Source: a virus
Direction: 5' to 3' (one strand)
IMG/VR virus record: IMGVR_UViG_3300042465_005589
Coordinates: 205,741 to 269,740 of that record
Length of the DNA: 64,000 bases
Positions 1-64,000 of the stretch are shown here, piece by piece. The notes beneath the pieces were generated by a model. The model was not told where the DNA came from. It saw only the letters and a list, made by a program, of their open reading frames with translations, and ran no database searches. Numbering within the stretch: the first letter of the stretch is position 1; each line of letters opens with the position of its first letter. Both the position numbers and the translations under genes were made by a program.

Positions 1-756
1 TTTTTCATACTCATATGAAATTATTGACTTGATAACATTTTCACTAATATTATGTCTTTCACTAATATTTTTGATTGCTTTCTTAACTGTTTCATTCTCA
101 TATATTTTAAGAGCCTTAATATCACCTTGATTACAATATGGAAATTTTTTACATTTTTTCTTAACCTGAACAAATTTACCACCGGGTATTTGTGGTTTAG
201 ATTTACCTCTCCAATCTTTTTTACTTGTTGATTTTGCCCAAGCCGCTGTTGTCGAATATTGTCCCGATGAACCTGACCCTGTCGCCTCTGTAGCCTCAAC
301 TTTTTTAATCTCATCACCTGACTCTTCAACATTTTCTTTTACACAATTAGGAACCATTTTACCATTTTTCTTTTTCATACCCTTTTGCTCATAATTGTTC
401 CAACAATCTTCTTCCATTTCTTTTTTGGTTGTTGAAAATAATGGACCAACAAACCCTCCAGCAGAACTAGCCCCCTGTTCTTTAGTTTCTTCTTTCTCAC
501 CCATTATAGGTAGTGACGATGTCAATTTACCAATAGGTTTTTTAAGTTTAACATTACTAACTATTTTATCCTTCATACCTTTTTTAATTGATTTTTTTAC
601 TATATCAGTTTTTTTATGTTTTTCTTCACCCAATGATTTTTTAAAATCATTAACTGCCATCATACCTTCAACACCCTGACTAAAAACACCTACATTACTC
701 ATTTCATCCTCTATTTTGTTTTCTAAATCTGAAGACATATTTTCTTTAATTTTCAT
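1..756 (-). CDS. Lysine-rich virion-associated protein, 3' end beyond window
   Basis: The reading frame starts at an ATG at 756 (MKIKENMSSDLENK) and stays open to the left edge, so the C-terminus is missing. It has no recognised domain. Visible features are a Lys/Glu-rich N-terminus, a GASSAGGFVGPL segment, a stretch KGMKKKNGKMVPNC around residues 140-155, and a Cys-containing basic stretch (KKKCKKFPYCNQGD) further on. Similar KGMKKK-x-VPNC segments occur, as I recall, in structural proteins of T4-like phages, but I cannot assign a role. It lies 7 bases downstream of the spanin-like gene and is probably co-transcribed with it. A virion or scaffold protein is the best guess, not an established call. 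Confidence 0.7.
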   Translation of the reverse strand, partial: MKIKENMSSDLENKIEDEMSNVGVFSQGVEGMMAVNDFKKSLGEEKHKKTDIVKKSIKKGMKDKIVSNVKLKKPIGKLTSSLPIMGEKEETKEQGASSAGGFVGPLFSTTKKEMEEDCWNNYEQKGMKKKNGKMVPNCVKENVEESGDEIKKVEATEATGSGSSGQYSTTAAWAKSTSKKDWRGKSKPQIPGGKFVQVKKKCKKFPYCNQGDIKALKIYENETVKKAIKNISERHNISENVIKSIISYEYEK

Positions 757-763
757 AATTAAA

Positions 764-1168
764 TTATTTTAATAATAAAAGATAGGTTGAAGTTATGATT
801 CCAACGTAAGTACCAACTTTCCAAAAAAAATTTTTTGTTCTTTGTTCTTTAAGTTCCTTACGTAAATTGTTAGATAACTCATCTGAGGTTTTTAATTGTT
901 CATCTTTTTTACCCATCATAAAATTATTATTTTTATCTTTATCTTCAAGCGATAAGATATGACCATCTTTTTCTTTTTCTCTTTCTTCAGTTTTAATTAA
1001 TTTTTCCTGAGTTAATTTTAACTCAAGTATACAACCATCACCTTTAATAATATCTTTTATAGCCAATTTTGCAATTGGTGTACTAATTCGTACTTTTGTT
1101 GTATCTGTCTGTGAAAAACTGCTCAAGCTCGTTAGCAGTAAGAGTGTCAACACTATTAACTTTTTCAT
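764..1168 (-). CDS. Exported coiled-coil protein with C-terminal membrane segment, spanin-like
   Basis: This 134-residue protein starts with a clear signal peptide (MKKLIVLTLLLLTSLSSFSQ, likely cut after the Gln or before it). A charged heptad-rich middle follows (about residues 45-110), then one hydrophobic segment at the very C-terminus (about 115-133). Its first 86 bases overlap the end of the upstream membrane-anchored coiled-coil gene in another frame, as Rz/Rz1 spanin genes do. It has no lipobox cysteine, so it is not a classical Rz1 lipoprotein; the signal-plus-C-terminal-TM layout is closer to a unimolecular spanin. Proteins of this design are common in Bacteroidota phages. Its place next to an amidase supports a lysis role; function is inferred. 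Confidence 0.75.
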   Translation of the reverse strand: MKKLIVLTLLLLTSLSSFSQTDTTKVRISTPIAKLAIKDIIKGDGCILELKLTQEKLIKTEEREKEKDGHILSLEDKDKNNNFMMGKKDEQLKTSDELSNNLRKELKEQRTKNFFWKVGTYVGIITSTYLLLLK

Positions 1169-1442
1169 TTGTTTGTTTTTTAATTATGGTTATATTATTA
1201 TCTATGTGATTAATATCTTTAGTTATACTAATAACATTTTGTTTAATAGAATCAATTTTAATATCAATAGTTTTATTAACTTTTTTTGACGAATCAATTT
1301 CTGTTTGAAGAGATTCTATTTTTTCTTTATAAGATTTAACATCAGTTTTAACATTATTGGTGGTAAAGATATTCCATCCCGCTAATACAATCACTATTAT
1401 TAATAATATATTTTGAGTATTATTACCTACAACATCTTTCAT
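1083..1442 (-). CDS. Membrane-anchored coiled-coil protein, Rz-like (i-spanin candidate)
   Basis: The 119-residue product has one N-terminal transmembrane helix (about residues 11-29, ILLIIVIVLAGWNIF) followed by a long Lys/Asp/Ile heptad region (about 30-105). That is the architecture of an Rz-type inner-membrane spanin, which links inner and outer membranes at the last step of lysis. Its 3' end overlaps the next gene by 86 bases in another frame, and its ATG overlaps the previous stop by one base (TAATG), so the three genes are probably translationally coupled. A structural coiled-coil protein is the alternative. Confidence 0.75.
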   Translation of the reverse strand: MKDVVGNNTQNILLIIVIVLAGWNIFTTNNVKTDVKSYKEKIESLQTEIDSSKKVNKTIDIKIDSIKQNVISITKDINHIDNNITIIKKQTNEKVNSVDTLTANELEQFFTDRYNKSTN

Positions 1443-2044
1443 TATTCAGGGGTATTACTTGTTTGTTTTCTTGATGCTAAAACTTTAGACCATTTTGATT
1501 TAAATTTTTCATAAAAAACTTTTAATTTATTAATCATTTCTAAAAACTCATCATCAGTTTTCAACATTTCTCCATTAATGTATACACCATTTTCCTCTCC
1601 AATAGTAAAAAAGAAATCTAAATCAAAATCAATTATTCTACCAGACCATTCAACATTGTTTGGATATAAATTTAATTTATTAAAATCTACTAAATCCGAA
1701 ACTTCTTCCACAAACTCATTCATTGTTTCTTGGAAAGCAATTTTCTCATCAGTGGTCAAATCTAAATCACTGTTCTCTTTACCATGTAAAACAATAATAC
1801 CACCAACAACTCTATATCCTTGAGATTTATCCTCAGGTGTGTTAGTATCGTCTTCGATTTTATCTTCAACGTCTTTAGCAATGTTTGTTTTTTTAATAAT
1901 ATTATCGTCTGTTAAATCAACTTGTTCATTGATAATACCATGTTTTTCTCTAATACGATTGATATCTTCATTAATCGTACTATTTGACAACATCTTTCTA
2001 GACGCCTCCATTAATCTTTTTATTTCATCATGTGAATTGCTCAT
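1442..2044 (-). CDS. Acidic hypothetical protein
   Basis: The 200-residue product has no family I recognise. The N-terminal third (residues 1-75) is charged and looks disordered, starting with a short helical stretch (DEIKRLMEASRKMLS). Residues 78-185 look folded, with alternating hydrophobic strands and an Asp-rich IIDFDLDFFFTIGEENG segment, and the C-terminus is basic. The ATG lies inside the end of the endolysin gene (17-base overlap), and the stop overlaps the next ATG. The position inside the lysis block suggests late expression; no function is assigned. Confidence 0.7.
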   Translation of the reverse strand: MSNSHDEIKRLMEASRKMLSNSTINEDINRIREKHGIINEQVDLTDDNIIKKTNIAKDVEDKIEDDTNTPEDKSQGYRVVGGIIVLHGKENSDLDLTTDEKIAFQETMNEFVEEVSDLVDFNKLNLYPNNVEWSGRIIDFDLDFFFTIGEENGVYINGEMLKTDDEFLEMINKLKVFYEKFKSKWSKVLASRKQTSNTPE

Positions 2045-2627
2045 ATTCTATTTTTTTTAAAAATTCTTCAAAATTAAATGCCGGACTAACATCAGTATAA
2101 TCAGTATCAAAATTACTTTTACTAACTATTCCGTCATATTTTTCAATACCATTTATTTTTGTGTTGTGTCCAATTATTTGGGATTTAATATTCATTTCTT
2201 TTAATAATTTACTACATAATATTGAAGTTTTTTCAACTTGAACTGTAGTATATGGTTGCCAAAAATAATAGTCTCTCCATTTTTTTTCATACACATCACC
2301 TTTATAAATATCACCAATCCAGTTAACGTAATGATTAGTTAGTGGTTCTTTTTCTAACCACCCTAAATTTTCCAAGCAAACAATTATAGAATTTCTATTT
2401 ATGTTTGGCGATATAAAATAATTTGAATGTTCATTATTACCTAATAATTGGAGTATTCTACCATCTCGAGTAATGATATAATTAGGTATTCTTTTAAATT
2501 TTCCATTAAATCTAAGTTTTAATGATTGTAAATAATCCCCAACATTTCTTGAGGAATGTGTGAGGATTATTTGATTTTTTTTCTTTTGTTTTCCACTTGG
2601 TTTAAAACCATTAATTATGTCTATCAT
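2028..2627 (-). CDS. N-acetylmuramoyl-L-alanine amidase, endolysin
   Basis: The 199-residue protein fits the Amidase_2 (PGRP/AmpD-like) fold, which cuts the bond between MurNAc and L-Ala in peptidoglycan. Zinc ligands can be proposed at His24 (ILTHSS), His154 (IIGHNT) and Asp179 (YTDVSPAF, matching the family's K-x-DPGPxF region). There is no signal peptide, so release would need a holin or membrane disruption. The adjacent multi-pass membrane protein and the spanin-like pair form a plausible lysis cassette with it. The start is the first ATG, 18 bases after the upstream stop. The main doubt is the weak conservation around the third ligand. Confidence 0.8.
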   Translation of the reverse strand: MIDIINGFKPSGKQKKKNQIILTHSSRNVGDYLQSLKLRFNGKFKRIPNYIITRDGRILQLLGNNEHSNYFISPNINRNSIIVCLENLGWLEKEPLTNHYVNWIGDIYKGDVYEKKWRDYYFWQPYTTVQVEKTSILCSKLLKEMNIKSQIIGHNTKINGIEKYDGIVSKSNFDTDYTDVSPAFNFEEFLKKIEYEQFT

Positions 2628-2645
2628 AACCTAACACTTTAAGTT

Positions 2646-3473
2646 TTATTTTATATAACTTAATCTATTTGGACGTGGTGGTTCGTGTATATCCATTCCC
2701 GGACTAACAAAATAGTCATTCTTTTCCGGTTCAATCATTTCAGGTAAATCAGAAATTTTTGTAGACTCAACAGATTGGGATTGATATACCGGCACTTCAA
2801 TTATTTTTTCAACAATTTTTTCAACTTCAACCGGTACTTCAATTATTTTTTCAACAATTTTTTCAACTTCAACTATTTTTTCAACAATTTTTTCAACTTC
2901 AACAATTACTTCTTCAATTACCGGAACCTCAACAATTATTTCTTTGATAACTTCTTTTTCCACAATTATTTCTTTAACAACCTCTTTAACCTCACCAGTA
3001 CTTGATTTTCCATCATCATACTTAGTAAAAAAGTGTAGAGATGTTAGTGAGATAACCGGAAGTAATCCACCCTCTAAGAATGCTAACCACCTTTTCATTG
3101 ATATAACGTCATTTGGTTTTGAACCTAACATTTCCCACACTGGTCCGGTTAGTTCCATCCACGATTTGAATAATTCCCCATTAGCATCAATTTGTTTATA
3201 TGAATAGAAAATATTACCAATCATTTGGATGAAGGTAATTATCCCAAACATAAACCAAACCCCACCTTTGATTTTGTTGGTTGCAGCAACTAATGCCGTC
3301 ATAGCGCCTATCTCAATGGCTATAGATAAATAGATAGCCCAACTAATCGGATTAGCCAAGTTATACCAAGATACAACGTGGGATATCGATATTCCAGCAA
3401 CCAATATAATTGGTACTAAAAACATTGCTCTATTTGGATGTTCCTTAATGGATGCCCATAATGTCTTAATCAT
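2646..3473 (-). CDS. Multi-pass membrane protein with VEKIVE/VPVE repeat tail
   Basis: The N-terminal half (275 residues in total) has about four hydrophobic segments (near residues 15-35, 42-62, 72-92 and 132-148). From about residue 155 to 232 there is a low-complexity charged tail made of repeated VEKIVEK, IIVEVPV and VEVEKIVE units, probably a long helix or coiled coil. A short acidic, proline-containing C-terminus follows. Its position beside the endolysin makes a holin or lysis-timing role possible, but it is long for a holin and the tail has no clear precedent there. The ATG overlaps the end of the upstream small membrane gene by 8 bases. Confidence 0.75.
   Translation of the reverse strand: MIKTLWASIKEHPNRAMFLVPIILVAGISISHVVSWYNLANPISWAIYLSIAIEIGAMTALVAATNKIKGGVWFMFGIITFIQMIGNIFYSYKQIDANGELFKSWMELTGPVWEMLGSKPNDVISMKRWLAFLEGGLLPVISLTSLHFFTKYDDGKSSTGEVKEVVKEIIVEKEVIKEIIVEVPVIEEVIVEVEKIVEKIVEVEKIVEKIIEVPVEVEKIVEKIIEVPVYQSQSVESTKISDLPEMIEPEKNDYFVSPGMDIHEPPRPNRLSYIK
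2785..3000 (-). repeat. Degenerate short tandem repeats coding VEKIVE/VPVE units
   Basis: On the plus strand the block reads as repeated cttcaattattttttcaac-like units of about 18-36 bases, with several near-identical copies between 2790 and 2910. They code for the charged tail of the membrane protein. Such arrays can expand or contract by slippage or recombination without breaking the frame, because the units are multiples of three. Confidence 0.75.
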
Positions 3474-3738
3474 TTGATATTTTACTTATTTCTTGGTCAA
3501 TTTGAGTTTGTCTTGTTACATCTAATATTTTTCTATCAGATGCTTGAATAGCTCTTTTCTCAGATTTAAGACCTTCAATCTTTATTTCTCTACGAAGTTT
3601 TACAGATAATGAATCAACACTATCGTTAACGTCTTGGACTTTAGAATTTGTACTACAAGTTTTGAAGAATGTTATTACCACTAGGAAAAACATTATTCTA
3701 ATACCCCAAGTATCAATAAAATTTAAAATTGGTTTCAT
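3466..3738 (-). CDS. Small membrane-anchored coiled-coil protein
   Basis: The 90-residue product has an N-terminal transmembrane helix (about residues 10-27, WGIRIMFFLVVITFF) and then a charged helical region to the end. The short TM-plus-helix layout recalls i-spanins and small phage membrane proteins. It is the first gene after the sigma-factor terminator, and its stop overlaps the next start by 8 bases, so it probably opens the lysis/membrane transcription unit. No family is recognised. Confidence 0.7.
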   Translation of the reverse strand: MKPILNFIDTWGIRIMFFLVVITFFKTCSTNSKVQDVNDSVDSLSVKLRREIKIEGLKSEKRAIQASDRKILDVTRQTQIDQEISKISND

Positions 3739-3767
3739 AATTTTTGTTTTAGTTTTATCATAAAGGT

Positions 3768-3799
3768 AAAAAACCTTCTATTATAATAAATAGAAGGTT
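3768..3799 (-). terminator. Intrinsic terminator after the sigma-factor gene
   Basis: A 9-bp perfect stem (3772-3780 with 3791-3799) with a 10-base loop lies 10 bases beyond the sigma-factor stop codon. On the minus strand it runs into a T-tract (plus-strand A run 3768-3773). Confidence 0.8.
3785..3792 (-). promoter_or_regulatory. TATTTATT late-type box inside the terminator loop
   Basis: The loop of the terminator reads TATTTATT on the minus strand, one base away from the TATTTATA box seen before other late genes. It lies 46 bases before the small membrane gene. It could start lysis-gene transcription where the upstream transcript ends, or be chance in AT-rich DNA. Confidence 0.3.
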
Positions 3800-3808
3800 C
3801 TGAAATTT

Positions 3809-4609
3809 TTACATATATTCATATAACACTGAACTATCATTCCTTAATTTTCGTAAGGCTTTCTCTTTAATTTGTCTAACTCGTTCCTTAGTTAGATTAA
3901 AATCACCTCCAATATCTTCAAGAGTTCTTGGTGTTCCTGTTAAACCAAAATAATCCTCAACAATTACTTTTTCACGGTCATCTAAAACATTTAATAATGT
4001 AATTAGTTTAGCCTTTAATTGGTCCTTACTGTTGAAAGCCTCATCAGGCATATCAGCACCCTCATTTTTAATTATATCAATAAGGGTATCACCATCTTCA
4101 TTGATGTTCATATCTAAATCAATCATTGATGGGAGATTTTGAAACTTATCTTCTAATTTACCACCATTAGACTCAATTTCTTTTTTTGCTCTATGTAAAT
4201 CTTGAACTACATTAACAGGTAGTCTGATTGTACGAGCATTGTCATTTAATGATTGAAGAATTGATTGTTTAACCCACCACACCGCATAAGATATAAATCT
4301 AAGATTCTTTGACCAATCAAAATTATTAATTGCTTTCATCAAACCTAAATTTCCTTCAGCGATTAAATCAGGAAAATCTAACCCTTGATTTTGATACTGT
4401 TTTGCCACAGTAATAACAAATCTTAAATTACCTTCAAGTAATTCTTTATTAATCGCTTTGGTTTCATTTTCTGTAAGTGTCCCTGAAGATATCATTTTAG
4501 ATAATTCACGTTCCCTCTCAGGGGTCATTACTTTAATCTTACGTATATCTTTTAGATATAATTGAATCTCTTCTTGATTAATCGGAATACCCGAGTTTTT
4601 CTCTTTCAT
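3809..4609 (-). CDS. RNA polymerase sigma-70 family factor, RpoD-like
   Basis: The 266-residue protein resembles the short primary sigma factors of Bacteroidota (usually about 285-290 residues, no region 1.1). It has region 1.2 at about 14-45 (LYLKDIRKIKVMTPERE), region 2 at about 58-127 (NLRFVITVAKQYQNQGLDF, then DLIAEGNLGLMKAINNF and the FISYAVWWVKQSI recognition helix area), a shortened region 3 at about 128-185, and region 4 at about 197-257 with the helix-turn-helix TLEDIGGDFNLTKERVRQIK. It should redirect host RNA polymerase to phage promoters, the role gp55 plays in T4. An early-type promoter lies upstream of its partner gene and a terminator follows it. A group-2 stress-type sigma captured from a host is the alternative origin. 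Confidence 0.93.
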   Translation of the reverse strand: MKEKNSGIPINQEEIQLYLKDIRKIKVMTPERERELSKMISSGTLTENETKAINKELLEGNLRFVITVAKQYQNQGLDFPDLIAEGNLGLMKAINNFDWSKNLRFISYAVWWVKQSILQSLNDNARTIRLPVNVVQDLHRAKKEIESNGGKLEDKFQNLPSMIDLDMNINEDGDTLIDIIKNEGADMPDEAFNSKDQLKAKLITLLNVLDDREKVIVEDYFGLTGTPRTLEDIGGDFNLTKERVRQIKEKALRKLRNDSSVLYEYM

Positions 4610-4610
4610 A

Positions 4611-5186
4611 TTAATTTGCGTATTTGTTTAATTGTATTAATTCTTTTTCTGTTAGCGAATTTAAACCTTTTTCTTTAATCTTTTCTAATAAATAATCTAA
4701 AGATGGACTACGTTGTTTATTTTTAATTTCGTCAATGTCAGACCACTCATCTTCATCATAGTCAAAGTCAAAGTCTTCAATGTTTAACATAAAACTTTCT
4801 TTGATTTGGTCTTGTATCATTTTTCGTACCTCAAATTCACTTTTATCTGAAAGTTTTGAATTATCTGACATAAAGTCACTAATACCATCGTTAAAAAGGT
4901 GTTCTGATATTTTTTTAGGTAGACCATATGACAAATTGTCAGATGTGTAAGGTAATAATACGTACATAATATCACCAACACCTAAAATCATATCAACATA
5001 GTCTTTCACGTCCTGATAGGAATCCAATGTTGAGATTGTGAACACAGATGATTCTGGTCCAAAATAAAAATTAAGATTTGGTGTGTCTGAAATAACACAT
5101 AATTCTTCTGCGATTTGTTCTGTAAATTCTTTTGGGTTGTCATTCTTAGCGAAGACAAATAAAATGTATTTGGTTAAACCATCCAT
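4611..5186 (-). CDS. Acidic hypothetical protein co-expressed with sigma factor
   Basis: The 191-residue product starts with a predicted alpha/beta N-terminal part (residues 1-95, KYILFVFAKNDNPKEFTEQIAEE). A strongly acidic stretch follows (about 135-155, DFDFDYDEDEWSDIDE), then a C-terminal helical segment PSLDYLLEKIKEKGLNSLTEKE that recalls short C-terminal helical motifs of other bacterial proteins. No function is recognised. It is the first gene after the promoter at 5218-5248 and ends one base before the sigma ATG, so the two products are made together; a sigma-modulating role is possible but only inferred from position. Confidence 0.7.
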   Translation of the reverse strand: MDGLTKYILFVFAKNDNPKEFTEQIAEELCVISDTPNLNFYFGPESSVFTISTLDSYQDVKDYVDMILGVGDIMYVLLPYTSDNLSYGLPKKISEHLFNDGISDFMSDNSKLSDKSEFEVRKMIQDQIKESFMLNIEDFDFDYDEDEWSDIDEIKNKQRSPSLDYLLEKIKEKGLNSLTEKELIQLNKYAN

Positions 5187-5217
5187 ACGTTATACGTTTA
5201 AGTTATATATTATGTTA

Positions 5218-5248
5218 CAAAGATACGATAAAAATTATGTTTCCCAAA
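5218..5248 (-). promoter_or_regulatory. Bacteroidota-type promoter for the sigma-factor operon
   Basis: On the minus strand there is TTTG (5245-5248), a spacer, then TATCTTTG (5218-5225), an exact match to the Bacteroidota -7 consensus TAnnTTTG. Counting from the TTG at 5245-5247 the spacer is 19 bases. The start codon is 31 bases after the -7 box, leaving a leader of roughly 25-28 bases. The -33 element sits in the stem of the gp46 terminator. Confidence 0.75.
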
Positions 5249-5267
5249 CTTTTATTGGGAAACATAA
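5235..5267 (-). terminator. Intrinsic terminator overlapping the end of the gp46-like gene
   Basis: A perfect 11-bp stem (5235-5245 with 5257-5267) encloses an 11-base loop that contains the gp46-like stop codon (5252-5254). On the minus strand TTTTTAT follows the stem. It should end the long DNA-metabolism transcript, and it shares bases with the next promoter. Confidence 0.85.
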
Positions 5268-7618
5268 CTAATATTTTCTTCTTTTCTAATTCTCACTACA
5301 TTATCCGCCCAATTTGTTACTAATGGGTTGTGGGTAATAACGAATATCTTCTCAAAGTATTCTTTAATTTTAGAGAAAAACTCCGATACCATCTCCAAGT
5401 TGTCATTGGATATTTTTCCGAAGACCTCATCGAATACAACCACATTCGCTCTTGGCAATGAACATATCTTACTTAACACGGCTCTCAATGCTAGTGAAGC
5501 GATACTTCGTTCATATCCGGACCCGGATGCCATCGGTTTCTCAACCTGAGTGTTGTTATCAATCATAAGGAAGTCAACTTCATTCTTATCATTAATCTTA
5601 ACTTCTAATCTAAAGTGGCAACTATCCTCTAACAATCTTTGAAGTTCACTATTAATAAGTGGCATCATCGTTTTCATAATAAGTTTGGTCACACCGTTCT
5701 TACCAAAGATTTCCAAATAGATTTTATAGATTCTTTCTCTCTCAGCTTCCTCAGCAATTTTTCTAATTGTTTCCAAGTTAGAAGTTATCTTGGTGGTTAA
5801 ATTAGTCATTGTAAACTTATTATTTGAGATACTAGTTTCAATAGTTTTCTTCTCACCCTCAAGTTCATCAATTCTAATTCCCGCTTTAATCAACAATCCA
5901 TCTGTCTTATTGTTTTCAATAATTTTGTCCTGAACTTCAGAGTATCTTTCCAATTTGGTTTTCAACGCATCAATCATCAATTGAAATCGTTCAACACTTA
6001 ATTCATATTTCTCTTTGATAAGTTTGTTTTTCTCATACTCATCAAATTCCTTTTTAAGATTAACAAAACCTTCTTCTCTGCCGGTTAACTCACGCATTAA
6101 CCCCAATAATTCCTCTTTGTGCGTGATAAGTCCGGCAAGTTCTCCAATTTTAGCGTTAGTAATTGCAGCATTCATCAGTTCAATACCACAGTGCTCACAT
6201 TTGATTCCACCATCAACCGAACTCTTCAGTTCTTCAATACTTTTAATCTTCGCATTGTTCTCCGCTTGTTTGGTAATCAAATCTTTAATCTCTTGTTTTA
6301 CCTCATCGTGTTTATCCTCGTGGTAAAATTCAGATGGTTCAACAACCTTAACACCATCTCTATCTGAAATAGCTTTAGCTTTCTGTAAGTCCAACCCATT
6401 AATTTCCTCTTGGACTTTGTCCGGTGATACTAGTGTTAAATCTCTATCAATATTATGTTTGGAGTTTAATAACCCATCACGATATTCCTGACCCTTAAGG
6501 ATTCTTGTTTTAGCATCTTCCAACTGAATATCTAATGTAAGATTAGTTTCTGTTAGGGTATCAATTGTTTCTTGACTAGTTTGATTATCCGTTTTAAGTT
6601 CTTCAGAGTTATAGATGTTTGACAACATTCCTTTGGAGAAGTCACTATAAATTTCTTTGGCAGCTTCTTCCTTACGTTTAAGGAAATCCAACCCCATAAA
6701 TCTTGAAAGAACTTGACCCCTCGCCGTAGGTTTGGCATCAATTAGTTCTTCCAAGTTGGTGGCAGTTGTTAGGATGGTCATTAAGAAGTCCTCTTTGGTC
6801 CCGATAGACGTTTTGATAAACGCCTCGGTCTCTCTTCGTTGTTCTCCGGTGAAGTTTTGTAAACTACCATCAGACAATCTTTTATAGAAGTCCAACTCGG
6901 TCTTAACCGTCCATTCGCCTTTTTTTGATAACTTTCTTTCAATATTTCTCAATATGATATACTCCTCACCATCAATTGTAATCTCACCTTTCACGGCAAC
7001 TTTGTTTCTCTCTGTAAACCTGTTGAATATCTCCTCCGCTTTTGATGTCTTGGTTGTTTCATTAAAGAATAAGAACATAAGTAAATCTACAGTAAGAACT
7101 GTCTTACCCCCAAAGTTAGGCGGGTTTGACTCCACAACCGTAATCCCATCACACTTCTCAAAATCTATCTTCTGATTCTCACCATACGATAGGAAGTTTG
7201 AGAACTCGATGTTCTTAATGTACCATCTCTTAAACGGAGTGGCATCGGTTTGGTCCTGTAACAATTTGTTATCCACAATACTATTAAGTTGGTAGATATC
7301 ATCGTAGTGTTCCATATTCCCTTTTGACTCCAAGAATGAACGAACTAACTCTAATTGATAGTTCTCATCCAAAATGTTAAATGATATGTCTACGGTATGT
7401 GTGGTGTCGTCAGCAACCTTTGTCTTCGTGATTACGTTGACGTTGGTTGTGTTATACTTCTTTTGAAAGTAATGACGAACACTCTTTATTTTTTCTTGTG
7501 TAAAATTCTCAGCATAATCCTCCCATACAACCTGTAGGTAAGGATTATCCAAGTTTACAATATCTAAATCTTCCATTATTGTGTAATTAAATTGTGGTGG
7601 GGGATTAAATAAATCCAT
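5252..7618 (-). CDS. gp46: Rad50/SbcC-like recombination nuclease subunit, T4 gp46-like
   Basis: The 788-residue protein has the split ABC ATPase plus coiled-coil layout of Rad50/SbcC/gp46. The first 130 residues are an extra N-terminal part not found in T4 gp46. The ATPase half follows (FSNFLSYGENQKIDF at 139-153, P-loop PPNFGGKT at 166-173), then coiled coil around a zinc hook CEHC (Cys474, Cys477), signature ASGSGYER (697-704), Walker B VVVFDE (727-731 region) and the H-loop ITHN (761-764). With the gp47-like nuclease encoded upstream in the same operon it should process DNA ends for recombination-dependent replication. The P-loop has Pro where Gly is usual. Residue 15 is a possible alternative Met start. 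Confidence 0.95.
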   Translation of the reverse strand: MDLFNPPPQFNYTIMEDLDIVNLDNPYLQVVWEDYAENFTQEKIKSVRHYFQKKYNTTNVNVITKTKVADDTTHTVDISFNILDENYQLELVRSFLESKGNMEHYDDIYQLNSIVDNKLLQDQTDATPFKRWYIKNIEFSNFLSYGENQKIDFEKCDGITVVESNPPNFGGKTVLTVDLLMFLFFNETTKTSKAEEIFNRFTERNKVAVKGEITIDGEEYIILRNIERKLSKKGEWTVKTELDFYKRLSDGSLQNFTGEQRRETEAFIKTSIGTKEDFLMTILTTATNLEELIDAKPTARGQVLSRFMGLDFLKRKEEAAKEIYSDFSKGMLSNIYNSEELKTDNQTSQETIDTLTETNLTLDIQLEDAKTRILKGQEYRDGLLNSKHNIDRDLTLVSPDKVQEEINGLDLQKAKAISDRDGVKVVEPSEFYHEDKHDEVKQEIKDLITKQAENNAKIKSIEELKSSVDGGIKCEHCGIELMNAAITNAKIGELAGLITHKEELLGLMRELTGREEGFVNLKKEFDEYEKNKLIKEKYELSVERFQLMIDALKTKLERYSEVQDKIIENNKTDGLLIKAGIRIDELEGEKKTIETSISNNKFTMTNLTTKITSNLETIRKIAEEAERERIYKIYLEIFGKNGVTKLIMKTMMPLINSELQRLLEDSCHFRLEVKINDKNEVDFLMIDNNTQVEKPMASGSGYERSIASLALRAVLSKICSLPRANVVVFDEVFGKISNDNLEMVSEFFSKIKEYFEKIFVITHNPLVTNWADNVVRIRKEENISYVSQ

Positions 7619-7619
7619 T

Positions 7620-7796
7620 TTATTTTTTGTCTAAATCATTCCCGAATAAATCGTGATAAAATGTTGGTGTTCTCATAATTACCGGTTCAGCATTGGGCTC
7701 AATGTCTTTATATTTATCAAAGATTTCTTTTCGTTTCTTGTTTAAGACCCTCATTTGATTAATCACCTCAATATATTCTTCATTTAACTTCTCCAT
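7620..7796 (-). CDS. Small charged protein of 58 residues
   Basis: An ATG at 7796 (MEKLNEEYIEVINQMRVLNK) opens a 58-codon frame ending with TAA at 7620-7622, one base before the gp46-like ATG. It fills the only gap in a tightly packed operon. The N-terminal two thirds are predicted helical and charged; the C-terminal part reads RTPTFYHDLFGNDLDKK. It is too short to assign; it may assist the gp46-like protein. Packing and coding-like composition are the evidence. Confidence 0.7.
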   Translation of the reverse strand: MEKLNEEYIEVINQMRVLNKKRKEIFDKYKDIEPNAEPVIMRTPTFYHDLFGNDLDKK

Positions 7797-7801
7797 TTGT
7801 T

Positions 7802-8314
7802 TTAGTTCAGTTCTTCTACGTCTTCTTGAATGACTTCACCACCGTCTCTTCTTTCTTGAGCCTCCAATACAGTATCTAAATTCCAACCATCATACGCAGT
7901 AAGTTTCTCACAACCTCTACCCATCCAATAGAACTCAGACATCCACTCTTCCCATTTGGAATCAACCAACTTAATAAAGTTCTCGTCATTACCTCTATCT
8001 CGGTATCGTTGGATAAATTCCTCTTTTCTATTGTCATCCGGATAAACTAAATAAAAGAAAAGACAATTATCTAATAATGCGTCTCTAACTTCTTTATGTG
8101 ATGACACAAAAATGTATTTATATTTACCTATACAATTTTTAATATGGGTAATGTAGTTCTGTGGAAACTCAGGATTTCTTACCTTTTCTCCATTCTCATT
8201 AACAACCCAACTGAAATTACTTGAATCCGAATCCAATGTAGTCCCTGTGTTGTTTTTATGATACGTTGTTTTTCCAACACCAGGAAACGCAGATACTATC
8301 TTAGTTCTCAACAT
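7802..8314 (-). CDS. P-loop NTPase, nucleotide/polynucleotide kinase-like
   Basis: The 170-residue protein has a Walker A motif near the N-terminus (AFPGVGKTT, residues 9-17), an early Asp-Ser pair (LDSDSSNFSW), and a central strand KYIFVSSHKEVRDALLD. A LID-like basic region follows (FIQRYRDRGNDENFIKL). This matches small adenylate-kinase-like proteins of phages, which phosphorylate nucleotides or nucleic-acid ends; the substrate cannot be read from the sequence. Its start overlaps the previous gene by 14 bases. Conserved operon position suggests a DNA-metabolism role. Confidence 0.75.
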   Translation of the reverse strand: MLRTKIVSAFPGVGKTTYHKNNTGTTLDSDSSNFSWVVNENGEKVRNPEFPQNYITHIKNCIGKYKYIFVSSHKEVRDALLDNCLFFYLVYPDDNRKEEFIQRYRDRGNDENFIKLVDSKWEEWMSEFYWMGRGCEKLTAYDGWNLDTVLEAQERRDGGEVIQEDVEELN

Positions 8315-8558
8315 CAGGAGTTATTACTTCAGCATCTGTTACATTAACCTCATTAACGTCACCAAGAACCTCAGTATTTAATTCAGTTGTTTCACCATTT
8401 TCATTTTGGTATTGAGCTTTCAACTCTTCCATTTGTTTCTCAAACATTTCAGTATACTCTGCTTGAGCTTTCTTTCTTAATCCATTAAGGTTTTGATTTC
8501 TTAATGTAACTCTTTTTTTGTGAGCTTTTGCTCCACCACGTAATTTTGACTTTGGCAT
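8301..8558 (-). CDS. Small protein, basic N-terminus and acidic tail
   Basis: The 85-residue product starts with a Lys/Arg-rich stretch (MPKSKLRGGAKAHKKRVTLRN), continues as a charged helix (EYTEMFEKQMEELKAQY) and ends in an acidic Thr/Val-rich tail. The charge split suggests nucleic-acid or protein binding, but no family is recognised. It overlaps the kinase-like gene by 14 bases. Confidence 0.65.
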   Translation of the reverse strand: MPKSKLRGGAKAHKKRVTLRNQNLNGLRKKAQAEYTEMFEKQMEELKAQYQNENGETTELNTEVLGDVNEVNVTDAEVITPDVEN

Positions 8559-8570
8559 AATTGTTTTTAT

Positions 8571-9203
8571 TTAATTGTTATTTCTAATTTCATTTATTTG
8601 TTCTTCAGTAATATCCGGAGCATTTCTTAATTGTTCTAACATTTCATTAGTCATACCAAAACCCTGACGAATAGTATTCATAACATTCATTTCATCATTA
8701 ATTTCTATTCGGATTTCATCTAAAGTCATTCCCGGTTCATTCTCAATTTTTTCTTTAATCTCATTAGTCAATCTGTCAATAATGTCTTGACCCAAATTTT
8801 TATCTCTATCCGATGTTGGCTTACCATTAACATTTGTTTCATCTTCATCATCCTCATTTTTATAATAATCCAACCAATCCGGTCTCTCTTCAATTTTAAT
8901 ACTTTCAACCTTCTCAATCATTTTTTGAACTTCAGTTTTAGAACCTATTAACATTTTAGACATCTGAACTTTTCGTTCAATATTTCTAAACCTATTATAA
9001 TAATCTTGAGTGTTAGCTTTATGAAAATTTATATCTGTATCATTATCTTCCAAATAATTTATAATACTTATAATTTCATCACTATCATCAGTAATACCCA
9101 TATCATTTATTAACTGAAAAAAGTCATCACACTTAATAATCTTTCTTGTCTCTGTTTTATTTTGTAAAAACTTAATAACAAAATCACCTAATTTAGTTTC
9201 CAT
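8571..9203 (-). CDS. Acidic helical hypothetical protein
   Basis: The 210-residue protein is rich in Glu, Asp and Asn and is predicted mostly helical. A disordered acidic stretch lies near 115-130 (YKNEDDEDETNVNGKPTSD), and a C-terminal region has MTNEMLEQLRNAPDITEEQ, a chaperone-substrate-like or UBA-like-looking Met/Leu pattern. It has no recognised domain. It sits 12 bases after the next upstream membrane gene's downstream neighbour in the DNA-metabolism operon; the role is unknown. Confidence 0.65.
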   Translation of the reverse strand: METKLGDFVIKFLQNKTETRKIIKCDDFFQLINDMGITDDSDEIISIINYLEDNDTDINFHKANTQDYYNRFRNIERKVQMSKMLIGSKTEVQKMIEKVESIKIEERPDWLDYYKNEDDEDETNVNGKPTSDRDKNLGQDIIDRLTNEIKEKIENEPGMTLDEIRIEINDEMNVMNTIRQGFGMTNEMLEQLRNAPDITEEQINEIRNNN

Positions 9204-9206
9204 ATT

Positions 9207-9557
9207 TTAATTTTTTGATGGTTTATTTTCTTCAAACCATTCAATTATTGCATTGATTGCCCATACCGCTCCAGATGATAGAATTCCATCAAAGAACCAA
9301 CTAATCCATATTGGTGTACCAAACAATACAAATGTTGGTGAAAATACGGTTAATGATAAAAACCAACCTCCGTGAAAACTAAAACACATCGGACAAGTTA
9401 TTATACCCGAGATAAAGTTAGCAATACCATTAAATGGTAATAATTTATTATTTCCCCATTTTTGGAAGAAATCTCTGAATCCCTGAAAGATTGACCCGTA
9501 AACCATAATATTCATAAGCCCGTAGCTTAAGATGAACCAAGTTAAAATGTTAATCAT
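9207..9557 (-). CDS. Small membrane protein with CPMC motif
   Basis: The 116-residue product has about three hydrophobic segments (near 3-22, 45-75 and 80-102). A CPMC motif at about residues 55-58, followed by FSFHGGWFLSL, recalls small membrane families with a Cys-x-x-Cys and Trp pair such as DUF1360. The CxxC could bind metal or undergo redox chemistry. Function is unknown. It is packed one base from the next gene in the operon. Confidence 0.65.
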   Translation of the reverse strand: MINILTWFILSYGLMNIMVYGSIFQGFRDFFQKWGNNKLLPFNGIANFISGIITCPMCFSFHGGWFLSLTVFSPTFVLFGTPIWISWFFDGILSSGAVWAINAIIEWFEENKPSKN

Positions 9558-9558
9558 A

Positions 9559-10167
9559 TTACATCATTTCGTTTAAGTTAGAACCTTTCATAAAAATAGC
9601 CCCTTGACTAACTTTAACAGATTCCAATTGTTTATTTATTTTTTCAAGGTCTTCAATCCTTGTGTTCTTTAAAGATAGTTCTTTTCTAAGTTTCTGTAAA
9701 GTTTCTTGAAGAAGTAATGTCTTATCATTTGATTTTTCTATCTCAACAATCTTCTCGACTTCAATTATTCTCTCAATAATTATTGGTTCAGGTTTGTCAC
9801 AAATGTTGTCTAAATTTGTGACAGGGATTTCCACCCTCACTTCTTTGATAACTTCTTTATCAACATATTTAATAACCTCAACTTCTCGGATTATTTCTTT
9901 AATTACCTCAATCTCTTTGATAACTTCAACCGGAACTTCAACCCGTATTTCACGGATTACTTCAATTTCTACCTGTTTTTCACCAACAATACCCGTTTTT
10001 CCCAAATCATCACCAAGTAACCCATATTTCGTAATGTTAAACCCTTCGGTATAACATTTGGTTATGAACTTGTCCACATCCTCAATATTATTTAATTTAC
10101 AATACTCGTTGACGCTACTTAATTGACTAGCCGTTAGTTTTATTTGTGACACGTTCTTTGTTTTCAT
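9559..10167 (-). CDS. Coiled-coil protein with EVIKEI/VEVPVE repeats
   Basis: The 202-residue protein has a small folded-looking N-terminus (residues 1-60, LTASQLSSVNEYCKLNNIED). A low-complexity charged region follows (about 68-145) of EVIREIRVEVPV, EVIKEIEVIKEI and similar units, then a classical heptad coiled coil to the end. The repeats are related in style to those of the membrane protein at 2646-3473, although the two genes lie in different operons. No function is recognised; a scaffolding or spacer role is plausible. Its 5' end overlaps the upstream gene by 41 bases. Confidence 0.7.
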   Translation of the reverse strand: MKTKNVSQIKLTASQLSSVNEYCKLNNIEDVDKFITKCYTEGFNITKYGLLGDDLGKTGIVGEKQVEIEVIREIRVEVPVEVIKEIEVIKEIIREVEVIKYVDKEVIKEVRVEIPVTNLDNICDKPEPIIIERIIEVEKIVEIEKSNDKTLLLQETLQKLRKELSLKNTRIEDLEKINKQLESVKVSQGAIFMKGSNLNEMM

Positions 10168-10384
10168 TATACGTTATCCATTGGTCAACTTTGGAACAAT
10201 CGTGACTATCAATACCACATTTCTTTAACTTCTTTTTAAGTTTTTTTAATTGTTTAATAGTCAATTTATCCACCCAAACCGTAATATGTCCGTGTTGCGG
10301 TTTTCCCAATAATCTATCTCTTTTAATCTGATTCTCCATTTCATCCCACTCTTCGTTGGTGTATTTGTCACTAAGATTTCCCAT
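10127..10384 (-). CDS. Small basic hypothetical protein
   Basis: The 85-residue product is rich in Lys with a helical core (TIKQLKKLKKKLKKCG) and a start MGNLSDKYTNEEWDEMENQ. No known domain is seen. It overlaps the gp47-like gene by 14 bases and the next gene by 41 bases, an arrangement typical of compact phage operons. Nucleic-acid binding is possible from charge alone. Confidence 0.65.
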   Translation of the reverse strand: MGNLSDKYTNEEWDEMENQIKRDRLLGKPQHGHITVWVDKLTIKQLKKLKKKLKKCGIDSHDCSKVDQWITYNENKERVTNKTNG

Positions 10385-11159
10385 AATTAATTAATTTTTC
10401 AGTTCCATTAATTATATCATCAAATGATTTCATCTTAAATGATAAGAAAGGTTTTGGATTATCTAAATCAACAAATGAATATTCATCAGATTCTAAATTG
10501 TAAATTCCAAATCCGTGTTTGGTTATTGTCTCCCCATAGTTCTGTTGGATTGTTGAACCCACCATATATGCTTTCTTTCCTCCCGGAATGTTAAAGATTT
10601 GTCTTTTGTGAATATCACCACATAATACCAAGTCACAACCATCAAACTTATCAGTTTCAAATCCGGTTTCAAACTTATATCCGATATCGGTTGTTAATCC
10701 CTGAACTGGTCCGTGGAACAATCCAATCTTTAATCTACCCGTTTTTTCAATCTCAGGCGGAATGTTATGGTCAAGTAATGAATACACCACCCAATCAACA
10801 TTATCATCCTCGTATTCACCTCTATTCTTCAAATAAACGATGTTGTCGTCCTTTAACGAATCAATTACCGGTGTAAGAGCGTCCAATCTTGATGAATTAC
10901 TCTCCAAAAAATCATGGTTTCCAATTATAACAATAGTTTTGGCAATCTGAGAACACTCCGTAAGAATCCAAGCAACGAACTCAATAAGTTCAGGTGTCAT
11001 TTGGTTCTTGGAATGAACTAGGTCTCCCGAAAACACGATTCTACAAGGTTTAATATCTCTAAATTGTTCCAACATATCATTCAAAATTAACCTATAAAGG
11101 TCGTGGTCTTTGAATAATCTTATATGTAAGTCACTGAAGTGGACTATTTTTTTAATCAT
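10371..11159 (-). CDS. gp47: Mre11/SbcD-like metallophosphoesterase, T4 gp47-like
   Basis: The protein carries the calcineurin-like phosphoesterase signature in order: SDLHI, then FSGDLVHS, then IGNHDF, then GLFHGP and CGDIHKRQ, which supply the two-metal site of Mre11/SbcD/gp47. With the gp46-like ATPase it forms the nuclease that resects DNA ends during recombination. I chose the ATG at 11159 (MIKKIVHFSDLHI) because the family begins directly with this strand and it avoids overlap with the upstream stop; a frame-consistent ATG at 11183 adds 8 residues. It lies several small genes upstream of gp46 instead of next to it. Confidence 0.93.
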   Translation of the reverse strand: MIKKIVHFSDLHIRLFKDHDLYRLILNDMLEQFRDIKPCRIVFSGDLVHSKNQMTPELIEFVAWILTECSQIAKTIVIIGNHDFLESNSSRLDALTPVIDSLKDDNIVYLKNRGEYEDDNVDWVVYSLLDHNIPPEIEKTGRLKIGLFHGPVQGLTTDIGYKFETGFETDKFDGCDLVLCGDIHKRQIFNIPGGKKAYMVGSTIQQNYGETITKHGFGIYNLESDEYSFVDLDNPKPFLSFKMKSFDDIINGTEKLINYGKS

Positions 11160-11169
11160 ATTTTTTTTA

Positions 11170-11391
11170 TTAGTGAGTCCCATTTGTTAATGAAATTCCG
11201 TGTTTAATACCTGAAATAAAATCTTGAGTTTCATCTTCAGTCATATTCTTATATTTATATCCAACTATAATTCCAATCTCATTACCACAGTCACTCAAGT
11301 CACCGGTATAGTTCATTCTCCCAACATTTTCTTTTAATGAGTTGGCAATCCAATTTAAATCATTTGTATCAAAAGTTCTTTCAGTAATCAT
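11170..11391 (-). CDS. Small hypothetical protein
   Basis: The 73-residue product reads as a compact alpha/beta protein (MITERTFDTNDLNWIANSLK, then GNEIGIIVGYKYK, then EDETQDFISGIKHGIS) with one Cys. No family is recognised. Its ATG overlaps the upstream stop codon by one base, indicating coupling to the zinc-ribbon gene before it. Confidence 0.6.
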   Translation of the reverse strand: MITERTFDTNDLNWIANSLKENVGRMNYTGDLSDCGNEIGIIVGYKYKNMTEDETQDFISGIKHGISLTNGTH

Positions 11392-11606
11392 TACTTATCA
11401 AATAATTTAAATTCCTCATTTACGTGACTACAATCATCACATCTGTAAGTCGGAAAAGGTACAATAGTGTCTTCTTGACTTCCCGTTAACAACTTGTTAA
11501 CTTTTTTTATCATCGTAACTTCTTTGAAATAGATACTATCGCACTGCTCACATACTAATGTAGGTTGTTTCTTTAAATCAATCTTTGGTTGTAATAAATC
11601 GTCCAT
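11391..11606 (-). CDS. Zinc-ribbon-like small protein
   Basis: The 71-residue protein has two CxxC pairs (VCEQCDSIYF at about 18-26 and RCDDCSHVNE at about 54-62), about 35 residues apart, which fits a treble or zinc ribbon that binds one zinc ion. The first part is MDDLLQPKIDLKKQPT. Such ribbons occur in phage transcription and replication accessory proteins; no specific role can be given. A candidate promoter lies just upstream. Confidence 0.75.
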   Translation of the reverse strand: MDDLLQPKIDLKKQPTLVCEQCDSIYFKEVTMIKKVNKLLTGSQEDTIVPFPTYRCDDCSHVNEEFKLFDK

Positions 11607-11618
11607 ATTCTTTTTTTA

Positions 11619-11650
11619 TAAATTTAGTTTATTTTTATTTCTTTGTCAAA
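11619..11650 (-). promoter_or_regulatory. Possible Bacteroidota-type promoter inside the operon
   Basis: On the minus strand TTTG (11647-11650) is followed, 20 bases after its TTG, by TAAATTTA (11619-11626), one mismatch from TAnnTTTG. It would boost transcription from the zinc-ribbon gene to gp46. The -33 part lies in the end of the nuclease gene. The box is AT-rich, so chance is possible. Confidence 0.4.
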
Positions 11651-12498
11651 TACTTTGACATATCCATTTCCAAGATAGTGTCTTGAACTGTCTTTGGTAT
11701 TCTAAATTCTTCAAATGTTCCATTATCTTTAACAAGAACAATAATACATCCATATACTTTAATGTTTTCGTATTTAGACCCTTTCAACATCTTTAATAAT
11801 AGCTTACAATAAAATGGTAATTGTGTTGAATAATGTCCAAGAGCGGTATCGTCTAACTTTTCAAAAGGATATTTCATTTTTTTGGTAAAATAACTCGCCT
11901 CAAAGTTTTTTGGTTTATTAGTTTTATAATCAGTACATATTATGCCAATCTCAGTTTTATCTTTATTCTCAATTAACCACATTTTATCCGGAGCTCCGGT
12001 ATAACCATACTCATCATCACCAAGAATTAACTCGGTATCTAATAACAACGCACCACGCTCTTTCATAGTTTCTAAAAAGTTAGTTCCGGCAGATACCATA
12101 GAATCACTACGTAATATCTGCTCAAAATTACACTCAAATTCAGGTTGTCTAACCTCCTTATCCAACTCAAACATCTCTAAAGATTTTTTCTCCAATAAAA
12201 AGTGAGTTCTACTTCCCACATTTATTGAATAGTCTGCCGCGGCTTTCCATTCATCTAATAATTGTTGTTGAACATCGGGGTCACCATTTGCCTTTTTTAA
12301 TGATATCCCTTCAGAATCAAATTCTGTGTAAAATAATTTCATCACTTTACTCACCGAAGGCCAATCACTTTTTAATTCACCTTTGGCGTTTTTCATCGTG
12401 TAGGTATGTGTGTCCTCCACAAATGTAAGTTCAAGTTCTTGTCGTCTTTTTTCTAAAATATCTAATATTTCAGTTGCAACATTTTTTAATTTATTCAT
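11635..12498 (-). CDS. PD-(D/E)XK nuclease, RecB/Cas4-like
   Basis: The 287-residue protein has the elements of the PD-(D/E)XK exonuclease family: an upstream His in NVGSRTHFLLE (about residue 98), the Asp of GYTGAPDKMWL (about 172), the DYKTNKPK motif (about 195-202) supplying D-x-K, and a later QLPFY motif typical of RecB and AddB nuclease domains. It should cut or degrade DNA with Mg ions. Immediate adjacency to the primase (no gap) and the gp46/47 operon points to replication or recombination end processing. No Fe-S cysteine set is evident, which argues against true Cas4. Confidence 0.85.
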   Translation of the reverse strand: MNKLKNVATEILDILEKRRQELELTFVEDTHTYTMKNAKGELKSDWPSVSKVMKLFYTEFDSEGISLKKANGDPDVQQQLLDEWKAAADYSINVGSRTHFLLEKKSLEMFELDKEVRQPEFECNFEQILRSDSMVSAGTNFLETMKERGALLLDTELILGDDEYGYTGAPDKMWLIENKDKTEIGIICTDYKTNKPKNFEASYFTKKMKYPFEKLDDTALGHYSTQLPFYCKLLLKMLKGSKYENIKVYGCIIVLVKDNGTFEEFRIPKTVQDTILEMDMSKYLTKK

Positions 12499-13398
12499 TT
12501 ATTTCATTGTATAAAAGTAATCACTGATATCACCCCTTAAATCGGCAACATCGGCATCACCCGTTAATTTTATTATTTTAACCTTACCATATAATCTCCC
12601 ACCATTTAAGTTGTGGAATAGTTTTACACCATCGTTCCAAGCATCACTATCCAAACAAATAATTATATTCCCATTTGCTTTCTCGTATAATGTATTAAGT
12701 AATAACTCTGACATATGTTTTCCCAACATAGAAATACTATTAGGTAGGAAGATTGCATCAAACGCTCCCTCACAAAGATGAATGTCCTCATTCCAATTGA
12801 TTGTACTTTCAAAGAATATTATTTCATCCTTTGAAGCTTCGGGGTTTTTATATTTGGCACGACTATTTGGGTCCCAACTTCGGGCTATGAAATAATTTAA
12901 TTTATTTTTACTATCGTAAGATGGGATTATTATCCTTCCCGAAAACGCTCCTTTATCACAGAACCCAATACCATATTTTTCAATAATATTATCAGTAATC
13001 CCACGTTGAGTTAAATAATTATAAGCTTGACGACGAACAGGGTAAACTAAACTGCTGTCCTTGAATAGGGTAAACCCATCTGGCAGTTTTAATATATCTT
13101 TTCGTTTCTCTTTTGGTTTATGTTGTTCAGGTTGAAGTAGGTTATATATTTTTTTCTGTTTCTTATTACCAAAATTATCTATAAGTTTTCCCAAAGGTCC
13201 TTTGGTGTTATTCTCATCACCACAACTCCAACACTTGTAAACGTGTTCAAAGTAGTTTACCTCAAGGTTTCCTTTGTGTTGTTCTTCATCGCATATTGGA
13301 CAATCAAAAGATATTTGACCTTTTGATTCATAGTGAAGTTTTTCATCTCCCAATATATCGTGTAGTATTTCTAGTAAAATTTCGGCATCATCTGACAT
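12499..13398 (-). CDS. DnaG-type DNA primase, T4 gp61-like role
   Basis: The 299-residue protein has an N-terminal zinc-binding domain (CPIC at 33-36 and CWSC at 56-59) and a primase core. The TOPRIM catalytic Glu is at 210 (LCEGAFDA) and the Asp pair at 250/252 (ICLDSDAW). It makes RNA primers for lagging-strand synthesis and should act with the DnaB-type helicase encoded at 52438-53823. The frame extends upstream to a GTG, but I chose the ATG at 13398 because the zinc domain begins there and the extra part crosses the divergent promoter region. A near-consensus promoter ends 4 bases before this ATG, so the mRNA may be leaderless. Confidence 0.93.
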   Translation of the reverse strand: MSDDAEILLEILHDILGDEKLHYESKGQISFDCPICDEEQHKGNLEVNYFEHVYKCWSCGDENNTKGPLGKLIDNFGNKKQKKIYNLLQPEQHKPKEKRKDILKLPDGFTLFKDSSLVYPVRRQAYNYLTQRGITDNIIEKYGIGFCDKGAFSGRIIIPSYDSKNKLNYFIARSWDPNSRAKYKNPEASKDEIIFFESTINWNEDIHLCEGAFDAIFLPNSISMLGKHMSELLLNTLYEKANGNIIICLDSDAWNDGVKLFHNLNGGRLYGKVKIIKLTGDADVADLRGDISDYFYTMK

Positions 13399-13402
13399 AT
13401 AG

Positions 13403-13433
13403 CAAAGATAAGAAAAAATAATATAACAGTCAA
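13403..13433 (-). promoter_or_regulatory. Bacteroidota-type promoter for the primase operon
   Basis: On the minus strand TTG (13431-13433) and TATCTTTG (13403-13410) are separated by 20 bases; the -7 box matches TAnnTTTG exactly and is identical to that of the sigma operon. Only four bases separate it from the ATG, so transcription would start at or next to the start codon. Confidence 0.75.
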
Positions 13434-13459
13434 TCTTCACAAGTTTTTCATTCCTATTA

Positions 13460-13467
13460 TATTTATT
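13460..13467 (+). promoter_or_regulatory. TATTTATT late-type box before the appendage island
   Basis: TATTTATT, one base off the TATTTATA box, ends 16 bases before the first plus-strand gene. It lies back to back with the primase promoter in an 85-base divergent region. Confidence 0.4.
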
Positions 13468-13483
13468 GAGATAACCTAGAGAA

Positions 13484-13699
13484 ATGAGCACACAAATAAC
13501 TATAAGTAATATTACCGGAGTATCTCCTTTTAAAGTGTATCTATGTGATAACCCTATTACTTTATCAATATATATAGACACAATTTCAACGTTTCCATAT
13601 AATGTGGTTATACCTCCTATTTGGAGTACGTTGACATCATTTAATATAAAAGTTATAGATAATAATAATTGTGAATCAATTTTAAATTTAACATTATAA
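13484..13699 (+). CDS. Small appendage-island protein, paralogue of the gene at 16828
   Basis: The 71-residue product is all-beta in appearance (ITISNITGVSPFKVYLCD, later SFNIKVIDNNNCES). It aligns by eye over most of its length with the 101-residue protein at 16828-17133 (IQSITGSNFPYTIYACD, later VGIKVIYGDGCE). No known function. It sits at the head of the fibre island and is likely a small virion or fibre-tip component, or a chaperone-like module repeated in the island. Confidence 0.7.
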   Translation: MSTQITISNITGVSPFKVYLCDNPITLSIYIDTISTFPYNVVIPPIWSTLTSFNIKVIDNNNCESILNLTL

Positions 13700-13700
13700 T

Positions 13701-14603
13701 ATGCCTTGTAGTTCTACATATTGCCTTTCAAACACTGGTTACCCAACATTCGACGATGTATACTTTAGTGCCGGAACACATAATTCTCAACTATATTGGA
13801 CCGGTCAAACTAATAGTTTATTTATCTATTATAATACCGGGTCAACCCAATGGTGTTTATCAACCGTTTTAGATGGAGTTTGTTTATTATCAGGTCAATC
13901 ACCTTGTTTTAACCCATGTCCGGATTTAGACGATGTTTATTTCTCTAGCGGAACATGTCCCACTCCGACCCCAACCCCAACAGCATATTGTTCTAGTTTA
14001 AATTTTTCAGCAATTTTTGATTGTGATGTTGACACACCAACTCCCACACCTACACCCACATCCACTCCAACCTCAACGCCAACTCCAACCCCTACCAACC
14101 CATGTAATGTTGTTATAAGTGCAACAATTCAAAATATCCCAAATACTCCCACACCAACACCAACATTAACACCTACACCTACTCCACCTGTTGCTCGTAC
14201 TTGTACTTTTGAGGGAGCGGTAACTTTCAACACAATAGATGATAGTATTGTATGTCCGTATAGTTATCAATTCCAAAGTTGTTATAATGGTATGATGTAT
14301 TACACAACAAATCAAATTGTAACTCCAGGTAATATTCCAATTGAAAAGTTTCACGTTTATCAAGCCAATGTTAATGGAATTGTTATGTGTGTTGGATATA
14401 TTGGAGTTAATAATAACACTATTGGTAAAGACGATATTACACTATTATTAGGACCATACGGATTTTTAGATGATGGTGATTGTATATTATGTTCTCAATC
14501 AATAGTCCCTACACCAACACCAACACCGACACCAACAGAAACCATACTCCCATCAGAATGTACTGACTGTGGAATGGAAGGTTACTTATATAATAAAACT
14601 TAA
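13701..14603 (+). CDS. Pro-Thr-rich fibre or appendage protein
   Basis: The 300-residue protein has a short N-terminal domain with a duplicated LDDVYFS-x-GT motif (residues about 15-25 and 75-85). Blocks of TPTPTPT linkers (about 87-95, 112-133 and 148-165) follow, then a folded Cys-rich domain (about 168-260) and another TPTPTP block before a Cys-containing end. There is no signal peptide, as expected for a virion protein. The linkers should be extended, proteolysis-resistant and possible O-glycosylation targets. Two bases separate it from the previous stop, so it is co-transcribed. The binding target is unknown. Confidence 0.75.
   Translation: MPCSSTYCLSNTGYPTFDDVYFSAGTHNSQLYWTGQTNSLFIYYNTGSTQWCLSTVLDGVCLLSGQSPCFNPCPDLDDVYFSSGTCPTPTPTPTAYCSSLNFSAIFDCDVDTPTPTPTPTSTPTSTPTPTPTNPCNVVISATIQNIPNTPTPTPTLTPTPTPPVARTCTFEGAVTFNTIDDSIVCPYSYQFQSCYNGMMYYTTNQIVTPGNIPIEKFHVYQANVNGIVMCVGYIGVNNNTIGKDDITLLLGPYGFLDDGDCILCSQSIVPTPTPTPTPTETILPSECTDCGMEGYLYNKT
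13957..14190 (+). repeat. Hexanucleotide-type repeats coding Pro-Thr linkers
   Basis: Three clusters of CCNACN units (about 13957-13982, 14036-14098 and 14146-14190) code TPTPTP tracts; a further block lies at about 14510-14540. Codons vary between copies (acc, aca, act, acg with ccc, cca, cct), so protein sequence rather than DNA repeat seems to be maintained. Confidence 0.8.
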
Positions 14604-14613
14604 AAATTAAAAT

Positions 14614-16824
14614 ATGCCATTTTCAGCATCAACTTGTTTAACAAATTCAGGAACTGTCGCTTTAGGAGGGACATTTAACATATATTCAAATGTTGATGGA
14701 TATACCACTCCTTTCCAAACTAACGTAAGTTATACTAGTTTATTTGGTCCGTTATGCCCATATGTTATGGGTAATGTACCTAATGGGACTAATACAATTA
14801 GAATTATTGATATCACAACCACATGTTGTGCAACTATTGAATTACTATCTAATGATTTATGTACAACTTGCGATTTATCATTTGATTCATATCAAACTAA
14901 TAATGTTGGGATAATTGTTGCCGGAGAATTAACAGGTAGTTGTGAAAATGACATCACCGATTATAGAATATTTTGGTATGGTCCAAATTCGTCAACTAAT
15001 CTTGCATTTACATCAGGTTATGGAAGCTCCTTTGTACCATACAATTTAACACATCCATTAGTAGGAATTAACTCACCAATGGTTGAAGCCGGAACATATA
15101 TTCCAGTTATTGATAAGGTAAAACTAAATGGTCTTAATTATTCTCAAACAGGTGGAACAGGTTATATTCAAGCAGAATTAGAATGTTTTAACGCGACAAC
15201 AGTTAATGTCCAACCTTTTACTTGTGATAATGGAACAGTACCGTTACCGAACGATTATACTCATAGGGTTAATTTTTCTGCAGCAGCCGCAGGTACCACT
15301 CCATTAACATTACAATCAACTTTTGATTTAGACATTACAACTAATTATTTTTCGTGGAAATTTAAAGGGGATGCAATTCCGGATTTTCTTAAAATAACAT
15401 TCTATGGTTCAGATTATTCCGACCCAATTATTTTAGAATATTGGGAAATTGGGGGAAACATTTCAATTTCCAATGCGGAGTATTTGACATTTCCAAAATC
15501 CGCTAGCACCACAGATTATTTTTCAAAAGTAACCTCATTAACCTCATTATCAAGAAATGTTGGCGATTATCTAATTTTAGAAGTAATTCCAAACCAATTT
15601 AACTCACAAACAAATTGGGATTTTTATTTTACTTGTATGAATAGTTTTGATTGTGATTTATGTTTATATGATTATTTAAATACACCATATAAAATAAAAT
15701 CATCATCTATTACAGGTATTACGGGTTCGTGTTCTTCAATTGAGGTCAAATTTGATGTATCCGGATGTACCGAAAGTTCAATAATAAATAGCGATATTTA
15801 CAAATATCAAAAAACAGACGCAAATCCACTCTCAACAACAAGTTTTAATACTAATACATATACAGATGATATCACGGGATTAAGAAATAGAACAACAGGT
15901 AGTTTGGATTGGGACGCAACATCCTGCAGTATGCTTTTTGGTATAAATGTTCCTCCAATTTGTTCACCTATACCTAACACAAACATAATATCTTTTAAAA
16001 AAGAAAATACCGGACCATCAGGACAAGGTGTAATTAAAATGGAATTTAGTAGTTTAAGTGATTTAGTTGATTATAAATCGTCTTATGATTTGACATTACC
16101 TTATTCAGGAACACCATTTAATTCTGCCGACCCAAATTATTATAGATATTTTCAATTATTTATACCAAAAAACTTAACTCCAAATACTAATTGTGGTGAT
16201 GGAACGTCTCTTTTAACGTATTATTTACATTATTCTAGTATAGTAACAACAGGAACTACCGGAGGAAATTATACTTTAAACATAACAATGCCAACAATAT
16301 CTGACGATATCGCACCGTTTGACCCTTGTGACATAAATTGTCAATTAAATATTAATAGTGTTGTAACAACAGTTAATAATTCTTCAACAGGTGCAACAAA
16401 TGTTGAGGATTTTACTTCTAACACCGGTTCTAAATACGTTGTACCTTTTGGAGTAACAAAATATTTTGTTGAGTTTCCTCCTGTCACTAACAGTGCTAGT
16501 ACTATTCAAGGAGTATATTATCTTAACAATTATCTTAATGCAACAGTACCTTTTTCAGGTAGTAGTTCTCCCTATACTCGAATACCTTCGTTATCCGCAG
16601 TAACTTGTAATAATTTCACATCTATTGGGGTATCATATACCCAAGTACAATTTGTATACATATATAATTATAAAGTTGAATTGACCGACCAAAATAATTT
16701 TAAGTCTTTTAGAATTTTAGCAACACCTATAGTTAACGGAGCACCTAGTGGTATATTCAGTGATATCGTCGCAACGGTGGTTAATGGTTCATTAACGTAC
16801 GCAAACCCATCATATACTTTTTAA
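14614..16824 (+). CDS. Large beta-rich appendage protein
   Basis: The 736-residue protein begins like its neighbours (MPFSASTCLTNSGTVALGG) with a beta-rich, Ser/Thr/Asn-rich composition. It carries several CxxC or C-pair segments (ITTTCCATIE, LCTTCDL, CDLCLYDYLN, CDINCQLN) that look like domain boundaries. Domains of about 150-200 residues seem to follow one another, but no known fold is recognised. The lack of a signal peptide and the position in the fibre island favour a virion appendage. It stops 3 bases before the next ATG. Confidence 0.75.
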   Translation: MPFSASTCLTNSGTVALGGTFNIYSNVDGYTTPFQTNVSYTSLFGPLCPYVMGNVPNGTNTIRIIDITTTCCATIELLSNDLCTTCDLSFDSYQTNNVGIIVAGELTGSCENDITDYRIFWYGPNSSTNLAFTSGYGSSFVPYNLTHPLVGINSPMVEAGTYIPVIDKVKLNGLNYSQTGGTGYIQAELECFNATTVNVQPFTCDNGTVPLPNDYTHRVNFSAAAAGTTPLTLQSTFDLDITTNYFSWKFKGDAIPDFLKITFYGSDYSDPIILEYWEIGGNISISNAEYLTFPKSASTTDYFSKVTSLTSLSRNVGDYLILEVIPNQFNSQTNWDFYFTCMNSFDCDLCLYDYLNTPYKIKSSSITGITGSCSSIEVKFDVSGCTESSIINSDIYKYQKTDANPLSTTSFNTNTYTDDITGLRNRTTGSLDWDATSCSMLFGINVPPICSPIPNTNIISFKKENTGPSGQGVIKMEFSSLSDLVDYKSSYDLTLPYSGTPFNSADPNYYRYFQLFIPKNLTPNTNCGDGTSLLTYYLHYSSIVTTGTTGGNYTLNITMPTISDDIAPFDPCDINCQLNINSVVTTVNNSSTGATNVEDFTSNTGSKYVVPFGVTKYFVEFPPVTNSASTIQGVYYLNNYLNATVPFSGSSSPYTRIPSLSAVTCNNFTSIGVSYTQVQFVYIYNYKVELTDQNNFKSFRILATPIVNGAPSGIFSDIVATVVNGSLTYANPSYTF

Positions 16825-16827
16825 GAT

Positions 16828-17133
16828 ATGACAGCTATTAACATACAGTCAATCACAGGTTCAAATTTTCCATATACAATTTACGCTTGTGATGTCTATG
16901 GAAATCAATGTGCGTTAATCGCCACAATCGTAACATCTGTACCCCCTGACAATATTATTGTATTACCATCTCAATTTAATAGTGTAGCCGCTGTCGGTAT
17001 TAAAGTTATTTATGGAGATGGTTGTGAAAGATTTGAAGTTGTACTTTGTAACTTATTACCTCCGGTACCAAAACAATTCCAAGATTATCAATATTTTGAA
17101 TTTATGGATTTTGATATATACGATTTCCAATAA
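16828..17133 (+). CDS. Small appendage-island protein, paralogue of the gene at 13484
   Basis: The 101-residue product matches the 71-residue protein at 13484 by eye in its first 75 residues (ITG-x-PF/PY start, YACD, then IKVIYGDGCE), with an added Tyr/Phe/Asp-rich C-terminus (FQDYQYFEFMDFDIYDFQ). It directly precedes the giant beta-roll fibre, so it could be a fibre-associated adaptor or assembly helper. No family is recognised. Confidence 0.7.
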   Translation: MTAINIQSITGSNFPYTIYACDVYGNQCALIATIVTSVPPDNIIVLPSQFNSVAAVGIKVIYGDGCERFEVVLCNLLPPVPKQFQDYQYFEFMDFDIYDFQ

Positions 17134-17138
17134 CAAAC

Positions 17139-17146
17139 TATTTATA
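17139..17146 (+). promoter_or_regulatory. TATTTATA late-type box before the giant fibre gene
   Basis: An exact TATTTATA lies 18 bases before the ATG at 17165, in the 31-base gap between genes. No TTG is seen at the expected -33 distance. Confidence 0.5.
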
Positions 17147-17164
17147 TTATAAAACAAAAAACCA

Positions 17165-20100
17165 ATGAGATTAACAGATAGAAATTTTCCACCTTACATA
17201 TCACCAGACGCATTAGTTCACATTGTATTAACAGGTGATACGACAGATAGCCCTCAAGGTTCATCCTTTAAAGCTACGATTGGTTCATTAGATAATGCCG
17301 TAATCATAACAGGAACCGGAATTAATTCGTCAGTTAGAAAATCAGTAGGGAATATTGCATCAGGCAATTATTCAGCTGTTTTAGGTGGACAAAATAATTC
17401 AGGGACAACATACTTTTCAACCGTAGTTGGGGGATTTTGTAATATATCATCAGGTTACAACTCATTTATTGGTGGCGGTAAATACAATACCTCTTCTGAT
17501 TATATTTCAACAATTGGTGGTGGTAAATGTAACATTGCCTCTGGTAATACATCAACAATTGGGGGTGGTAGTGGTAATTTTTCTTCTTATTGTCGTTCAA
17601 CAGTTGGGGGAGGCTCATATAACACCGCTTCCGGTAAAGCATCAGTAGTTAGTGGTGGTCAATCTAACACTTCTTCCGGTTTTTATTCAACAATTGGTGG
17701 TGGTAGTGTTAACACAGCGAGTAGTATATCATCAACAGTTGGTGGGGGGCAATATAATATTGCTTGTGGTCAATTTTCTACAATTGGAGGAGGGGGAGGT
17801 TCATATTCATTAATTAGTAATAAAGCGTACGGTATTGGTTCTACAGTCGCAGGTGGGATGAGTAATCAGTCATTAGGTAATTATAGTACAATTGCCGGAG
17901 GTGCTAGTAATTTTAGTCTTTCCGGTACATCTACAATTGGAGGAGGGAGTAACAACTGTTCTACAAATTGTGGTTCCACAATTGGAGGGGGTGGTTTTAA
18001 TACAAGTTCAGGATGTTACTCAACAATTGGTGGTGGAAATAGTAATTTATCAAACGGTAATTGTTCAACAGTTAGTGGTGGTCATTTTAACAAAATATGT
18101 CAATCTCAAAATTATAATAATAATTATTTTTGTTTAGGCGATGTTATTGGGGGAGGAAATTGTAACACCATAAATACAAATACTTATGTTGGTTATACTT
18201 GCACCGGTGGTAACACAATTGGTGGTGGTTACACAAATATTATAACACCATACCTTAACTTTAACACGATTGGTGGTGGTCAAAAAAATAAATCTTACGG
18301 TAATAGTTCAACAATTGCCGGTGGACAGGAAAATATAACTTCCTTTGGTTGTTCAACAATTGGTGGGGGAATTTTAAATGTTGCAACAGGAAATACATCA
18401 ACTATTGCGGGTGGTTGTGGAAACCAAGCAATAAATAGTTTCTCAACAATTGGTGGTGGTACAAATAATATATCATGTTTTCAATCATTTGTTGGTGGAG
18501 GTAGATGTAATAAATCTTTAGGTAGTTATTCCACAATATCAGGAGGTCAAAATAATTGTAATGTTCTCAGCCATTCTGTTATTGGTGGAGGATTTAATAA
18601 TAAAATAACTTGTACATATTCAACAATTGCTGGTGGTAGAAATAATTGTGTATGCGGAACAGATTCTTCAATAGTTGGTGGTTCCGGTAATAGCATCAAT
18701 AGTAATGTATTGAATCCATTTAGGTCAGTAATTGCCGGTGGTGTGAATAATAAATTATGTCAATCATACGGGTTTATTGGAGGTGGTAGAGGCAATCAAA
18801 TATCAGGTACAACTGGTATTGGTGAAGATTCTGTTATTGTCGGTGGATTCTATAATAAAACATATGGTGTTAGAGCAGCAATCTTAGGGGGAGCACTTAA
18901 CTGTTTAGGTTCAAACACTTATGGTAGTGGTCTTGTAAGTGGTAATAATAATAGAATTTCTGTACCATTTGGTATAATTGGTGGAGGACAAGTTAATGTA
19001 ATATGTGGTGACCACTCAATTATTGGTGGTGGTGCGTTAAACTTTATTGGTAATTCATCAGTAACAAACTCATATTACGCAAATAATTGTTCAATAACTT
19101 TATATGGTAATCAGACATCGTCATTTAATGTTAACGACCTTTTACTAACATGGGATTTTAGTTGTTCAAGAAATGTTGTTATAACTGCATCTACGTATTC
19201 GGGCGGATATACTTATTTGGATGTTAGTGGGTCAACAATATTTGTAAATCCATTCACATCGTCCGCTCCAATAATTAGAAATTTAACAGATAGTTTACCA
19301 GGATTCCAAAATAGTTTTATTGGTGGTGGTTACGCAAATACCGTATCCGGAATTACAGGGTTTATAGGTGGAGGAGGTTATAATAAAGTCTCAGGAAATG
19401 GAGGAGTTATTGGTGGTGGTCGTTGTAATATATCAAGTGGTAATCAATCATCGATAACCGGAGGATATGATAACAAATCTATTGGGTGTCAATCATCAAT
19501 CGTTGGTGGTGGTCGTAATTGCTCTATTGGACATTGTTCCTTTATTGGAGCTGGTTCATTCAACACCACATGTAATTATCATTCAACACTTACCGGTGGT
19601 AAGTGCAATATATCATCAGGTAATTATTCATTTATTGGTGGTGGTTCTGGAAATACCGTTTCCGGTGGTGTGTCATTTATTGGTGGGGGTCAATTTAATA
19701 GCGTACAAGGAATTAAATCAACAATTGGTGGAGGATGTAATAATATAATCTTTACATCCGGTTCAACTATAGGTGGTGGTATTACTAACACAATTTGGTC
19801 GCCTAATTCAACAATTACCGGTGGTCTTTCAAATATTATTTGTGCTGCCGCTAGTGATTCCTTTATCGGTGGTGGTGGTTGTAACATTGCATATAGTGGT
19901 AACTCAACAATTAGCGGAGGTTTTCAGAACAAAACATGTAATTGGGTTGCAACAATTGGTGGAGGTTTTAAAAACACTGCGTCAGGTGGTTGTTCAACAA
20001 TTGGAGGTGGTTATAATAACTGCTCAATTGGTGCTTGTTCATTTGTTGGGGGAGGTAGTCAACACAGTGTCGCAGGGTGTGGTTCATCAATAGTTGGTGG

Positions 20101-21055
20101 TTCACTTAATATAATTTCGGGGAACTGTTCAACAATTGGCGGAGGAAATGGAAATATAATTTGCAGCAACATGTCAACAATTGGTGGTGGTTGTCAAAAT
20201 ACAACTTGTGTAAGGTTTTCATTTATAGGAGGTGGTTATAAAAACTGTATAATTTGTCAAACAGCGTATGGATACTCAACAATTGTAGGTGGATGGACAA
20301 ATAGAACTCACGGTGAATCTAACTTTATTGGTGGTGGTCAATTCAACTGCATTGGAACACCTGCGTTATCAGGTTCATCATTCTTATCTGTAATTGTTGG
20401 TGGAAATACAAATGGTGTATGTGATACAGCTTCTTTTATTGGTGGTGGTGATGGAAATGTCGTATTTAGCGGTTCTTCGGCAATAGTTGGTGGAGCCAGT
20501 AATATTTCATGTGCTGAACATTCTTTTATTGGAGGTGGGTGTGCAAACACTGTCACAGGTTGTTATTCATCAATTCTTGGTGGAGCCTATGGATGTGCAC
20601 CTCGTTTTGGACAAAGGTCATTTGCTTCAGGTACTTGGGCTGGCGCTGGTTCAAGAGGTGCGTCACAACAAATTGATTTAGTAGGTAGAAATAAAACAAC
20701 AAGTGGAAGTGCTGTCAACATATTTTTAGATGGGGCAAGTCAACGTATATCCGTAATTGCAGGAACTGCAATGTTTGTTACAATAAATATTGGTGGTATT
20801 AAATCAGATGGTTCTGCAGGAGCTCACTATATAAGAAAAGTCGCAATTAAAAATGTAGGTGGTGCAACTTCTTTAATTGGTGCGAGTCCGGTATCAGTTA
20901 TTGGAACTGATGTGGAAGATAACGCATCTTATGACGTTGCAATTAGTGCTGACAATACTAACGATGCTTTAGATATACAAGTCACAGGAGCTGTTGGTGA
21001 AACTTTAAGATGGACTGTCCATATTGAAGGTGTAGAAATAGTTTACGGAATATAA
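17165..21055 (+). CDS. Giant tail-fibre-like protein with YadA-like beta-roll repeats
   Basis: The 1296-residue protein has a short N-terminal part (1-55, MRLTDRNFPPYISPDALVHI), probably for attachment. A very long run of about 15-residue repeats of the type STIGGGxxNxxSGxx fills residues about 60-1135, as in the left-handed beta-roll heads of trimeric adhesins (YadA). A non-repeat island breaks it at about 636-716. The last 160 residues are a different domain (SFASGTWAGAGSRGASQQ to the end, with ADNTNDALDIQVTG and LRWTVHIEG) of a type seen at the ends of tail fibres. It probably forms a trimeric fibre that touches the cell surface. It has its own late-type box. Confidence 0.85.
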   Translation: MRLTDRNFPPYISPDALVHIVLTGDTTDSPQGSSFKATIGSLDNAVIITGTGINSSVRKSVGNIASGNYSAVLGGQNNSGTTYFSTVVGGFCNISSGYNSFIGGGKYNTSSDYISTIGGGKCNIASGNTSTIGGGSGNFSSYCRSTVGGGSYNTASGKASVVSGGQSNTSSGFYSTIGGGSVNTASSISSTVGGGQYNIACGQFSTIGGGGGSYSLISNKAYGIGSTVAGGMSNQSLGNYSTIAGGASNFSLSGTSTIGGGSNNCSTNCGSTIGGGGFNTSSGCYSTIGGGNSNLSNGNCSTVSGGHFNKICQSQNYNNNYFCLGDVIGGGNCNTINTNTYVGYTCTGGNTIGGGYTNIITPYLNFNTIGGGQKNKSYGNSSTIAGGQENITSFGCSTIGGGILNVATGNTSTIAGGCGNQAINSFSTIGGGTNNISCFQSFVGGGRCNKSLGSYSTISGGQNNCNVLSHSVIGGGFNNKITCTYSTIAGGRNNCVCGTDSSIVGGSGNSINSNVLNPFRSVIAGGVNNKLCQSYGFIGGGRGNQISGTTGIGEDSVIVGGFYNKTYGVRAAILGGALNCLGSNTYGSGLVSGNNNRISVPFGIIGGGQVNVICGDHSIIGGGALNFIGNSSVTNSYYANNCSITLYGNQTSSFNVNDLLLTWDFSCSRNVVITASTYSGGYTYLDVSGSTIFVNPFTSSAPIIRNLTDSLPGFQNSFIGGGYANTVSGITGFIGGGGYNKVSGNGGVIGGGRCNISSGNQSSITGGYDNKSIGCQSSIVGGGRNCSIGHCSFIGAGSFNTTCNYHSTLTGGKCNISSGNYSFIGGGSGNTVSGGVSFIGGGQFNSVQGIKSTIGGGCNNIIFTSGSTIGGGITNTIWSPNSTITGGLSNIICAAASDSFIGGGGCNIAYSGNSTISGGFQNKTCNWVATIGGGFKNTASGGCSTIGGGYNNCSIGACSFVGGGSQHSVAGCGSSIVGGSLNIISGNCSTIGGGNGNIICSNMSTIGGGCQNTTCVRFSFIGGGYKNCIICQTAYGYSTIVGGWTNRTHGESNFIGGGQFNCIGTPALSGSSFLSVIVGGNTNGVCDTASFIGGGDGNVVFSGSSAIVGGASNISCAEHSFIGGGCANTVTGCYSSILGGAYGCAPRFGQRSFASGTWAGAGSRGASQQIDLVGRNKTTSGSAVNIFLDGASQRISVIAGTAMFVTINIGGIKSDGSAGAHYIRKVAIKNVGGATSLIGASPVSVIGTDVEDNASYDVAISADNTNDALDIQVTGAVGETLRWTVHIEGVEIVYGI
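17345..20590 (+). repeat. About 45-base coding repeats of the beta-roll fibre
   Basis: Dozens of diverged units code ATTGGTGGTGGT (IGGG) followed about 20 bases later by AAT/AAC and TCA-GGT codons. Copies at 17480-17700 and 19960-20200 show the pattern most clearly. The island at about 19070-19310 lacks it. Many near-identical stretches could recombine and change fibre length. Confidence 0.85.
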
Positions 21056-21057
21056 AA

Positions 21058-21228
21058 TTATTCCGTTTTTTTACCTAAACCCTCATATATCCTTAAAAGT
21101 TTTAAAGATTCATTGTAGTTTTTTTCTAATCTATCTAATTCTTTTTCGTTGACACCTTTTTCACATGCGTCCTCGTAAATTTTTTTAGATTCAGTTACCA
21201 AATTCGATATTGTTCTAATCAGTTTCAT
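21058..21228 (-). CDS. Small antisense-oriented protein of 56 residues
   Basis: An ATG at 21228 (MKLIRTISNLVTESKKIYED) opens a 56-codon frame that ends with TAA at 21058-21060, two bases past the fibre stop codon on the other strand. The product is a charged helical protein (NEKELDRLEKNYNESLKLLRI). It is the only minus-strand gene inside the plus-strand island and has its own TATTTATA box 4 bases before the ATG. No function can be assigned. Confidence 0.65.
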   Translation of the reverse strand: MKLIRTISNLVTESKKIYEDACEKGVNEKELDRLEKNYNESLKLLRIYEGLGKKTE

Positions 21229-21232
21229 ATTA

Positions 21233-21240
21233 TATAAATA
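21233..21240 (-). promoter_or_regulatory. TATTTATA late-type box for the small antisense gene
   Basis: On the minus strand TATTTATA ends 4 bases before the ATG at 21228. This spacing would give a leaderless transcript. Confidence 0.5.
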
Positions 21241-21306
21241 TCATCATCTTTACCATTTATTACATTTGATTGTCATTTATATTTAATTAAAAACGTTTTA
21301 TATAAT

Positions 21307-22287
21307 ATGATTTTTGTTACAGCACAACCTGATGTACCTTATTTCCATTGGCAAATAATGGTGTATATACACAACTTTATTGAACATGGTGTTCCTCCAA
21401 ATCAAATCCACGTATTACTTGGAATAATAAATGAAGATGGTAAACCAACTGAAGAATCTTTAAAATTAAAAGATTCCGGAGTTAACGTACATTATTATAT
21501 CGATAATAGACCTCAAAAACATTACATCCCAACAGTTAAACCCTTTTTAATTTCAAAATGGTTAAAAGATTTTCCTGAACATGGTAAATGTTTCTTCTTA
21601 CATGACTCTGACATTATATTCAGAAAATTACCAAATTTTGATAGTTTATTAAATGATGATATTACATATTTATCCGACACAATAGGATATATTGGTTATA
21701 GATATATTATGGATTGTTGTGAACGTTATGAAAATGCTCACCCAACATCAGGTAAAGGTCAATTATTAGAAGAAATGACCGATGTTGTTGGCGTTTCAGT
21801 TGAGTGTATTGAATGTAATCAAGAAAATTCGGGAGGTGGTCAATACTTAATTAAAAACACCGATTGGTTATTATGGGAAAAAATATACGCAGATTGCGTT
21901 CCACTGTATGACCAAATGTTAGACTATCAAAAAAGATTTCCAATTAGTCCAGGCGAAATTCAATTTTGGACCGCCGAGATGTGGTCACTATTATGGAATT
22001 TGTGGTTACATGGAATTGAGACAAAAATAACCCCTGAATTTGATTTTTCATGGGCAACAGATTCAATAAAAATATATGAAGATAAACCTATTCTTCACAT
22101 GGCAGGAGTAACAGATAATCAAAAACAAGATAAATTTTATAAAGGAGATTTTATTAATCTTAACCCATTAGACAAATTAAAAGAGAATATTAATTTTTTC
22201 GATTATGTCAGTTCTCAGAGTTCAACAAAAAAATATGTAGAAGTTATGAAATCTTTGGTGAAAAAACAAATAAAGGATTATTTATAG
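21307..22287 (+). CDS. Glycosyltransferase, possibly a GT-A peptide O-glycosyltransferase
   Basis: The 326-residue protein starts with a nucleotide-binding-like strand (MIFVTAQPDVPYFHWQIMVY) and has a DxD-type metal/sugar-nucleotide motif at Asp100-x-Asp102 (FFLHDSDIIF) preceded by VKPFLISKWL. The order Trp-Gln near the start, then a KP-x-x-WL helix, then DxD resembles plant and algal hydroxyproline/serine O-glycosyltransferases, though this is a by-eye comparison. It sits between Pro-Thr-rich virion genes, so virion proteins are plausible substrates. There is no signal peptide or membrane segment, so it acts in the cytoplasm. An alternative is a transferase that modifies another target. Confidence 0.75.
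   Translation: MIFVTAQPDVPYFHWQIMVYIHNFIEHGVPPNQIHVLLGIINEDGKPTEESLKLKDSGVNVHYYIDNRPQKHYIPTVKPFLISKWLKDFPEHGKCFFLHDSDIIFRKLPNFDSLLNDDITYLSDTIGYIGYRYIMDCCERYENAHPTSGKGQLLEEMTDVVGVSVECIECNQENSGGGQYLIKNTDWLLWEKIYADCVPLYDQMLDYQKRFPISPGEIQFWTAEMWSLLWNLWLHGIETKITPEFDFSWATDSIKIYEDKPILHMAGVTDNQKQDKFYKGDFINLNPLDKLKENINFFDYVSSQSSTKKYVEVMKSLVKKQIKDYL
22279..22286 (+). promoter_or_regulatory. TATTTATA late-type box before an LRR-like appendage gene
   Basis: TATTTATA overlaps the glycosyltransferase stop codon and ends 21 bases before the ATG at 22308. Confidence 0.45.
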
Positions 22288-22307
22288 TATAACAGAAACA
22301 AATTATA

Positions 22308-24551
22308 ATGATATATTATTTTCAAACATGTTGTGTCAAATTTAACGAATCCGACAATTATTTCGGAGTAAATGACATTACATTAATATTACCTATTTTA
22401 GGGGAAGTTTATTCTATTGAAACCCTTTCATTTAGTGGGTGCGCTTATTTAATATCAGGACCAATCCCATCAGGGTCGTTAATTTACGCAGGGAATAAAA
22501 CTATCTCAACATTATATAACGATTGTCAAGATTGTTTGGATAACGCTTATGGTTGTTTTCCTCCTCCTCCTCCACAGCCAGCAATTAGTTATATTCAATC
22601 CAATGAATGTGATGTAATTACATTATTTCCAATGACTGTTGAATGTGATGTTATTAATCCTTCAACTGCAGGTAGTCGTGATGGTAGAGCATCTATATCT
22701 ATAACAGGAGGAACACCTCCATATACAGTTACTTGGGGTGATGGTAGTATTTCACCTGCTATCATGGATTTACAATCGGGTTCATATCCAGCAACTATTG
22801 TTGATTATTATGGTGATTTTACCGCCAATACAATATGCGTATTAACAGGACCAACCGCAACACCAACACCTACATTAACCAAAACCCCAACACTAACACC
22901 AACACCAACACTAACGGTTACACCAACATTAACTAGAACTCCAACACTAACACCTACATTAACTACAACACCTACGGTTACACCTACATTAACACCTACA
23001 TTAACATCAGGAATACCACCAACACCAACAATTACCCAAACTATAACACCTACATTGACTATAACACCTACATTAACCAAAACACCAACACCTACCCCAA
23101 CACCAACAATAACAATAACACCAGAAGTACCATCATACAACGAAACATTCACAATGATTGCAAGAAGTTTGAATAGTTTTGCCCCTGTTAGTGGTTTTGA
23201 ATTTAGAATTGACGCATCACTGCCATTTAGAATTGTTTGGGGTGATGGTAATACAGATAATTACCCTTCAGGTATTAATTATATATCACACATATATTCA
23301 ACACCTTATACTGGAAATATATTAATTCAAACATCAAATTTAACATCTATAACCCAAATTATACCTAAAAATGTTAACCCTCAAATAAATGAGAATAGTG
23401 TTAGATATTTAGAAATTGAAACTTCTCAATTAAATCTTTTAGATGGGTTAGTTGGAATGGGTGACGGTAATGGACTAAATTATTTTTTATCAGGTGATAT
23501 AAGTTTATTACCGACAACATTATTATCATTAATTTCACGGTGGTCTAATTGTTCAGGTAATATTGCAAATTTACCACCTAATATACAATATTTTCATATT
23601 AATTTGTTCTTTAATAATTATCCAAACCAATTAAATACTATTTCAGGAAATGTTTCTAATTTACCAACAACATTAAAAACTATTATTTTAGGTGGTATAA
23701 ATACCATAACAGGTAATATAAATAATATTCCTTGCCCATCACTTGAAAAAATTATGATTGCTGGTTCAAACACTATTACCGGTGATATATCATTAATGTC
23801 GACACCTAATTTAGATACCATAAATATATATGGTAATAACACAATATTTGGTGATTTAGGCGGATTATCAAATAGTGTTATGGATATAAGATTGGCTGGT
23901 GGAAATACTGTTACTGGTGATATATCAACATTACCAACAAGTTTATCACACATTTATGTTGAAGGTACTAATACTCTTTATGGTAATATTAACACATTAA
24001 ACTATTCAATATTATCAACTTTACAAATTTATGGAAATAATAATATTACTGGTAATATTAGTTCATTAAATTTAAAACTAGGAGCGATTTTTGAGTTAAA
24101 GGGTAACAATACATTAACTGGTAATATTGGTAGTATAGGTAGTACTTATAACTATAACCAACTAGCTATATACGGTAACAACACAATTTATGGTAATATT
24201 CAAGATTTACCTTCTAATTCAAAAAATGTTAGAATACAAGGTAATAACGTCATTTCAGGTGATTTATCATTAGTTCATTTAAATATCCAATATTTATATA
24301 TATACGGTAACAACACAATATCAGTATTCTCAAATAGTACAAGAATTTTTACAGATTTAAGAATAATTGAAATAGTGGGAAGCGGCTTTAATAGTACTAA
24401 TGTTGATAAATTATTAACAAGTTATGCTAATTCAACTTGGGTTAGTAGTAAATTATTAAAAATAAAAGGCACATCATCACCTAAATACACAAACACTTCA
24501 TCATACAACACACTTCAAACAACAAAAGGAGTGGGAATAACAATATCATAA
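22308..24551 (+). CDS. Appendage protein with SprB-like domain, Pro-Thr linker and LRR-like repeats
   Basis: The 747-residue protein has an N-terminal domain (1-85) and a Pro-rich PPPPPQP stretch. A SprB/PKD-like unit follows (about 120-180, ISITGGTPPYTVTWGDGS), then a TPTLTPTP linker (about 183-275), a second beta domain with IVWGDGN, and from about 370 to 700 a run of 22-25 residue units built on NNTITGNI and SL-x-x-LPTSL, which looks like a leucine-rich-repeat or beta-helix solenoid. Such solenoids commonly bind ligands. A receptor-binding or decoration role on the virion is likely. It ends one base before the next ATG. Confidence 0.78.
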   Translation: MIYYFQTCCVKFNESDNYFGVNDITLILPILGEVYSIETLSFSGCAYLISGPIPSGSLIYAGNKTISTLYNDCQDCLDNAYGCFPPPPPQPAISYIQSNECDVITLFPMTVECDVINPSTAGSRDGRASISITGGTPPYTVTWGDGSISPAIMDLQSGSYPATIVDYYGDFTANTICVLTGPTATPTPTLTKTPTLTPTPTLTVTPTLTRTPTLTPTLTTTPTVTPTLTPTLTSGIPPTPTITQTITPTLTITPTLTKTPTPTPTPTITITPEVPSYNETFTMIARSLNSFAPVSGFEFRIDASLPFRIVWGDGNTDNYPSGINYISHIYSTPYTGNILIQTSNLTSITQIIPKNVNPQINENSVRYLEIETSQLNLLDGLVGMGDGNGLNYFLSGDISLLPTTLLSLISRWSNCSGNIANLPPNIQYFHINLFFNNYPNQLNTISGNVSNLPTTLKTIILGGINTITGNINNIPCPSLEKIMIAGSNTITGDISLMSTPNLDTINIYGNNTIFGDLGGLSNSVMDIRLAGGNTVTGDISTLPTSLSHIYVEGTNTLYGNINTLNYSILSTLQIYGNNNITGNISSLNLKLGAIFELKGNNTLTGNIGSIGSTYNYNQLAIYGNNTIYGNIQDLPSNSKNVRIQGNNVISGDLSLVHLNIQYLYIYGNNTISVFSNSTRIFTDLRIIEIVGSGFNSTNVDKLLTSYANSTWVSSKLLKIKGTSSPKYTNTSSYNTLQTTKGVGITIS
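22856..23130 (+). repeat. Pro-Thr-Leu linker repeats
   Basis: About 270 bases of ACACCNACANTNACN units code for TPTLTPTLT tracts. They separate an SprB-like domain from the solenoid part. Confidence 0.8.
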
Positions 24552-24552
24552 A

Positions 24553-25578
24553 ATGGAATATAATTTTTGTCTAAATATTAGTATTAATAACTTACAAATT
24601 CATTTTAACCCAAATGGATTAGATGTTAATGGATATAATCAATGGGTATCTGATGATTACACATATTCAATTAATTGGGACACCTCATTAAGTAGATGGA
24701 AATTGAATGGTGGTAATCTAACTTATTTGGTGTTTTCTTCTTTACCATCTTCTGTACCCCCTCTTAACTCTTGGTATGTATTAGGTGCTAACGGAACTGT
24801 TTATGCTAACGAAGGTGTTTGTAATCCATTAGGTATTAATTCATTAACCTATAGTGTTAATCAACCAATATGTTCATGTGATGGTAATTTAATGGTAACT
24901 GTTTCAGGTGGTTACCCACCATATCAATATTCAATTGATAATGGTGTTACGTATTATAATTCACCAATGTTTAGTCAATTATGTTCAGGAATTTATAGCG
25001 TTAAAGTTATTGATGTAAGTGGAAACACTAATAGTGATAATGTAACATTAAATGAACCTACACCACCAACAGTTTATAGTGTAAAATTAACAACAACATC
25101 AACAAATCCGGTTAATAATAATACAACGTTGACTAATCAATATACAACAACGGTTAGTGTATCACCTGAATTACCAAGTGGTACTGTAATCAATTTTAAC
25201 ATATCACACAATAACAAATTTTACTATTCTCCAAGTGGTATAACTGCAAGTTTGGTTACTAGTAGTGCCTTATATAAAAATGATAATTTAATACTAACCA
25301 CATCAAACGGTACTGTAACATCAGATGCAAATTTTAATACAATTCAAGGATGTCAAAACTTAATAAAGTATTTAGATTTCTATACCGAAACTTGGAACTC
25401 ATTAACCTTTACAAATTCAGATTCAATTGTTATTAACACGGTTACAACAATAACTAACAATGGACCATTAACACCTTGTACGTATACATTAAGTGAGGAC
25501 TTATATAATATATACAACGCAACTATAAGTGGTTGTGGATGTTGTGTAGTAGAAATTATTAACGTTAATCAAAAATAA
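24553..25578 (+). CDS. Appendage protein with SprB-type repeat
   Basis: The 341-residue protein has an N-terminal beta domain (1-95, FCLNISINNLQIHFNPNG). One SprB-type unit follows at about 98-170 (VSGGYPPYQYSIDNGVTYY, then LCSGIYSVKVIDVSGN), then a Thr/Asn-rich beta domain and a Cys-rich end (ISGCGCCVVEI). SprB repeats are best known from the gliding adhesin of Flavobacterium. It starts one base after the previous stop and is part of the fibre set. Exact function is unknown. Confidence 0.78.
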   Translation: MEYNFCLNISINNLQIHFNPNGLDVNGYNQWVSDDYTYSINWDTSLSRWKLNGGNLTYLVFSSLPSSVPPLNSWYVLGANGTVYANEGVCNPLGINSLTYSVNQPICSCDGNLMVTVSGGYPPYQYSIDNGVTYYNSPMFSQLCSGIYSVKVIDVSGNTNSDNVTLNEPTPPTVYSVKLTTTSTNPVNNNTTLTNQYTTTVSVSPELPSGTVINFNISHNNKFYYSPSGITASLVTSSALYKNDNLILTTSNGTVTSDANFNTIQGCQNLIKYLDFYTETWNSLTFTNSDSIVINTVTTITNNGPLTPCTYTLSEDLYNIYNATISGCGCCVVEIINVNQK

Positions 25579-25591
25579 AAAAAAATAAGAA

Positions 25592-25599
25592 TATTTATA
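25592..25599 (+). promoter_or_regulatory. TATTTATA late-type box before the tail-collar-like gene
   Basis: An exact TATTTATA ends 4 bases before the ATG at 25604. Only A-rich sequence lies upstream and no TTG is seen at the -33 distance. A leaderless start is predicted. Confidence 0.5.
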
Positions 25600-25603
25600 T
25601 CAC

Positions 25604-28069
25604 ATGGGATACATATTAAAAAATACACAAGGTTTACTTAGTACAAGACTAACTGATACCGGAAGACAAAAATTATCACAGGGTAGTTTTAATATCTCTT
25701 ATTTTCAAGTAGGAGATAGTGAGGTTTCTTACAATACATTAACAGGAACGTCATACAACCAATTTACCACAAAAATTCTTGAACCAGCCTTTAACGCTCA
25801 AAATTCGACAGGAGCACCTGAATATAACAAACAAAACGTTAAATACCCATACTATATTGATGGAATAACAGGTAACACTTATGGAATCCCATACATGGCG
25901 TCTATCCCTCAATCGGTATATAATAGAGCCGCAATGAGAGGATTTTTCACCGGAGACACAACCGCAACAACTTTCACATGGAGCGCATTAACAAATAGCC
26001 AATATACAATTAATTCTAACTATCTCGTAGATATGTCTACATTAACGGGTGGTAGTGTTATTCAATTAGTATATTCAGGGTGTAATTCAAATATTGTAAG
26101 ATTACCATCTATTGGTGACTTTGTTACAATATATTATGATGGTCAAGGAGAATACAATTGTTATTGTGAACCAGGATTAACACCTACCCCAACCTATACC
26201 CCAACATCAACTTACCAAGTCACTAATACACCAACACCAACTCCAACACCAACATATACAGGATGTGAAACACCAACTCCAACACCAACCCCAACAATAA
26301 GTTGTTCTACAACACCTGTACCTACCCCAACACCACCAAATTGTGAGATGTCAATGAGTAGTTGTTATTCAATCTTAACTTATAAAATTGTAGATATTTG
26401 TAACGGTAACTATACATTAGATAGACCTACACCTGATTTTTCAAACTTTTCAAGTGGATGTTTTGCCAGAGTATTAGTATATCCGCCAAACATGACAACA
26501 TTATATGACAGTATCACACCTAACTCACATTGGAATCAAAATGTTATTAATTTTGAATCTTTATGTAGTACAGATGAATCAGATGTTAAAATTTGGAATA
26601 TGAACATTCCCTGGTCTGAAGACCCTGCCGGTTTATATAATTCAACATATAAAGGTTATCCTTACTTTGGTTCGGCGTCTTATATGGGTAGTAAAGAATA
26701 CTTTGGATATATGTCCGATAGTGGTCAAACAGATACTGGAGTTGTTTATTACTATAACTCATTTGACGAGACAGTAGTTGTTCAACCTAGTGAACAAAAA
26801 TCTATAGCAATTATTCATTATACTAATCAAGCGATTGATTTCTTTTATGGTGAAAAATTCGCCTTTGAACCTTACGACCCGGCAAACCCTTCTGATACAA
26901 CAGGAGAAGCCCGCAATTTTAGATTACACTTGCCGTGGTTAATGTGGCATAAAAATCCAAATTGTTGTAAAGGTCAAACATTTTGGGTTGACCCACCAGG
27001 ATTTGATGAATATCTATTATTCCAACCATATTACATTGAGTCAACTAAAAATAGTGATATGAATACTCCCGGTATTAGATATTACCAACTATGGGACACT
27101 AATGCGAATGATAATGGATTACCAAGTAGAATCGGTAAAGTATTCCCTGATTCACAAATTATTGTAATTGATGATGAAGAAATTATTGCCGCTATGTCTT
27201 ACAAGTCAAATCGTAATTGGACATTACCGGCACCTAAGGTTTCATTAACAACACCAAATACTTGTGTGGTTGAAAATAATCAACCTGTTGTAAAAGGTAT
27301 TTTAAGTGCTAACACTGAATATATGTACGTTACTTACAGATTTAGTAATACCGATATTTTTACAAATTCATTACACTGTAATTATTATACTAAAATTCAA
27401 GGACCTAACATTGATTGTGGTTCAGTTGCGTCACAAAACGTTTCCATTAGATTTGGTGCGGAATTCCCTTGTTTAAATCAACCTGTTGTTATCCCAACAA
27501 CTACAACAACAACTACAACAACCACAACATTATGTCCATCATGTGATATAATAACAGGGTTCTACGCAGACACATTACAAATTATTTGTCAAAAAGTTAT
27601 TGGTACAAGTAGACCTGACCCAGCTGAATGGAAAATTATTGATTTTACCTCACAGATAAGCGCAACAACAATTAATGGATATCTAACCGTAGATAGTTTA
27701 ACAGGAACCACATTTACAATCACTGAAGAAAACTACGCAGCCGCTGACGATTATGATTTAAACGATTTTATTCCATTAGTACCTAACGGAACAACAACAC
27801 CTTCATTAAATTTTGGAGATGAATATTATTTCTATGGTTCATTAGAAACCGATATCCAAGCAACCATTTATGAAATGAAATATAAAATAAATCTTGGACA
27901 AGCCGAGTTTCAATCAACCTCAAACCCTACATGGACTAAGGGGACAAATTCATATATTACAGAAATTGGTCTTTACGATTCTGATATGAACCTTATGATT
28001 GTATCAAAGCTACAATCCCCTGTATTAAGACAAGGTATTCAACAGTTTTTAGTTAAATTTGATTTCTAA
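25604..28069 (+). CDS. Tail-collar-like fibre protein with Pro-Thr and poly-Thr linkers
   Basis: The 821-residue protein starts with a segment like phage tail-collar fibre N-termini (LLSTRLTDTGRQKLSQG, then FQVGDSEVSYN), which in other phages attach the fibre to the baseplate. A TPTPTPTP linker follows at about 193-245, then a large central domain (to about 625), a poly-Thr linker (about 630-643), and a C-terminal domain ending with ITEIGLYDSDMNLMIVSKL, which matches the E-I-G-L-Y/F-D motif of the tail-collar family. The split of the collar family motifs to the two ends suggests a large insertion. It has its own late-type box. Confidence 0.8.
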   Translation: MGYILKNTQGLLSTRLTDTGRQKLSQGSFNISYFQVGDSEVSYNTLTGTSYNQFTTKILEPAFNAQNSTGAPEYNKQNVKYPYYIDGITGNTYGIPYMASIPQSVYNRAAMRGFFTGDTTATTFTWSALTNSQYTINSNYLVDMSTLTGGSVIQLVYSGCNSNIVRLPSIGDFVTIYYDGQGEYNCYCEPGLTPTPTYTPTSTYQVTNTPTPTPTPTYTGCETPTPTPTPTISCSTTPVPTPTPPNCEMSMSSCYSILTYKIVDICNGNYTLDRPTPDFSNFSSGCFARVLVYPPNMTTLYDSITPNSHWNQNVINFESLCSTDESDVKIWNMNIPWSEDPAGLYNSTYKGYPYFGSASYMGSKEYFGYMSDSGQTDTGVVYYYNSFDETVVVQPSEQKSIAIIHYTNQAIDFFYGEKFAFEPYDPANPSDTTGEARNFRLHLPWLMWHKNPNCCKGQTFWVDPPGFDEYLLFQPYYIESTKNSDMNTPGIRYYQLWDTNANDNGLPSRIGKVFPDSQIIVIDDEEIIAAMSYKSNRNWTLPAPKVSLTTPNTCVVENNQPVVKGILSANTEYMYVTYRFSNTDIFTNSLHCNYYTKIQGPNIDCGSVASQNVSIRFGAEFPCLNQPVVIPTTTTTTTTTTTLCPSCDIITGFYADTLQIICQKVIGTSRPDPAEWKIIDFTSQISATTINGYLTVDSLTGTTFTITEENYAAADDYDLNDFIPLVPNGTTTPSLNFGDEYYFYGSLETDIQATIYEMKYKINLGQAEFQSTSNPTWTKGTNSYITEIGLYDSDMNLMIVSKLQSPVLRQGIQQFLVKFDF
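26178..26340 (+). repeat. Pro-Thr linker repeats in the tail-collar-like gene
   Basis: CCAACACC-type units code for TPTPTPTPT tracts, with two Cys-containing interruptions. A separate run of ACA/ACT codons at about 27490-27530 codes a poly-Thr linker. Confidence 0.75.
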
Positions 28070-28075
28070 TAAAAT

Positions 28076-28675
28076 ATGAAAAAAACACTTAAAGAAAGTC
28101 CTAAAGTATTAGGACTTGATGTTTCAACTAAAACTATTGGTTGGGCATTATTTGATATACAAAGTAGAGAATTACTCGAATTAACACATATATCTCCCGT
28201 ACCAAAACCAAAAGAAGAAAACAAAATAAAAGAGTTACTTCTAAAAGGAGAAATTTTCAGAAGTAAACTTTTAGAATACAAAGATATGGGTATCACTAAA
28301 GTAATTATCGAGGAACCTTTATTAAACTCAAACAATGTTTATACAGTTCAAACGTTATTAAGATTCAACACTTTAATTACAAAAGAAATATATGACGTTT
28401 TAGGTGTAGTACCTGATTTCATATCAACATACAATTCTCGTAAGTTCGCCTTTCCGGAATTAACTCAATTAAATGATAAAGGTAAATACGTACTATTTGG
28501 AGGTCTTCCTAAAGACATTGATAAGAAAATGATTATATGGGACCTAATTGCAAAAAGAGAACCTCAAATCACTTGGTTATACACAAGAAACAATACCCTT
28601 AAAAAAGAAAACTTTGACCAAACAGATGCTTATTGTTGTGTTATAGGTCATATGAAACAAGAAAAAATATGGTAA
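28076..28675 (+). CDS. RuvC-like Holliday junction resolvase
   Basis: The 199-residue protein has the RNase H fold signature of RuvC-type resolvases: GLDVSTKTIGWALFD with catalytic Asp15, VIIEEPL with Glu79/Glu80, and NFDQTDAYCC with Asp181/Asp184 near the end. These acids hold two Mg ions that cut branched DNA. In T4 the unrelated endonuclease VII removes branches before packaging; this enzyme probably fills that role. It is the last gene of the plus-strand island, 6 bases after the fibre gene, and is followed by a strong terminator. A related nuclease acting on other structures is the alternative. Confidence 0.88.
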   Translation: MKKTLKESPKVLGLDVSTKTIGWALFDIQSRELLELTHISPVPKPKEENKIKELLLKGEIFRSKLLEYKDMGITKVIIEEPLLNSNNVYTVQTLLRFNTLITKEIYDVLGVVPDFISTYNSRKFAFPELTQLNDKGKYVLFGGLPKDIDKKMIIWDLIAKREPQITWLYTRNNTLKKENFDQTDAYCCVIGHMKQEKIW

Positions 28676-28678
28676 AAT

Positions 28679-28708
28679 AAAAAACCCCTCTTAACGGAGG
28701 GGTTTTTT
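28679..28708. terminator. Bidirectional intrinsic terminator between convergent genes
   Basis: A perfect 12-bp stem (A6CCCCTC with GAGGGGT6) and a 6-base loop fill the 34-base gap between the resolvase gene and the SprB-repeat gene. A/T tracts on both sides let it work in both directions. Confidence 0.92.
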
Positions 28709-28709
28709 A

Positions 28710-31700
28710 TTATTGACATACTCCTGAATTTACATGAATTTCTAATGTTGATGTTGCTGCAACAGTAACATTATAAAATTGAACTTGATAATAACCGGGA
28801 GTTGTAATTGGGGCGATTTCACTCGCATAAAGTGAAGCATCCACATATAATAAAACACATTGTGAGTTTGCCACACTAGATAAGAGTGTCACAGTTAAAT
28901 TTTGATTAACTAACCCTAATTGAGCACCCAATAAAGGATTTGACACAGTTACTGGGAAACTATATGAACTATCATATAGATAAAACGTCTGTGGTTGGAT
29001 ATTTGTAACTTGAGATTCTTCTTTTTGAATACTAACAAGGAAATTTCTTGGTTTTTCAATATTAATATCACTCTCACATTCTAGACAACAATCTTCAGAT
29101 GAATAAATTGTATTACTAATTGTTGTGAAATAATTAGTATTATAAATCTGAACATTTAATTGAGGTGGTAATGTTGGTTCTCCATTATAAATATTTTTTA
29201 ATTTCCAACACGATACATCACCTCTAACGTCAGTAGAACTAAATCCATCACCAATTAATAAATTAGGTAATACTAATATAGGTTGTAATATATAATATGG
29301 CTCACCATCCTCTCCAAGAATACACGATGCGTATAAATACCACAATGGTAATGGTGTTGGTGTAACCGTTGGTGTAACAGTTATTGTTGGCGTAACAGTT
29401 ATTGTTGGTGTAACAGTTGGGGTTGATGTAGGGGTTGGTGTTAATGTTAATGTTGGAGTTATAGTTGGCGTTACAGTTATTGTTGGTGTTGGAGGTAATC
29501 CAGGTGTCCACGTCGGGGTTAATGTTGGTGTAACAGTTAATGTTGGTGTCACAGTTAATGTTGGAGTTATAGTTAAAGTTGGTGTTATAGTTATTGTTGG
29601 TGTTGGTGTAGGAGCTAAACCACAATATTGACATGAGATATTATACTCAATAAACACATTAACATTAACATCTGTTGCTACCAAATATTGTTCTTCACAT
29701 TTTGCAATTATTTGAATCCCATTATTTAATGGGTCAATATTAACTTGAGCAACTTGGTCAAAACTTTCTAATAAAGCAACTAAAGCGTTAAAATATTCTT
29801 CATCAGTTGGATAATGGTTTAAAGCATAACTTGTATAAAATTCTGAAGTTTCTGTTACACTACCAATAGTTGCAACAATATTAAAGATTGCTTGATTAAG
29901 TAAACAATTAGTATAACCGGAAGTTAAATCATAATAACCCTCATTTAACATTTCTTTTGGACCTTTTTTAACTAATTCGTTAATATTTTCAAAATCACTA
30001 TTACAAATATTAAACGTTTGAAATGATGATATTGAATCAAATCCATCAATTATCACTTGTCTAATTTTAACACATCCATCACTATCTGTCACTTGTAAAC
30101 TATAAGTTCCAGCACTTAAGCTATTTAAATAATACCCTGTCTGCCCATTTACATTATTACTCCATAATAAAGTAAAAGGTGGTGCACCATTTGTAATATA
30201 TGCAGATACCGTACCATCATTACCATTATTGGCATCAGTACTAGATAATAAAAAATCAACATTTTCAGAGGTATCAATTACAAAATTAATAATTTGTGCA
30301 CAACCCGGAACCGCATCATCAATTTCTGCTGCGTACACACCTGAAAATAAATTATTAAATGTCGTTGCACTAGTTTGAATTATTTGTAATTCACTACCAA
30401 TATTAACGGTATAAGGTGGTGTACCACCTGAAATACTAATCTCCACTGAACCATTTTGTAAATCACAAGTTGTACCTGTTGTACTCGCACTTAAAGTAAA
30501 AGGTGACGTAGATACTATTGTATATGAATTAGTATATACACAAGCACCATTATCAGATATTGTTAAATCGTAAGTATCAGCCGCCAAATTAGTAAATTGC
30601 CAAACAGAAGAATTAGTTACTTGTGTTTGAGTGTCTCCATTTGAATTTACTAGTGTATATGTGTAAGGAGATTGACCACCTAATAGAGTCATTTTTATTT
30701 TTCCATTATTTCCACAATCCGCATTAATTGTGTCAATAGTAATAATTGAAAACCCATTTGGCGTTAAGACCGATATTGACCCAACAACAGAACATAAAGC
30801 AGCATCAGTCACTTTTATAGAAAATAATCCTGAACCAATATTTTGAAAAGTTTGTGAAGAACTAAATGAAACATTAATTTGACCTGTAGACGCAGAATAA
30901 TAATATGGTCCTGTCCCTCCTGATATAGTTACCGTAACTTCACCATCAGATGAAAAACAAGACGGTGGTACGCTCGTTAAAATTGCCGCAACACCTAATG
31001 CCGGTACCAACCCTACTGTCGCACTTTGAGATAACGTACAATTAGTACTATCGGTTATAGTTACACTATACGTACCATTTGTTAACCCTGTAATAAAGTC
31101 AGTTGTTTCGTTATTTGACCATAAATAAGTAAACGGTGGGTTACCTGTTAAACCCGTCACATATATTTTACCAGATTCAACGCTATTACACCCCGAATCT
31201 TCAACAACATAAAAACCCCAAGTAAGAGATGATGACGATTTTATAATAATAGTTTCTGACATTCCTGTACAACCTCCACCATCATCGGCAACAACATAAT
31301 AAATACCTGGCGATAACGCCGGTGGGGTTGTGAATGTATTATAACCCGTTGTAGCAGATGTTACAAACCCTGTTAATGTATTATATAAATAAAAATCAGC
31401 AGAACCATAGAAACTACTTGTTTGAGCCGTCAACGCCCCATTATTAAAACTACAGGTAGTATTTTGTTGACCTATAATACTTACACATGTACCACTAGAA
31501 ATATTAACATTTACCGGTAAGACATTTTGAGATGGTGATGAACAAGAATCGATAACATTAAAGGTATATGTACCCGCAGATAATGTTGTTGCGGTATATC
31601 CTGTCACACCAGAACCTAACGCTATTGTCCCTAAAGCGGGACTTATCCATTGTATAGTATAATCCGGAGCAGTACCGTAGATATCTACACTAAAAACCCC

Positions 31701-31760
31701 TGAGTTTGTATTTGAACAATCTCCCGTTATACTTAAATTTACACTTAAACTACAAGCCAT
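28710..31760 (-). CDS. SprB-repeat adhesin-like virion protein
   Basis: The 1016-residue protein has a series of roughly 75-85 residue SprB/Ig-like units in residues 1-560, each with a GG-x-PPYT or similar strand, a W-x-N turn and an AGTYxxxVTD ending (for example SISGGTPPYTVNIGS and LSAGTYSLQVTDSDGC). A domain at about 565-705 follows that resembles the C-terminus of the neighbouring protein, then a TPTLTPT linker (about 708-805) and a C-terminal domain with SEDCCLECESD. It starts at an ATG sharing one base with the previous stop. It is probably a fibre or baseplate-attached adhesin that meets the host surface. Confidence 0.82.
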   Translation of the reverse strand: MACSLSVNLSITGDCSNTNSGVFSVDIYGTAPDYTIQWISPALGTIALGSGVTGYTATTLSAGTYTFNVIDSCSSPSQNVLPVNVNISSGTCVSIIGQQNTTCSFNNGALTAQTSSFYGSADFYLYNTLTGFVTSATTGYNTFTTPPALSPGIYYVVADDGGGCTGMSETIIIKSSSSLTWGFYVVEDSGCNSVESGKIYVTGLTGNPPFTYLWSNNETTDFITGLTNGTYSVTITDSTNCTLSQSATVGLVPALGVAAILTSVPPSCFSSDGEVTVTISGGTGPYYYSASTGQINVSFSSSQTFQNIGSGLFSIKVTDAALCSVVGSISVLTPNGFSIITIDTINADCGNNGKIKMTLLGGQSPYTYTLVNSNGDTQTQVTNSSVWQFTNLAADTYDLTISDNGACVYTNSYTIVSTSPFTLSASTTGTTCDLQNGSVEISISGGTPPYTVNIGSELQIIQTSATTFNNLFSGVYAAEIDDAVPGCAQIINFVIDTSENVDFLLSSTDANNGNDGTVSAYITNGAPPFTLLWSNNVNGQTGYYLNSLSAGTYSLQVTDSDGCVKIRQVIIDGFDSISSFQTFNICNSDFENINELVKKGPKEMLNEGYYDLTSGYTNCLLNQAIFNIVATIGSVTETSEFYTSYALNHYPTDEEYFNALVALLESFDQVAQVNIDPLNNGIQIIAKCEEQYLVATDVNVNVFIEYNISCQYCGLAPTPTPTITITPTLTITPTLTVTPTLTVTPTLTPTWTPGLPPTPTITVTPTITPTLTLTPTPTSTPTVTPTITVTPTITVTPTVTPTPLPLWYLYASCILGEDGEPYYILQPILVLPNLLIGDGFSSTDVRGDVSCWKLKNIYNGEPTLPPQLNVQIYNTNYFTTISNTIYSSEDCCLECESDINIEKPRNFLVSIQKEESQVTNIQPQTFYLYDSSYSFPVTVSNPLLGAQLGLVNQNLTVTLLSSVANSQCVLLYVDASLYASEIAPITTPGYYQVQFYNVTVAATSTLEIHVNSGVCQ
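29345..29625 (-). repeat. Pro-Thr linker repeats in the SprB-repeat gene
   Basis: On the minus strand ACNCCNACN units code for ITPTLTVTPTLT tracts over about 280 bases, the fourth such block in the window. Confidence 0.8.
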
Positions 31761-34700
31761 TAATTACATAAAATTTCAAAATTTATTCCAACATTCAATT
31801 TAAAATTGATTCCCGAATCATTTACAGAACAAATTGAACTATAAACCATAACATTAGTATCATTTAAAATATACTCAAAACCATACAAATCTAAACCATT
31901 TAAAGCGGGTATCAACGCCTCGTTCCATTGTTCTGTTGTTGGTGAACTCAAACCTGTATTAAGATAACCAATACCACTAAAAAATTCATATTGAACAATG
32001 TTAACATCATCAAGACTTAACACTACATACCAAGTACTAATTAAAGTATTTTGTAAACAATCATTTAATTCATAACCTTGTGATGTTAAATAATTCCCTA
32101 ACAAATAACCTAACACTGATTCAAATGATTGTAATTGTGGGTTACTTTGCCATGGATAAATAGAACATTGAACTGATTGAACATAACAATCATAAGTGAA
32201 AAGATTACTAGTCATTGAACATGGGTTACATGGTACCGGAATTAATTGACAACCTTCTTGTCTTCTCCAAACAAATTTTTGTCTGTGAAATATTGAATTC
32301 TCATATTTAACACCTGTATTCCAAATAGTACTTGCTGGAATCATTTGTTCCACAAGTCTTACCCAATAATCACCCATTCCGTCAACATATTCAATCATTT
32401 TACTATAATTGAAACTACCGTCAGGTACCCCCGCTAATTTCTGAGCATCTAAATATTTCCAATAAATCGACTGAAGAGTTGGATATCCCATAGTCTTACC
32501 ATCAGTTGAAAATTGTCTATTTCTAACATTAATCATGTTTTTCCAAAATGTTTGAGCAAACTCAAAAAATGTTTTACGTTTTGGTTGTGGATTTATTTCA
32601 GTCCAATCCACACCACCTCTCATCGGATAATTTGATATTGGATTTGGGTCACAATAAGTTGGTTGAACATAATTTAAACCCTCATTAGGGATTGGGAAAT
32701 TATATTCTCTTGACATAACCCACACATCATAGGATAAACCTTGAGCCGGGTTTAAAAATAAATCGGTGTTTTTGGCATTAAGTACTAACGCATCGTTTGT
32801 TGTGTAATATCTCGCATTGTACCCCCCATCTAAATTTGAACGTAACCCAACTTCGGTATCAACCCAACTTTTATTATTATCAATAGTTTGTGTTAAGTTA
32901 TACCCTAAATTCATAAAAGGGAACTGAGCAAACCTATCAAAATATTCTTGACCATAAGTATATGGTGTCAAAACTGTTTGGTAATTAGGATTTGCACCTG
33001 TAAACACACTATTAGTATAACTGACTTCTTCCGGTGCTCGATGTTTTGGTGTCTGTTCAAACCATCCACTACCTTTTTCAAAAAAATAATCATCAGTATT
33101 AACAGGGGCTTTAGGGAACCCTAAATCATCCATCGGATATTCATCTTTAGTTATGTTCACATCTTGAATTACTGTTGTCGTAGTAAATCCTGTATACGTA
33201 TCTTGTCTAAACTTATATGTGTTACCAGCCTCTAATGTCGGTAATTCTTGAACATAAGTACCACCTGATATTTGAGCAAATTGACTATTAAATTGATTAA
33301 CATTAATTCTTTGGTCAGCCAAATAAATATACTCGTTAAATTCAACTAAAGCATCGGGAGCACCAATTAAAGCCATTAAAGTCTCTATTGATTTTCTAGT
33401 CCCCTTTGATTTAAACAAATAAGCCGAGTTTAATATTAAATTTCTATAGTATTGATAATTTAATTCATCAGGAGTAGTAGCGTCTGAAACACCAGGGTAT
33501 TGAGATTTATCAGTATTTGTTTGACCAAAAACTGAACTTAAAAAATCATCGGTAGATACCGGAGACATATTTGTTTGCCAACCTAATGTTTGAGATAAAT
33601 TTTTAAGTAACTGAGATGGTATATCATCACCCGGATTATAATGAACCGAATTCATAAACGCCAACGCACTTATAAATTTATTAGTTTCGTCAAAACTTCT
33701 ACCATAAATTTGTAGAACTTTTTCCATTTTTTGACCTAACGTATCAAATTCTTGGAATGCCCCCGTAACTAAAAATCTTGAAATAATATTTGTTTTATAA
33801 CCATCTAGTGATACACCAATATCATTTAATTGAATTAGATAATTAGTGAAAGCCTTTGTTACAATATCTAAATTCCAAGACCCATTTAATGGAAATGTAA
33901 TAAACTCTTGTGAAGAAAAATAGGTCCCGTCATCAGCCTCTCTCGGGACATTAAAACTTGCCGTATACTTTGGTGTAACATTCCTATTTAATAAGAAATT
34001 CTCAACTTCATCTAAATCTTCATTAAAAACTCTATTAACTTGATAATCATTTGGTCGAATAACTAAATCATCAAACGTAAATGTTTGATTTGGAAAAGGG
34101 TCACCACTAACAGTAACATTTAAAGTTCCTGATGTAATAGACGTTGTTGGAATAATTGCCGTTACATCATAACCAATACCTTTATAGTATAAACTATAAT
34201 AAGCATACTGAACTGTCATATCTCTAAGCGCCGATACTTGAATCTCTTTTAATGCAAGATTTCTAGTTGAATTAATTGTAAAATCAATCGCAAATGGGTT
34301 TCTTAATCTAGAAACATCTAAATCAAAACTAGTTATATTATCAATTTGATTATAACTAATATTCGTTGCCGTCTCACCCTTAACATAATTTTCCCCCATT
34401 ATCGTCGCCTCAAGAGCCGCAGGGAATTTGGATATAATTGTTTCAACAGAAGTTGAAAGTCTTTTAACTAATGAACCATATTGAGTAAAATTTGTAATTT
34501 GACTCAAATCAAAATTAGGGTAAACTTTAAAGTTATTTTCAAAAATTGCTCTTGATTGGAAAGTACTTTCTAAACCTAATCCTTCTAAACTAATTGGTTC
34601 CGAAAATGTTCCGGTATTAAAAGTTCTATTAGTCTTTTCATTAAAAGATGTCGCAAATTCAAAATTACCCTGTGTTAAACCACCCCCCGTAACTAGTTGG

Positions 34701-34777
34701 AAACCAACTAAGTCATCAGAGAATGAACTTGCACCGGAAGCACCTTGTGGTGGACATGTAAATTTTTGTAACGCCAT
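31760..34777 (-). CDS. Large baseplate-associated structural protein, tail protein I-like segment
   Basis: The 1005-residue protein has a region around residues 440-480 (YYRNLILNSAYLFKSKGTRKSIETLMALIG) that resembles the conserved K-G-T-R motif of phage tail protein I and of large T4-like baseplate wedge proteins. The rest is Asn/Tyr/Phe-rich with no clear domain, and the C-terminal 140 residues look like a domain in the next gene. It lies upstream of the SprB-repeat gene with a one-base TAATG overlap. It could link the baseplate rim to the adhesins, as gp7/gp10 do in T4. The assignment is by position and a short motif. Confidence 0.7.
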   Translation of the reverse strand: MALQKFTCPPQGASGASSFSDDLVGFQLVTGGGLTQGNFEFATSFNEKTNRTFNTGTFSEPISLEGLGLESTFQSRAIFENNFKVYPNFDLSQITNFTQYGSLVKRLSTSVETIISKFPAALEATIMGENYVKGETATNISYNQIDNITSFDLDVSRLRNPFAIDFTINSTRNLALKEIQVSALRDMTVQYAYYSLYYKGIGYDVTAIIPTTSITSGTLNVTVSGDPFPNQTFTFDDLVIRPNDYQVNRVFNEDLDEVENFLLNRNVTPKYTASFNVPREADDGTYFSSQEFITFPLNGSWNLDIVTKAFTNYLIQLNDIGVSLDGYKTNIISRFLVTGAFQEFDTLGQKMEKVLQIYGRSFDETNKFISALAFMNSVHYNPGDDIPSQLLKNLSQTLGWQTNMSPVSTDDFLSSVFGQTNTDKSQYPGVSDATTPDELNYQYYRNLILNSAYLFKSKGTRKSIETLMALIGAPDALVEFNEYIYLADQRINVNQFNSQFAQISGGTYVQELPTLEAGNTYKFRQDTYTGFTTTTVIQDVNITKDEYPMDDLGFPKAPVNTDDYFFEKGSGWFEQTPKHRAPEEVSYTNSVFTGANPNYQTVLTPYTYGQEYFDRFAQFPFMNLGYNLTQTIDNNKSWVDTEVGLRSNLDGGYNARYYTTNDALVLNAKNTDLFLNPAQGLSYDVWVMSREYNFPIPNEGLNYVQPTYCDPNPISNYPMRGGVDWTEINPQPKRKTFFEFAQTFWKNMINVRNRQFSTDGKTMGYPTLQSIYWKYLDAQKLAGVPDGSFNYSKMIEYVDGMGDYWVRLVEQMIPASTIWNTGVKYENSIFHRQKFVWRRQEGCQLIPVPCNPCSMTSNLFTYDCYVQSVQCSIYPWQSNPQLQSFESVLGYLLGNYLTSQGYELNDCLQNTLISTWYVVLSLDDVNIVQYEFFSGIGYLNTGLSSPTTEQWNEALIPALNGLDLYGFEYILNDTNVMVYSSICSVNDSGINFKLNVGINFEILCN

Positions 34778-35691
34778 TATTCAGTTATGTTTGTAAAGTT
34801 TTTACTAAAATCAATATTATCTCCTCTATTTTGTCTAACTTCGTATAACAATGTATTAAATTGGTCTCTAATTTCGTATAGATTATATTGTTGGTAAATG
34901 TTGTTATTTGTATCATAAATCGTGTAAATACCATCATCCATAGATTTAGTCTGATTACCATAAAGAGCAATAGCCAATGTTGAGAAATCTTGGTCTGCAA
35001 TCTCGATATCAAGAGTGATAGGATTAAAGAAGGTATTAGACATTATAATATTTTGATTTGGCTGTCCAATATATGGTGTCGCATTTGGTTTGTTTGTCGG
35101 AGATGACGACGGAGAAACTGTACAAAAGATTATATTTGTATTATTGTCTGTATATCTATATCTTATTGCTTTTTGTGATGTATTTGTCAAATTTTGAACA
35201 ACTGGTTCACAAAAGAATGATGATGTAACAATTCTAAAGAAATTAGGTATTTTTGTTCCATCAGAGTTTAAATACTCAATTCTAAAACCAACTAAACCTT
35301 GATTAACAAATTTATTTCTAAATTGACTTGGGACATCGTTCAAATCAATTATAATTCCTTTTACGTTAGGTAATGATGATAACACACCACAATCTAAAAT
35401 ACTCGTTCTAATCTCCGCTGGTCTAATATATAAGGTGTAGATACCCAATTGGTTAAATTGTTCTGCAGGCAGTCTTAAATTGTATAACCCACCTAATATT
35501 TCTACATTAGGGTTTGGACTTGAACTCGTTTGTTGATTATTAAAATAAGGTCTTAATATTGATACAGCATCTAATTTTGTTAATACAAAATTATCTGTTT
35601 CATCTCTTGATGGTGTATAATTAAGAATGATGTCCACATCTTCTGGTGATACATCTGCGGGTCTTATTGTACCATAGGTGCCAGTACTCAT
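34777..35691 (-). CDS. Virion structural protein, baseplate region
   Basis: The 304-residue protein is beta-rich and polar (MSTGTYGTIRPADVSPEDVD, then LGIYTLYIRPAEIRTSI). It ends with YEVRQNRGDNIDFSKNF, and no domain is recognised. It is coupled to the next gene through a one-base overlap (TAATG) and lies in the baseplate operon. It could be a wedge or rim component. The homing endonuclease gene ends inside its start (4-base overlap). Confidence 0.65.
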   Translation of the reverse strand: MSTGTYGTIRPADVSPEDVDIILNYTPSRDETDNFVLTKLDAVSILRPYFNNQQTSSSPNPNVEILGGLYNLRLPAEQFNQLGIYTLYIRPAEIRTSILDCGVLSSLPNVKGIIIDLNDVPSQFRNKFVNQGLVGFRIEYLNSDGTKIPNFFRIVTSSFFCEPVVQNLTNTSQKAIRYRYTDNNTNIIFCTVSPSSSPTNKPNATPYIGQPNQNIIMSNTFFNPITLDIEIADQDFSTLAIALYGNQTKSMDDGIYTIYDTNNNIYQQYNLYEIRDQFNTLLYEVRQNRGDNIDFSKNFTNITE

Positions 35692-36470
35692 ATAATTTCT
35701 TTTTTTATAATTTTATTTTTTCTTTTATCAACAACAATAATTTCAACAGGTAAAACATTTTCATTGACCCATTTTATTTTCATTAATTGATTAGTTTCTA
35801 TTAGATTAGTAAAACGACTTTTTTCAACACCAATTAAAATATTATAAGTGTAATCAGATTTAATTTCTATTAATTTATTACCATATGAAAAATCAGGATA
35901 ATAAACACCATAAGGTGTTATAATAGGTTCACAATTTTTGGGATATAAAATATTTTCATTGATTAATTTTTCAATGTAAAATTTTTCATAAGTACCCTGA
36001 CATTTAATACCGTCAACATTAAAAATTTTACAAACACCACCGGTTTGTTTTCTATTACCACTTTTACTCAATTTTTGTTGAGCAATTTTCATATTATTTT
36101 TAGTTTTTTGAGGTAATTTTTTACCTTTTCTATATTCAGAATTGGCTTCACTTTTACTTCTTCTATAATTAACTGTCCCAAGATATTTATTAATAAATGA
36201 TTCTGTAAGATTTAGAGTATCACCAATTTCTTTACAATTTTTTTTCTCAATTATATATAAATTTTTAATTATTTTTTTTTGTTCATTAGTTAATATAATT
36301 TTTTTTCCATTACTATAACCTTTTTTCAATAACCCTTCCTGCTTTAATATCTTAATAATAGGTGTTTTACTAACATCAAAAATTTTCCCAATGTGTGAGC
36401 AACTTAAACTATTAGAATAAAATTCTTTAATTTTTCCAATATCTTTTAATGTAAAAACAATTTGTTTCAT
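35688..36470 (-). CDS. Homing endonuclease-like protein with PD-(D/E)XK-type core
   Basis: The 260-residue protein has two helix-turn-helix-like segments in its first 95 residues (CSHIGKIFDVSKTPIIKIL; then KEIGDTLNLTESFINKYL). A basic NUMOD-like stretch (KGKKLPQKTKNNMKIAQQ) follows, and then a nuclease core with PYGVYYPDFSYGNKLIEIKSDY, i.e. P-D then E-x-K. It should cut a specific DNA site and spread its own gene. I chose the ATG at 36470 over an upstream TTG. It has its own late-type box and sits between two structural genes, as free-standing phage homing genes do. Lysine-rich composition differs from its neighbours. Confidence 0.8.
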   Translation of the reverse strand: MKQIVFTLKDIGKIKEFYSNSLSCSHIGKIFDVSKTPIIKILKQEGLLKKGYSNGKKIILTNEQKKIIKNLYIIEKKNCKEIGDTLNLTESFINKYLGTVNYRRSKSEANSEYRKGKKLPQKTKNNMKIAQQKLSKSGNRKQTGGVCKIFNVDGIKCQGTYEKFYIEKLINENILYPKNCEPIITPYGVYYPDFSYGNKLIEIKSDYTYNILIGVEKSRFTNLIETNQLMKIKWVNENVLPVEIIVVDKRKNKIIKKEII

Positions 36471-36473
36471 ATT

Positions 36474-36481
36474 GATAAATA
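36474..36481 (-). promoter_or_regulatory. TATTTATC late-type box before the homing endonuclease gene
   Basis: On the minus strand TATTTATC ends 3 bases before the ATG at 36470. T4 homing endonuclease genes also carry their own late promoters, which supports the call. Confidence 0.4.
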
Positions 36482-36495
36482 TCAATTTTATATTT

Positions 36496-37719
36496 TTAAT
36501 CTACTTTTATTATATTAAAAAACTTATACCCATATTTTTCAAGGTCTCCCAAATTATCAACTTCACCTAATCGTTCCATCGATTCTAATCCAGAAACTTT
36601 CCCCCGTTCAATGAACACATTAGATTGAACTTCTGGCTCATCAATTACATTTAATAATGCTTCATTTTTTACAATTGGTTCACATACCGTATCTATTGGT
36701 GTAACACCACTAACAACAAATAGAGTCGTACCATCATTATAATCATAATAATCAACACCATTAATTGTATATCCGGTATATAATTGATTACCATTTGCAC
36801 TTCCGCCCCAATATGTACCGACAACACCTGTCGTACCTGTCACTTGGACACCTATTTTATAATTACCATTATCTAAAGTAGATTTATTACCATAAACCTT
36901 TAAATCAGACACCGATGATTGTGTATATCCTGTTACAACTAATGGGACAGTTAAATAAGGGTTAACACCACTTTGATATGTTTGACAACTAGCATCTCCA
37001 CTATAAATAAAATCATAACAAACTGAAGTTGCCGACCAATTACCACCCATAGGTGTAAAACAAGTCCTTCCTTTTGGGTCTAATATTGTCACATTAGTAA
37101 ATGGTACATATATTGTTTTCTTCACCACATTGGAACCCCACGGACTCATGCCTGACATACTAATAGTAAACCCACTAGAAGGACTTGGCGGATAAGTATG
37201 TGAATAAAAACTAGGACTAGTAGAAGTTATTATTTGTTTTGGGGAACCATCACCCCAATCAATTTCATAATTTGAAAATGATAAGTATTTTTTAAATTCA
37301 ACGTCCGAAGTATTATAAAAATTATAAGTATATGGGTCGATTGTATTGGCTGAGAACAAAAAGTTAGTCATAACCTCTTGTTGTAATACCATTCCATCAA
37401 AAACTGAATAATATCCAACATCTACCGTATTTTCAGTAATTAATATTGGAATCGTTAAACCTGTTAATAATGATGTACCAGGTTTGAGTGTTGCTTTTGA
37501 AATATTAGAAGTGTTTGTTCCTCCTGTTAATATTTGAGTCATTGACGAATATACATAAGCATTCCCATCAATATATTTGGTTACCTCACGAGTATAGATA
37601 TCACAACAAAATGGTATTTTTTGTTCTTCAAGATACGGGTCTCCGATATAACTAATTTTAAAAACATCACCATTAATTACTTCAGGAGATATTCTTATAC
37701 GATATGTGTTTGCACTCAT
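36496..37719 (-). CDS. Virion structural protein with PKD-like segment
   Basis: The 407-residue protein has a PKD-like segment at about 172-195 (YEIDWGDGSPKQI then HTYP), a beta-rich Gly/Thr/Ser-rich body, and a C-terminal helical charged tail (VSGLESMERLGEVDNLGDLEKYG). PKD-like domains mediate protein or glycan contact. It lies in the baseplate operon with a one-base overlap to the upstream gene, so it is probably a tail or baseplate component. The homing endonuclease gene follows, so transcription to the genes beyond may rely on readthrough. Confidence 0.7.
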   Translation of the reverse strand: MSANTYRIRISPEVINGDVFKISYIGDPYLEEQKIPFCCDIYTREVTKYIDGNAYVYSSMTQILTGGTNTSNISKATLKPGTSLLTGLTIPILITENTVDVGYYSVFDGMVLQQEVMTNFLFSANTIDPYTYNFYNTSDVEFKKYLSFSNYEIDWGDGSPKQIITSTSPSFYSHTYPPSPSSGFTISMSGMSPWGSNVVKKTIYVPFTNVTILDPKGRTCFTPMGGNWSATSVCYDFIYSGDASCQTYQSGVNPYLTVPLVVTGYTQSSVSDLKVYGNKSTLDNGNYKIGVQVTGTTGVVGTYWGGSANGNQLYTGYTINGVDYYDYNDGTTLFVVSGVTPIDTVCEPIVKNEALLNVIDEPEVQSNVFIERGKVSGLESMERLGEVDNLGDLEKYGYKFFNIIKVD

Positions 37720-38519
37720 TATGGATTAATATATTCATACCATTTTATGGAACTTGCCGTTCCAGCTCTAACATTTAAATCATCTAAAATCTCATACGTT
37801 TTATTAACGTAATCCAAATTTACTTTATAATAAAAATACTTCGACTCAAAATTAAAAACACTTGGAATCAATGGAGATGATTGCGGTACTTTCATCATTT
37901 TAACATAAACACCTAATCTTCCATCAAAAAATTTTGCACTCATGTAAAAAGTTGTTAAATTGTAAAATTTAACATTTTTTAACCAATAAATGAAAAACCC
38001 TTCTTTATCCCCAACAAAATCTAATTTATACGATGGCTTTTTAATTAAAACATCAGGTATATATGGAGATAAATTAGCCAATTCCGTAAACCCCTGTTGA
38101 ACCGGTATAATTATTGTGAAATAATTGGTTTGAGATTTACCATCCATCGTATCATAAAAATCTAATTTGAAAAACGATTTGGTAAAAGGTTTTTCAAAAT
38201 AGTAAATTTCAGTTTTAGTAAAACCTTCCGGTAAATAACTAGTCACCCAATCATTATTAGTCGCCGTTGTTACATTAGTAGGATTACCACTATAAAAATG
38301 AAAATCATATTTAACGTCAGTTTTTGTATCATTATCATATGGTGCGTGTGAAAACCTCAGTAATTCAAAATCTTCAGCAACACCTATTATCTCCTTTATG
38401 ACATCCTCTTCATAAAGTTCAATACTATCTTCTTGACCATACATATCCCATTTAAGTTCAATCGGTAAAAGAATGTACTGTTCATCATTTGGGATTACAA
38501 ATCTAAATTTATTACTCAC
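37719..38519 (-). CDS. Virion structural protein, baseplate region
   Basis: The 266-residue protein is predicted beta-rich (FRFVIPNDEQYILLPIELKW at the start, later FYMSAKFFDGRLGVYVKMM) with no recognised domain. It begins with GTG, overlapping the end of the upstream gene by 8 bases (GTGAGTAA), and no good ATG is nearby; the N-terminus would otherwise be lost. It is tightly coupled to both neighbours. Possibly a wedge or fibre-attachment protein. Confidence 0.65.
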   Translation of the reverse strand: MSNKFRFVIPNDEQYILLPIELKWDMYGQEDSIELYEEDVIKEIIGVAEDFELLRFSHAPYDNDTKTDVKYDFHFYSGNPTNVTTATNNDWVTSYLPEGFTKTEIYYFEKPFTKSFFKLDFYDTMDGKSQTNYFTIIIPVQQGFTELANLSPYIPDVLIKKPSYKLDFVGDKEGFFIYWLKNVKFYNLTTFYMSAKFFDGRLGVYVKMMKVPQSSPLIPSVFNFESKYFYYKVNLDYVNKTYEILDDLNVRAGTASSIKWYEYINP

Positions 38520-40335
38520 AATCGTCTATTATTGGTTCTGCGGTTATGTTTTGTTCACTATAATTAGTTCCTTCCGGTATTATTCTAAAAATAATTGTCT
38601 CATTTGGATAATGAACACCATTTAAAAATGGATAATTAACTCCAACATTATCCGAATCTATATAACCATAACTATATAAATCTTTCCACAAGAAGGCATC
38701 TTTACTTGACGAGAAATACGAATAATTCGGAACATCAACAACATTTTTCTTATTACCTTCTTCAACATACGGAGAAAAAGACCTAATAGTTAAACCTTGA
38801 TGAGGTTGATAATAATAACCATAAGGATTACCTGATGACATATTAAGTCCCGCAGGTTTTGGTGTTCCTATATTAAACACTTGTGGATTATATGTGATTT
38901 TATGGTACAATTTTGAAATAACTCTTTCAGTTTGTTCAAAATTATTCCATTCACAATAATCACCGTCTAACGTATCACCTTCTTTTAATGGTAAAACATA
39001 TGTAAAATTAATTTTTTGACCAGCTGGCGATAACAAAACCCCCAATGGTGTTTGATAAGTACCTAAAGGAAAATTAGTGTTTGATTTTGAGTTATTATCA
39101 CCCCACCAAACAGATGGTAGTTTAGTTACAGGGTCTAAAGGTAAATTAAACTCATAACCTTGTTTTAAACCATAATACCCTAATCCAGCACCTTTTGGTC
39201 TTCCAAGAGTTAATCCGAAATAACCTTTCCAAATAGTTGTAAAAAATAACTCTGTAATTGGTCGTTGTAAATTGTCTAATAATGGATTTATTTTAATATC
39301 TTTACTAAAAGATAATGTGTAATTTTGTGAACCTTCCTTTATTGAAACTCTCGAAATTCTGTTAGGTGTATAACCACTACTTTCATATTTTTTCTTAATA
39401 CCAAAAATATTTTGGTCAAATCCCGCGTTAACTAAAACCGCATCATCAACATTAGTTAAAATCTTATGTTTTCTAACATAATACATTGATGTAGTATCAT
39501 TAGGATTATCTGAATTAATAACTCTTTTAAACGTACCCTCAACACCATCATCAAATGTTGTACCTGTAAATCCAACATTAAAAATATTAAAAATATATAA
39601 ATCACTACCCGCAAACCCATCGCCTAATGAATATACTGTAAAAGTGTCATTATTATTGTATGAAAAATTTAACTTAACCGATTCACCCGCAGTTAAACCA
39701 TGTTTAACCGGACATCTAAATGCCACAATATTTTGTCCATTATTTTCATCGTTTTCAATGATAAATGGTATACCGGACGATGCCACCCAAGTTAAAGTTT
39801 CAGTTGTTTTTTTCTCAATTGCCTCTAATTGTTGGTTATAATCATTTTCAAAAGGATAACTTATAAAATGATTCCAATTATATGTTGAAGCACTTTTGCT
39901 TACAAAATTAACATGACTATAACCACTAACATCCAAAACAGTATAACCCGAAACATTGTAATCACTTCTAATAAAATCAAATTCATGATATTGGGGGAAT
40001 CCTGTCCACGCAATCTTTGGGTCTATGGGACAATTTGCCTTTGCCGCTGCCACCTCATTTACATAATACAAATTATTTTCTAACGGAACATAATTTGTAA
40101 ATCCGGTGTACGAATTATTAAATAACACGGAAAATTTACATGTAGGTCTAAATATATCAGATTTTTGTCTTTCATCATCAAACACTTGTTCTAAATTCAC
40201 ATCAATATTCCTATCAAACTCAACATTTTGTTGCGCTGTTTGTACTAAAGGTACATTAAACATCAGATTAGTATCCGGAGCCGACTTATACCTTAATGAA
40301 CCTAAAATTACTCTTGTATCTATTCTATTACCCAT
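38512..40335 (-). CDS. Large virion structural protein
   Basis: The 607-residue protein is rich in Asn, Tyr, Phe and Gly, as baseplate and fibre proteins of this phage are. It includes segments such as KINPLLDNLQRPITELFFT and a Gly/Tyr-rich middle (GLGYYGLKQGYEF). No known domain is seen. It starts at an ATG 2 bases after the stop of the giant protein gene, and its stop overlaps the next start. Baseplate membership is inferred from the operon. Confidence 0.65.
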   Translation of the reverse strand: MGNRIDTRVILGSLRYKSAPDTNLMFNVPLVQTAQQNVEFDRNIDVNLEQVFDDERQKSDIFRPTCKFSVLFNNSYTGFTNYVPLENNLYYVNEVAAAKANCPIDPKIAWTGFPQYHEFDFIRSDYNVSGYTVLDVSGYSHVNFVSKSASTYNWNHFISYPFENDYNQQLEAIEKKTTETLTWVASSGIPFIIENDENNGQNIVAFRCPVKHGLTAGESVKLNFSYNNNDTFTVYSLGDGFAGSDLYIFNIFNVGFTGTTFDDGVEGTFKRVINSDNPNDTTSMYYVRKHKILTNVDDAVLVNAGFDQNIFGIKKKYESSGYTPNRISRVSIKEGSQNYTLSFSKDIKINPLLDNLQRPITELFFTTIWKGYFGLTLGRPKGAGLGYYGLKQGYEFNLPLDPVTKLPSVWWGDNNSKSNTNFPLGTYQTPLGVLLSPAGQKINFTYVLPLKEGDTLDGDYCEWNNFEQTERVISKLYHKITYNPQVFNIGTPKPAGLNMSSGNPYGYYYQPHQGLTIRSFSPYVEEGNKKNVVDVPNYSYFSSSKDAFLWKDLYSYGYIDSDNVGVNYPFLNGVHYPNETIIFRIIPEGTNYSEQNITAEPIIDDCE

Positions 40336-40337
40336 AA

Positions 40338-43300
40338 TTAATTAACAAATGTTGTTGTATCAATCCATTTAGTTGTAAACCTATCAAACGCAGACGCACC
40401 TTTCTTTAAACCAAAGTAAAAATGAAACGGAGCCCCAACAGTTACTGAGTCTGGTTCCGGATTATTTTTATCCCAATTTGAAATATTTTCATCTATTTGA
40501 CCGAGATTGTTAACCGCGAATATATAACCTTTATAATAATTAGTTTCAGATGAATTATTTGCCGTACCTCTAAAATATCTTGATGTTGTTTCTATTCTAT
40601 CCATTGATTGATATTTTAACGAAAGAAAACTACCATCACCATTAATTGGGTCTGTATTCCAACCATTATCTTCTTTTCCAAATATTGACGGTTTACTTGA
40701 CAATTCTTCAATTCTCCATTGATAGAATGGAACTGTTTGACTAAACGCATCAAAATAACTAAACCCACAAGGCGAATTGGCTGGTACAGTATTATCAACA
40801 ATCGTTCTTTTTGGTGTAATAAAATCTCTAGTTTGAGTATCCGAACTAAAGAAAATCCCTATAACCGCACTATCCGAAGCAAATCCATTCCAATAAACAG
40901 GATTTTGTTGAGGAAATGGATTATCAGGATAATTTAAAGATTCAAAAGGAGATACCCCAAGTTCTGAATTGATTGAAATCAATTGAGAATAATCACCATC
41001 AACTTTGTATTTAACACGACTAAAATATGCCGTAATATTAGACCCTACTAAAAATTGTAACATTTGGTCAATAAAACTTTTATTTATTAATCGACTAATA
41101 ATCAATAAATTTAATATTTCTGTCACATTACCATACGTAGTTGTCGATAATTTATTTGCAACATACCCATCGTATGCGTCCGACATAACTAATTCTTGTA
41201 AATAAGCACTTCTTGGTCCTAAATCAATTAAAGTTGTTGGAGTTAATAAATAATTAAAATTATCTCCTTGAGCATTACTAAAACTAGAAGATGATGGTCT
41301 ATCTTTACCAATAAAAATACCTGTAGAATCTTTATATGGACTACATCTATAATAAAAATTATTAGTTGGGTGTAACACTAACGTATCTGTACAAAATTCA
41401 CTATTTGGAACATTTGGTTGGTTCCCAAATGGGCTACCATACGTAACGTCATTATGGAAGGAATACGCGTATAAAGTACCATTTATCCAATTATTTGCAA
41501 ATATATGTGACCAAACATTTCTACACGCACCAAGATTAATACTACTTCTAGATATCCACTCAGTTAATAAACCAAAATCTCGAAGTAATGAAACAAAAAC
41601 TGTTGTTACAACAATATAACAACCTCCTTGAAAGATTGTTTCTCCATTATATTCTTCACACCCACCATGATTTATTACAATATTACCATTACCATCATCC
41701 CCATAACACTCTAATGGTACAGACCCACTACAAGTAAATGAATCAATAACACTATTTGTGAAATTTTGAGTATCCCCCGTTAAATCTTGGGATGCTCCTC
41801 CCCCACCTGTAGATGCCGCACTAACAGCTGTATCAATACCCACTAAACCTTCATCAGGAATATCATACATCATAAAAGATGAATTATGTTGTAACGAAAA
41901 TCCATTACAACAAGTTTGTTCAACAGTAGTTGAGGTCGGTAATCTATCCGACCTCATAACCATTCTATTATTATCGTTTGACGTTAATATATAAGTTAAA
42001 GTATTTCCTGTTGTATCATATATTGGTGCAAAATAATTACCTGTCCAATCATAACTATAATTTGTTGGTAGACCAACAGTTAATCTCATATACGCCAACG
42101 ACCCACCTTCAACTATTTCTCCAACATAATAACCTCTATTTGTATTAGTATCTGAACCATTACCATTACTTACAGGGTTATAAGATGTACATTCTGGCGA
42201 GCTAGGATAAGGATATATATTCACCGTTACAGGAGCATTCCATTCCTTTGTAAAATCATTTTGACCAATAACGTTTAAACCATATACACTACTTGCTTGA
42301 GCACCATAAGAAACTGGTAATGGGTCTTCAAGACCATTCGGAGGTGGAGGACAACTTGGTTTATAAGTTAACGCATTGTTATCTAATTTAGAATAATAAC
42401 TAAATAATGGTGATGTAAATGATGAAAATGAAGGGGTGTCCGCTGTAAAATCAAACGTATCGAAATATAATTTTTCCCCAGAATATGAATCTGTCGCTAA
42501 ATTATTTGGTAAATTATTTTCATCGTGACTTACATTCTTAAATTTACCCTGAATTGGATAATTCATTTTATAATTCCCTTCAATAATTAATGATGGGTCA
42601 CTTCCTAAATTTTTACCAAATAAAATATTTAAATCGTATCTAATTTTTACTCTCGGTACATTAGGGTCAACACCTCTATTTAAGATTAAAACACATTGTT
42701 GGTCAGGGTCTTTTAAATAATTTATTGGTTTTTTTAATATCGGAAAATCTTGACTACCATCTTTAGTGTAATCACCAACCCAACAACCCGGAGTTATTTG
42801 ACCTCCACCTGCCCATCTTTGAAGAAACATTTCATTAAATAAAAATCGTTCATTAAGAGAATTAGGTATTGATGTCCCACATTGACCACTAAATTCAGAA
42901 TAAGTCATACCTGTTATAACTTGGAAATACTCCAAATCCATCGGGAATTTATAATAATTATTATAACCATTTGTTGTACCAGTAAATTCCGTTGAACCTG
43001 TTAACATAACATTATAATTAATCTGTACAGGTGTCCCCGCGAGATTAGGGTTAGCATAATAGAAAGAAACCTGAGTCATTCCTGTTGATGTAAATCCACT
43101 AATCGCTTGATTACCATAAGAATTTGTTACACCACTAAATAAATTAATATCTTTGGTTAATGTAGGATTTTGGAATGAAATCATTTGACCAACACTTAAA
43201 CTACTTAAACTATTTTTATCACATAAAATGACTATAGTGTTATCATAATGAAAATTAGTAGTTTGAGTTGGTGGATTATTATCTGGGTCAAATGTCACTT

Positions 43301-45626
43301 TTATTCTATTAACACCACCTCCCGGATTTACGCCAGGTGAGTTATCAAAATATTTCGCTTTTGTATTAAATAAATTTATTCTTTCCGCCAAAGTTAAATT
43401 AGATGAAAATATATAATCATTTTCTTGACTACCATTAAGTTCATAAACTATTTCCTGTACTTTGGGAATACCAACACTATTATCGCTATCACCAGCAGGT
43501 ATTTTACCTGAATATATTGATGTAACAGCATTTTTTATATAAGATTCTACTGAATTACCTGGAATTTTATATAAAGGACTACTAACACCTAACAAAACTA
43601 AAGATGACGATAACGCATTATCCGGTTTAGGGTCAAGATATATATACGGACAAGGAAATTCCTCAGTTGAATCACCTGAAATATCTGAAACGGAAGCCGT
43701 GGCATCTTCACTCACAGTACCTTCAGTACTTGGTGTTTGACCAACAGAACAATCGCATAAATCACAATCCGGATAAGTCAACATAGGCAATGAAATACCT
43801 TTTAAATCCATCTTCCATAATTCCTTTAATATAATAACAAAAGCCGCAATAAGTAATATATAAAGAATAATTTGAAGAAGATACCCAACAATTAAACCTA
43901 ACGCATATGGTACCGTTCCAACAACTAAAATTGCCGTATTAATTATTTGTACAGTATAATAAAGTATTAACGCAGGTATCACTAATATTCTAAGCAACAT
44001 TATTGTAAAATATAATAAGTGCATAGTTATTAATAATCCATACAGTACGGGTCTAAATACCATCATTAAAAATGAGTATAAAATATAAATTATATCAAAT
44101 CTCATATTGGAATCGTTTGTTGGAAATTTGTTGTTTTCACTATTACAACTATCATCTAATATATTTTTAATCCCAATAAATCTATCAGGTGTTATACCTT
44201 TTCTAAATTTATCAACTAACTGAGATACCGTATAAACTTTATTGTATTGCATTACATAAAATTTATCGTCACAATCAATCGCCTCTTGAATCATTTGACG
44301 ACCAATATTTGCACCACTACTATTAGACGTACCTGTATATCCATAATCAGCCCAATCTAAACTAAACGCGTATGATTTCATAGCCAAGTCATACGGTGAA
44401 TTTAATGCTCTATTAGAATCACTCAATGGGTCTGAACCACTACTAGTCCACCCATGTTCTCTAACATTTGGTACAATAAAGTAACCTCTTTTAATTTGTT
44501 CTGATAATGATGGTGACTGGTCCCATTTTACTTTAAAACGACATTTGGCTCTTGTTGGAACACCTTTTTTAGGGTCGTTTGATAAAACTTGTTCACCAAA
44601 TTCATTTGTAATGTAATAATCCAAATTCATTGGGATATCAATTAACCATGTCCCATTTGAATCAATTACTTTACCACCCTCATCTAAATCAAAAGATTCC
44701 AATATTGGTCTACCATATTCATCTTGGAATATTGTTTGACGTATACCTAAAATTTCTCCGGGACCCGTTGTTAAACTACATAAATAACCCGCATTACCCC
44801 TAACTTGACAGGTTCGTTTTAAAGCATCATCATCAGTTGTAGAAACTATGGAACCCATAAAAATAGCTGTAGGATTAATGTCAATCCCTGCTTCAGATGA
44901 CAAATCAAAATCAGTTCTTGTAATCCCTAAATTACATATTTGAGGTTGCCCCCATAAAGGTTCAACTTCAACTGTTCTATTAATTGTAACAATTTGAGGT
45001 AAACTTCTTAAATTTGTCGATGATTTAAATGTAACGCCCGCAACTTGTGATGGTGTTGCAATACCCATTCTTATTAAATCTTGAGGCGATAATGAAAATT
45101 CACCAATATCCGATAAATCAATATCAACAACAATTGTTTGACTACCGGTTGGTAATCCAAATATCATATAATCACCACTTGTATTAGTTACTGTGGAAAA
45201 TTTATAGTACTTATCATAAACTTGGATTAATGTTGGGTCAACTAACACATCTTTTCTAGTGAAAAAAGTTCCTGTTGGTATATGACCACTATGGGATTGT
45301 GTATAAGGTAATAAATTATAACGATATCCGTCATCATTAAGGTCGGAAAGTGATTTATATGGATATAACTCGGAAATTACGGGGTCTAATTCATCAGTAC
45401 TATCTAATGGTACAAATATTGAAACTTTAGCATTTGGGATACCAAAACCATTATTAACACTAACTCTACCAACAAGTACTCCGTAATCAGAGCATTGTCT
45501 AGTGTAAATTTGACTTTGTAATATTTTTAGAGATAATATTTCTAAATACTCAAATTCTTGGTCTATCAAGACATTAAGTGATTTATCAACACCAGGCTCA
45601 GTTCTTATTCTAAATGAATTGGACAT
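40338..45626 (-). CDS. Giant virion structural protein with carboxypeptidase-regulatory-like domain and hydrophobic block
   Basis: The 1762-residue protein begins MSNSFRIRTEPGVDKSLNV. A segment at about 48-170 (GVLVGRVSVNNGFGIPNAKV to GDYMIFGLPTGSQTIVVDI) looks like a transthyretin/carboxypeptidase-regulatory beta sandwich. At about 510-607 a hydrophobic block could form four or five membrane helices (for example ILYSFLMMVFRPVLYGLLI). The remaining 1100 residues are beta-rich with no recognised domain. A late-type box lies upstream and the gene starts the baseplate operon of five proteins. It may be a hub- or fibre-anchoring component that touches the host membrane during DNA injection; this is inference. 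Confidence 0.75.
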   Translation of the reverse strand: MSNSFRIRTEPGVDKSLNVLIDQEFEYLEILSLKILQSQIYTRQCSDYGVLVGRVSVNNGFGIPNAKVSIFVPLDSTDELDPVISELYPYKSLSDLNDDGYRYNLLPYTQSHSGHIPTGTFFTRKDVLVDPTLIQVYDKYYKFSTVTNTSGDYMIFGLPTGSQTIVVDIDLSDIGEFSLSPQDLIRMGIATPSQVAGVTFKSSTNLRSLPQIVTINRTVEVEPLWGQPQICNLGITRTDFDLSSEAGIDINPTAIFMGSIVSTTDDDALKRTCQVRGNAGYLCSLTTGPGEILGIRQTIFQDEYGRPILESFDLDEGGKVIDSNGTWLIDIPMNLDYYITNEFGEQVLSNDPKKGVPTRAKCRFKVKWDQSPSLSEQIKRGYFIVPNVREHGWTSSGSDPLSDSNRALNSPYDLAMKSYAFSLDWADYGYTGTSNSSGANIGRQMIQEAIDCDDKFYVMQYNKVYTVSQLVDKFRKGITPDRFIGIKNILDDSCNSENNKFPTNDSNMRFDIIYILYSFLMMVFRPVLYGLLITMHLLYFTIMLLRILVIPALILYYTVQIINTAILVVGTVPYALGLIVGYLLQIILYILLIAAFVIILKELWKMDLKGISLPMLTYPDCDLCDCSVGQTPSTEGTVSEDATASVSDISGDSTEEFPCPYIYLDPKPDNALSSSLVLLGVSSPLYKIPGNSVESYIKNAVTSIYSGKIPAGDSDNSVGIPKVQEIVYELNGSQENDYIFSSNLTLAERINLFNTKAKYFDNSPGVNPGGGVNRIKVTFDPDNNPPTQTTNFHYDNTIVILCDKNSLSSLSVGQMISFQNPTLTKDINLFSGVTNSYGNQAISGFTSTGMTQVSFYYANPNLAGTPVQINYNVMLTGSTEFTGTTNGYNNYYKFPMDLEYFQVITGMTYSEFSGQCGTSIPNSLNERFLFNEMFLQRWAGGGQITPGCWVGDYTKDGSQDFPILKKPINYLKDPDQQCVLILNRGVDPNVPRVKIRYDLNILFGKNLGSDPSLIIEGNYKMNYPIQGKFKNVSHDENNLPNNLATDSYSGEKLYFDTFDFTADTPSFSSFTSPLFSYYSKLDNNALTYKPSCPPPPNGLEDPLPVSYGAQASSVYGLNVIGQNDFTKEWNAPVTVNIYPYPSSPECTSYNPVSNGNGSDTNTNRGYYVGEIVEGGSLAYMRLTVGLPTNYSYDWTGNYFAPIYDTTGNTLTYILTSNDNNRMVMRSDRLPTSTTVEQTCCNGFSLQHNSSFMMYDIPDEGLVGIDTAVSAASTGGGGASQDLTGDTQNFTNSVIDSFTCSGSVPLECYGDDGNGNIVINHGGCEEYNGETIFQGGCYIVVTTVFVSLLRDFGLLTEWISRSSINLGACRNVWSHIFANNWINGTLYAYSFHNDVTYGSPFGNQPNVPNSEFCTDTLVLHPTNNFYYRCSPYKDSTGIFIGKDRPSSSSFSNAQGDNFNYLLTPTTLIDLGPRSAYLQELVMSDAYDGYVANKLSTTTYGNVTEILNLLIISRLINKSFIDQMLQFLVGSNITAYFSRVKYKVDGDYSQLISINSELGVSPFESLNYPDNPFPQQNPVYWNGFASDSAVIGIFFSSDTQTRDFITPKRTIVDNTVPANSPCGFSYFDAFSQTVPFYQWRIEELSSKPSIFGKEDNGWNTDPINGDGSFLSLKYQSMDRIETTSRYFRGTANNSSETNYYKGYIFAVNNLGQIDENISNWDKNNPEPDSVTVGAPFHFYFGLKKGASAFDRFTTKWIDTTTFVN

Positions 45627-45639
45627 AATAATCTTTTTT

Positions 45640-45647
45640 AATAAATA
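45640..45647 (-). promoter_or_regulatory. TATTTATT late-type box before the giant structural gene
   Basis: On the minus strand TATTTATT ends 13 bases before the ATG at 45626, in a 74-base gene-free gap that otherwise shows only AT-rich sequence. Confidence 0.4.
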
Positions 45648-45700
45648 GTTTATATACTATTTTCAAAAGATAATTCATTATTTAATAAAATAAATTATGA

Positions 45701-46615
45701 TTAAAACTTATATTTCTTAATCTCACTTATCGGATTAACCCCTTTTTCAATAAAATCTTTTAATAATTGATTAATTTTAAGATAAGTAACATTATCAATA
45801 GTAGTATGTGTAGTATTTTTTATTTCAATGTTAACATAATTCACATTATTTGACGATGTTGATTTACCCCCTGAATTTGTAAAAAATATGAACTCATCAC
45901 TATATTCAGTTGAAGTTAAATTAATTAATCTATTTATATTTGTAGGGATATTATAGTCAACATTGTTTTCTTTTTTATTTGCCGGGTCAATTAAAATAGT
46001 CAAATCAATATTAATTTTTTGTTTTTTCAATTCACTTACAACTTGAATAACATTGTATCCTCCAATACTATGTCCAACCATAATAACTTTCCCATTTGGA
46101 TTAAATAACTTGTAGTAATAAATCACACTATAAACATCTTCAGGTGTTAAGTTTTCACTATGTGAACTCACATAAGTTAAAACTTGAGTATCTTTTGTAA
46201 AATTTTTTGATTTAATATATCCCAACCCATTTTCATCACGAGAATTTGTAACGTCAACTTGAGTTTTGTTTTTAGAGATAAAATCCTTAAATGGATTATT
46301 AACCCCTTGTATCACTATAATTAAATTATTTGTAGTTTTTTTAACATGTTCTATGTTATATTTTTTAGTCTCAGATTGTCTATCACTATAAATGTTTGTA
46401 GATTCATACCCAATCAAGGTCATAAAAAAAATACACATTAATGTTGGGAATATTTTAATATTTGTTTTGTTTTTAATAACAATTATTAAATAATGTATAA
46501 AAAATGGTATTCCTATCCAAAGTCTAATATGTAAAATTAAACTAATAACGATAGCTTGAATCCAAGTACCATTATTACCTTTTATAGCGTCTAAAAATTG
46601 TAAAATATAATCCAT
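45701..46615 (-). CDS. Membrane-anchored alpha/beta hydrolase
   Basis: The 304-residue protein has two N-terminal hydrophobic segments (about 19-47 and 54-70). An alpha/beta hydrolase domain follows with the nucleophile elbow GHSIGG (Ser183), a likely acid at Asp210 (LTILIDPANK) and His270 (NTTHTTIDN), all in the expected order. It should be an esterase, lipase or similar enzyme facing the cytoplasm or periplasm. It lies as an apparent insertion between two baseplate genes, and its base use looks as AT-rich as its surroundings. It may modify host lipids, block later infection or aid lysis; none of this is shown by the sequence. Confidence 0.8.
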   Translation of the reverse strand: MDYILQFLDAIKGNNGTWIQAIVISLILHIRLWIGIPFFIHYLIIVIKNKTNIKIFPTLMCIFFMTLIGYESTNIYSDRQSETKKYNIEHVKKTTNNLIIVIQGVNNPFKDFISKNKTQVDVTNSRDENGLGYIKSKNFTKDTQVLTYVSSHSENLTPEDVYSVIYYYKLFNPNGKVIMVGHSIGGYNVIQVVSELKKQKINIDLTILIDPANKKENNVDYNIPTNINRLINLTSTEYSDEFIFFTNSGGKSTSSNNVNYVNIEIKNTTHTTIDNVTYLKINQLLKDFIEKGVNPISEIKKYKF

Positions 46616-46669
46616 ATTATTTTGTTTGATTAATAATAAGGATAATTCAATAAATTTTAAAATAAATTG

Positions 46670-48508
46670 CTAAGAGAAATTAACCGTTTTAATATTTTTA
46701 ACTCTAACATTAATATCTTTGTTTGGATATCTAACTTGATACACTTGTCTTGGTTCGGCAAAAATTGTATCATCAACTAATTCAATTTGTTTAGTTTCCG
46801 AATCAATATATCTTTGTGATGTTTGAGAGGAAGAATATTGACCCCCAACTTTATTAAAAAATGTCATGTCAGAAACAGAAATAACCCCATTTTCACTTTG
46901 AACTAATCTTCTTAATTCTGATACATTAACATTTTCACCCATTTCTTGGTTTGTTGGGTCAAAATAATCAGTAATTATATTAATTATTTGAGATATAATT
47001 GAACCCTGATTTTGTGAATTATCTAACACAACATCAACATTTATTGCTAAATCAATAACATTAGCACTTTCAATTGACACGTAATCATTAATCATTCTAT
47101 AATTTGATAAATAATTCGCCACATTATTTTTTAATGTATTAGAAACTATTTCAGTTAATCTACCTGTTTCGTCATAAGATAACATTTGAACTTTAATCTT
47201 ATTATTTTCTTCAGTTATCGCTACTTTAGCAGGAGCCCCAAATTGAGATGGCATTGTTCTTATTATGGATTCATAATCATTTATTGTAACCGCTCTATTT
47301 TGAGCCGTAAAGTTATATGATACTAAATTTCTAACCTCTTCCGTTGTTGGATAATTAGCCCCACCAATTGCCGCAGTAACATTATTACATCTCAATGAAT
47401 TAACCACAGTTGTATTAACAGAATCTGATGGACCATTTACAAAAAATGAAACTGTACCTATTTGAGTTATAACACCAACACCTAAATTAGTTCCTGAACC
47501 ACCACCAATTCTATACTGAACAAATAAAGTAGTATTAGGTTTTAAAGTACTACCTAACGCAAAGTTATTTGAATATTTATATAAATTTAAAGGTTTTCCG
47601 TCTCGAGCAAATTCTCGTAATTGTTCATCCGCAGATTGTGTTCCACCACCAAAAGTCATTTTAAAAAAACCTTCCGGAGTAAATTCTGTTATAAATTTAG
47701 TTGCGGTAGTTACATATCTACCAACTTTAATACCGGGATTATCAGAAACTTTTGTTGGGTCTTCAATAAAAACTCTATCTTGAGCCAAGGCTTGTACTTC
47801 TAACCATCTGTTATCAACACCTAAAAATTCTTGGTTTGATGGGACATTCGCATATTGAGTACCGTCTTTTAATAATACACTAGTTACACCTAAAACAGTT
47901 TTTTCAGGTAAAAATAATTCAAAAAATGGTTTTACATCATTTGCTGTAATAACTCTTTTAAAAACTTTGGTAATTCCATTAACAACAGTTTCTCGTTTAG
48001 TAATTGTATAATTTAATAATTTATTATTTGAATCAAAATTTGGTATTTTTAATCTATTAGGGAATCCTTCAGCATTTGAAGGCGATGAAAAATCAATATC
48101 ATAAACCGTTTCAAATACTTGACCTGCACCGCTTACTTGAGAACCTCTACGTAGTATACCACAATATCTTAAATCTTCTTTATCACCAAAAGCGGGTACT
48201 GTTATTGAAAAATCAACCAAAGCAACTGATGGTCTTTGACCCGGAACTTTTAATCCATAAGTCTTGGCAATATTAAAAACTGAAGACCTTTGTTGTGCAT
48301 ATTGTAATACAGTTTCCTGAATACTTCTATCAATATTAAATTGAAGGTTATCCGTAACCGCAGCATTTAAATCTAATAATACTGAGAATACACTCGCATC
48401 ATTAAAGTTATCAACTAACTCTGGGTAATAAGTTCTAGTGAAGTTTATTAATTCAGTTCTAATTGATTGGAAGTCTCTCGTAGTATACGATATTTTTTTA
48501 TTAGCCAT
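46670..48508 (-). CDS. gp6: Baseplate wedge protein gp6, baseplate J-like
   Basis: The 612-residue protein matches T4 gp6 in length class (660) and start (SYTTRDFQSIRTELINFTRTYYPEL, then SVLLDLNAAVTDNLQFNIDR), a conserved opening of this family. Another conserved stretch is NRAVTINDYESIIRTMPSQFG. gp6 dimers with gp7 form the inner ring of the baseplate wedge, and with gp25 and gp53 the wedge core. It lies 5 bases after gp25, a classic neighbour pair. Function is well supported. Confidence 0.95.
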   Translation of the reverse strand: MANKKISYTTRDFQSIRTELINFTRTYYPELVDNFNDASVFSVLLDLNAAVTDNLQFNIDRSIQETVLQYAQQRSSVFNIAKTYGLKVPGQRPSVALVDFSITVPAFGDKEDLRYCGILRRGSQVSGAGQVFETVYDIDFSSPSNAEGFPNRLKIPNFDSNNKLLNYTITKRETVVNGITKVFKRVITANDVKPFFELFLPEKTVLGVTSVLLKDGTQYANVPSNQEFLGVDNRWLEVQALAQDRVFIEDPTKVSDNPGIKVGRYVTTATKFITEFTPEGFFKMTFGGGTQSADEQLREFARDGKPLNLYKYSNNFALGSTLKPNTTLFVQYRIGGGSGTNLGVGVITQIGTVSFFVNGPSDSVNTTVVNSLRCNNVTAAIGGANYPTTEEVRNLVSYNFTAQNRAVTINDYESIIRTMPSQFGAPAKVAITEENNKIKVQMLSYDETGRLTEIVSNTLKNNVANYLSNYRMINDYVSIESANVIDLAINVDVVLDNSQNQGSIISQIINIITDYFDPTNQEMGENVNVSELRRLVQSENGVISVSDMTFFNKVGGQYSSSQTSQRYIDSETKQIELVDDTIFAEPRQVYQVRYPNKDINVRVKNIKTVNFS

Positions 48509-48513
48509 ATTCT

Positions 48514-48972
48514 TTAAATATTTAGGATTACAAAATCACTAGCGTTAAACACGTCATTATTTATTTGATAATCTATTTTAACTTTCGCAGTATGTTCTTT
48601 AGTTCCAATACCCGGTACTCTAAAAACACGAGTATCGTATTGGTCAACATAAGTACCTTTATCTTCTTCACCATCAGACGCTGCGGTGATACTTATATTT
48701 TTTATTGTTATTCCCGGTATATATTCTTCAACAGCATCTCTAATTTCCGCATCAATATCTGAAAAGGTTGGACCATCTAATGGTTCAAAAATAAATTCAT
48801 ATAGTCTTGTTCCAAAATCGGGTAAAAAATATCTACTTCCTTTTCTAGTTAATAATAAATGTATTAAATCCGTTCTTGTTTCTTGAGTACTGTCTGTAGA
48901 AAGGTCTAAATACTTCCCATCATAAGAATCCCTAAAAGGGAAATTAATACCATATGTTTTTCCATCTGCCAT
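48514..48972 (-). CDS. gp25: Baseplate wedge protein gp25-like (GPW/gp25 family)
   Basis: The 152-residue protein has the gp25 family pattern: GINFPFRDSYDGKYLDL, then LIHLLLTRKGSRYFLPDFGT, then IRDAVEEYIPGITIKNISI. In T4 gp25 is a wedge core protein that contacts the sheath initiator. I chose the ATG at 48972; a GTG start at 49029 would add an unlikely 19-residue leader (IFYFTLFIRNNYDTIF) lying over a promoter. A late-type box ends 3 bases before this ATG. The gene directly precedes gp6. Confidence 0.92.
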   Translation of the reverse strand: MADGKTYGINFPFRDSYDGKYLDLSTDSTQETRTDLIHLLLTRKGSRYFLPDFGTRLYEFIFEPLDGPTFSDIDAEIRDAVEEYIPGITIKNISITAASDGEEDKGTYVDQYDTRVFRVPGIGTKEHTAKVKIDYQINNDVFNASDFVILNI

Positions 48973-48975
48973 ATC

Positions 48976-48983
48976 TATAAATA
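48976..48983 (-). promoter_or_regulatory. TATTTATA late-type box immediately before gp25
   Basis: On the minus strand TATTTATA ends 3 bases before the ATG at 48972. Leaderless transcription of gp25-gp6 is predicted. Confidence 0.5.
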
Positions 48984-49012
48984 TAGTGTCATAATTATTT
49001 CTTATAAATAGA

Positions 49013-49020
49013 GTAAAATA
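49013..49020 (-). promoter_or_regulatory. Second TATTTATA box upstream of gp25
   Basis: An exact second copy lies 40 bases before the gp25 ATG and directly after the nrdA terminator. Its T-rich edge overlaps the terminator U-tract. Confidence 0.5.
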
Positions 49021-49045
49021 AAAAATCACGACCGAAGTCGTGATT
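49018..49045 (-). terminator. Intrinsic terminator after nrdA
   Basis: A perfect 9-bp stem (49024-49032 with 49037-49045) closes a TTCG-type tetraloop on the minus strand and is followed by a T-run and ATTTTAC. It lies 24 bases after the nrdA stop and separates the replication operon from the baseplate operon. Confidence 0.9.
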
Positions 49046-49069
49046 AATGTTATAATTATTTTATTTTAA

Positions 49070-51484
49070 TTAAGAACCACATCCAAAACACTCAAATTCA
49101 GTATCTGTTGGTTTTGTAGTCAAATCAACTGTTGGTTTCTCAACTGTCTTTGGTTGTTGAATTTTTGTAATGTCAACCGCCAAGTGTTTTGCTCCGGTAG
49201 ATATCGCTTTTGTTCTAACATAATAACAAAGAGTTTTCAATCCTTTACCCCAAGAATGGAAGTGAGATGATGAAATCTTTGATAATGTTGGTTCAGACAT
49301 ATAGATATTCATCGATTGTGATTGGTCTATGAATGGTGCTCTGTCTGCCGCCATATCAATAAGTTCTCTTTGTGATATTTCCCAAATCGTTCTATATTTT
49401 GGAATCAAATGTTCAATTCGTTTTACCTTCTTATTGTAATTCTTATCTTCCGGGTCCAAATAGTGATTAAAGTTAATATTTTGAACAGACCCTTCATTCA
49501 TAATGATTTCATTCTTCAAATCCTCACACCAAACACCTAACTTTTCAAAATCGTTAATTAAGTATTTGTTAACTATTAAGATTTCACCCCCAACTACACG
49601 ACGATTAAATAATGCTGAGTGAGCTGGTTCTGTCATTTCAAATGAACCTGTAATCTTAGCAGAAGATGCTACTGGCATCTGAGCTGTGAATAACGAGTTA
49701 CAAACCCCGTGATTGGATACTTCTAACTTAAGTGAGTCCCAATCCCACATTCTTCCTAATCCTTCGTAATCTAACCCCCACATATCAAATTGGAATATAC
49801 CTTTTGACATTGGTGACCCATTAAAGAAGTCGTATGGTTTGTATTCACCTGTTTTACATAGGTTCATACTTTCGGTGATTGCTGCGAAGTAGATTGTTTC
49901 AAAAATCTCTTTATTAAGTTTCTTCGCTTCTTCAGTTGTAAAGATATAATCCATTAAGAAGAATACATCAGCAAGACCTTGTGTTCCAATGGCAATCGCT
50001 CTTTGTTCCAACCCACCTTTTCTTCCTTGTTCAGTTGAATAACTATTGATGTCAACAACTTTGTTAAGTGCTCTAACAACCTTTCTAACTTCACTATAAA
50101 GTAATTTGAAATCAAACTCTCCTTTTATGATGAAGTTCTTCAATACCATAGATGATAACGTACAGATTGCTGTGGTATTCTCATCGGTGAATTGGTAAAT
50201 CTCATTACATAGGTTAGATTGTTTAATCACTCCAATGTTTTGATGGTTTGTCTTTCTGTTGGCACTATCTTTAGAACATAAGTAAGGAACTCCGGTTTCA
50301 ACCTGAGATTCAATAATCTTATTCCAAATTGTTTGTGCTTTCACTTTCTTACCTAAACCAAGTTCAACCGCTTTGTTGTAATTTGATTCATACTCATCAC
50401 CGTAAGCTTCTTGTAATGGTTTGATACCCGCTTTGATAATGTCGTTAGGACAGAACAAATACCAATCATCATTGTTCTTAACTGCGTTCATAAAGTTGTC
50501 CGGTAACCAAATTGAGGTAAATAAATCTTTAGCTCTCAATTCTTCTGCCCCCGTATTCTTTTTGATTTCAAGTAAATCAATAATGTCTTTATGCCAAGGT
50601 TCAATATAGATAGCTGCACTTCCCGGTCTTCTACCTTGTTGATTAAAGAATCTTAACCCTTCATTAACAATCTTTAGGTATTTCAATAAACCACCCGCAA
50701 ATCCTCCTGATGAGTTAATACGACTCTCTTTACTACGAATGTTAGACATACATAAACCAATTCCAGCCGCATCTGACGAATAGGTTGAAATGTCATTAAA
50801 TGTATCCAACAAACCTTGTCTTGAATCTCCGTTATTGTACTTCAATACACAAGACGCTAGTTGAGGTGTTTTGGTACCTGCATTAATCATAATTGGTGTT
50901 GCCGGAGAGATAAGTTGATTCGATAACGAATTATAGTATTCAACCGCCTCTTCAAATGATTTAGTCACCCATAAAGCAACTCTCATATACATATGTTGTG
51001 GTCTTTCAACTACAACACCTTTAGGTGTTTTCAACAAATACATTTCCTGTAATGATTTCCACGCAAAATAATCAAAATTGTAATCATTCTCGTGATTTAT
51101 TACAGAATCAATATCACCCCAACCATATTCGTTAATTGTATCGATTAAGATATCGTTAATAACTCCATCCTCGTGTAAACGTTTCATAGTATTACAGAAA
51201 CTTTCATCAGTCTCTTTGTGATACGCAGATATTGCCACAGATGACGCTAGTCTTGAGTAATCGTGATGACTACCGGTATAAGCCGCAGCAATCTCGTAAA
51301 CCAATTTATCTAACTCTTTAGTGGTAATAACACCTTCAGTTGGAACCGAAGTGATTACTTTAATGAATACCTCATCAGCATTTACGTTCAACCCTTTGGC
51401 TGCTCTCTTTACTCTGTTGTATATTTTTTGGGGGTTAAAGGAAACCTCATCTCCCCCTCTTTTTCTTATTTTTAGTGACATCAT
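49070..51484 (-). CDS. nrdA: Ribonucleotide reductase class Ia, large subunit
   Basis: The 804-residue protein has an N-terminal ATP-cone (about 5-95, SLKIRKRGGDEVSFNPQKI), the substrate-site cysteine Cys212 (LASCVLKYN), the NLCNE catalytic triad region (Asn424, Cys426, Glu428) and the partner Cys441 (AICTLSS). The C-terminal tail has the shuttle pair ECFGCGS (Cys799, Cys802). It converts ribonucleoside diphosphates to deoxy forms with the NrdB radical subunit, feeding phage DNA synthesis. Two ATGs stand at the start (51484 and 51481). It lies 1 base after nrdB, and its terminator is clear. Confidence 0.97.
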   Translation of the reverse strand: MMSLKIRKRGGDEVSFNPQKIYNRVKRAAKGLNVNADEVFIKVITSVPTEGVITTKELDKLVYEIAAAYTGSHHDYSRLASSVAISAYHKETDESFCNTMKRLHEDGVINDILIDTINEYGWGDIDSVINHENDYNFDYFAWKSLQEMYLLKTPKGVVVERPQHMYMRVALWVTKSFEEAVEYYNSLSNQLISPATPIMINAGTKTPQLASCVLKYNNGDSRQGLLDTFNDISTYSSDAAGIGLCMSNIRSKESRINSSGGFAGGLLKYLKIVNEGLRFFNQQGRRPGSAAIYIEPWHKDIIDLLEIKKNTGAEELRAKDLFTSIWLPDNFMNAVKNNDDWYLFCPNDIIKAGIKPLQEAYGDEYESNYNKAVELGLGKKVKAQTIWNKIIESQVETGVPYLCSKDSANRKTNHQNIGVIKQSNLCNEIYQFTDENTTAICTLSSMVLKNFIIKGEFDFKLLYSEVRKVVRALNKVVDINSYSTEQGRKGGLEQRAIAIGTQGLADVFFLMDYIFTTEEAKKLNKEIFETIYFAAITESMNLCKTGEYKPYDFFNGSPMSKGIFQFDMWGLDYEGLGRMWDWDSLKLEVSNHGVCNSLFTAQMPVASSAKITGSFEMTEPAHSALFNRRVVGGEILIVNKYLINDFEKLGVWCEDLKNEIIMNEGSVQNINFNHYLDPEDKNYNKKVKRIEHLIPKYRTIWEISQRELIDMAADRAPFIDQSQSMNIYMSEPTLSKISSSHFHSWGKGLKTLCYYVRTKAISTGAKHLAVDITKIQQPKTVEKPTVDLTTKPTDTEFECFGCGS

Positions 51485-51485
51485 A

Positions 51486-52436
51486 TTAAAAATCCTCTGT
51501 GAATGTTAATGACTCTCCTAACTTAGCTTTTTGGTACTCCATAGTTCTTGATTCAAAAAAGTTACCTTTTGTTTCAACAGCAATTTGTTCCATAAATTTG
51601 AATGGTTGTTCAACATTAAAATGTTTCTTACATCCAAACTTAACTAGTAGTCCGTCAGTTACGAATTCAAGATATTGTTTCATCAAGTTTGAATTCATAC
51701 CAATTAAAGATACAGGTAATGATTCAGTAATAAACTCTTTTTCAATCTCTAACGCTGATAATAAGATTTCTTTAATTCTTTTCTCCGTTGGTTTGTTTTC
51801 AACGTGATTGTTAATCAAATGAATTGCAAAATCACAGTGTAAATTCTCATCTTTGAAAATAAGACTATTAGCGTTACATAATCCCTGCATAATTCCTCTT
51901 GATTTCATCCAAAAAATAGAACAGAACGACCCTGAGAAGAAAATTCCTTCAACCGCCGCGAACGCAACTAATCTTTCTTGGAAAGAAGCGTTCTCAATCC
52001 AATCAAGAGCCCATTTAGCTTTCTTTTGAACCGCTGGTAATCTATCAATTGCGTGGAAACATTCGTCTTTCTCTGTCTCATCAGATACATAAGTATCAAT
52101 CAATAATGAGTACATTAACGAGTGAATGTTCTCCATCATAATTTGGAATCCGTAGAAGAATTTTGCTTCAGCATACTGAACTTCTTTTAAGAAATTCTCC
52201 GCCAAGTTTTCATTTACAATACCATCAGACGCTGCGAAAAACGCTAATACATTTTTAAGGAAAAATCTTTCGTTATCAGATAGGTTTTCCCAATCTCTAA
52301 TATCGTTAGATAAATCCACTTCTTCAGCTGTCCAAAACGCTGCTTGGTGTTGTTTGTAATATTCCCAAATGTCGTTATGTTCTATTGGGAAGATAACGAA
52401 TCTGTCATTGTTTGGTTCTAATATTTTTTCTTTCAT
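51486..52436 (-). CDS. nrdB: Ribonucleotide reductase class Ia, small (radical) subunit
   Basis: The 316-residue protein shows the diiron-tyrosyl radical pattern: [12 protein letters not shown] with the ligand Asp, VNENLAENF with Glu, [13 protein letters not shown] with the radical Tyr, Glu and His, and a second E-x-x-H half (FKDENLHCD). The flanking sequence is close to eukaryotic R2 and differs from E. coli NrdB, as in Bacteroidota. The C-terminal tail LTFTEDF can dock on NrdA. It sits 1-2 bases from helicase and nrdA, in one operon. Confidence 0.97.
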
Positions 52437-52437
52437 A

Positions 52438-53823
52438 TTAATTATTTTGTTGTTGGTTTTTTTCTTTTCTCTTGTCTAACAAGTCCTTGATTCTCTGTCT
52501 ATTTCTTTCTTCGGTTTGTTCTTCTAAACCTAAGAATGTTACCGAACTTTCAGTATCAATCTCCAACATACCATTATCAAATTTACAATTCTCAAATACA
52601 ACACCATCATCACCAATACGGGATTTAGTTATTGCTATCGTCGCCAATTTCATTTCTTTTTGTTGTAGAGATTTAGCCACGGAAATAATTACGTGTCCAA
52701 CCTGAGCTTTCTTGATAGAACCACCCATTTGGTCGGTTGTTACAACATCTGACGATATTGAACTTCTATTACCCTGAGTTGCTGTCCATCCTACCAAATC
52801 AAGTTCGTGACACATAGATTCAAAACCTCTCATCACAGACCCTTCAGATTTCCATTCATCCCCCAAGTTTTTATCCGGAACCACACAATCAATGTAGTCT
52901 AACAATACCATATCAATTTTGATTCCTTCTGAAATCATTTTTCTGATTTGATTCTTAATCTGCATCATTGTTATTGTATCAGAGGGTAATTTTTTAAGTA
53001 TCAATTCATTAGGCATTTTCTCCTTAATTTCTTGAACTTTAATCATAACCTCTTCTTTTTTTATCGACAATTCATCCGGATGAATCTTTGTCCATAATGT
53101 AATGTGTTTACGTTGGATAATCTTTGGGTTATCCTCAAAGAATATTTGTAAAACGTTATACCCCAAATTAAATGCGTGATTTGCAATTTTTGTAAGTAAG
53201 GTAGATTTACCTACCCCTGTTGGTGCTAAAATAACACCGATTTCACCCTTAGCCAACCCCCCTTTTAAGAGTCTATCTATACCCGGAATACCCATCGGTA
53301 TCGGATGACGATAATCTTCGTTTAGAACATCATCTAAGTTACTAAAAACACTTTCCGTTCCCTTATCGTGTTCCCCAACTTGTAATGCCTTACTAACCAT
53401 TTCCTCTAATGTGTCATAACTCTCAAATTCACCGGTGTCGATGATTTTTTGAGCTTTAACCATTACTTTCTGTAACTCCTGTTGCTTACAGAACTTCATC
53501 GATTTTTCTTGTACAAATTCAGCACCTTCAAGCGTGGACTCCTTAACTTTTGTAAGGGTATCAATAATGATTTTAGCCGCTAGAGGTTGTTGTATCTCAG
53601 ATTTTGTAATTTGTTCTAATGTGTCAAAGGTTGGTGTGTGTTCGTATTTTGTGTAATATTCTTTAATCATTTGAATGATTAATTTGAAGTATTTATTCTC
53701 AAAATAACTTGTTTCAATCACATCTATAATAGACCTTGAGAAGTCTTTGTCGATAATGATTTGGTTTAATAATTGTATCTGAAAGGTACTCCCCAGATAC
53801 TCGAAATTTTTGTTTGACGCCAT
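52438..53823 (-). CDS. DnaB-type replicative helicase, T4 gp41-like role
   Basis: The 461-residue protein has a helical N-terminal domain (1-150) and a RecA-like motor with Walker [10 protein letters not shown] (200-208), the EGFF/ED helix-type region [14 protein letters not shown], Walker B VLLDY (about 306-310) and a sensor Gln in [10 protein letters not shown]. It unwinds DNA ahead of the fork and should partner the primase encoded at 12499. It ends 1 base before nrdB. A late-type TATTTATT box lies upstream, though replication genes are expected earlier. Confidence 0.93.
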
Positions 53824-53843
53824 ATTTTTTCTTTTAGTGTATT

Positions 53844-53851
53844 AATAAATA
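53844..53851 (-). promoter_or_regulatory. TATTTATT box before the helicase gene
   Basis: On the minus strand TATTTATT ends 20 bases before the ATG, in a 28-base gap. It may be chance or a weak promoter; a late box is not expected before a replication gene. Confidence 0.25.
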
Positions 53852-54304
53852 CTATACACTTAGGTTAACTTCTAAATATTTTTTGGTTAAATCTTTTGAT
53901 GAAAAAATGTCAGTTAAGTTCATCAACAAGTTTTTTAGGTGTGGGCGTACATCCACAGTATATCTTATCTTTGGAGGGTATACTTTAGCATCCACCTGTC
54001 TATGACAAATTGTCACATCATTTTGTTTGATGAAGATGTTAAAGTACTCCGGACCGTCAGTATAAGACGTTTCCAAAATAGCAGGATTGTTCACAATTTC
54101 GTACATATTGTCTGTCATATATGTTACGGTTTTCAATGATAATTGTGTTTGAATATCGTCTTTAAATTCACGAAGTAATTCATAAAGTTCTAACGAATAT
54201 TTCGCCTCATTGTTGAACTCTCTCACGTTAAAAAATCTTTGTACAATGATGTTATCATTTACCATCATTAAGAATTCTAATTTTACCGATTCTTGGTCTT
54301 TCAT
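53852..54304 (-). CDS. Conserved-looking hypothetical protein between helicase and exonuclease
   Basis: The 150-residue protein starts KLEFLMMVNDNIIVQRFFNV and continues as an alpha/beta fold with several charged strands (YFNIFIKQNDVTICHR, then KIRYTVDVRPHLK). No domain is recognised. Its place between the replicative helicase and the flap exonuclease suggests a replication accessory role (loader or clamp-linked), but this is inference from position only. Confidence 0.65.
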   Translation of the reverse strand: MKDQESVKLEFLMMVNDNIIVQRFFNVREFNNEAKYSLELYELLREFKDDIQTQLSLKTVTYMTDNMYEIVNNPAILETSYTDGPEYFNIFIKQNDVTICHRQVDAKVYPPKIRYTVDVRPHLKNLLMNLTDIFSSKDLTKKYLEVNLSV

Positions 54305-54312
54305 AGTTTTAA

Positions 54313-55314
54313 TTAATTGTTTTTATAATTTCTTTTTTCTTTTCTTGTTAGTTTCATAAAGGGTCTAACAAAGTTTACCCACGCATCATCTCCCTTTGGT
54401 AGATACTTAAAAAAACCGTCTTCCATCATCATTTTAATAAGACCCCTATGACCCCTTCCATCAGGGTCTAAGGTTTCTTTATAATACAATTCAACAAGTT
54501 CCTTAGCATCATCACTAATTAGAGGGTTTGATAAATTTATGATTTTTTCGTTAATCACAAAATATTCATCACCATAAACACCACTTTTAGTTTTACCAGA
54601 TAACAAATTTTGTAAGGTCTTGTTATCCTTGTTCTCTTTCAGAAGGATTTCCGCCTTTTCTAAAATATCGGTAAATGAAACCGGTTTTTCAAGTAGCTCA
54701 GGAAAAAACTTTATAAGTGTCTTTTCACCCAACCCATATATCCCATCAATATTGTCCGATTTATCTCCTGACAATATCTTATAAGTTTTAATGTTTTCGT
54801 GTGGAAATTCGTAAAATTCACATTTGATTTTACTACCTAAATGATAAGTTTCTTTAGTTCTTGGATAAAATACCGATACCTTGTCTGATATTAGTTGGGT
54901 TAGGTCTTTATCCCCCGAATAGATGGTTTTTTGTTCGTTCTCCGAGATTTGGCAATAATAAGCAATCAAATCGTCGCCTTCGTTATTATCTACGTTGATT
55001 TGTCTTATATAACATTCCTCCAAGTATTGTTTGATTCTCTCTTTCTGTTCTTCAAAAGATTCATCTTTGAAATCTTCGGTTATACGTCGTTTTTCTTTAT
55101 ATTGGGGGTAAATAAGTTTTCGGGCGGATGAATTATTATCTCCATCCCACATAACAACAACCTTATCAAAATTTTGTTCGTCTATAAAACGTCTAATTGT
55201 ATTGATAAAATGCCATAATCCTCCTATGTGTTTTCCGTTGTGGTAAAAGTCTTTAACCCCACAAAATCCAATCTTAAGTAGATTGTTTCCATCCACTAAT
55301 AGTGTTTTAGTCAC
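54313..55314 (-). CDS. 5'-3' flap exonuclease / RNase H, T4 Rnh-like
   Basis: The 333-residue protein has the FEN/PIN nuclease acids: Asp8 (LLVDGNN), Asp57/59 (MWDGDNN), the NNEGDDLIA cluster (Glu112, Asp114, Asp115), SGDKDLTQ (Asp135, Asp137) and SGDKSDNIDG (Asp184, Asp187) before a helix-hairpin-helix region IYGLGEKT. It removes RNA primers and 5' flaps in replication. The start is GTG at 55314; no ATG occurs before the first catalytic Asp. It is the first gene of the helicase group. Confidence 0.92.
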   Translation of the reverse strand: MTKTLLVDGNNLLKIGFCGVKDFYHNGKHIGGLWHFINTIRRFIDEQNFDKVVVMWDGDNNSSARKLIYPQYKEKRRITEDFKDESFEEQKERIKQYLEECYIRQINVDNNEGDDLIAYYCQISENEQKTIYSGDKDLTQLISDKVSVFYPRTKETYHLGSKIKCEFYEFPHENIKTYKILSGDKSDNIDGIYGLGEKTLIKFFPELLEKPVSFTDILEKAEILLKENKDNKTLQNLLSGKTKSGVYGDEYFVINEKIINLSNPLISDDAKELVELYYKETLDPDGRGHRGLIKMMMEDGFFKYLPKGDDAWVNFVRPFMKLTRKEKRNYKNN

Positions 55315-55335
55315 TTGGTTTGTTTGTATTCGTTA

Positions 55336-56064
55336 CTATAAAATTTTGTTACTCTTTTTCAAATTATCTTCCGCCCATAGTGGTTGGAGATTTTCATAAT
55401 GACACAACTTATAAAGTTCGTCTTCTGTTTTTGCCGATGATAGTGGAATGATGTGGTCAATATGCCACTCACTCCGGTTGTCCCAACTCATACCATCAGT
55501 AAATTGGGTTTCTAAATGTTCTTTTAGAAATTGGGGGGAACAACCTACAATATCAAAAGTTTTGTTTTTTTTGGTGATGTTTCGGGTTTTAAGAAACGAT
55601 AAAAGTCTAGACCTCATCACACATTTTAATCGAAAAATAACATCATTCTTTAATCTTAAAGAATGATAAAGATTTCTTTTTACTTTAACTTTCTCCTTAT
55701 TTTTTTCTGACCATTCTTTTTTATAAGTTAAAATATTTTCTTTATTCTTCTCATAATATATTTTATACCTGTTTGGGTCTTTTTGGTATCTTTTTTTTGA
55801 CCTATCATTATCTTTTATCCTAATAACATCAATATTTTCTTCTCGGTAATTTTTAACTTTTAATAATATTTTTTCCCGGTTATCAACATATTCTTTTCTT
55901 TTTTGGTCTTTTATTTTTTCATCGTTATTATCCCTATATTTTTTCCAAACTAAATAAGAACATTGTTTACATTCAGTTCTAAACCCATCTTTAGAATCTT
56001 TTCTTTTTCTAAAATTAGACAATTCTTTTTTAAGATTACACTTACTACAAACTTTAGTTTCCAT
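55336..56064 (-). CDS. HNH homing endonuclease
   Basis: The 242-residue protein has an N-terminal zinc motif (CSKCNLKKELSNF and CKQC, about 5-37). A long Lys/Arg/Tyr-rich helical linker follows (about 45-125), and then an HNH core (WHIDHIIPLS then NLQPLWAEDNLKKSNK). It nicks or cuts DNA at a specific site. The ATG lies inside the end of the RHH gene (11-base overlap, ATGGAAACTAA), which couples them. Its lysine-rich, AT-rich composition and insertion between the flap exonuclease and UvsX fit a mobile gene. Confidence 0.88.
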   Translation of the reverse strand: METKVCSKCNLKKELSNFRKRKDSKDGFRTECKQCSYLVWKKYRDNNDEKIKDQKRKEYVDNREKILLKVKNYREENIDVIRIKDNDRSKKRYQKDPNRYKIYYEKNKENILTYKKEWSEKNKEKVKVKRNLYHSLRLKNDVIFRLKCVMRSRLLSFLKTRNITKKNKTFDIVGCSPQFLKEHLETQFTDGMSWDNRSEWHIDHIIPLSSAKTEDELYKLCHYENLQPLWAEDNLKKSNKIL

Positions 56065-56206
56065 TTTTAATATATTCTTTTAATAATTTATTAACAAGGG
56101 AAGATAAATTTATAGATTTATCCTTAAAGTATTGTGGTAATTCGGGGTCAACCGAAACACCAATTTTAACTTTTTTTTCAATTTCTTCTTTTTTCTTTCT
56201 TCCCAT
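56054..56206 (-). CDS. Ribbon-helix-helix protein of 50 residues
   Basis: An ATG at 56206 (MGRKKKEEIEKKVKIGVSVD) opens a 50-codon frame. The product has a basic start, a beta strand KIGVSVDPELPQYF and two helices (INLSSLVNKLLKEYI), the layout of CopG/Arc-type ribbon-helix-helix DNA-binding proteins, which work as dimers. It overlaps the HNH gene start by 11 bases, so translation is coupled. It may repress the HNH gene or guide it. A TATTTATT box ends 3 bases before the ATG. Confidence 0.75.
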   Translation of the reverse strand: MGRKKKEEIEKKVKIGVSVDPELPQYFKDKSINLSSLVNKLLKEYIKNGN

Positions 56207-56209
56207 ACT

Positions 56210-56217
56210 AATAAATA
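56210..56217 (-). promoter_or_regulatory. TATTTATT box before the RHH-HNH pair
   Basis: On the minus strand TATTTATT ends 3 bases before the ATG at 56206. It would make the mobile pair a separate late transcription unit. Confidence 0.4.
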
Positions 56218-56257
56218 TCTACAAATTATAAAAAAGTAGAATTATTACAACTTTTTT

Positions 56258-57247
56258 TTATTCGTCAGAATCATCTTCACCTATCTCATCTAACACCAAT
56301 TCACCTGTACCACTAAGGATTGCTCCCCAATAACTAGAATATTGTTTTTTATATTTCTCCAAAGCCTCTTTTGTGTCCGCAATATATCCTTGAGGTACAG
56401 CAATAATTTTACCATCTTTATAAGCAATACCATTTACGTGATTTTTTAATATAGACACTTTTGTTCTGACCGCGTAAGATATGGTTCTCCCATTTTTAGT
56501 TGCGGTAATATGACTAACACCAGCATTTTTTTGATTACCAAATAAAAACACCAAAGAAGCCGCAAGATATAACGCATTTCCCCCTTTAGGTTTTATAGTC
56601 GCTTGGCCGAAAGGTGAGTCAGGTAATTCAACCCAAGGTTGTACAATAACAGTTAAAGTGTTATAGTAAGGATAGTCCTCTTTTTTAGATTTTGAAATTC
56701 TAGAATGAATACCCATACCTATTTTATCCGCAAGAACTTTAGCATTGTGCATTCCTCCACCTTTTCCGTCAAATGTCATTTGACAGGGGATGCTACCAAT
56801 ACTATCAAAGAAAAAAGGAACACTATAAGGTAACTCCCCTTTTTCTTGAGCATCAAGTATATCATTTATAAAATCAGTTGACTGTTCAATTGTTTCAAAA
56901 CTATCATTAAAGATAAATTGACCATCCCACTCACCATTTTCATTTTGTTCAGCCTGTAAACCCAATTCAACGGCATGTTCCCAACTCCATTTCTTTTCTG
57001 TTATTATAAACACAGGTAGATGACCCTTTTTTTGAGCATCAACTGCCGCTAATATCATTGCCGTTGTTTTTGAAGAATTGGAATGACCCAAGAACATATT
57101 AATACCCCCCATTACAGGTCCGGGTAAACCACAAGCATCCATAAAAGCTTCACCGCAGTTATAGAAACTTTCAGGTTTGTATTTTGTTTTTGTAGAGAAT
57201 TTACCCTTTATATCCTCTAACGAGAATGTTTTCTTTTTAATCGCCAT
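56258..57247 (-). CDS. uvsX: RecA-like recombinase UvsX
   Basis: The 329-residue protein has a UvsX-type ATP site GHSNSSKTT (about 54-62; T4 UvsX likewise has a non-canonical P-loop), an IITEKKWSWEHA segment, a Walker B region VPFFFDSIGS and a KPKGGNALYLAASLVF stretch typical of RecA-like cores. The C-terminus is acidic (LDEIGEDDSDE). It forms filaments on single-stranded DNA and drives strand exchange and recombination-dependent replication with the gp32-like protein. It starts at an ATG 24 codons before the first conserved helix. Confidence 0.95.
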   Translation of the reverse strand: MAIKKKTFSLEDIKGKFSTKTKYKPESFYNCGEAFMDACGLPGPVMGGINMFLGHSNSSKTTAMILAAVDAQKKGHLPVFIITEKKWSWEHAVELGLQAEQNENGEWDGQFIFNDSFETIEQSTDFINDILDAQEKGELPYSVPFFFDSIGSIPCQMTFDGKGGGMHNAKVLADKIGMGIHSRISKSKKEDYPYYNTLTVIVQPWVELPDSPFGQATIKPKGGNALYLAASLVFLFGNQKNAGVSHITATKNGRTISYAVRTKVSILKNHVNGIAYKDGKIIAVPQGYIADTKEALEKYKKQYSSYWGAILSGTGELVLDEIGEDDSDE

Positions 57248-57289
57248 ATATCTATGTTAATTTAATTTTTTAGTTTTTGTAGACAAGTA

Positions 57290-57314
57290 GGACACTAAGT
57301 ATGTCTTAGTGCCC
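57290..57314 (-). other. Conserved-looking RNA hairpin between ssDNA-binding protein and uvsX genes
   Basis: On the minus strand a 10-bp stem (one G-U pair; 57290-57299 with 57305-57314) closes a 5-base loop. No T-run follows, so it is not a typical terminator. It may slow polymerase, protect the mRNA 3' end or act on uvsX expression. Confidence 0.6.
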
Positions 57315-57338
57315 TATATTTATGTCTAAGTTATTTGA

Positions 57339-58193
57339 TTAGAACGGCATATCATCGTCCTCTTCAGCACCCGCTTGTGGGTCAATCGGAGCAGATGGTT
57401 TAGAACCACCAAACGATATTTCACCTGAATCAGAGTTACCATAATCGTAACCTCCTTTATCAGTATTCCATTTTGGAGTTTCACCTCTTGCGATAGCTTC
57501 TAAGTACTCAACCGGTTTTTTAGAGTAAACATCTTCCCAAGTTAACTCATCGTTAATCCAAGAATCAGCCAATACTTTGTCTTCGTGAACCGGAGCCGCA
57601 TCATCATACATTACTGTTTGAATTACGGTGTAATAAGCCCCTTTTGGTGTTTTTGCCTTAGTTAATTCAAGAATAAGGTCTCTACCTGTTTCAGGGTCAG
57701 CAATATCTCCCTTGTTTCTGTAGATTGGGATAATTTTGTCGAAAATGCCTTCATTCTTGTAGTTAGATTTAAATCTCCAAAATTTAACTCCGTCCGCTTC
57801 GTTATCTCTATCGATAACTTTTACGATATAGAATTTACGAGCCAAGTAATTTGATGCCAATTTTTTATCTTCCTCTTTTCCTGTTGAACGAAGTTCCTCA
57901 TAAACTTCAGTCAAAGGAGAACGTTCGTTGTCGTTTTTTCCTGGGTCATAAAATTTTTGGAATTTTCCGTCTACTTGAATCTCGTGATAATAAACCACTT
58001 TAAATGGTGAAGAACCATCGTTTGTTGGTAAGATTCGTAATCTTCGCTGACCTTGAGTTTCCTTATCCATAAGGATTGCCGCGAAGTATTTTTTCATTCT
58101 TTCTTCTTGTGTGAATTTTGAGGTAGAAGAAGTACTACCTTGTTTTGCTTGCTCATATTGAGCCAAAACTGCGTCTAATGAATTTGTCGCCAT
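57339..58193 (-). CDS. gp32: Single-stranded DNA-binding protein, gp32-like
   Basis: The 284-residue protein has an N-terminal basic region, a core with FRILPTND/HEIQVDGKFQ-type strands and an acidic, low-complexity C-terminus ending EEDDDMPF. It should coat single-stranded DNA and recruit replication proteins. Unlike T4 gp32 it has no cysteine, so the zinc module is missing. The DDDMPF end resembles the DDDIPF tail of bacterial SSB. It lies directly upstream of uvsX, as a functional partner would. A candidate promoter lies upstream. Confidence 0.88.
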   Translation of the reverse strand: MATNSLDAVLAQYEQAKQGSTSSTSKFTQEERMKKYFAAILMDKETQGQRRLRILPTNDGSSPFKVVYYHEIQVDGKFQKFYDPGKNDNERSPLTEVYEELRSTGKEEDKKLASNYLARKFYIVKVIDRDNEADGVKFWRFKSNYKNEGIFDKIIPIYRNKGDIADPETGRDLILELTKAKTPKGAYYTVIQTVMYDDAAPVHEDKVLADSWINDELTWEDVYSKKPVEYLEAIARGETPKWNTDKGGYDYGNSDSGEISFGGSKPSAPIDPQAGAEEDDDMPF

Positions 58194-58218
58194 AGTGTTT
58201 AAAATATTTAAAGGTTTA

Positions 58219-58252
58219 TAAAAGTATAAGTGTCAGCCGTGTGTTTGTCAAA
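58219..58252 (-). promoter_or_regulatory. Possible promoter for the ssDNA-binding protein gene
   Basis: On the minus strand TTTGACA (TTTG at 58249-58252) is followed by TACTTTTA (58219-58226, one mismatch from TAnnTTTG) with a 22-base spacer after TTG, slightly long for the consensus. It directly follows a terminator, which favours a real start point. Confidence 0.4.
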
Positions 58253-58261
58253 TTGTTTTGT

Positions 58262-58288
58262 AAAAAAAAATGGTCCGGAGACCATTTT
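58262..58288 (-). terminator. Intrinsic terminator after the Pro/Ala-rich gene
   Basis: A 9-bp stem (58267-58275 with 58280-58288) with a 4-base loop lies 2 bases after the stop at 58291; the minus strand continues with nine T residues counting the stem edge. Confidence 0.9.
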
Positions 58289-58290
58289 AA

Positions 58291-58956
58291 TTATCTTAGT
58301 TGCTTAAATGGTTTTGTTTCATCTTCAAAATTTCTGAAGGTTTTCTTGATTTCATTTGGAGAATATTCTTCAACTTCATCTTGAGTTAAAATATATTCAT
58401 TTTTTCCCGATTTTTCCATATCTTCTTCCTTGTCATCAAAGAATTGACTTAGTTTTTGATTAAAAGGACCTGAATCCAATGTTCTTAACTCTAATCTTTC
58501 TTGTGGCGTTTTTTCTCGGTATTTTTCAACTTTAGCCTCTAAATCATTTAATTTAGTCATGATTCCATCCATTTCTCCTAATTTAGATTCTAAATCCGTT
58601 AAATGTTGGAATAAGTTAGTAAAATATTCTTCCTGTTTTTCTTCCACTTTTTTCTGTGACTTTACTAAATCAGTGATGTCCATTTCTTCAGTTTTTGATT
58701 CAGATTTTTCATCTGCACCAATTTTTTCAACATCAGGGTCAGTCGCAACATCCACAGGTTGTGGACCTGCAGGAGCAGTTGGTGGAGCCATACCCGCATT
58801 TGGGTCTGCCGGTGGAGCCGTTTCAGGAGCCGGTGCAGCATTTGGGTCAACCTCACCAGGTGGTGGGGGTAACGTAGCGTCTTGTTCTACAATATAATTA
58901 TTAATTGAATTATATCTGGCGATTTCCTCTAAAATCTGATTGTCTATTTTTTTCAT
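58291..58956 (-). CDS. Pro/Ala-rich, coiled-coil virion or assembly protein
   Basis: The 221-residue protein starts with a helix (KKIDNQILEEIARYNSINNY). A Pro/Ala-rich linker follows (about 28-68, with PPPP and APAPETAPPADP), then a heptad coiled coil (about 90-150, LFQHLTDLESKLGEMDG) and an acidic C-terminus. It has no known domain. Its place beside the hub-like gene suggests a structural or assembly role. A strong terminator follows at once. Confidence 0.7.
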   Translation of the reverse strand: MKKIDNQILEEIARYNSINNYIVEQDATLPPPPGEVDPNAAPAPETAPPADPNAGMAPPTAPAGPQPVDVATDPDVEKIGADEKSESKTEEMDITDLVKSQKKVEEKQEEYFTNLFQHLTDLESKLGEMDGIMTKLNDLEAKVEKYREKTPQERLELRTLDSGPFNQKLSQFFDDKEEDMEKSGKNEYILTQDEVEEYSPNEIKKTFRNFEDETKPFKQLR

Positions 58957-58960
58957 GTTA

Positions 58961-59185
58961 TTAACCGTTTAATAGTTGTTTTACACCTGTTAAAGTTTCA
59001 ACTTGAATTTTTTTATTTTTATTTAATGTGTTATCAACTCTTTCTATTAAACCATCTTTCATTCTGATAGTATAACAGTCACCAGTATCTAAATCACATA
59101 CTTGTTTAGAACCATCTCCCAAATCTTTTTCGGTACTTCTGGTATTTTTACCTAAATAGTTGTCTAATATTAATTTCGTGTTCAT
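58961..59185 (-). CDS. Small hypothetical protein
   Basis: The 74-residue product reads as a compact beta protein (KQVCDLDTGDCYTIRMKDG) between charged ends, with two cysteines 6 residues apart. No family is recognised. It lies between the hub-like gene and the Pro/Ala-rich gene, 4 bases before the latter, and has a TATTTATA box upstream. Virion association is only inferred. Confidence 0.65.
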   Translation of the reverse strand: MNTKLILDNYLGKNTRSTEKDLGDGSKQVCDLDTGDCYTIRMKDGLIERVDNTLNKNKKIQVETLTGVKQLLNG

Positions 59186-59196
59186 AATCTTTTATT

Positions 59197-59204
59197 TATA
59201 AATA
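59197..59204 (-). promoter_or_regulatory. TATTTATA late-type box before the small hypothetical gene
   Basis: On the minus strand TATTTATA ends 11 bases before the ATG at 59185, in the 43-base gap after the hub-like gene. Confidence 0.45.
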
Positions 59205-59228
59205 TCTTTTATTTTGAAAAAATTTAAT

Positions 59229-62200
59229 TTAACATGTTGTTCCGTTTCTTGAACACGGTTTTCCGTCCCAAATAATCTCTGAACCTGTATATGGTTCACT
59301 ATAACAATTACAACAAATATTATCTTTAATTGCCTCCCATTTACCCACCTCAACTATTTGACCATATTTATAATCTTCATCCGGACAACTAATTGGTAAA
59401 AGAACTCTTGAATATCCATACCTAATATCCGGAAACGCATTAATTTTAATTATAAGCGTAAATTCATATGTTTTGTCATTTCTAGCCGTTTCTAAAATTT
59501 CATTAATATTAGTAACAGAAACAAATGTTCCAACATTTTTATTAGTTGTCGGTTTTATTGTAAAAGCACCAATTTGCACATTATTCATTCCTCCTGAAAT
59601 ATATAATTTAGCGGGATAGTCTTGGGTTAATAATTCATCTTGATTGCCAACCTCAAAACTACCACTAAGAACATCATTTTTTATTACAAGATTATCTAAC
59701 GAATCCGTATTAAATTTTTTAGCATTTTCAAAAAGTGCCTCATTACTATTTGTAGTTGGTGGTGTATTTGGTGGTGGCGTCCCACTTACATTTCCACTAC
59801 CGGTTTTAAATAGGTCAATAGATTGTTGAACACTAGTTTCCATCTGACTTAATTGACTCGGATTATCTTTAACCAATTTGTTATAAACATCAATATTTTC
59901 AGCATTTGCCGAAAAATATAATGTATAAAATTTAGTAATCTCTTTAGCAGTTATTTCAGGTAATTGTGTAACTCTACCTTTCCATCTTTGAATTAAAAAG
60001 GTAACGTGTTTTGATAAATCTGAAAAAATTGAATAAGGCTCATCACTTGAAATACAATAATATTGTTGATTAAAGTACGATTCTCCTGTGGCACCCCAAT
60101 TTTGTAATAAATTAACACCTGAATAGTTATTTTCTTTTGTTTCTAATTCAGTTCCATTTGACGAACCTAAATAAATCGCCGCAAAAACTAAATACCTTAA
60201 TTTTTGGTCTTGAGTTTGAACTATAATTGTACTGATAGCATCTTTATATTTAGATTTAGTTGTTGTTGGAGAACTAACATTAACATATTTTTCATAATTA
60301 CTTATTTTTGGTTTACAATTTGGATTAGTTGACACACTATTAGCTTCTTTAGATGATGCTTGTTTAACCTTGTCATTAGCTTGACTAATAACATCAGTTC
60401 CTTTTGTACCACTTTCTTTTATCGCCGCTTGTTTATCTTGTTTGTTTTTCTCAATAATAGACGTTAATAAATTAGTTTTTAATGTTTGGATGTAACTATC
60501 AATTTCCGGTAAATTTGAAATGGATTGCCTAATACCTTTAAAAACTGTCTCAAATGTTCCCGGACCAATACTATGATTAACTTCCTGAATCATATATGCC
60601 CCACTAAACATTGGTACATGTCTTAAATTAAAATACATTGTTGGTTGAATCATTGCATTACCCATCATAGATACAGTACAAGCATAACTTCTATTTTTAT
60701 ATAAGTTATATAATGAAACATTTTGAGTACCAGCCGCTTTACCTGACGATTGTTTAACTAATTCATCTGTTTGTTGTAATGACTCCGCAGTTGCTTGCCC
60801 CGCACTTTGGTCTATTTGGAACCCATGAAAAATTGATTGATTTTGTGGTCCCACATCAACATTAAACCCAACAACTTTATTAGATTTATCCCAATCTTGT
60901 TTACCTATTTGGTCTTCAATTAATGGATTATCACTCGCTCTTCTTAAATCAAAGGAATCCCCTTTAAATCTTACGTTAGCATTATTTTTAAAATCCGGTT
61001 GTTCACTTGGTTTTCCAGCATAAAAACAAACCATTTTAGCCGAAGAATTTCTATAATCAACATTTAAAAATGTTCCAAACATTGTATTCGCAAAATCAAT
61101 AGTCCCTTCCGGTTTTGGTACAGGATTTTTAACGGCATCTTGTACATTATAAAAATTAACATAAGACGGTATATTCATAACAACAAAATTATTTGTTACT
61201 AAAATATCTTGGACAAAAATCAACATACTTGTTTTAGGATTTATATTTGTCAACGTTTTTTTCAATTTATGAATATCTACTAACACTTTATCCCCAATAT
61301 TTCTATTTGCTCTATCCATCAATAAAATATCTTCAAAAAGTGTCTTAGTTTTAAAATCATTTCCCGCAATCCATTTATCATTTAATGCTTTAAATGATTC
61401 CCAATATTCTAATTTTGTTTGAGGACCTTCTAAAGCTGTTGCCAAAACAGCGTCTGGTGTACTACCAACATCCGGTAATTGTTTTTGTAATTTAGGCATT
61501 AATTTATTAATAATAATACTTTGAAATTTATCCGTACTCGCAATATACTCATTCATTAATTTAACAAATTTATTATATGTTAAAGTATTATCATTTAATT
61601 TTTGAGTCGCATAAATTTTAATAATTGGTGCAAAAGTTTTAATATTATCAACACTAAAATCTATATTACAATCAACAAAGAAATCAGTTATATAAGAACC
61701 ATTATTACTATAACGTAATTGAGGTATCTCTGAAAACCCTACATATAATTGTAACGCCTTCCATTCGTTTGGATAGTTAGTAATAGATTGAGATAGTGTA
61801 ACTGTACCACCTGATGTCGGCAATGGAGTTGGTATTTGAAATGAGTATTTACTCCACGTATATGGGTCAGCAATCAACCCATTTGAAAAAGTATAAAATA
61901 ATCTTTTATCAAAACTTGCCGGATTACCATATTTAAAAACCACGTCATAATTTAAAAATGATTGTAAAAGGTTAGATAAAACAGTTAATTGAGATTCTTG
62001 GACAGCCGAAACTAATTCAGTATTTATTGTCGTACCAGTTATTTTAGGTATTTTCATTAAATTTCTCATTAACATTTGAAAATTCTTAAAGGATTTTGTA
62101 CTTTCTGTATCACTGTTTGATATAAACTCACTATCAAAATCATAAATTGATTTTGAAAAATTTAAAAATTCTGACTCAAAACTATCTAAAATTTCTTTTT

Positions 62201-64000
62201 CAAATACTGAGAACATTTCACTAATTTCTGTGTAATCATCTTGTTTTCCATTAATAGAAAAATTTTCTTGTTTAGTATTTCCGGTAAGATTAAAAACTTG
62301 TTTTAAATATTTTAGAGGTGTTGGTTTTACAACTTTAGTAATATCAAAATACCCATAGTTAGGCGCCGACCAAAATAATCTAACAGAACCATTATACATT
62401 GCCGTATTTCCAGTTATCTCATATTTTAATTGATTTGTTTCCTCAGTAATACATTCATTACTTGTCTGATTTATTAAAGCACCTTGTGATGGGATAATAT
62501 ATGATGAAGTTTTATCTAATGTTGTAATATAAACTGACCAGGGAATAACCCTTAAATCTCTTTTTGGATTATTCGGGTCAAACCCTTCTGGCATATTAAT
62601 AATCGCTTCAGGCACATAATTTAATGTAACACCTGAACTAAACCCATTTTGAATATCGGTATCGGTATAACCTGAATAAATTTGGAACCCTTGATAAAAC
62701 ACATTAAAATCATTAATCAATAATGGGTAAAATCCGGTATTCATTAATGATGATGTCTCAAGACCTAATGTTGTATTTTTTTCTAATACAATATCCATTT
62801 GAGCTCCGTTAATTGTTAACCCATAATTTCTAGATGCAGAATTTGTAACAGGGTCATAATTATGCACATAACTAAATCCGGACCACGATGTATCAATAAT
62901 ATCAACACCTGTCTCAACAAAATTTTTATATCGGTTCCAAACAGAACCAATTTTTAATATCCAAGCATATGGTAATTTATGTACCGCACCAAATTTTTTA
63001 AGCGTTGCAAAAATATAGTCTAAATCCGTTACGGAATTTGTCTCATAAGTTTTGTACTTTTCTCTAAGCGTTGATAATGGTAAACTATTTAAAAACAAAT
63101 AAGCTGACGCCACAAATGGATATTCACTCCCATTTCTAAAATTTTTAACACCTTCTTGAATTGAATTAGTAAAATATGGAGTGTTTAACATTGACACAGT
63201 TTGGTTACTTGACACCAATCCTGAATAATTTAAATATCTTAAATTACCTTCTGTCGGTAATTGAGAATCAAAACTTCTATTTTCATAAAATAATTTTAAA
63301 TCAAAATAATAAATTGGGGATTTAATATTATTAAATAAAAAGTTAGTAAAAGGTCTTCTATTATCATCATTAGTAATATCTAAAAAATTAGATATTATTT
63401 TTTTATTAGTATTATACGTTAACACTTTTGTTGTATTATACGATGATTTAATATCAGAAATTGAATTACCATTCGCCAACTCACTTTTAACCCAAGCAAA
63501 ATTTGTAAATGGATATGTGTCAGTTAAATTAAAAACATTACTTGATGTTGAATTTGATATAAAATCATTAATATTTTTTTCACCCGGTAAAGAAACTAAT
63601 GGTTGTGATTTAGATTCATTTAATAAATTTTGACTTAAAAATTCAAAACTAGAATTATTAACTTTGTTTTTAATATATGATGTATTAAAGATACCTCTAA
63701 TAAAGTTCTGCCAACTCTCACCTGTTCCATCATTTGAGATATGTCTCATCAAAATTTCAAAATTACCCGCATTAACACCAAACTCTTTTAATTTTTTAAT
63801 AATAAAAGGATTATCATTTGATAAACTTTGAATAATATTAATACTTTCTGCTTCAGCGATAACGTCTGTTACTTTATCCGCATCCTGAGTATTACCATTA
63901 CTTCTTAATAAACCTGAGTAGTTAGATGTTAAAAATATTCTTTCAAATATTTCATAAAAATATTTAATTTCTTCTTTATTATCATAAACAGCATTACTAA
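59229..64000 (-). CDS. Giant baseplate hub-like protein, 5' end beyond window
   Basis: The frame is open to the right edge, so the start lies beyond 64000; about 1590 residues are visible. The first ATG in the window is at 63752, but 82 coding-like codons precede it. A region near 60500-60870 (MMGNAMIQPTMYFNLRHVP, then YMIQEVNHSIGPGTFETVF) matches the late-control-D/hub type domain that organises the baseplate centre. A later part (about 59920-60290, FAAIYLGSSNGTELETKENN then YSGVNL) looks like a cell-wall hydrolase domain, though weakly. The C-terminus is Cys-rich (CCNCY, then KPCSRNGTTC). A tail-tip role in puncturing the cell envelope is plausible. Confidence 0.75.
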   Translation of the reverse strand, partial: SNAVYDNKEEIKYFYEIFERIFLTSNYSGLLRSNGNTQDADKVTDVIAEAESINIIQSLSNDNPFIIKKLKEFGVNAGNFEILMRHISNDGTGESWQNFIRGIFNTSYIKNKVNNSSFEFLSQNLLNESKSQPLVSLPGEKNINDFISNSTSSNVFNLTDTYPFTNFAWVKSELANGNSISDIKSSYNTTKVLTYNTNKKIISNFLDITNDDNRRPFTNFLFNNIKSPIYYFDLKLFYENRSFDSQLPTEGNLRYLNYSGLVSSNQTVSMLNTPYFTNSIQEGVKNFRNGSEYPFVASAYLFLNSLPLSTLREKYKTYETNSVTDLDYIFATLKKFGAVHKLPYAWILKIGSVWNRYKNFVETGVDIIDTSWSGFSYVHNYDPVTNSASRNYGLTINGAQMDIVLEKNTTLGLETSSLMNTGFYPLLINDFNVFYQGFQIYSGYTDTDIQNGFSSGVTLNYVPEAIINMPEGFDPNNPKRDLRVIPWSVYITTLDKTSSYIIPSQGALINQTSNECITEETNQLKYEITGNTAMYNGSVRLFWSAPNYGYFDITKVVKPTPLKYLKQVFNLTGNTKQENFSINGKQDDYTEISEMFSVFEKEILDSFESEFLNFSKSIYDFDSEFISNSDTESTKSFKNFQMLMRNLMKIPKITGTTINTELVSAVQESQLTVLSNLLQSFLNYDVVFKYGNPASFDKRLFYTFSNGLIADPYTWSKYSFQIPTPLPTSGGTVTLSQSITNYPNEWKALQLYVGFSEIPQLRYSNNGSYITDFFVDCNIDFSVDNIKTFAPIIKIYATQKLNDNTLTYNKFVKLMNEYIASTDKFQSIIINKLMPKLQKQLPDVGSTPDAVLATALEGPQTKLEYWESFKALNDKWIAGNDFKTKTLFEDILLMDRANRNIGDKVLVDIHKLKKTLTNINPKTSMLIFVQDILVTNNFVVMNIPSYVNFYNVQDAVKNPVPKPEGTIDFANTMFGTFLNVDYRNSSAKMVCFYAGKPSEQPDFKNNANVRFKGDSFDLRRASDNPLIEDQIGKQDWDKSNKVVGFNVDVGPQNQSIFHGFQIDQSAGQATAESLQQTDELVKQSSGKAAGTQNVSLYNLYKNRSYACTVSMMGNAMIQPTMYFNLRHVPMFSGAYMIQEVNHSIGPGTFETVFKGIRQSISNLPEIDSYIQTLKTNLLTSIIEKNKQDKQAAIKESGTKGTDVISQANDKVKQASSKEANSVSTNPNCKPKISNYEKYVNVSSPTTTKSKYKDAISTIIVQTQDQKLRYLVFAAIYLGSSNGTELETKENNYSGVNLLQNWGATGESYFNQQYYCISSDEPYSIFSDLSKHVTFLIQRWKGRVTQLPEITAKEITKFYTLYFSANAENIDVYNKLVKDNPSQLSQMETSVQQSIDLFKTGSGNVSGTPPPNTPPTTNSNEALFENAKKFNTDSLDNLVIKNDVLSGSFEVGNQDELLTQDYPAKLYISGGMNNVQIGAFTIKPTTNKNVGTFVSVTNINEILETARNDKTYEFTLIIKINAFPDIRYGYSRVLLPISCPDEDYKYGQIVEVGKWEAIKDNICCNCYSEPYTGSEIIWDGKPCSRNGTTC

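Follow-up and report, generated by a model that had tools for sequence, protein, structure and literature searches.

The DNA analysed here, hereafter the window, is a 64,000-nucleotide stretch (G000:C1:205741-269740) of a 318,164-bp IMG/VR phage record that we refer to as G000. Because the record carries no annotation, we called genes throughout G000 with our own dicodon-model script, which returned 386 genes. At 3809-4609 on the minus strand, the window encodes a 266-amino-acid RpoD-like sigma factor, recognised by Pfam, by phrog_351 and by alignment with cellular RpoD. Sigma70 regions 1.2, 2 and 4 scored above the Pfam cut-offs, which bears out the likeness to the Bacteroidota primary sigma factor that the initial annotation had pointed out. 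The DNA-contact stretches in regions 2.4 and 4.2 are near-identical to those of cellular RpoD, and about 23 residues of region 3.1 (the second half of region 3) are missing relative to the cellular protein. No other protein of G000 scores above threshold as a sigma factor, and none matches Sigma70_r2 as strongly. Its 51 distinct phage orthologues are all 266 amino acids long, and the best 80 of 345 related loci show 78-100% identity. Identity to the nearest cellular proteins is 43%, and the phage proteins form a group of their own.

Directly upstream of the sigma gene and in the same transcription unit lies a partner gene (4611-5186, minus strand) encoding 191 amino acids with a C-terminal DUF6576. 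The partner adjoins the sigma gene in 50 of 51 relatives and diverges quickly, with the C-terminal DUF6576 stretch conserved; its product may act as an anti-sigma factor or in an accessory role. The unit is preceded by a host-type promoter sequence, TTTG-N19-TATCTTTG, at 5218-5248 on the minus strand. Most of the 51 distinct relatives have a similar site some 515-640 bp ahead of the sigma gene. The -7 box of Bacteroidota sigma-A is TAnnTTTG (PMC9723704), and the conservation of a promoter of host type suggests that host sigma-A polymerase probably transcribes the RpoD-like sigma gene early. The 10 kb on either side of the 80 sigma loci held mostly early genes and were uninformative, so we compared whole relatives instead.

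The initial annotation had reported exact copies of the octamer TATTTATA before several genes of the window, and all seven sites were found where it had placed them. They lie at 17139-17146 (plus strand, 18 nt before the gene at 17165), 21233-21240 (minus, 4 nt before the start of the gene at 21228-21058), 22279-22286 (plus, 21 nt before 22308), 25592-25599 (plus, 4 nt before 25604), 48976-48983 and 49003-49010 (both minus, 3 nt and 30 nt before the gp25-like baseplate-wedge gene at 48972), and 59197-59204 (minus, 11 nt before 59185). The one-base variants that it had reported before four further genes were likewise present: TATTTATT at 13460-13467 (plus, 16 nt before 13484), at 45640-45647 (minus, 13 nt before a 1762-amino-acid gene at 45626) and at 56210-56217 (minus, 3 nt before 56206), and TATTTATC at 36474-36481 (minus, 3 nt before 36470). 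Another copy of TATTTATT, at 53844-53851 on the minus strand, lies 20 nt before the start of the replicative helicase gene (53823). The boxes before the baseplate-wedge gene (the copy at 48976-48983), the helicase gene and 59185 are kept in two relatives, G003 and G007. The gene at 17165-21055 (plus strand) encodes a 1296-amino-acid protein with dozens of GGG..N..SG..S(T/F)IGGG repeats, which is probably a long repetitive fibre or adhesin.

Counted over the whole window, TATTTATA is of ordinary frequency (22 copies versus 17.7 expected, a number reached by 15 of 100 shuffles), so we assessed chance in upstream non-coding DNA instead. A genome-wide count, which the initial annotation had put forward as a check, gave 69 copies in the upstream non-coding DNA of the whole phage versus 10.4 expected from a second-order Markov model, and 26 copies of the reverse complement in the same DNA. 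For motif work we used a set of 231 non-coding upstream regions of G000, in which the sense count of TATTTATA was 60 (8.05 expected), versus 20 for the T4 octamer TATAAATA. The enrichment recurred independently in G003 (50 versus 7.3 expected) and G007 (41 versus 5.8). Expectation-maximisation motif discovery on the 231 regions reached ATATTTAT, that is, (A)TATTTATA, whether it was seeded with the T4 octamer or with other A/T sequences; a run on 150-nt upstream segments, coding DNA included, had drifted to codon patterns, and non-coding DNA was used in its place. The extended box reads (A/C)TATTTATA-N3-AAA, with its A-run spanning positions +11 to +13. Our text searches of the literature found no paper reporting TATTTATA as a phage late promoter.

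Sequence 5′ of the boxes holds little information beyond a weak A/T patch. The lack of a -33 element, noted in the initial annotation, is seen genome-wide: TTTG occurs near that spacing in 5-11% of boxes. The roughly 40 TAnnTTTG sites of the phage, unlike the boxes, show a TTTG-like element at -33-type spacing, and a motif search after masking the boxes left this host-type combination as the one remaining class. A candidate third promoter class, TTGACA-N17-TATACT before the SSB gene, turned out to be a single conserved site and no class. That leader, at 58194-58290 on the minus strand upstream of the SSB gene (58193), has the conserved form TTGAC(A/T)-N17-TATA(C/T)T with CGGCTGACAC in between, and occurs once per genome in G000, G003 and G007; it resembles a classical sigma-70 promoter, or else an operator, and differs from the other promoters of the phage.

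Among the 133 genes that start no more than 10 nt after the gene before them, just 1 is boxed, versus 35 of 62 divergent starts (p about 1e-20), placing the boxes at the heads of transcription units. They precede genes for the prohead protease, portal, scaffold, sheath, tube and neck, as well as baseplate wedge, hub and tape-measure-like genes. Boxes were found before 9 of 12 virion genes versus 2 of 17 genes of DNA metabolism and related functions (p = 0.0013). Because those two are the replicative helicase and the family B polymerase, the regulon holds more than virion genes, and the label 'late' is fair without being absolute. Some boxes lie 30-60 nt upstream of the start codon and are conserved at that distance. 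The late promoters of T4 consist of an 8-bp box with no -35 element and are read by gp55 (PMC2988020). The sequence features of the boxes argue that they are a genome-wide set of putative late promoters of the T4 late type.

Box-to-start-codon spacing in G000 has a bimodal distribution, the values being either 2-5 nt or within a broad peak at 12-22 nt. Among the short-spacing boxes, 20 lie at exactly 3 nt and 12 at 2, 4 or 5 nt, with none at 6-8 nt, a gap that would have a probability of 3e-7 if spacing were uniform; G003 and G007 have one site each within it. The spacing class is retained among orthologues in 16 of 23 leaderless-type and 38 of 51 leadered cases. Leadered boxes have an A-run 11-13 nt past the first T, the place taken by the A of the ATG in leaderless boxes. 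A start site near position 11 would account for both spacing classes and for the absence of 3-5 nt leaders. Transcription would thus begin about 11 nt past the first T of the box. For roughly two thirds of the boxes this would leave a short, A-rich leader; for the remaining third or so the start would coincide, or nearly so, with the first base of the start codon, an A, and the message would be leaderless. In the window, the boxes at 21233, 25592, 36474, 48976 and 56210 belong to the leaderless class, and the class of the boxes at 25592 and 48976 is kept in G003 and G007. Between relatives, identity of leaderless-class proteins is 0.56 over residues 2-11 versus 0.42 over residues 12-41, and this conservation of the N termini indicates that their start codons are probably genuine.

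The N termini of the leaderless-class proteins have a further peculiarity. An [ILV][TS]E motif is present in 13 of 30 of them versus 9% of box-less genes (for example, MKLIITESQM and MKLIESIRQIITEASKK). Examples are 116303-116542, 140618-141457, 147671-148075 and 170451-172055 of G000 and 21058-21228 of the window, all on the minus strand. It is reminiscent of the capsid-targeting/prohead-protease site found in the internal head proteins of T4, and the proteins that have it may be packaged in the virion.

The caveat in the initial annotation that another factor could be encoded elsewhere in the genome proved apt. Outside the window, at G000:C1:28630-29379 on the plus strand, lies a cryptic gene for a gp55-like sigma factor of 249 amino acids, which overlaps the end of the preceding gene and is missed at standard family cut-offs. 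It is orthologous to 78174-78872 of the cultured Flavobacterium phage immuto. The profile phrog_234, which represents the T4 late sigma family, matched the copies from G000, G003 and immuto separately and 11 of the 19 members of the gp55-like family, and an HMM of that family found T4 gp55 at E = 1.8e-4 and the copy in phage Mel-JY01 at 1.8e-32. Many orthologues gave weak matches to Sigma70_r2, and single-sequence matches were weak (E about 0.001-0.02). An AlphaFold2 model of the protein was of middling quality (pLDDT 71, pTM 0.43); its residues 30-131 superimposed on domain 2 of sigma-E at 2.6 A over 91 residues with a Z of 8.1, a value that for a helical domain is not decisive alone. Searching solved structures by sequence with the gp55-like protein gave no match, Foldseek alone on the model gave no significant match, and no relatives emerged when viral sequences were scanned with the Mel-JY01 gp55. 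The recurrence of the signal in many sequences suggests that the protein is a remote homologue of T4 gp55.

Other parts of the T4 late system were sought in G000. The gp33 co-activator profile PF16805 had no match in the genome, and neither PF02916 nor phmmer with T4 gp45 found a sliding clamp; divergent forms of either protein could escape these searches. The family alignment of the gp55-like proteins holds no conserved counterpart of the hydrophobic/acidic C-terminal segment with which gp55 binds the clamp. Because all three were not found, we call the protein gp55-like and do not present it as a member of a full clamp-activated T4 system. In a test for a phage multisubunit RNA polymerase of phiKZ type, the beta-subunit profile PF00562, which matched 14 of 14 control genomes, had no match in G000, where divergent phage subunits could escape detection.

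Phages that have the box without a detectable RpoD-like sigma bear directly on which factor reads it. The comparison set comprised immuto (reached through the portal gene), Mel-JY01 and six uncultivated immuto-like contigs (found by their gp55-like copy), in none of which was an above-threshold RpoD-like sigma detected; the absence can be stated more firmly for immuto, Mel-JY01 and the two roughly 160-kb contigs than for the other four contigs, which are short. Immuto has the virion core and several replication genes in common with the window's phage. TATTTATA occurred 19 times in immuto versus 2.5 expected, with the extended motif preceding the terminase, portal, tube and tape measure genes, and 12 times in Mel-JY01 versus 2.4 expected. 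Observed versus expected counts in the six contigs were 18 and 2.3, 23 and 3.6, 5 and 1.3, 5 and 1.0, 11 and 1.0, and 5 and 0.9, giving 98 versus 15.1 for the eight phages pooled. The leaderless class is rare among these phages. What the window's phage and its box-bearing RpoD-less relatives do have in common is the gp55-like gene. A different pattern was seen in the Tenacibaculum phage pT24, also a phage of Bacteroidota: TATTTATA showed no excess (4 versus 5.9 expected), the T4 octamer TATAAATA showed a modest one (16 versus 6.1), and the pT24 gp55 scored closer to that of T4 (1.4e-7). In this small sample the octamer thus tracks the type of gp55 and neither the host phylum nor the RpoD-like sigma.

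These relatives yielded two further observations. In the immuto-like phages (immuto, G018, G019 and G020) a strong upstream motif, roughly GTAT(A/C)TTTAGGTATCAA and often with AAAGTT(C/G) nearby, stands in place of TAnnTTTG; it is probably an early promoter of these phages or a repeat family. Mel-JY01 (PP395634.1) was deposited as a Microcystis phage, but the genes it has for portal, capsid, sheath, tube and gp55 are related to those of these Bacteroidota phages, and its host assignment may need revisiting.

From these results we infer, with a probability of roughly 70%, that the boxes serve as late promoters in a lineage of T4-related myoviruses with Bacteroidota-type hosts and are read by the gp55-like sigma, the RpoD-like sigma being separate. 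Host core RNA polymerase together with the phage gp55-like sigma would read the boxes. The late switch envisaged in the initial annotation is thereby supported in its main features, namely a promoter set that lies mainly before virion genes and a phage sigma factor as its likely reader. Its choice of the RpoD-like sigma at 3809-4609 as that reader was not supported.

Four other readings of the boxes have less in their favour. It is unlikely that the boxes are promoters whose reader is a host factor, sigma-A or another one, that some phage protein redirects. TATTTAT does have TA..T.T in common with TAnnTTTG, and phage co-activators that alter promoter choice exist, such as MotA and AsiA of T4; however, the lack of the box in pT24 argues that it is no general host promoter, and the gp55 homologue common to the box-bearing phages is a simpler reader. 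We think it quite improbable that the RpoD-like sigma itself reads TATTTATA, perhaps after displacing the gp55-like protein in this clade. That it is one of two sigma factors in the genome and has the stronger domain match, that it is highly conserved among the best-matching loci, and that the loss of region 3.1 could alter its specificity would all fit such a role. Against it, the eight relatives without a detectable copy have the same box together with a gp55 homologue, and the checked phages with both the box and the RpoD-like sigma also have a gp55-like gene. Moreover, regions 2.4 and 4.2, being nearly those of host RpoD, suit TTTG/TAnnTTTG promoters with -33 and -7 elements, whereas the boxes have no -33 element. 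A division of the boxed regulon between the two sigma factors, with the RpoD-like protein reading or favouring the leaderless promoters and the gp55-like protein the leadered ones, is very improbable; the rarity of the leaderless class in RpoD-less phages makes a link between that class and the RpoD-like sigma possible, and a true division would mean a phage with a dedicated class of leaderless messages. Least probable of all is that the boxes are A/T-rich ribosome-recruiting elements instead of promoters. Their closeness to start codons would fit this reading, as would the A-richness that box-less genes also show at -14 to -10, and PMC6847099 describes Bacteroidota as initiating without Shine-Dalgarno sequences in Kozak-like contexts, yet such signals would mark intra-operon genes too, the two spacing classes with their empty gap fit a fixed transcription start, and the boxes at 30-60 nt are conserved at that distance.

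If the gp55-like sigma reads the boxes, the RpoD-like sigma would have another task. Its host-like contact regions lead us to think that it acts at host-type promoters, perhaps maintaining them once the host sigma factor is disabled; we put this forward tentatively, at rather less than even odds. It would steer host core polymerase to TTTG/TAnnTTTG promoters before the gp55-like sigma takes over, replacing or supplementing host sigma-A.

The proposed arrangement would extend T4-type late transcription to a large lineage, the Bacteroidota-type freshwater jumbo phages and the immuto-like phages, in which the octamer differs and annotation has overlooked the late sigma factor. It would offer a compact test case for how gp55 specificity evolves (TATAAATA versus TATTTATA) and for whether late promoters can function without the T4 clamp activator. 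It also predicts that about a third of the boxes give leaderless messages, versus only 5.5% of mapped messages in Flavobacterium psychrophilum (PMC9723704). A caution follows as well: an obvious RpoD-like sigma beside a promoter set need not read that set.

Three known systems invite comparison. Like the late promoters of T4 (PMC2988020), the boxes are 8-bp A/T sequences about one helical turn before the likely start, with no -35 conservation and an A/T-rich segment just downstream, and they serve mainly virion genes on both strands; as in T4 gp55, the only domain recognisable in the gp55-like protein is an apparent sigma-2-like one. Unlike in T4, the octamer is TATTTATA (two central positions differ from TATAAATA), gp33, gp45 and a clamp-binding C-terminal segment were not detected, the C-terminal region of the gp55-like protein is longer, and there are an apparent leaderless class and an extra RpoD-like sigma. 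RpoD-like sigma factors are known in T4-related (group 2) jumbo phages (PMC7824862), which the window's phage resembles in its near-complete RpoD-like sigma, its relatedness to T4 and the failure to find an RNA polymerase of its own; unlike the sigmas of those phages, the one here reaches at best about 43% identity with Bacteroidota RpoD, has no region 3.1 and lies in one unit with the conserved DUF6576 partner gene. With Bacteroidota sigma-A/RpoD, which uses TTTG/TAnnTTTG at -33/-7, it has in common regions 1.2, 2 and 4 and the near-identical DNA-contact stretches; unlike sigma-A, it is a phage protein of a separate group with part of region 3 deleted. New against this background are the altered octamer, a gp55 homologue that had gone unrecognised in a large lineage, the apparently leaderless third of the boxed genes and the pairing of two sigma factors in one phage.

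Follow-up and report, generated by a model that had tools for sequence, protein, structure and literature searches.

The window, the whole stretch of 64,000 nucleotides analyzed here, covers positions 205,741 to 269,740 of a virus record of 318,164 bp. Judged from their translations, genes around the fibre island encode a T4-type baseplate wedge, a gp25-like protein, ribonucleotide reductase, a helicase, and RecA-like and single-strand-binding proteins. The nearest relatives of the wedge (positions 46670 to 48508) belong to Flavobacterium and other myophages, at 24 to 28% identity. From the T4-type baseplate genes and this affinity, we infer a contractile-tailed jumbo phage, probably infecting Bacteroidota. 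Within the island, ORF 21307-22287 (plus strand) encodes a putative glycosyltransferase (GT) of 326 aa. Its gene is adjoined by that of a 1296-aa protein (17165 to 21055) with short GGG-N-xS repeats and a YadA-head-like appearance, whose length varies strongly among near-identical relatives, from 898 to 1724 aa. Directly downstream lies ORF 22308-24551, and farther on are an 821-aa protein (25604 to 28069, plus strand) and a RuvC-like gene (28076 to 28675, plus strand). The fibre-like proteins at 24553 to 25578 and 28710 to 31760 contain repeats of the SprB family, whose namesake is a gliding adhesin of Flavobacterium.

The product of ORF 21307-22287 matches the profile of phrog_4417, annotated as "unknown function," over its full length (residues 1 to 317; E = 5.2e-69). 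Searches of Pfam, NCBIfam, and PDB sequences yielded no match for the ORF; 36 family members gave no Pfam match above the cutoff, GT8 and GT6 included, and a PDB profile search returned no GTs. Membership in CAZy family GT8 or GT24 was rejected, since family-level sequence similarity is absent from the Pfam search of the 36 members and from the PDB profile search. A structure model built from a 36-sequence alignment reached a pLDDT of 96.9 and a pTM of 0.93, and Foldseek found 267 matches to it in the PDB at E ≤ 0.001. The best were UGGT, glycogenin, XXYLT1, and the ABO transferases, folds that we take to represent GT24 (UGGT), GT8 (glycogenin and XXYLT1), and GT6 (ABO transferases). The relationship is distant: all query-normalized TM scores are ≤0.46, and identity to the best-matching solved GT-A structures is 8 to 14%. 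The confidently folded model assigns the protein to the GT-A glycosyltransferases by fold class, and its nearest folds suggest retaining chemistry. Several fold relatives (UGGT, glycogenin, LARGE, and XXYLT1) act on proteins. A divergent sequence, Orf49 of Lactobacillus phage LP65 (BFVD Q5ULR5), is a structural relative of the enzyme at a TM score of 0.72 and 23% identity.

The motifs of the enzyme are D100xD102, Q219xW221xxE/D224M225W226, H264xAG, and K279. D100 and D102 are present in 128/128 distinct homologues and H264 in 127/128, one lacking it, so that the family has both a GT-A fold with DxD and a metal-type His. Retaining GT8-type enzymes use the pattern DxD ... H ... K, and the corresponding residues presumably play the catalytic role here. 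The protein begins straight at its first beta strand (MIFVTAQPDVPYFHWQ), and neither a signal peptide nor a membrane segment is apparent in its sequence. The earlier note's description of a cytoplasmic DxD glycosyltransferase thus agrees with the invariant aspartates, the fold, and the absence of these segments. That note had also named structure prediction beforehand as a test, and the model matched retaining GT-A sugar-nucleotide enzymes, not GT-B DNA glucosyltransferases or lipid-modifying enzymes.

By tblastn, the enzyme is found in 74 of 50,697 phage records, mostly from phages of lactic acid bacteria and staphylococci, with Chryseobacterium phage MA9V-3 also among them. IMG/VR holds 207 close relatives, and GTDB genomes contain 36 enzyme loci, nearly all in Firmicutes and surrounded by phage genes. 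In Firmicutes phages unrelated to the jumbo lineage, its usual place is immediately downstream of the gene for the major capsid or major tail protein; among isolates, it follows the major tail gene in phiFL1A, 1706, SA2, and TPWB06 and is grouped with the capsid gene in bIL285, nattely, and iLp84. One homologue, its reading frame broken near the end, occurs outside any phage, in an Arachidicoccus MAG of the Bacteroidota (L481, positions 10001 to 15380). Its neighbors form a RiPP-like cluster that encodes GG-leader peptides, a LanC-like protein, another glycosyltransferase, and an ABC exporter of the C39-peptidase type, possibly a glycopeptide pathway.

The earlier note had proposed that the enzyme glycosylates Thr-Pro (TP) linkers of the island fibres. 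TP-type tracts are indeed present in all four ORFs that it named: ORF 13701-14603 (14034 to 14201, plus strand), ORF 22308-24551 (22845 to 23123, plus strand), ORF 25604-28069 (26171 to 26215, plus strand), and the SprB-repeat fibre of ORF 28710-31760 (29346 to 29612, minus strand). The TP pattern has 30 matches in the 318-kb record and 0 in a read-backwards control; more tracts lie outside the window (G000:C1 7730-9299, 47416-47474, and 302543-303279). Such linkers are Thr-dense and disordered by composition, and in nearly all jumbo-lineage loci the enzyme has TP-rich proteins beside it, 48/53 with strict TP tracts. They are equally present where the enzyme is missing, however. Anchoring the jumbo lineage on the RuvC-like neighbor as a fixed point, we compared loci with (GT+) and without (GT-) the phrog_4417 enzyme. 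Among those with full flanks, 26 have it and 32 lack it, and TP tracts occur in 32/32 GT- loci as well as in the 26 GT+ loci; the linker of ORF 25604-28069 itself is shared by GT+ and GT- orthologues. Distant enzyme-bearing phages show no TP linkers near the enzyme. Conversely, randomly drawn TP-repeat viral loci contain it in 4/103 among the matches listed, all 4 of jumbo-phage type by enzyme score, leaving 99/103 listed unrelated loci without it. We therefore rejected TP linkers as the acceptor signature and consider it unlikely that they are the enzyme's substrate, although the linker of ORF 22308-24551 may be a secondary acceptor.

Because TP tracts occur with and without the enzyme, whereas poly-Thr runs are gained and lost with it, the proposed acceptor shifts to poly-Thr. 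In the window this is an 11-residue tract (T11) in the 821-aa protein, at aa 632 to 642 (27497 to 27529, plus strand), which the earlier note overlooked. It is written in mixed codons (ACA/ACT/ACC), 0 such runs are expected in dinucleotide shuffles, and it is absent at the same alignment site in GT-less relatives. Among orthologues in the jumbo lineage, a run of at least five threonines occurs in 18/21 distinct GT+ proteins versus 0/24 GT- proteins (Fisher P = 8e-10). At the tract site, GT+ proteins read CLNQPVVIPTTTTTTTTTTTLCPSCD, and GT- proteins read CLNQ...NT and pass directly into the next domain. The three GT+ exceptions are L630, L672, and L695; in L630 extra TP tracts, one of them long, stand in for poly-Thr, a point in favor of the linker proposal. 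The AF2 model of the 821-aa virion-type protein is unusable (pLDDT 38), so its class, apparently tail-collar or fibre-like, is read from sequence features. With its T11 tract, this protein is the best-supported candidate acceptor in this phage.

Poly-Thr accompanies the enzyme well beyond the jumbo lineage. In all nine distant isolate phages with the enzyme (31 to 38% identity), a structural-type protein encoded close by, often right next to it, contains a poly-Thr tract. In Lactococcus phage 1706, for example, the MTP of orf13 carries a T10 tail and orf14 encodes the enzyme; in prophage bIL285 of L. lactis IL1403, the enzyme is orf45 and a T9 tail is found on orf50. Of the GTDB enzyme loci, 30/36 pass a strict poly-Thr filter and 35/36 have Thr tails on inspection, with several unrelated proteins of the same prophage sometimes tailed. 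In enzyme-bearing Firmicutes phages, C-terminal poly-Thr tails are found on both the major capsid protein (MCP) and the major tail protein (MTP), and the endings can match within one genome (L459, L460, and L450): in L459 the MCP ends ...STTTTTTGA and the MTP ...STTTTTTTTGA, and in L460 they end ...ITTTTTTTAAV and ...STSTTTTTTTAAV. By PHROG assignment, Thr tails occur on MTPs of phrog_88, 238, 1407, and 2645 and on head proteins of phrog_10 and 840, that is, in at least four major-tail and at least two major-head families. Threonine is the only residue forming homopolymers of ≥6 in GT+ loci (80 runs), and GT- loci have no Thr runs. All 95 distinct tracts use mixed codons, none a single codon, with all four Thr codons in use, which argues for selection on the protein and against simple DNA slippage.

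A separate observation concerns Staphylococcus phage SA2 (L087:7640-7940; also L090:5720-5926), whose major tail gene ends in ACT ACT CCC TAA within the Thr tail, while the +1 frame runs on into a long Thr-rich extension. This arrangement is a candidate programmed +1 frameshift that would give a minor fraction of the tail protein a mucin-like domain.

We observed the same pairing in two other protein groups. Thr tails were found in 3/3 GT+ Bacillaceae-type capsid proteins versus 0/58 GT- proteins with enough flank (0/77 GT- in all; Fisher P = 3e-5) and in 16/16 GT+ Lactobacillus/Enterococcus-type MTPs versus 0/17 GT- MTPs (P = 9e-10); these GT- relatives have other endings in place of the tail, for example, an Ig-like stretch. 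Contig fragments can hide the enzyme; two tailed GT- MTP contigs are fragments that stop short of its usual position. The GT+ locus L609, whose tail gene is frameshifted, was excluded from the MTP tree. The three trees each imply 4 to 7 changes per trait, and their supported branches give 1 + 2 + 2 = 5 independent pairs, of which ∼4.5 are concordant and 0 opposite. With so few independent gains and losses, the P values calculated from counts overstate independence. The association between enzyme and poly-Thr is strong, and the proven independent events are modest in number.

This small number of supported events lends some weight to hitchhiking, in which a recombination module carries both traits and no enzyme-substrate relation exists: enzyme and tail are usually adjacent, so that one exchange could move both. 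However, the tag also occurs on the capsid protein, which is encoded several genes away, and on unrelated families, with the matching endings per genome described above; jumbo-lineage phages have the tract two or three genes distant from the enzyme; and the mixed codons point to selection at the peptide level. We regard hitchhiking alone as improbable.

The association was also approached from the opposite side, by picking viral contigs solely on an (ACN)11 DNA pattern, which is an in-frame tract in at least 96 loci. Among the poly-Thr loci listed, 13/96 hold the enzyme, and in 11 of these 13 it lies 3 to 47 nt downstream; a poly-Gly control gave 0/74 among the matches listed. At the level of whole records, the enzyme is present in 8/50 poly-Thr contigs among the matches listed versus the 74/50,697 phage records given above. 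The majority of the poly-Thr viral contigs (L091 to L210) have no phrog_4417 enzyme; many of them are fragments or have GTs of other types in the vicinity. A scan of the neighbors of poly-Thr ORFs without the enzyme gave, among 69, two GT2 and two GT1-type Pfam matches, too few for a conclusion and a hint that such genes may be replacement enzymes.

The explanation that we favor, with a probability of roughly 0.8, is that a soluble retaining GT-A enzyme glycosylates poly-Thr tracts of the phage's own virion proteins. The sugar would come from a nucleotide-activated donor of the host, probably a UDP sugar, and the enzyme would place it on threonines of these tracts within the infected cell, either ahead of assembly or while it proceeds. 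In Firmicutes phages the acceptors would be the C-terminal tails of the major capsid and major tail-tube proteins and often of a third, connector-region protein; in the window's jumbo phage the best acceptor would be the T11 tract, with TP linkers perhaps additional but not defining. Head, tail, or fibre would thereby acquire a mucin-like coat of glycans. Catalytic activity, threonine as the linkage residue, the sugar, the timing, and the biological role are all inferred. Virion-gene context and structural acceptor candidates are both present, the enzyme adjoining MCP or MTP genes and the tags on MCPs and MTPs being lost with it. Since the enzyme almost always occurs with Thr runs on shell or tail proteins and GT-less relatives lack the runs, it very probably sugar-coats the particle. 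The earlier note's idea of virion glycosylation therefore keeps its core, an enzyme encoded with structural genes and stretches rich in hydroxy amino acids, and loses the TP linkers as acceptor.

Many phage glycosyltransferases modify the host envelope, and the GT6 and GT8 fold relatives include polysaccharide enzymes; the enzyme might accordingly act on the envelope, converting the serotype or masking receptors, or on some other molecule of the host, its company of late genes being incidental. Such a role does not predict that poly-Thr tags of unrelated structural proteins should come and go with the enzyme, or that phages of different phyla should carry its gene immediately behind those for capsid or tail, and no lysogenic-conversion layout with a flippase or membrane anchor was seen. 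We give it little credence. Glucosylation of phage DNA bases is an established role of other phage glycosyltransferases, and T4-like relatives often modify DNA. T4-type DNA glucosyltransferases have GT-B folds, however, and the phrog_4417 enzyme is not of this class: it has a GT-A fold with DxD and His, with no GT-B fold among the top Foldseek matches. It also lies within a capsid/tail module with no base-modification genes seen beside it, and it tracks poly-Thr, making a DNA substrate highly improbable.

Poly-Thr glycosylation of virion proteins thus remains our preferred reading, and we conclude, from comparative sequence data, that the retaining GT-A enzyme and its poly-Thr acceptor tags probably form a transferable two-part system whose parts are gained and lost together. 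A broader version, to which we would give slightly less than even odds, is that the family recognizes poly-Thr itself, so that a short tail would suffice for any virion protein. The system would then have reached phages in two or more bacterial phyla, and L481 would represent a bacterial branch that works on secreted peptides. If poly-Thr itself is recognized, a mucin-like coat of phage heads and tails would be general. The proposal supplies a testable function for a widespread "unknown" phage family and would allow sequence alone to predict which phages have glycosylated heads or tails, and at which residues, including isolates from Lactococcus, Lactobacillus, Enterococcus, and Staphylococcus. 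A compact cytosolic enzyme with a simple tag could also be useful for glycoprotein production in bacteria.

To our knowledge, few phages have so far been proven to have glycosylated virions. phrog_4417 had no function assigned before; virion glycosylation by phage GTs is already known, and the link to poly-Thr appears to be new, our literature search on poly-threonine in phages (most subscription papers being outside its scope) having found no description of a link to an enzyme. GT95 and GT96 are plant peptidyl hydroxyproline/serine transferases. As peptide glycosyltransferases they resemble the proposed role, and the earlier note had likened the motif order to theirs; in the Pfam and PDB searches they gave no sequence match, and they were not among the best PDB fold matches, the nearest being of GT24, GT8, and GT6 type. 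With these retaining GT-A enzymes (glycogenin, the UGGT catalytic domain, and ABO transferases) the family shares the fold, the DxD, and, farther along, a conserved His and a conserved Lys, whereas the QxWTAEMW and HxAGV motifs are peculiar to phrog_4417.

The closest functional parallel is in mycobacteriophages. According to PMC12363180 and PMC12619734, which cite Freeman et al. 2023 for Che8, Corndog, and Myrna, these phages encode glycosyltransferases for their own capsid and tail-tube proteins, the modification lying near the C termini according to PMC12619734, and the glycans shield particles from antibodies (PMC12363180). The system proposed here is alike in that a phage-encoded GT would act on capsid and tail-tube proteins. 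The enzymes differ: Che8 gp108 to gp110 are of GT2 and GT25 type and encoded far from the capsid genes, and homology was rejected because gp110 (GT25 type), the one compared directly, aligns with the phrog_4417 enzyme at chance level. In contrast to enzyme-bearing phages, Che8 lacks poly-Thr at the termini of its capsid and major tail proteins. Animal mucin-type O-glycosylation is similar by analogy only, in that dense Thr/Ser/Pro tracts carry O-glycans; it depends on another enzyme family, and the phage setting is cytosolic and prokaryotic.
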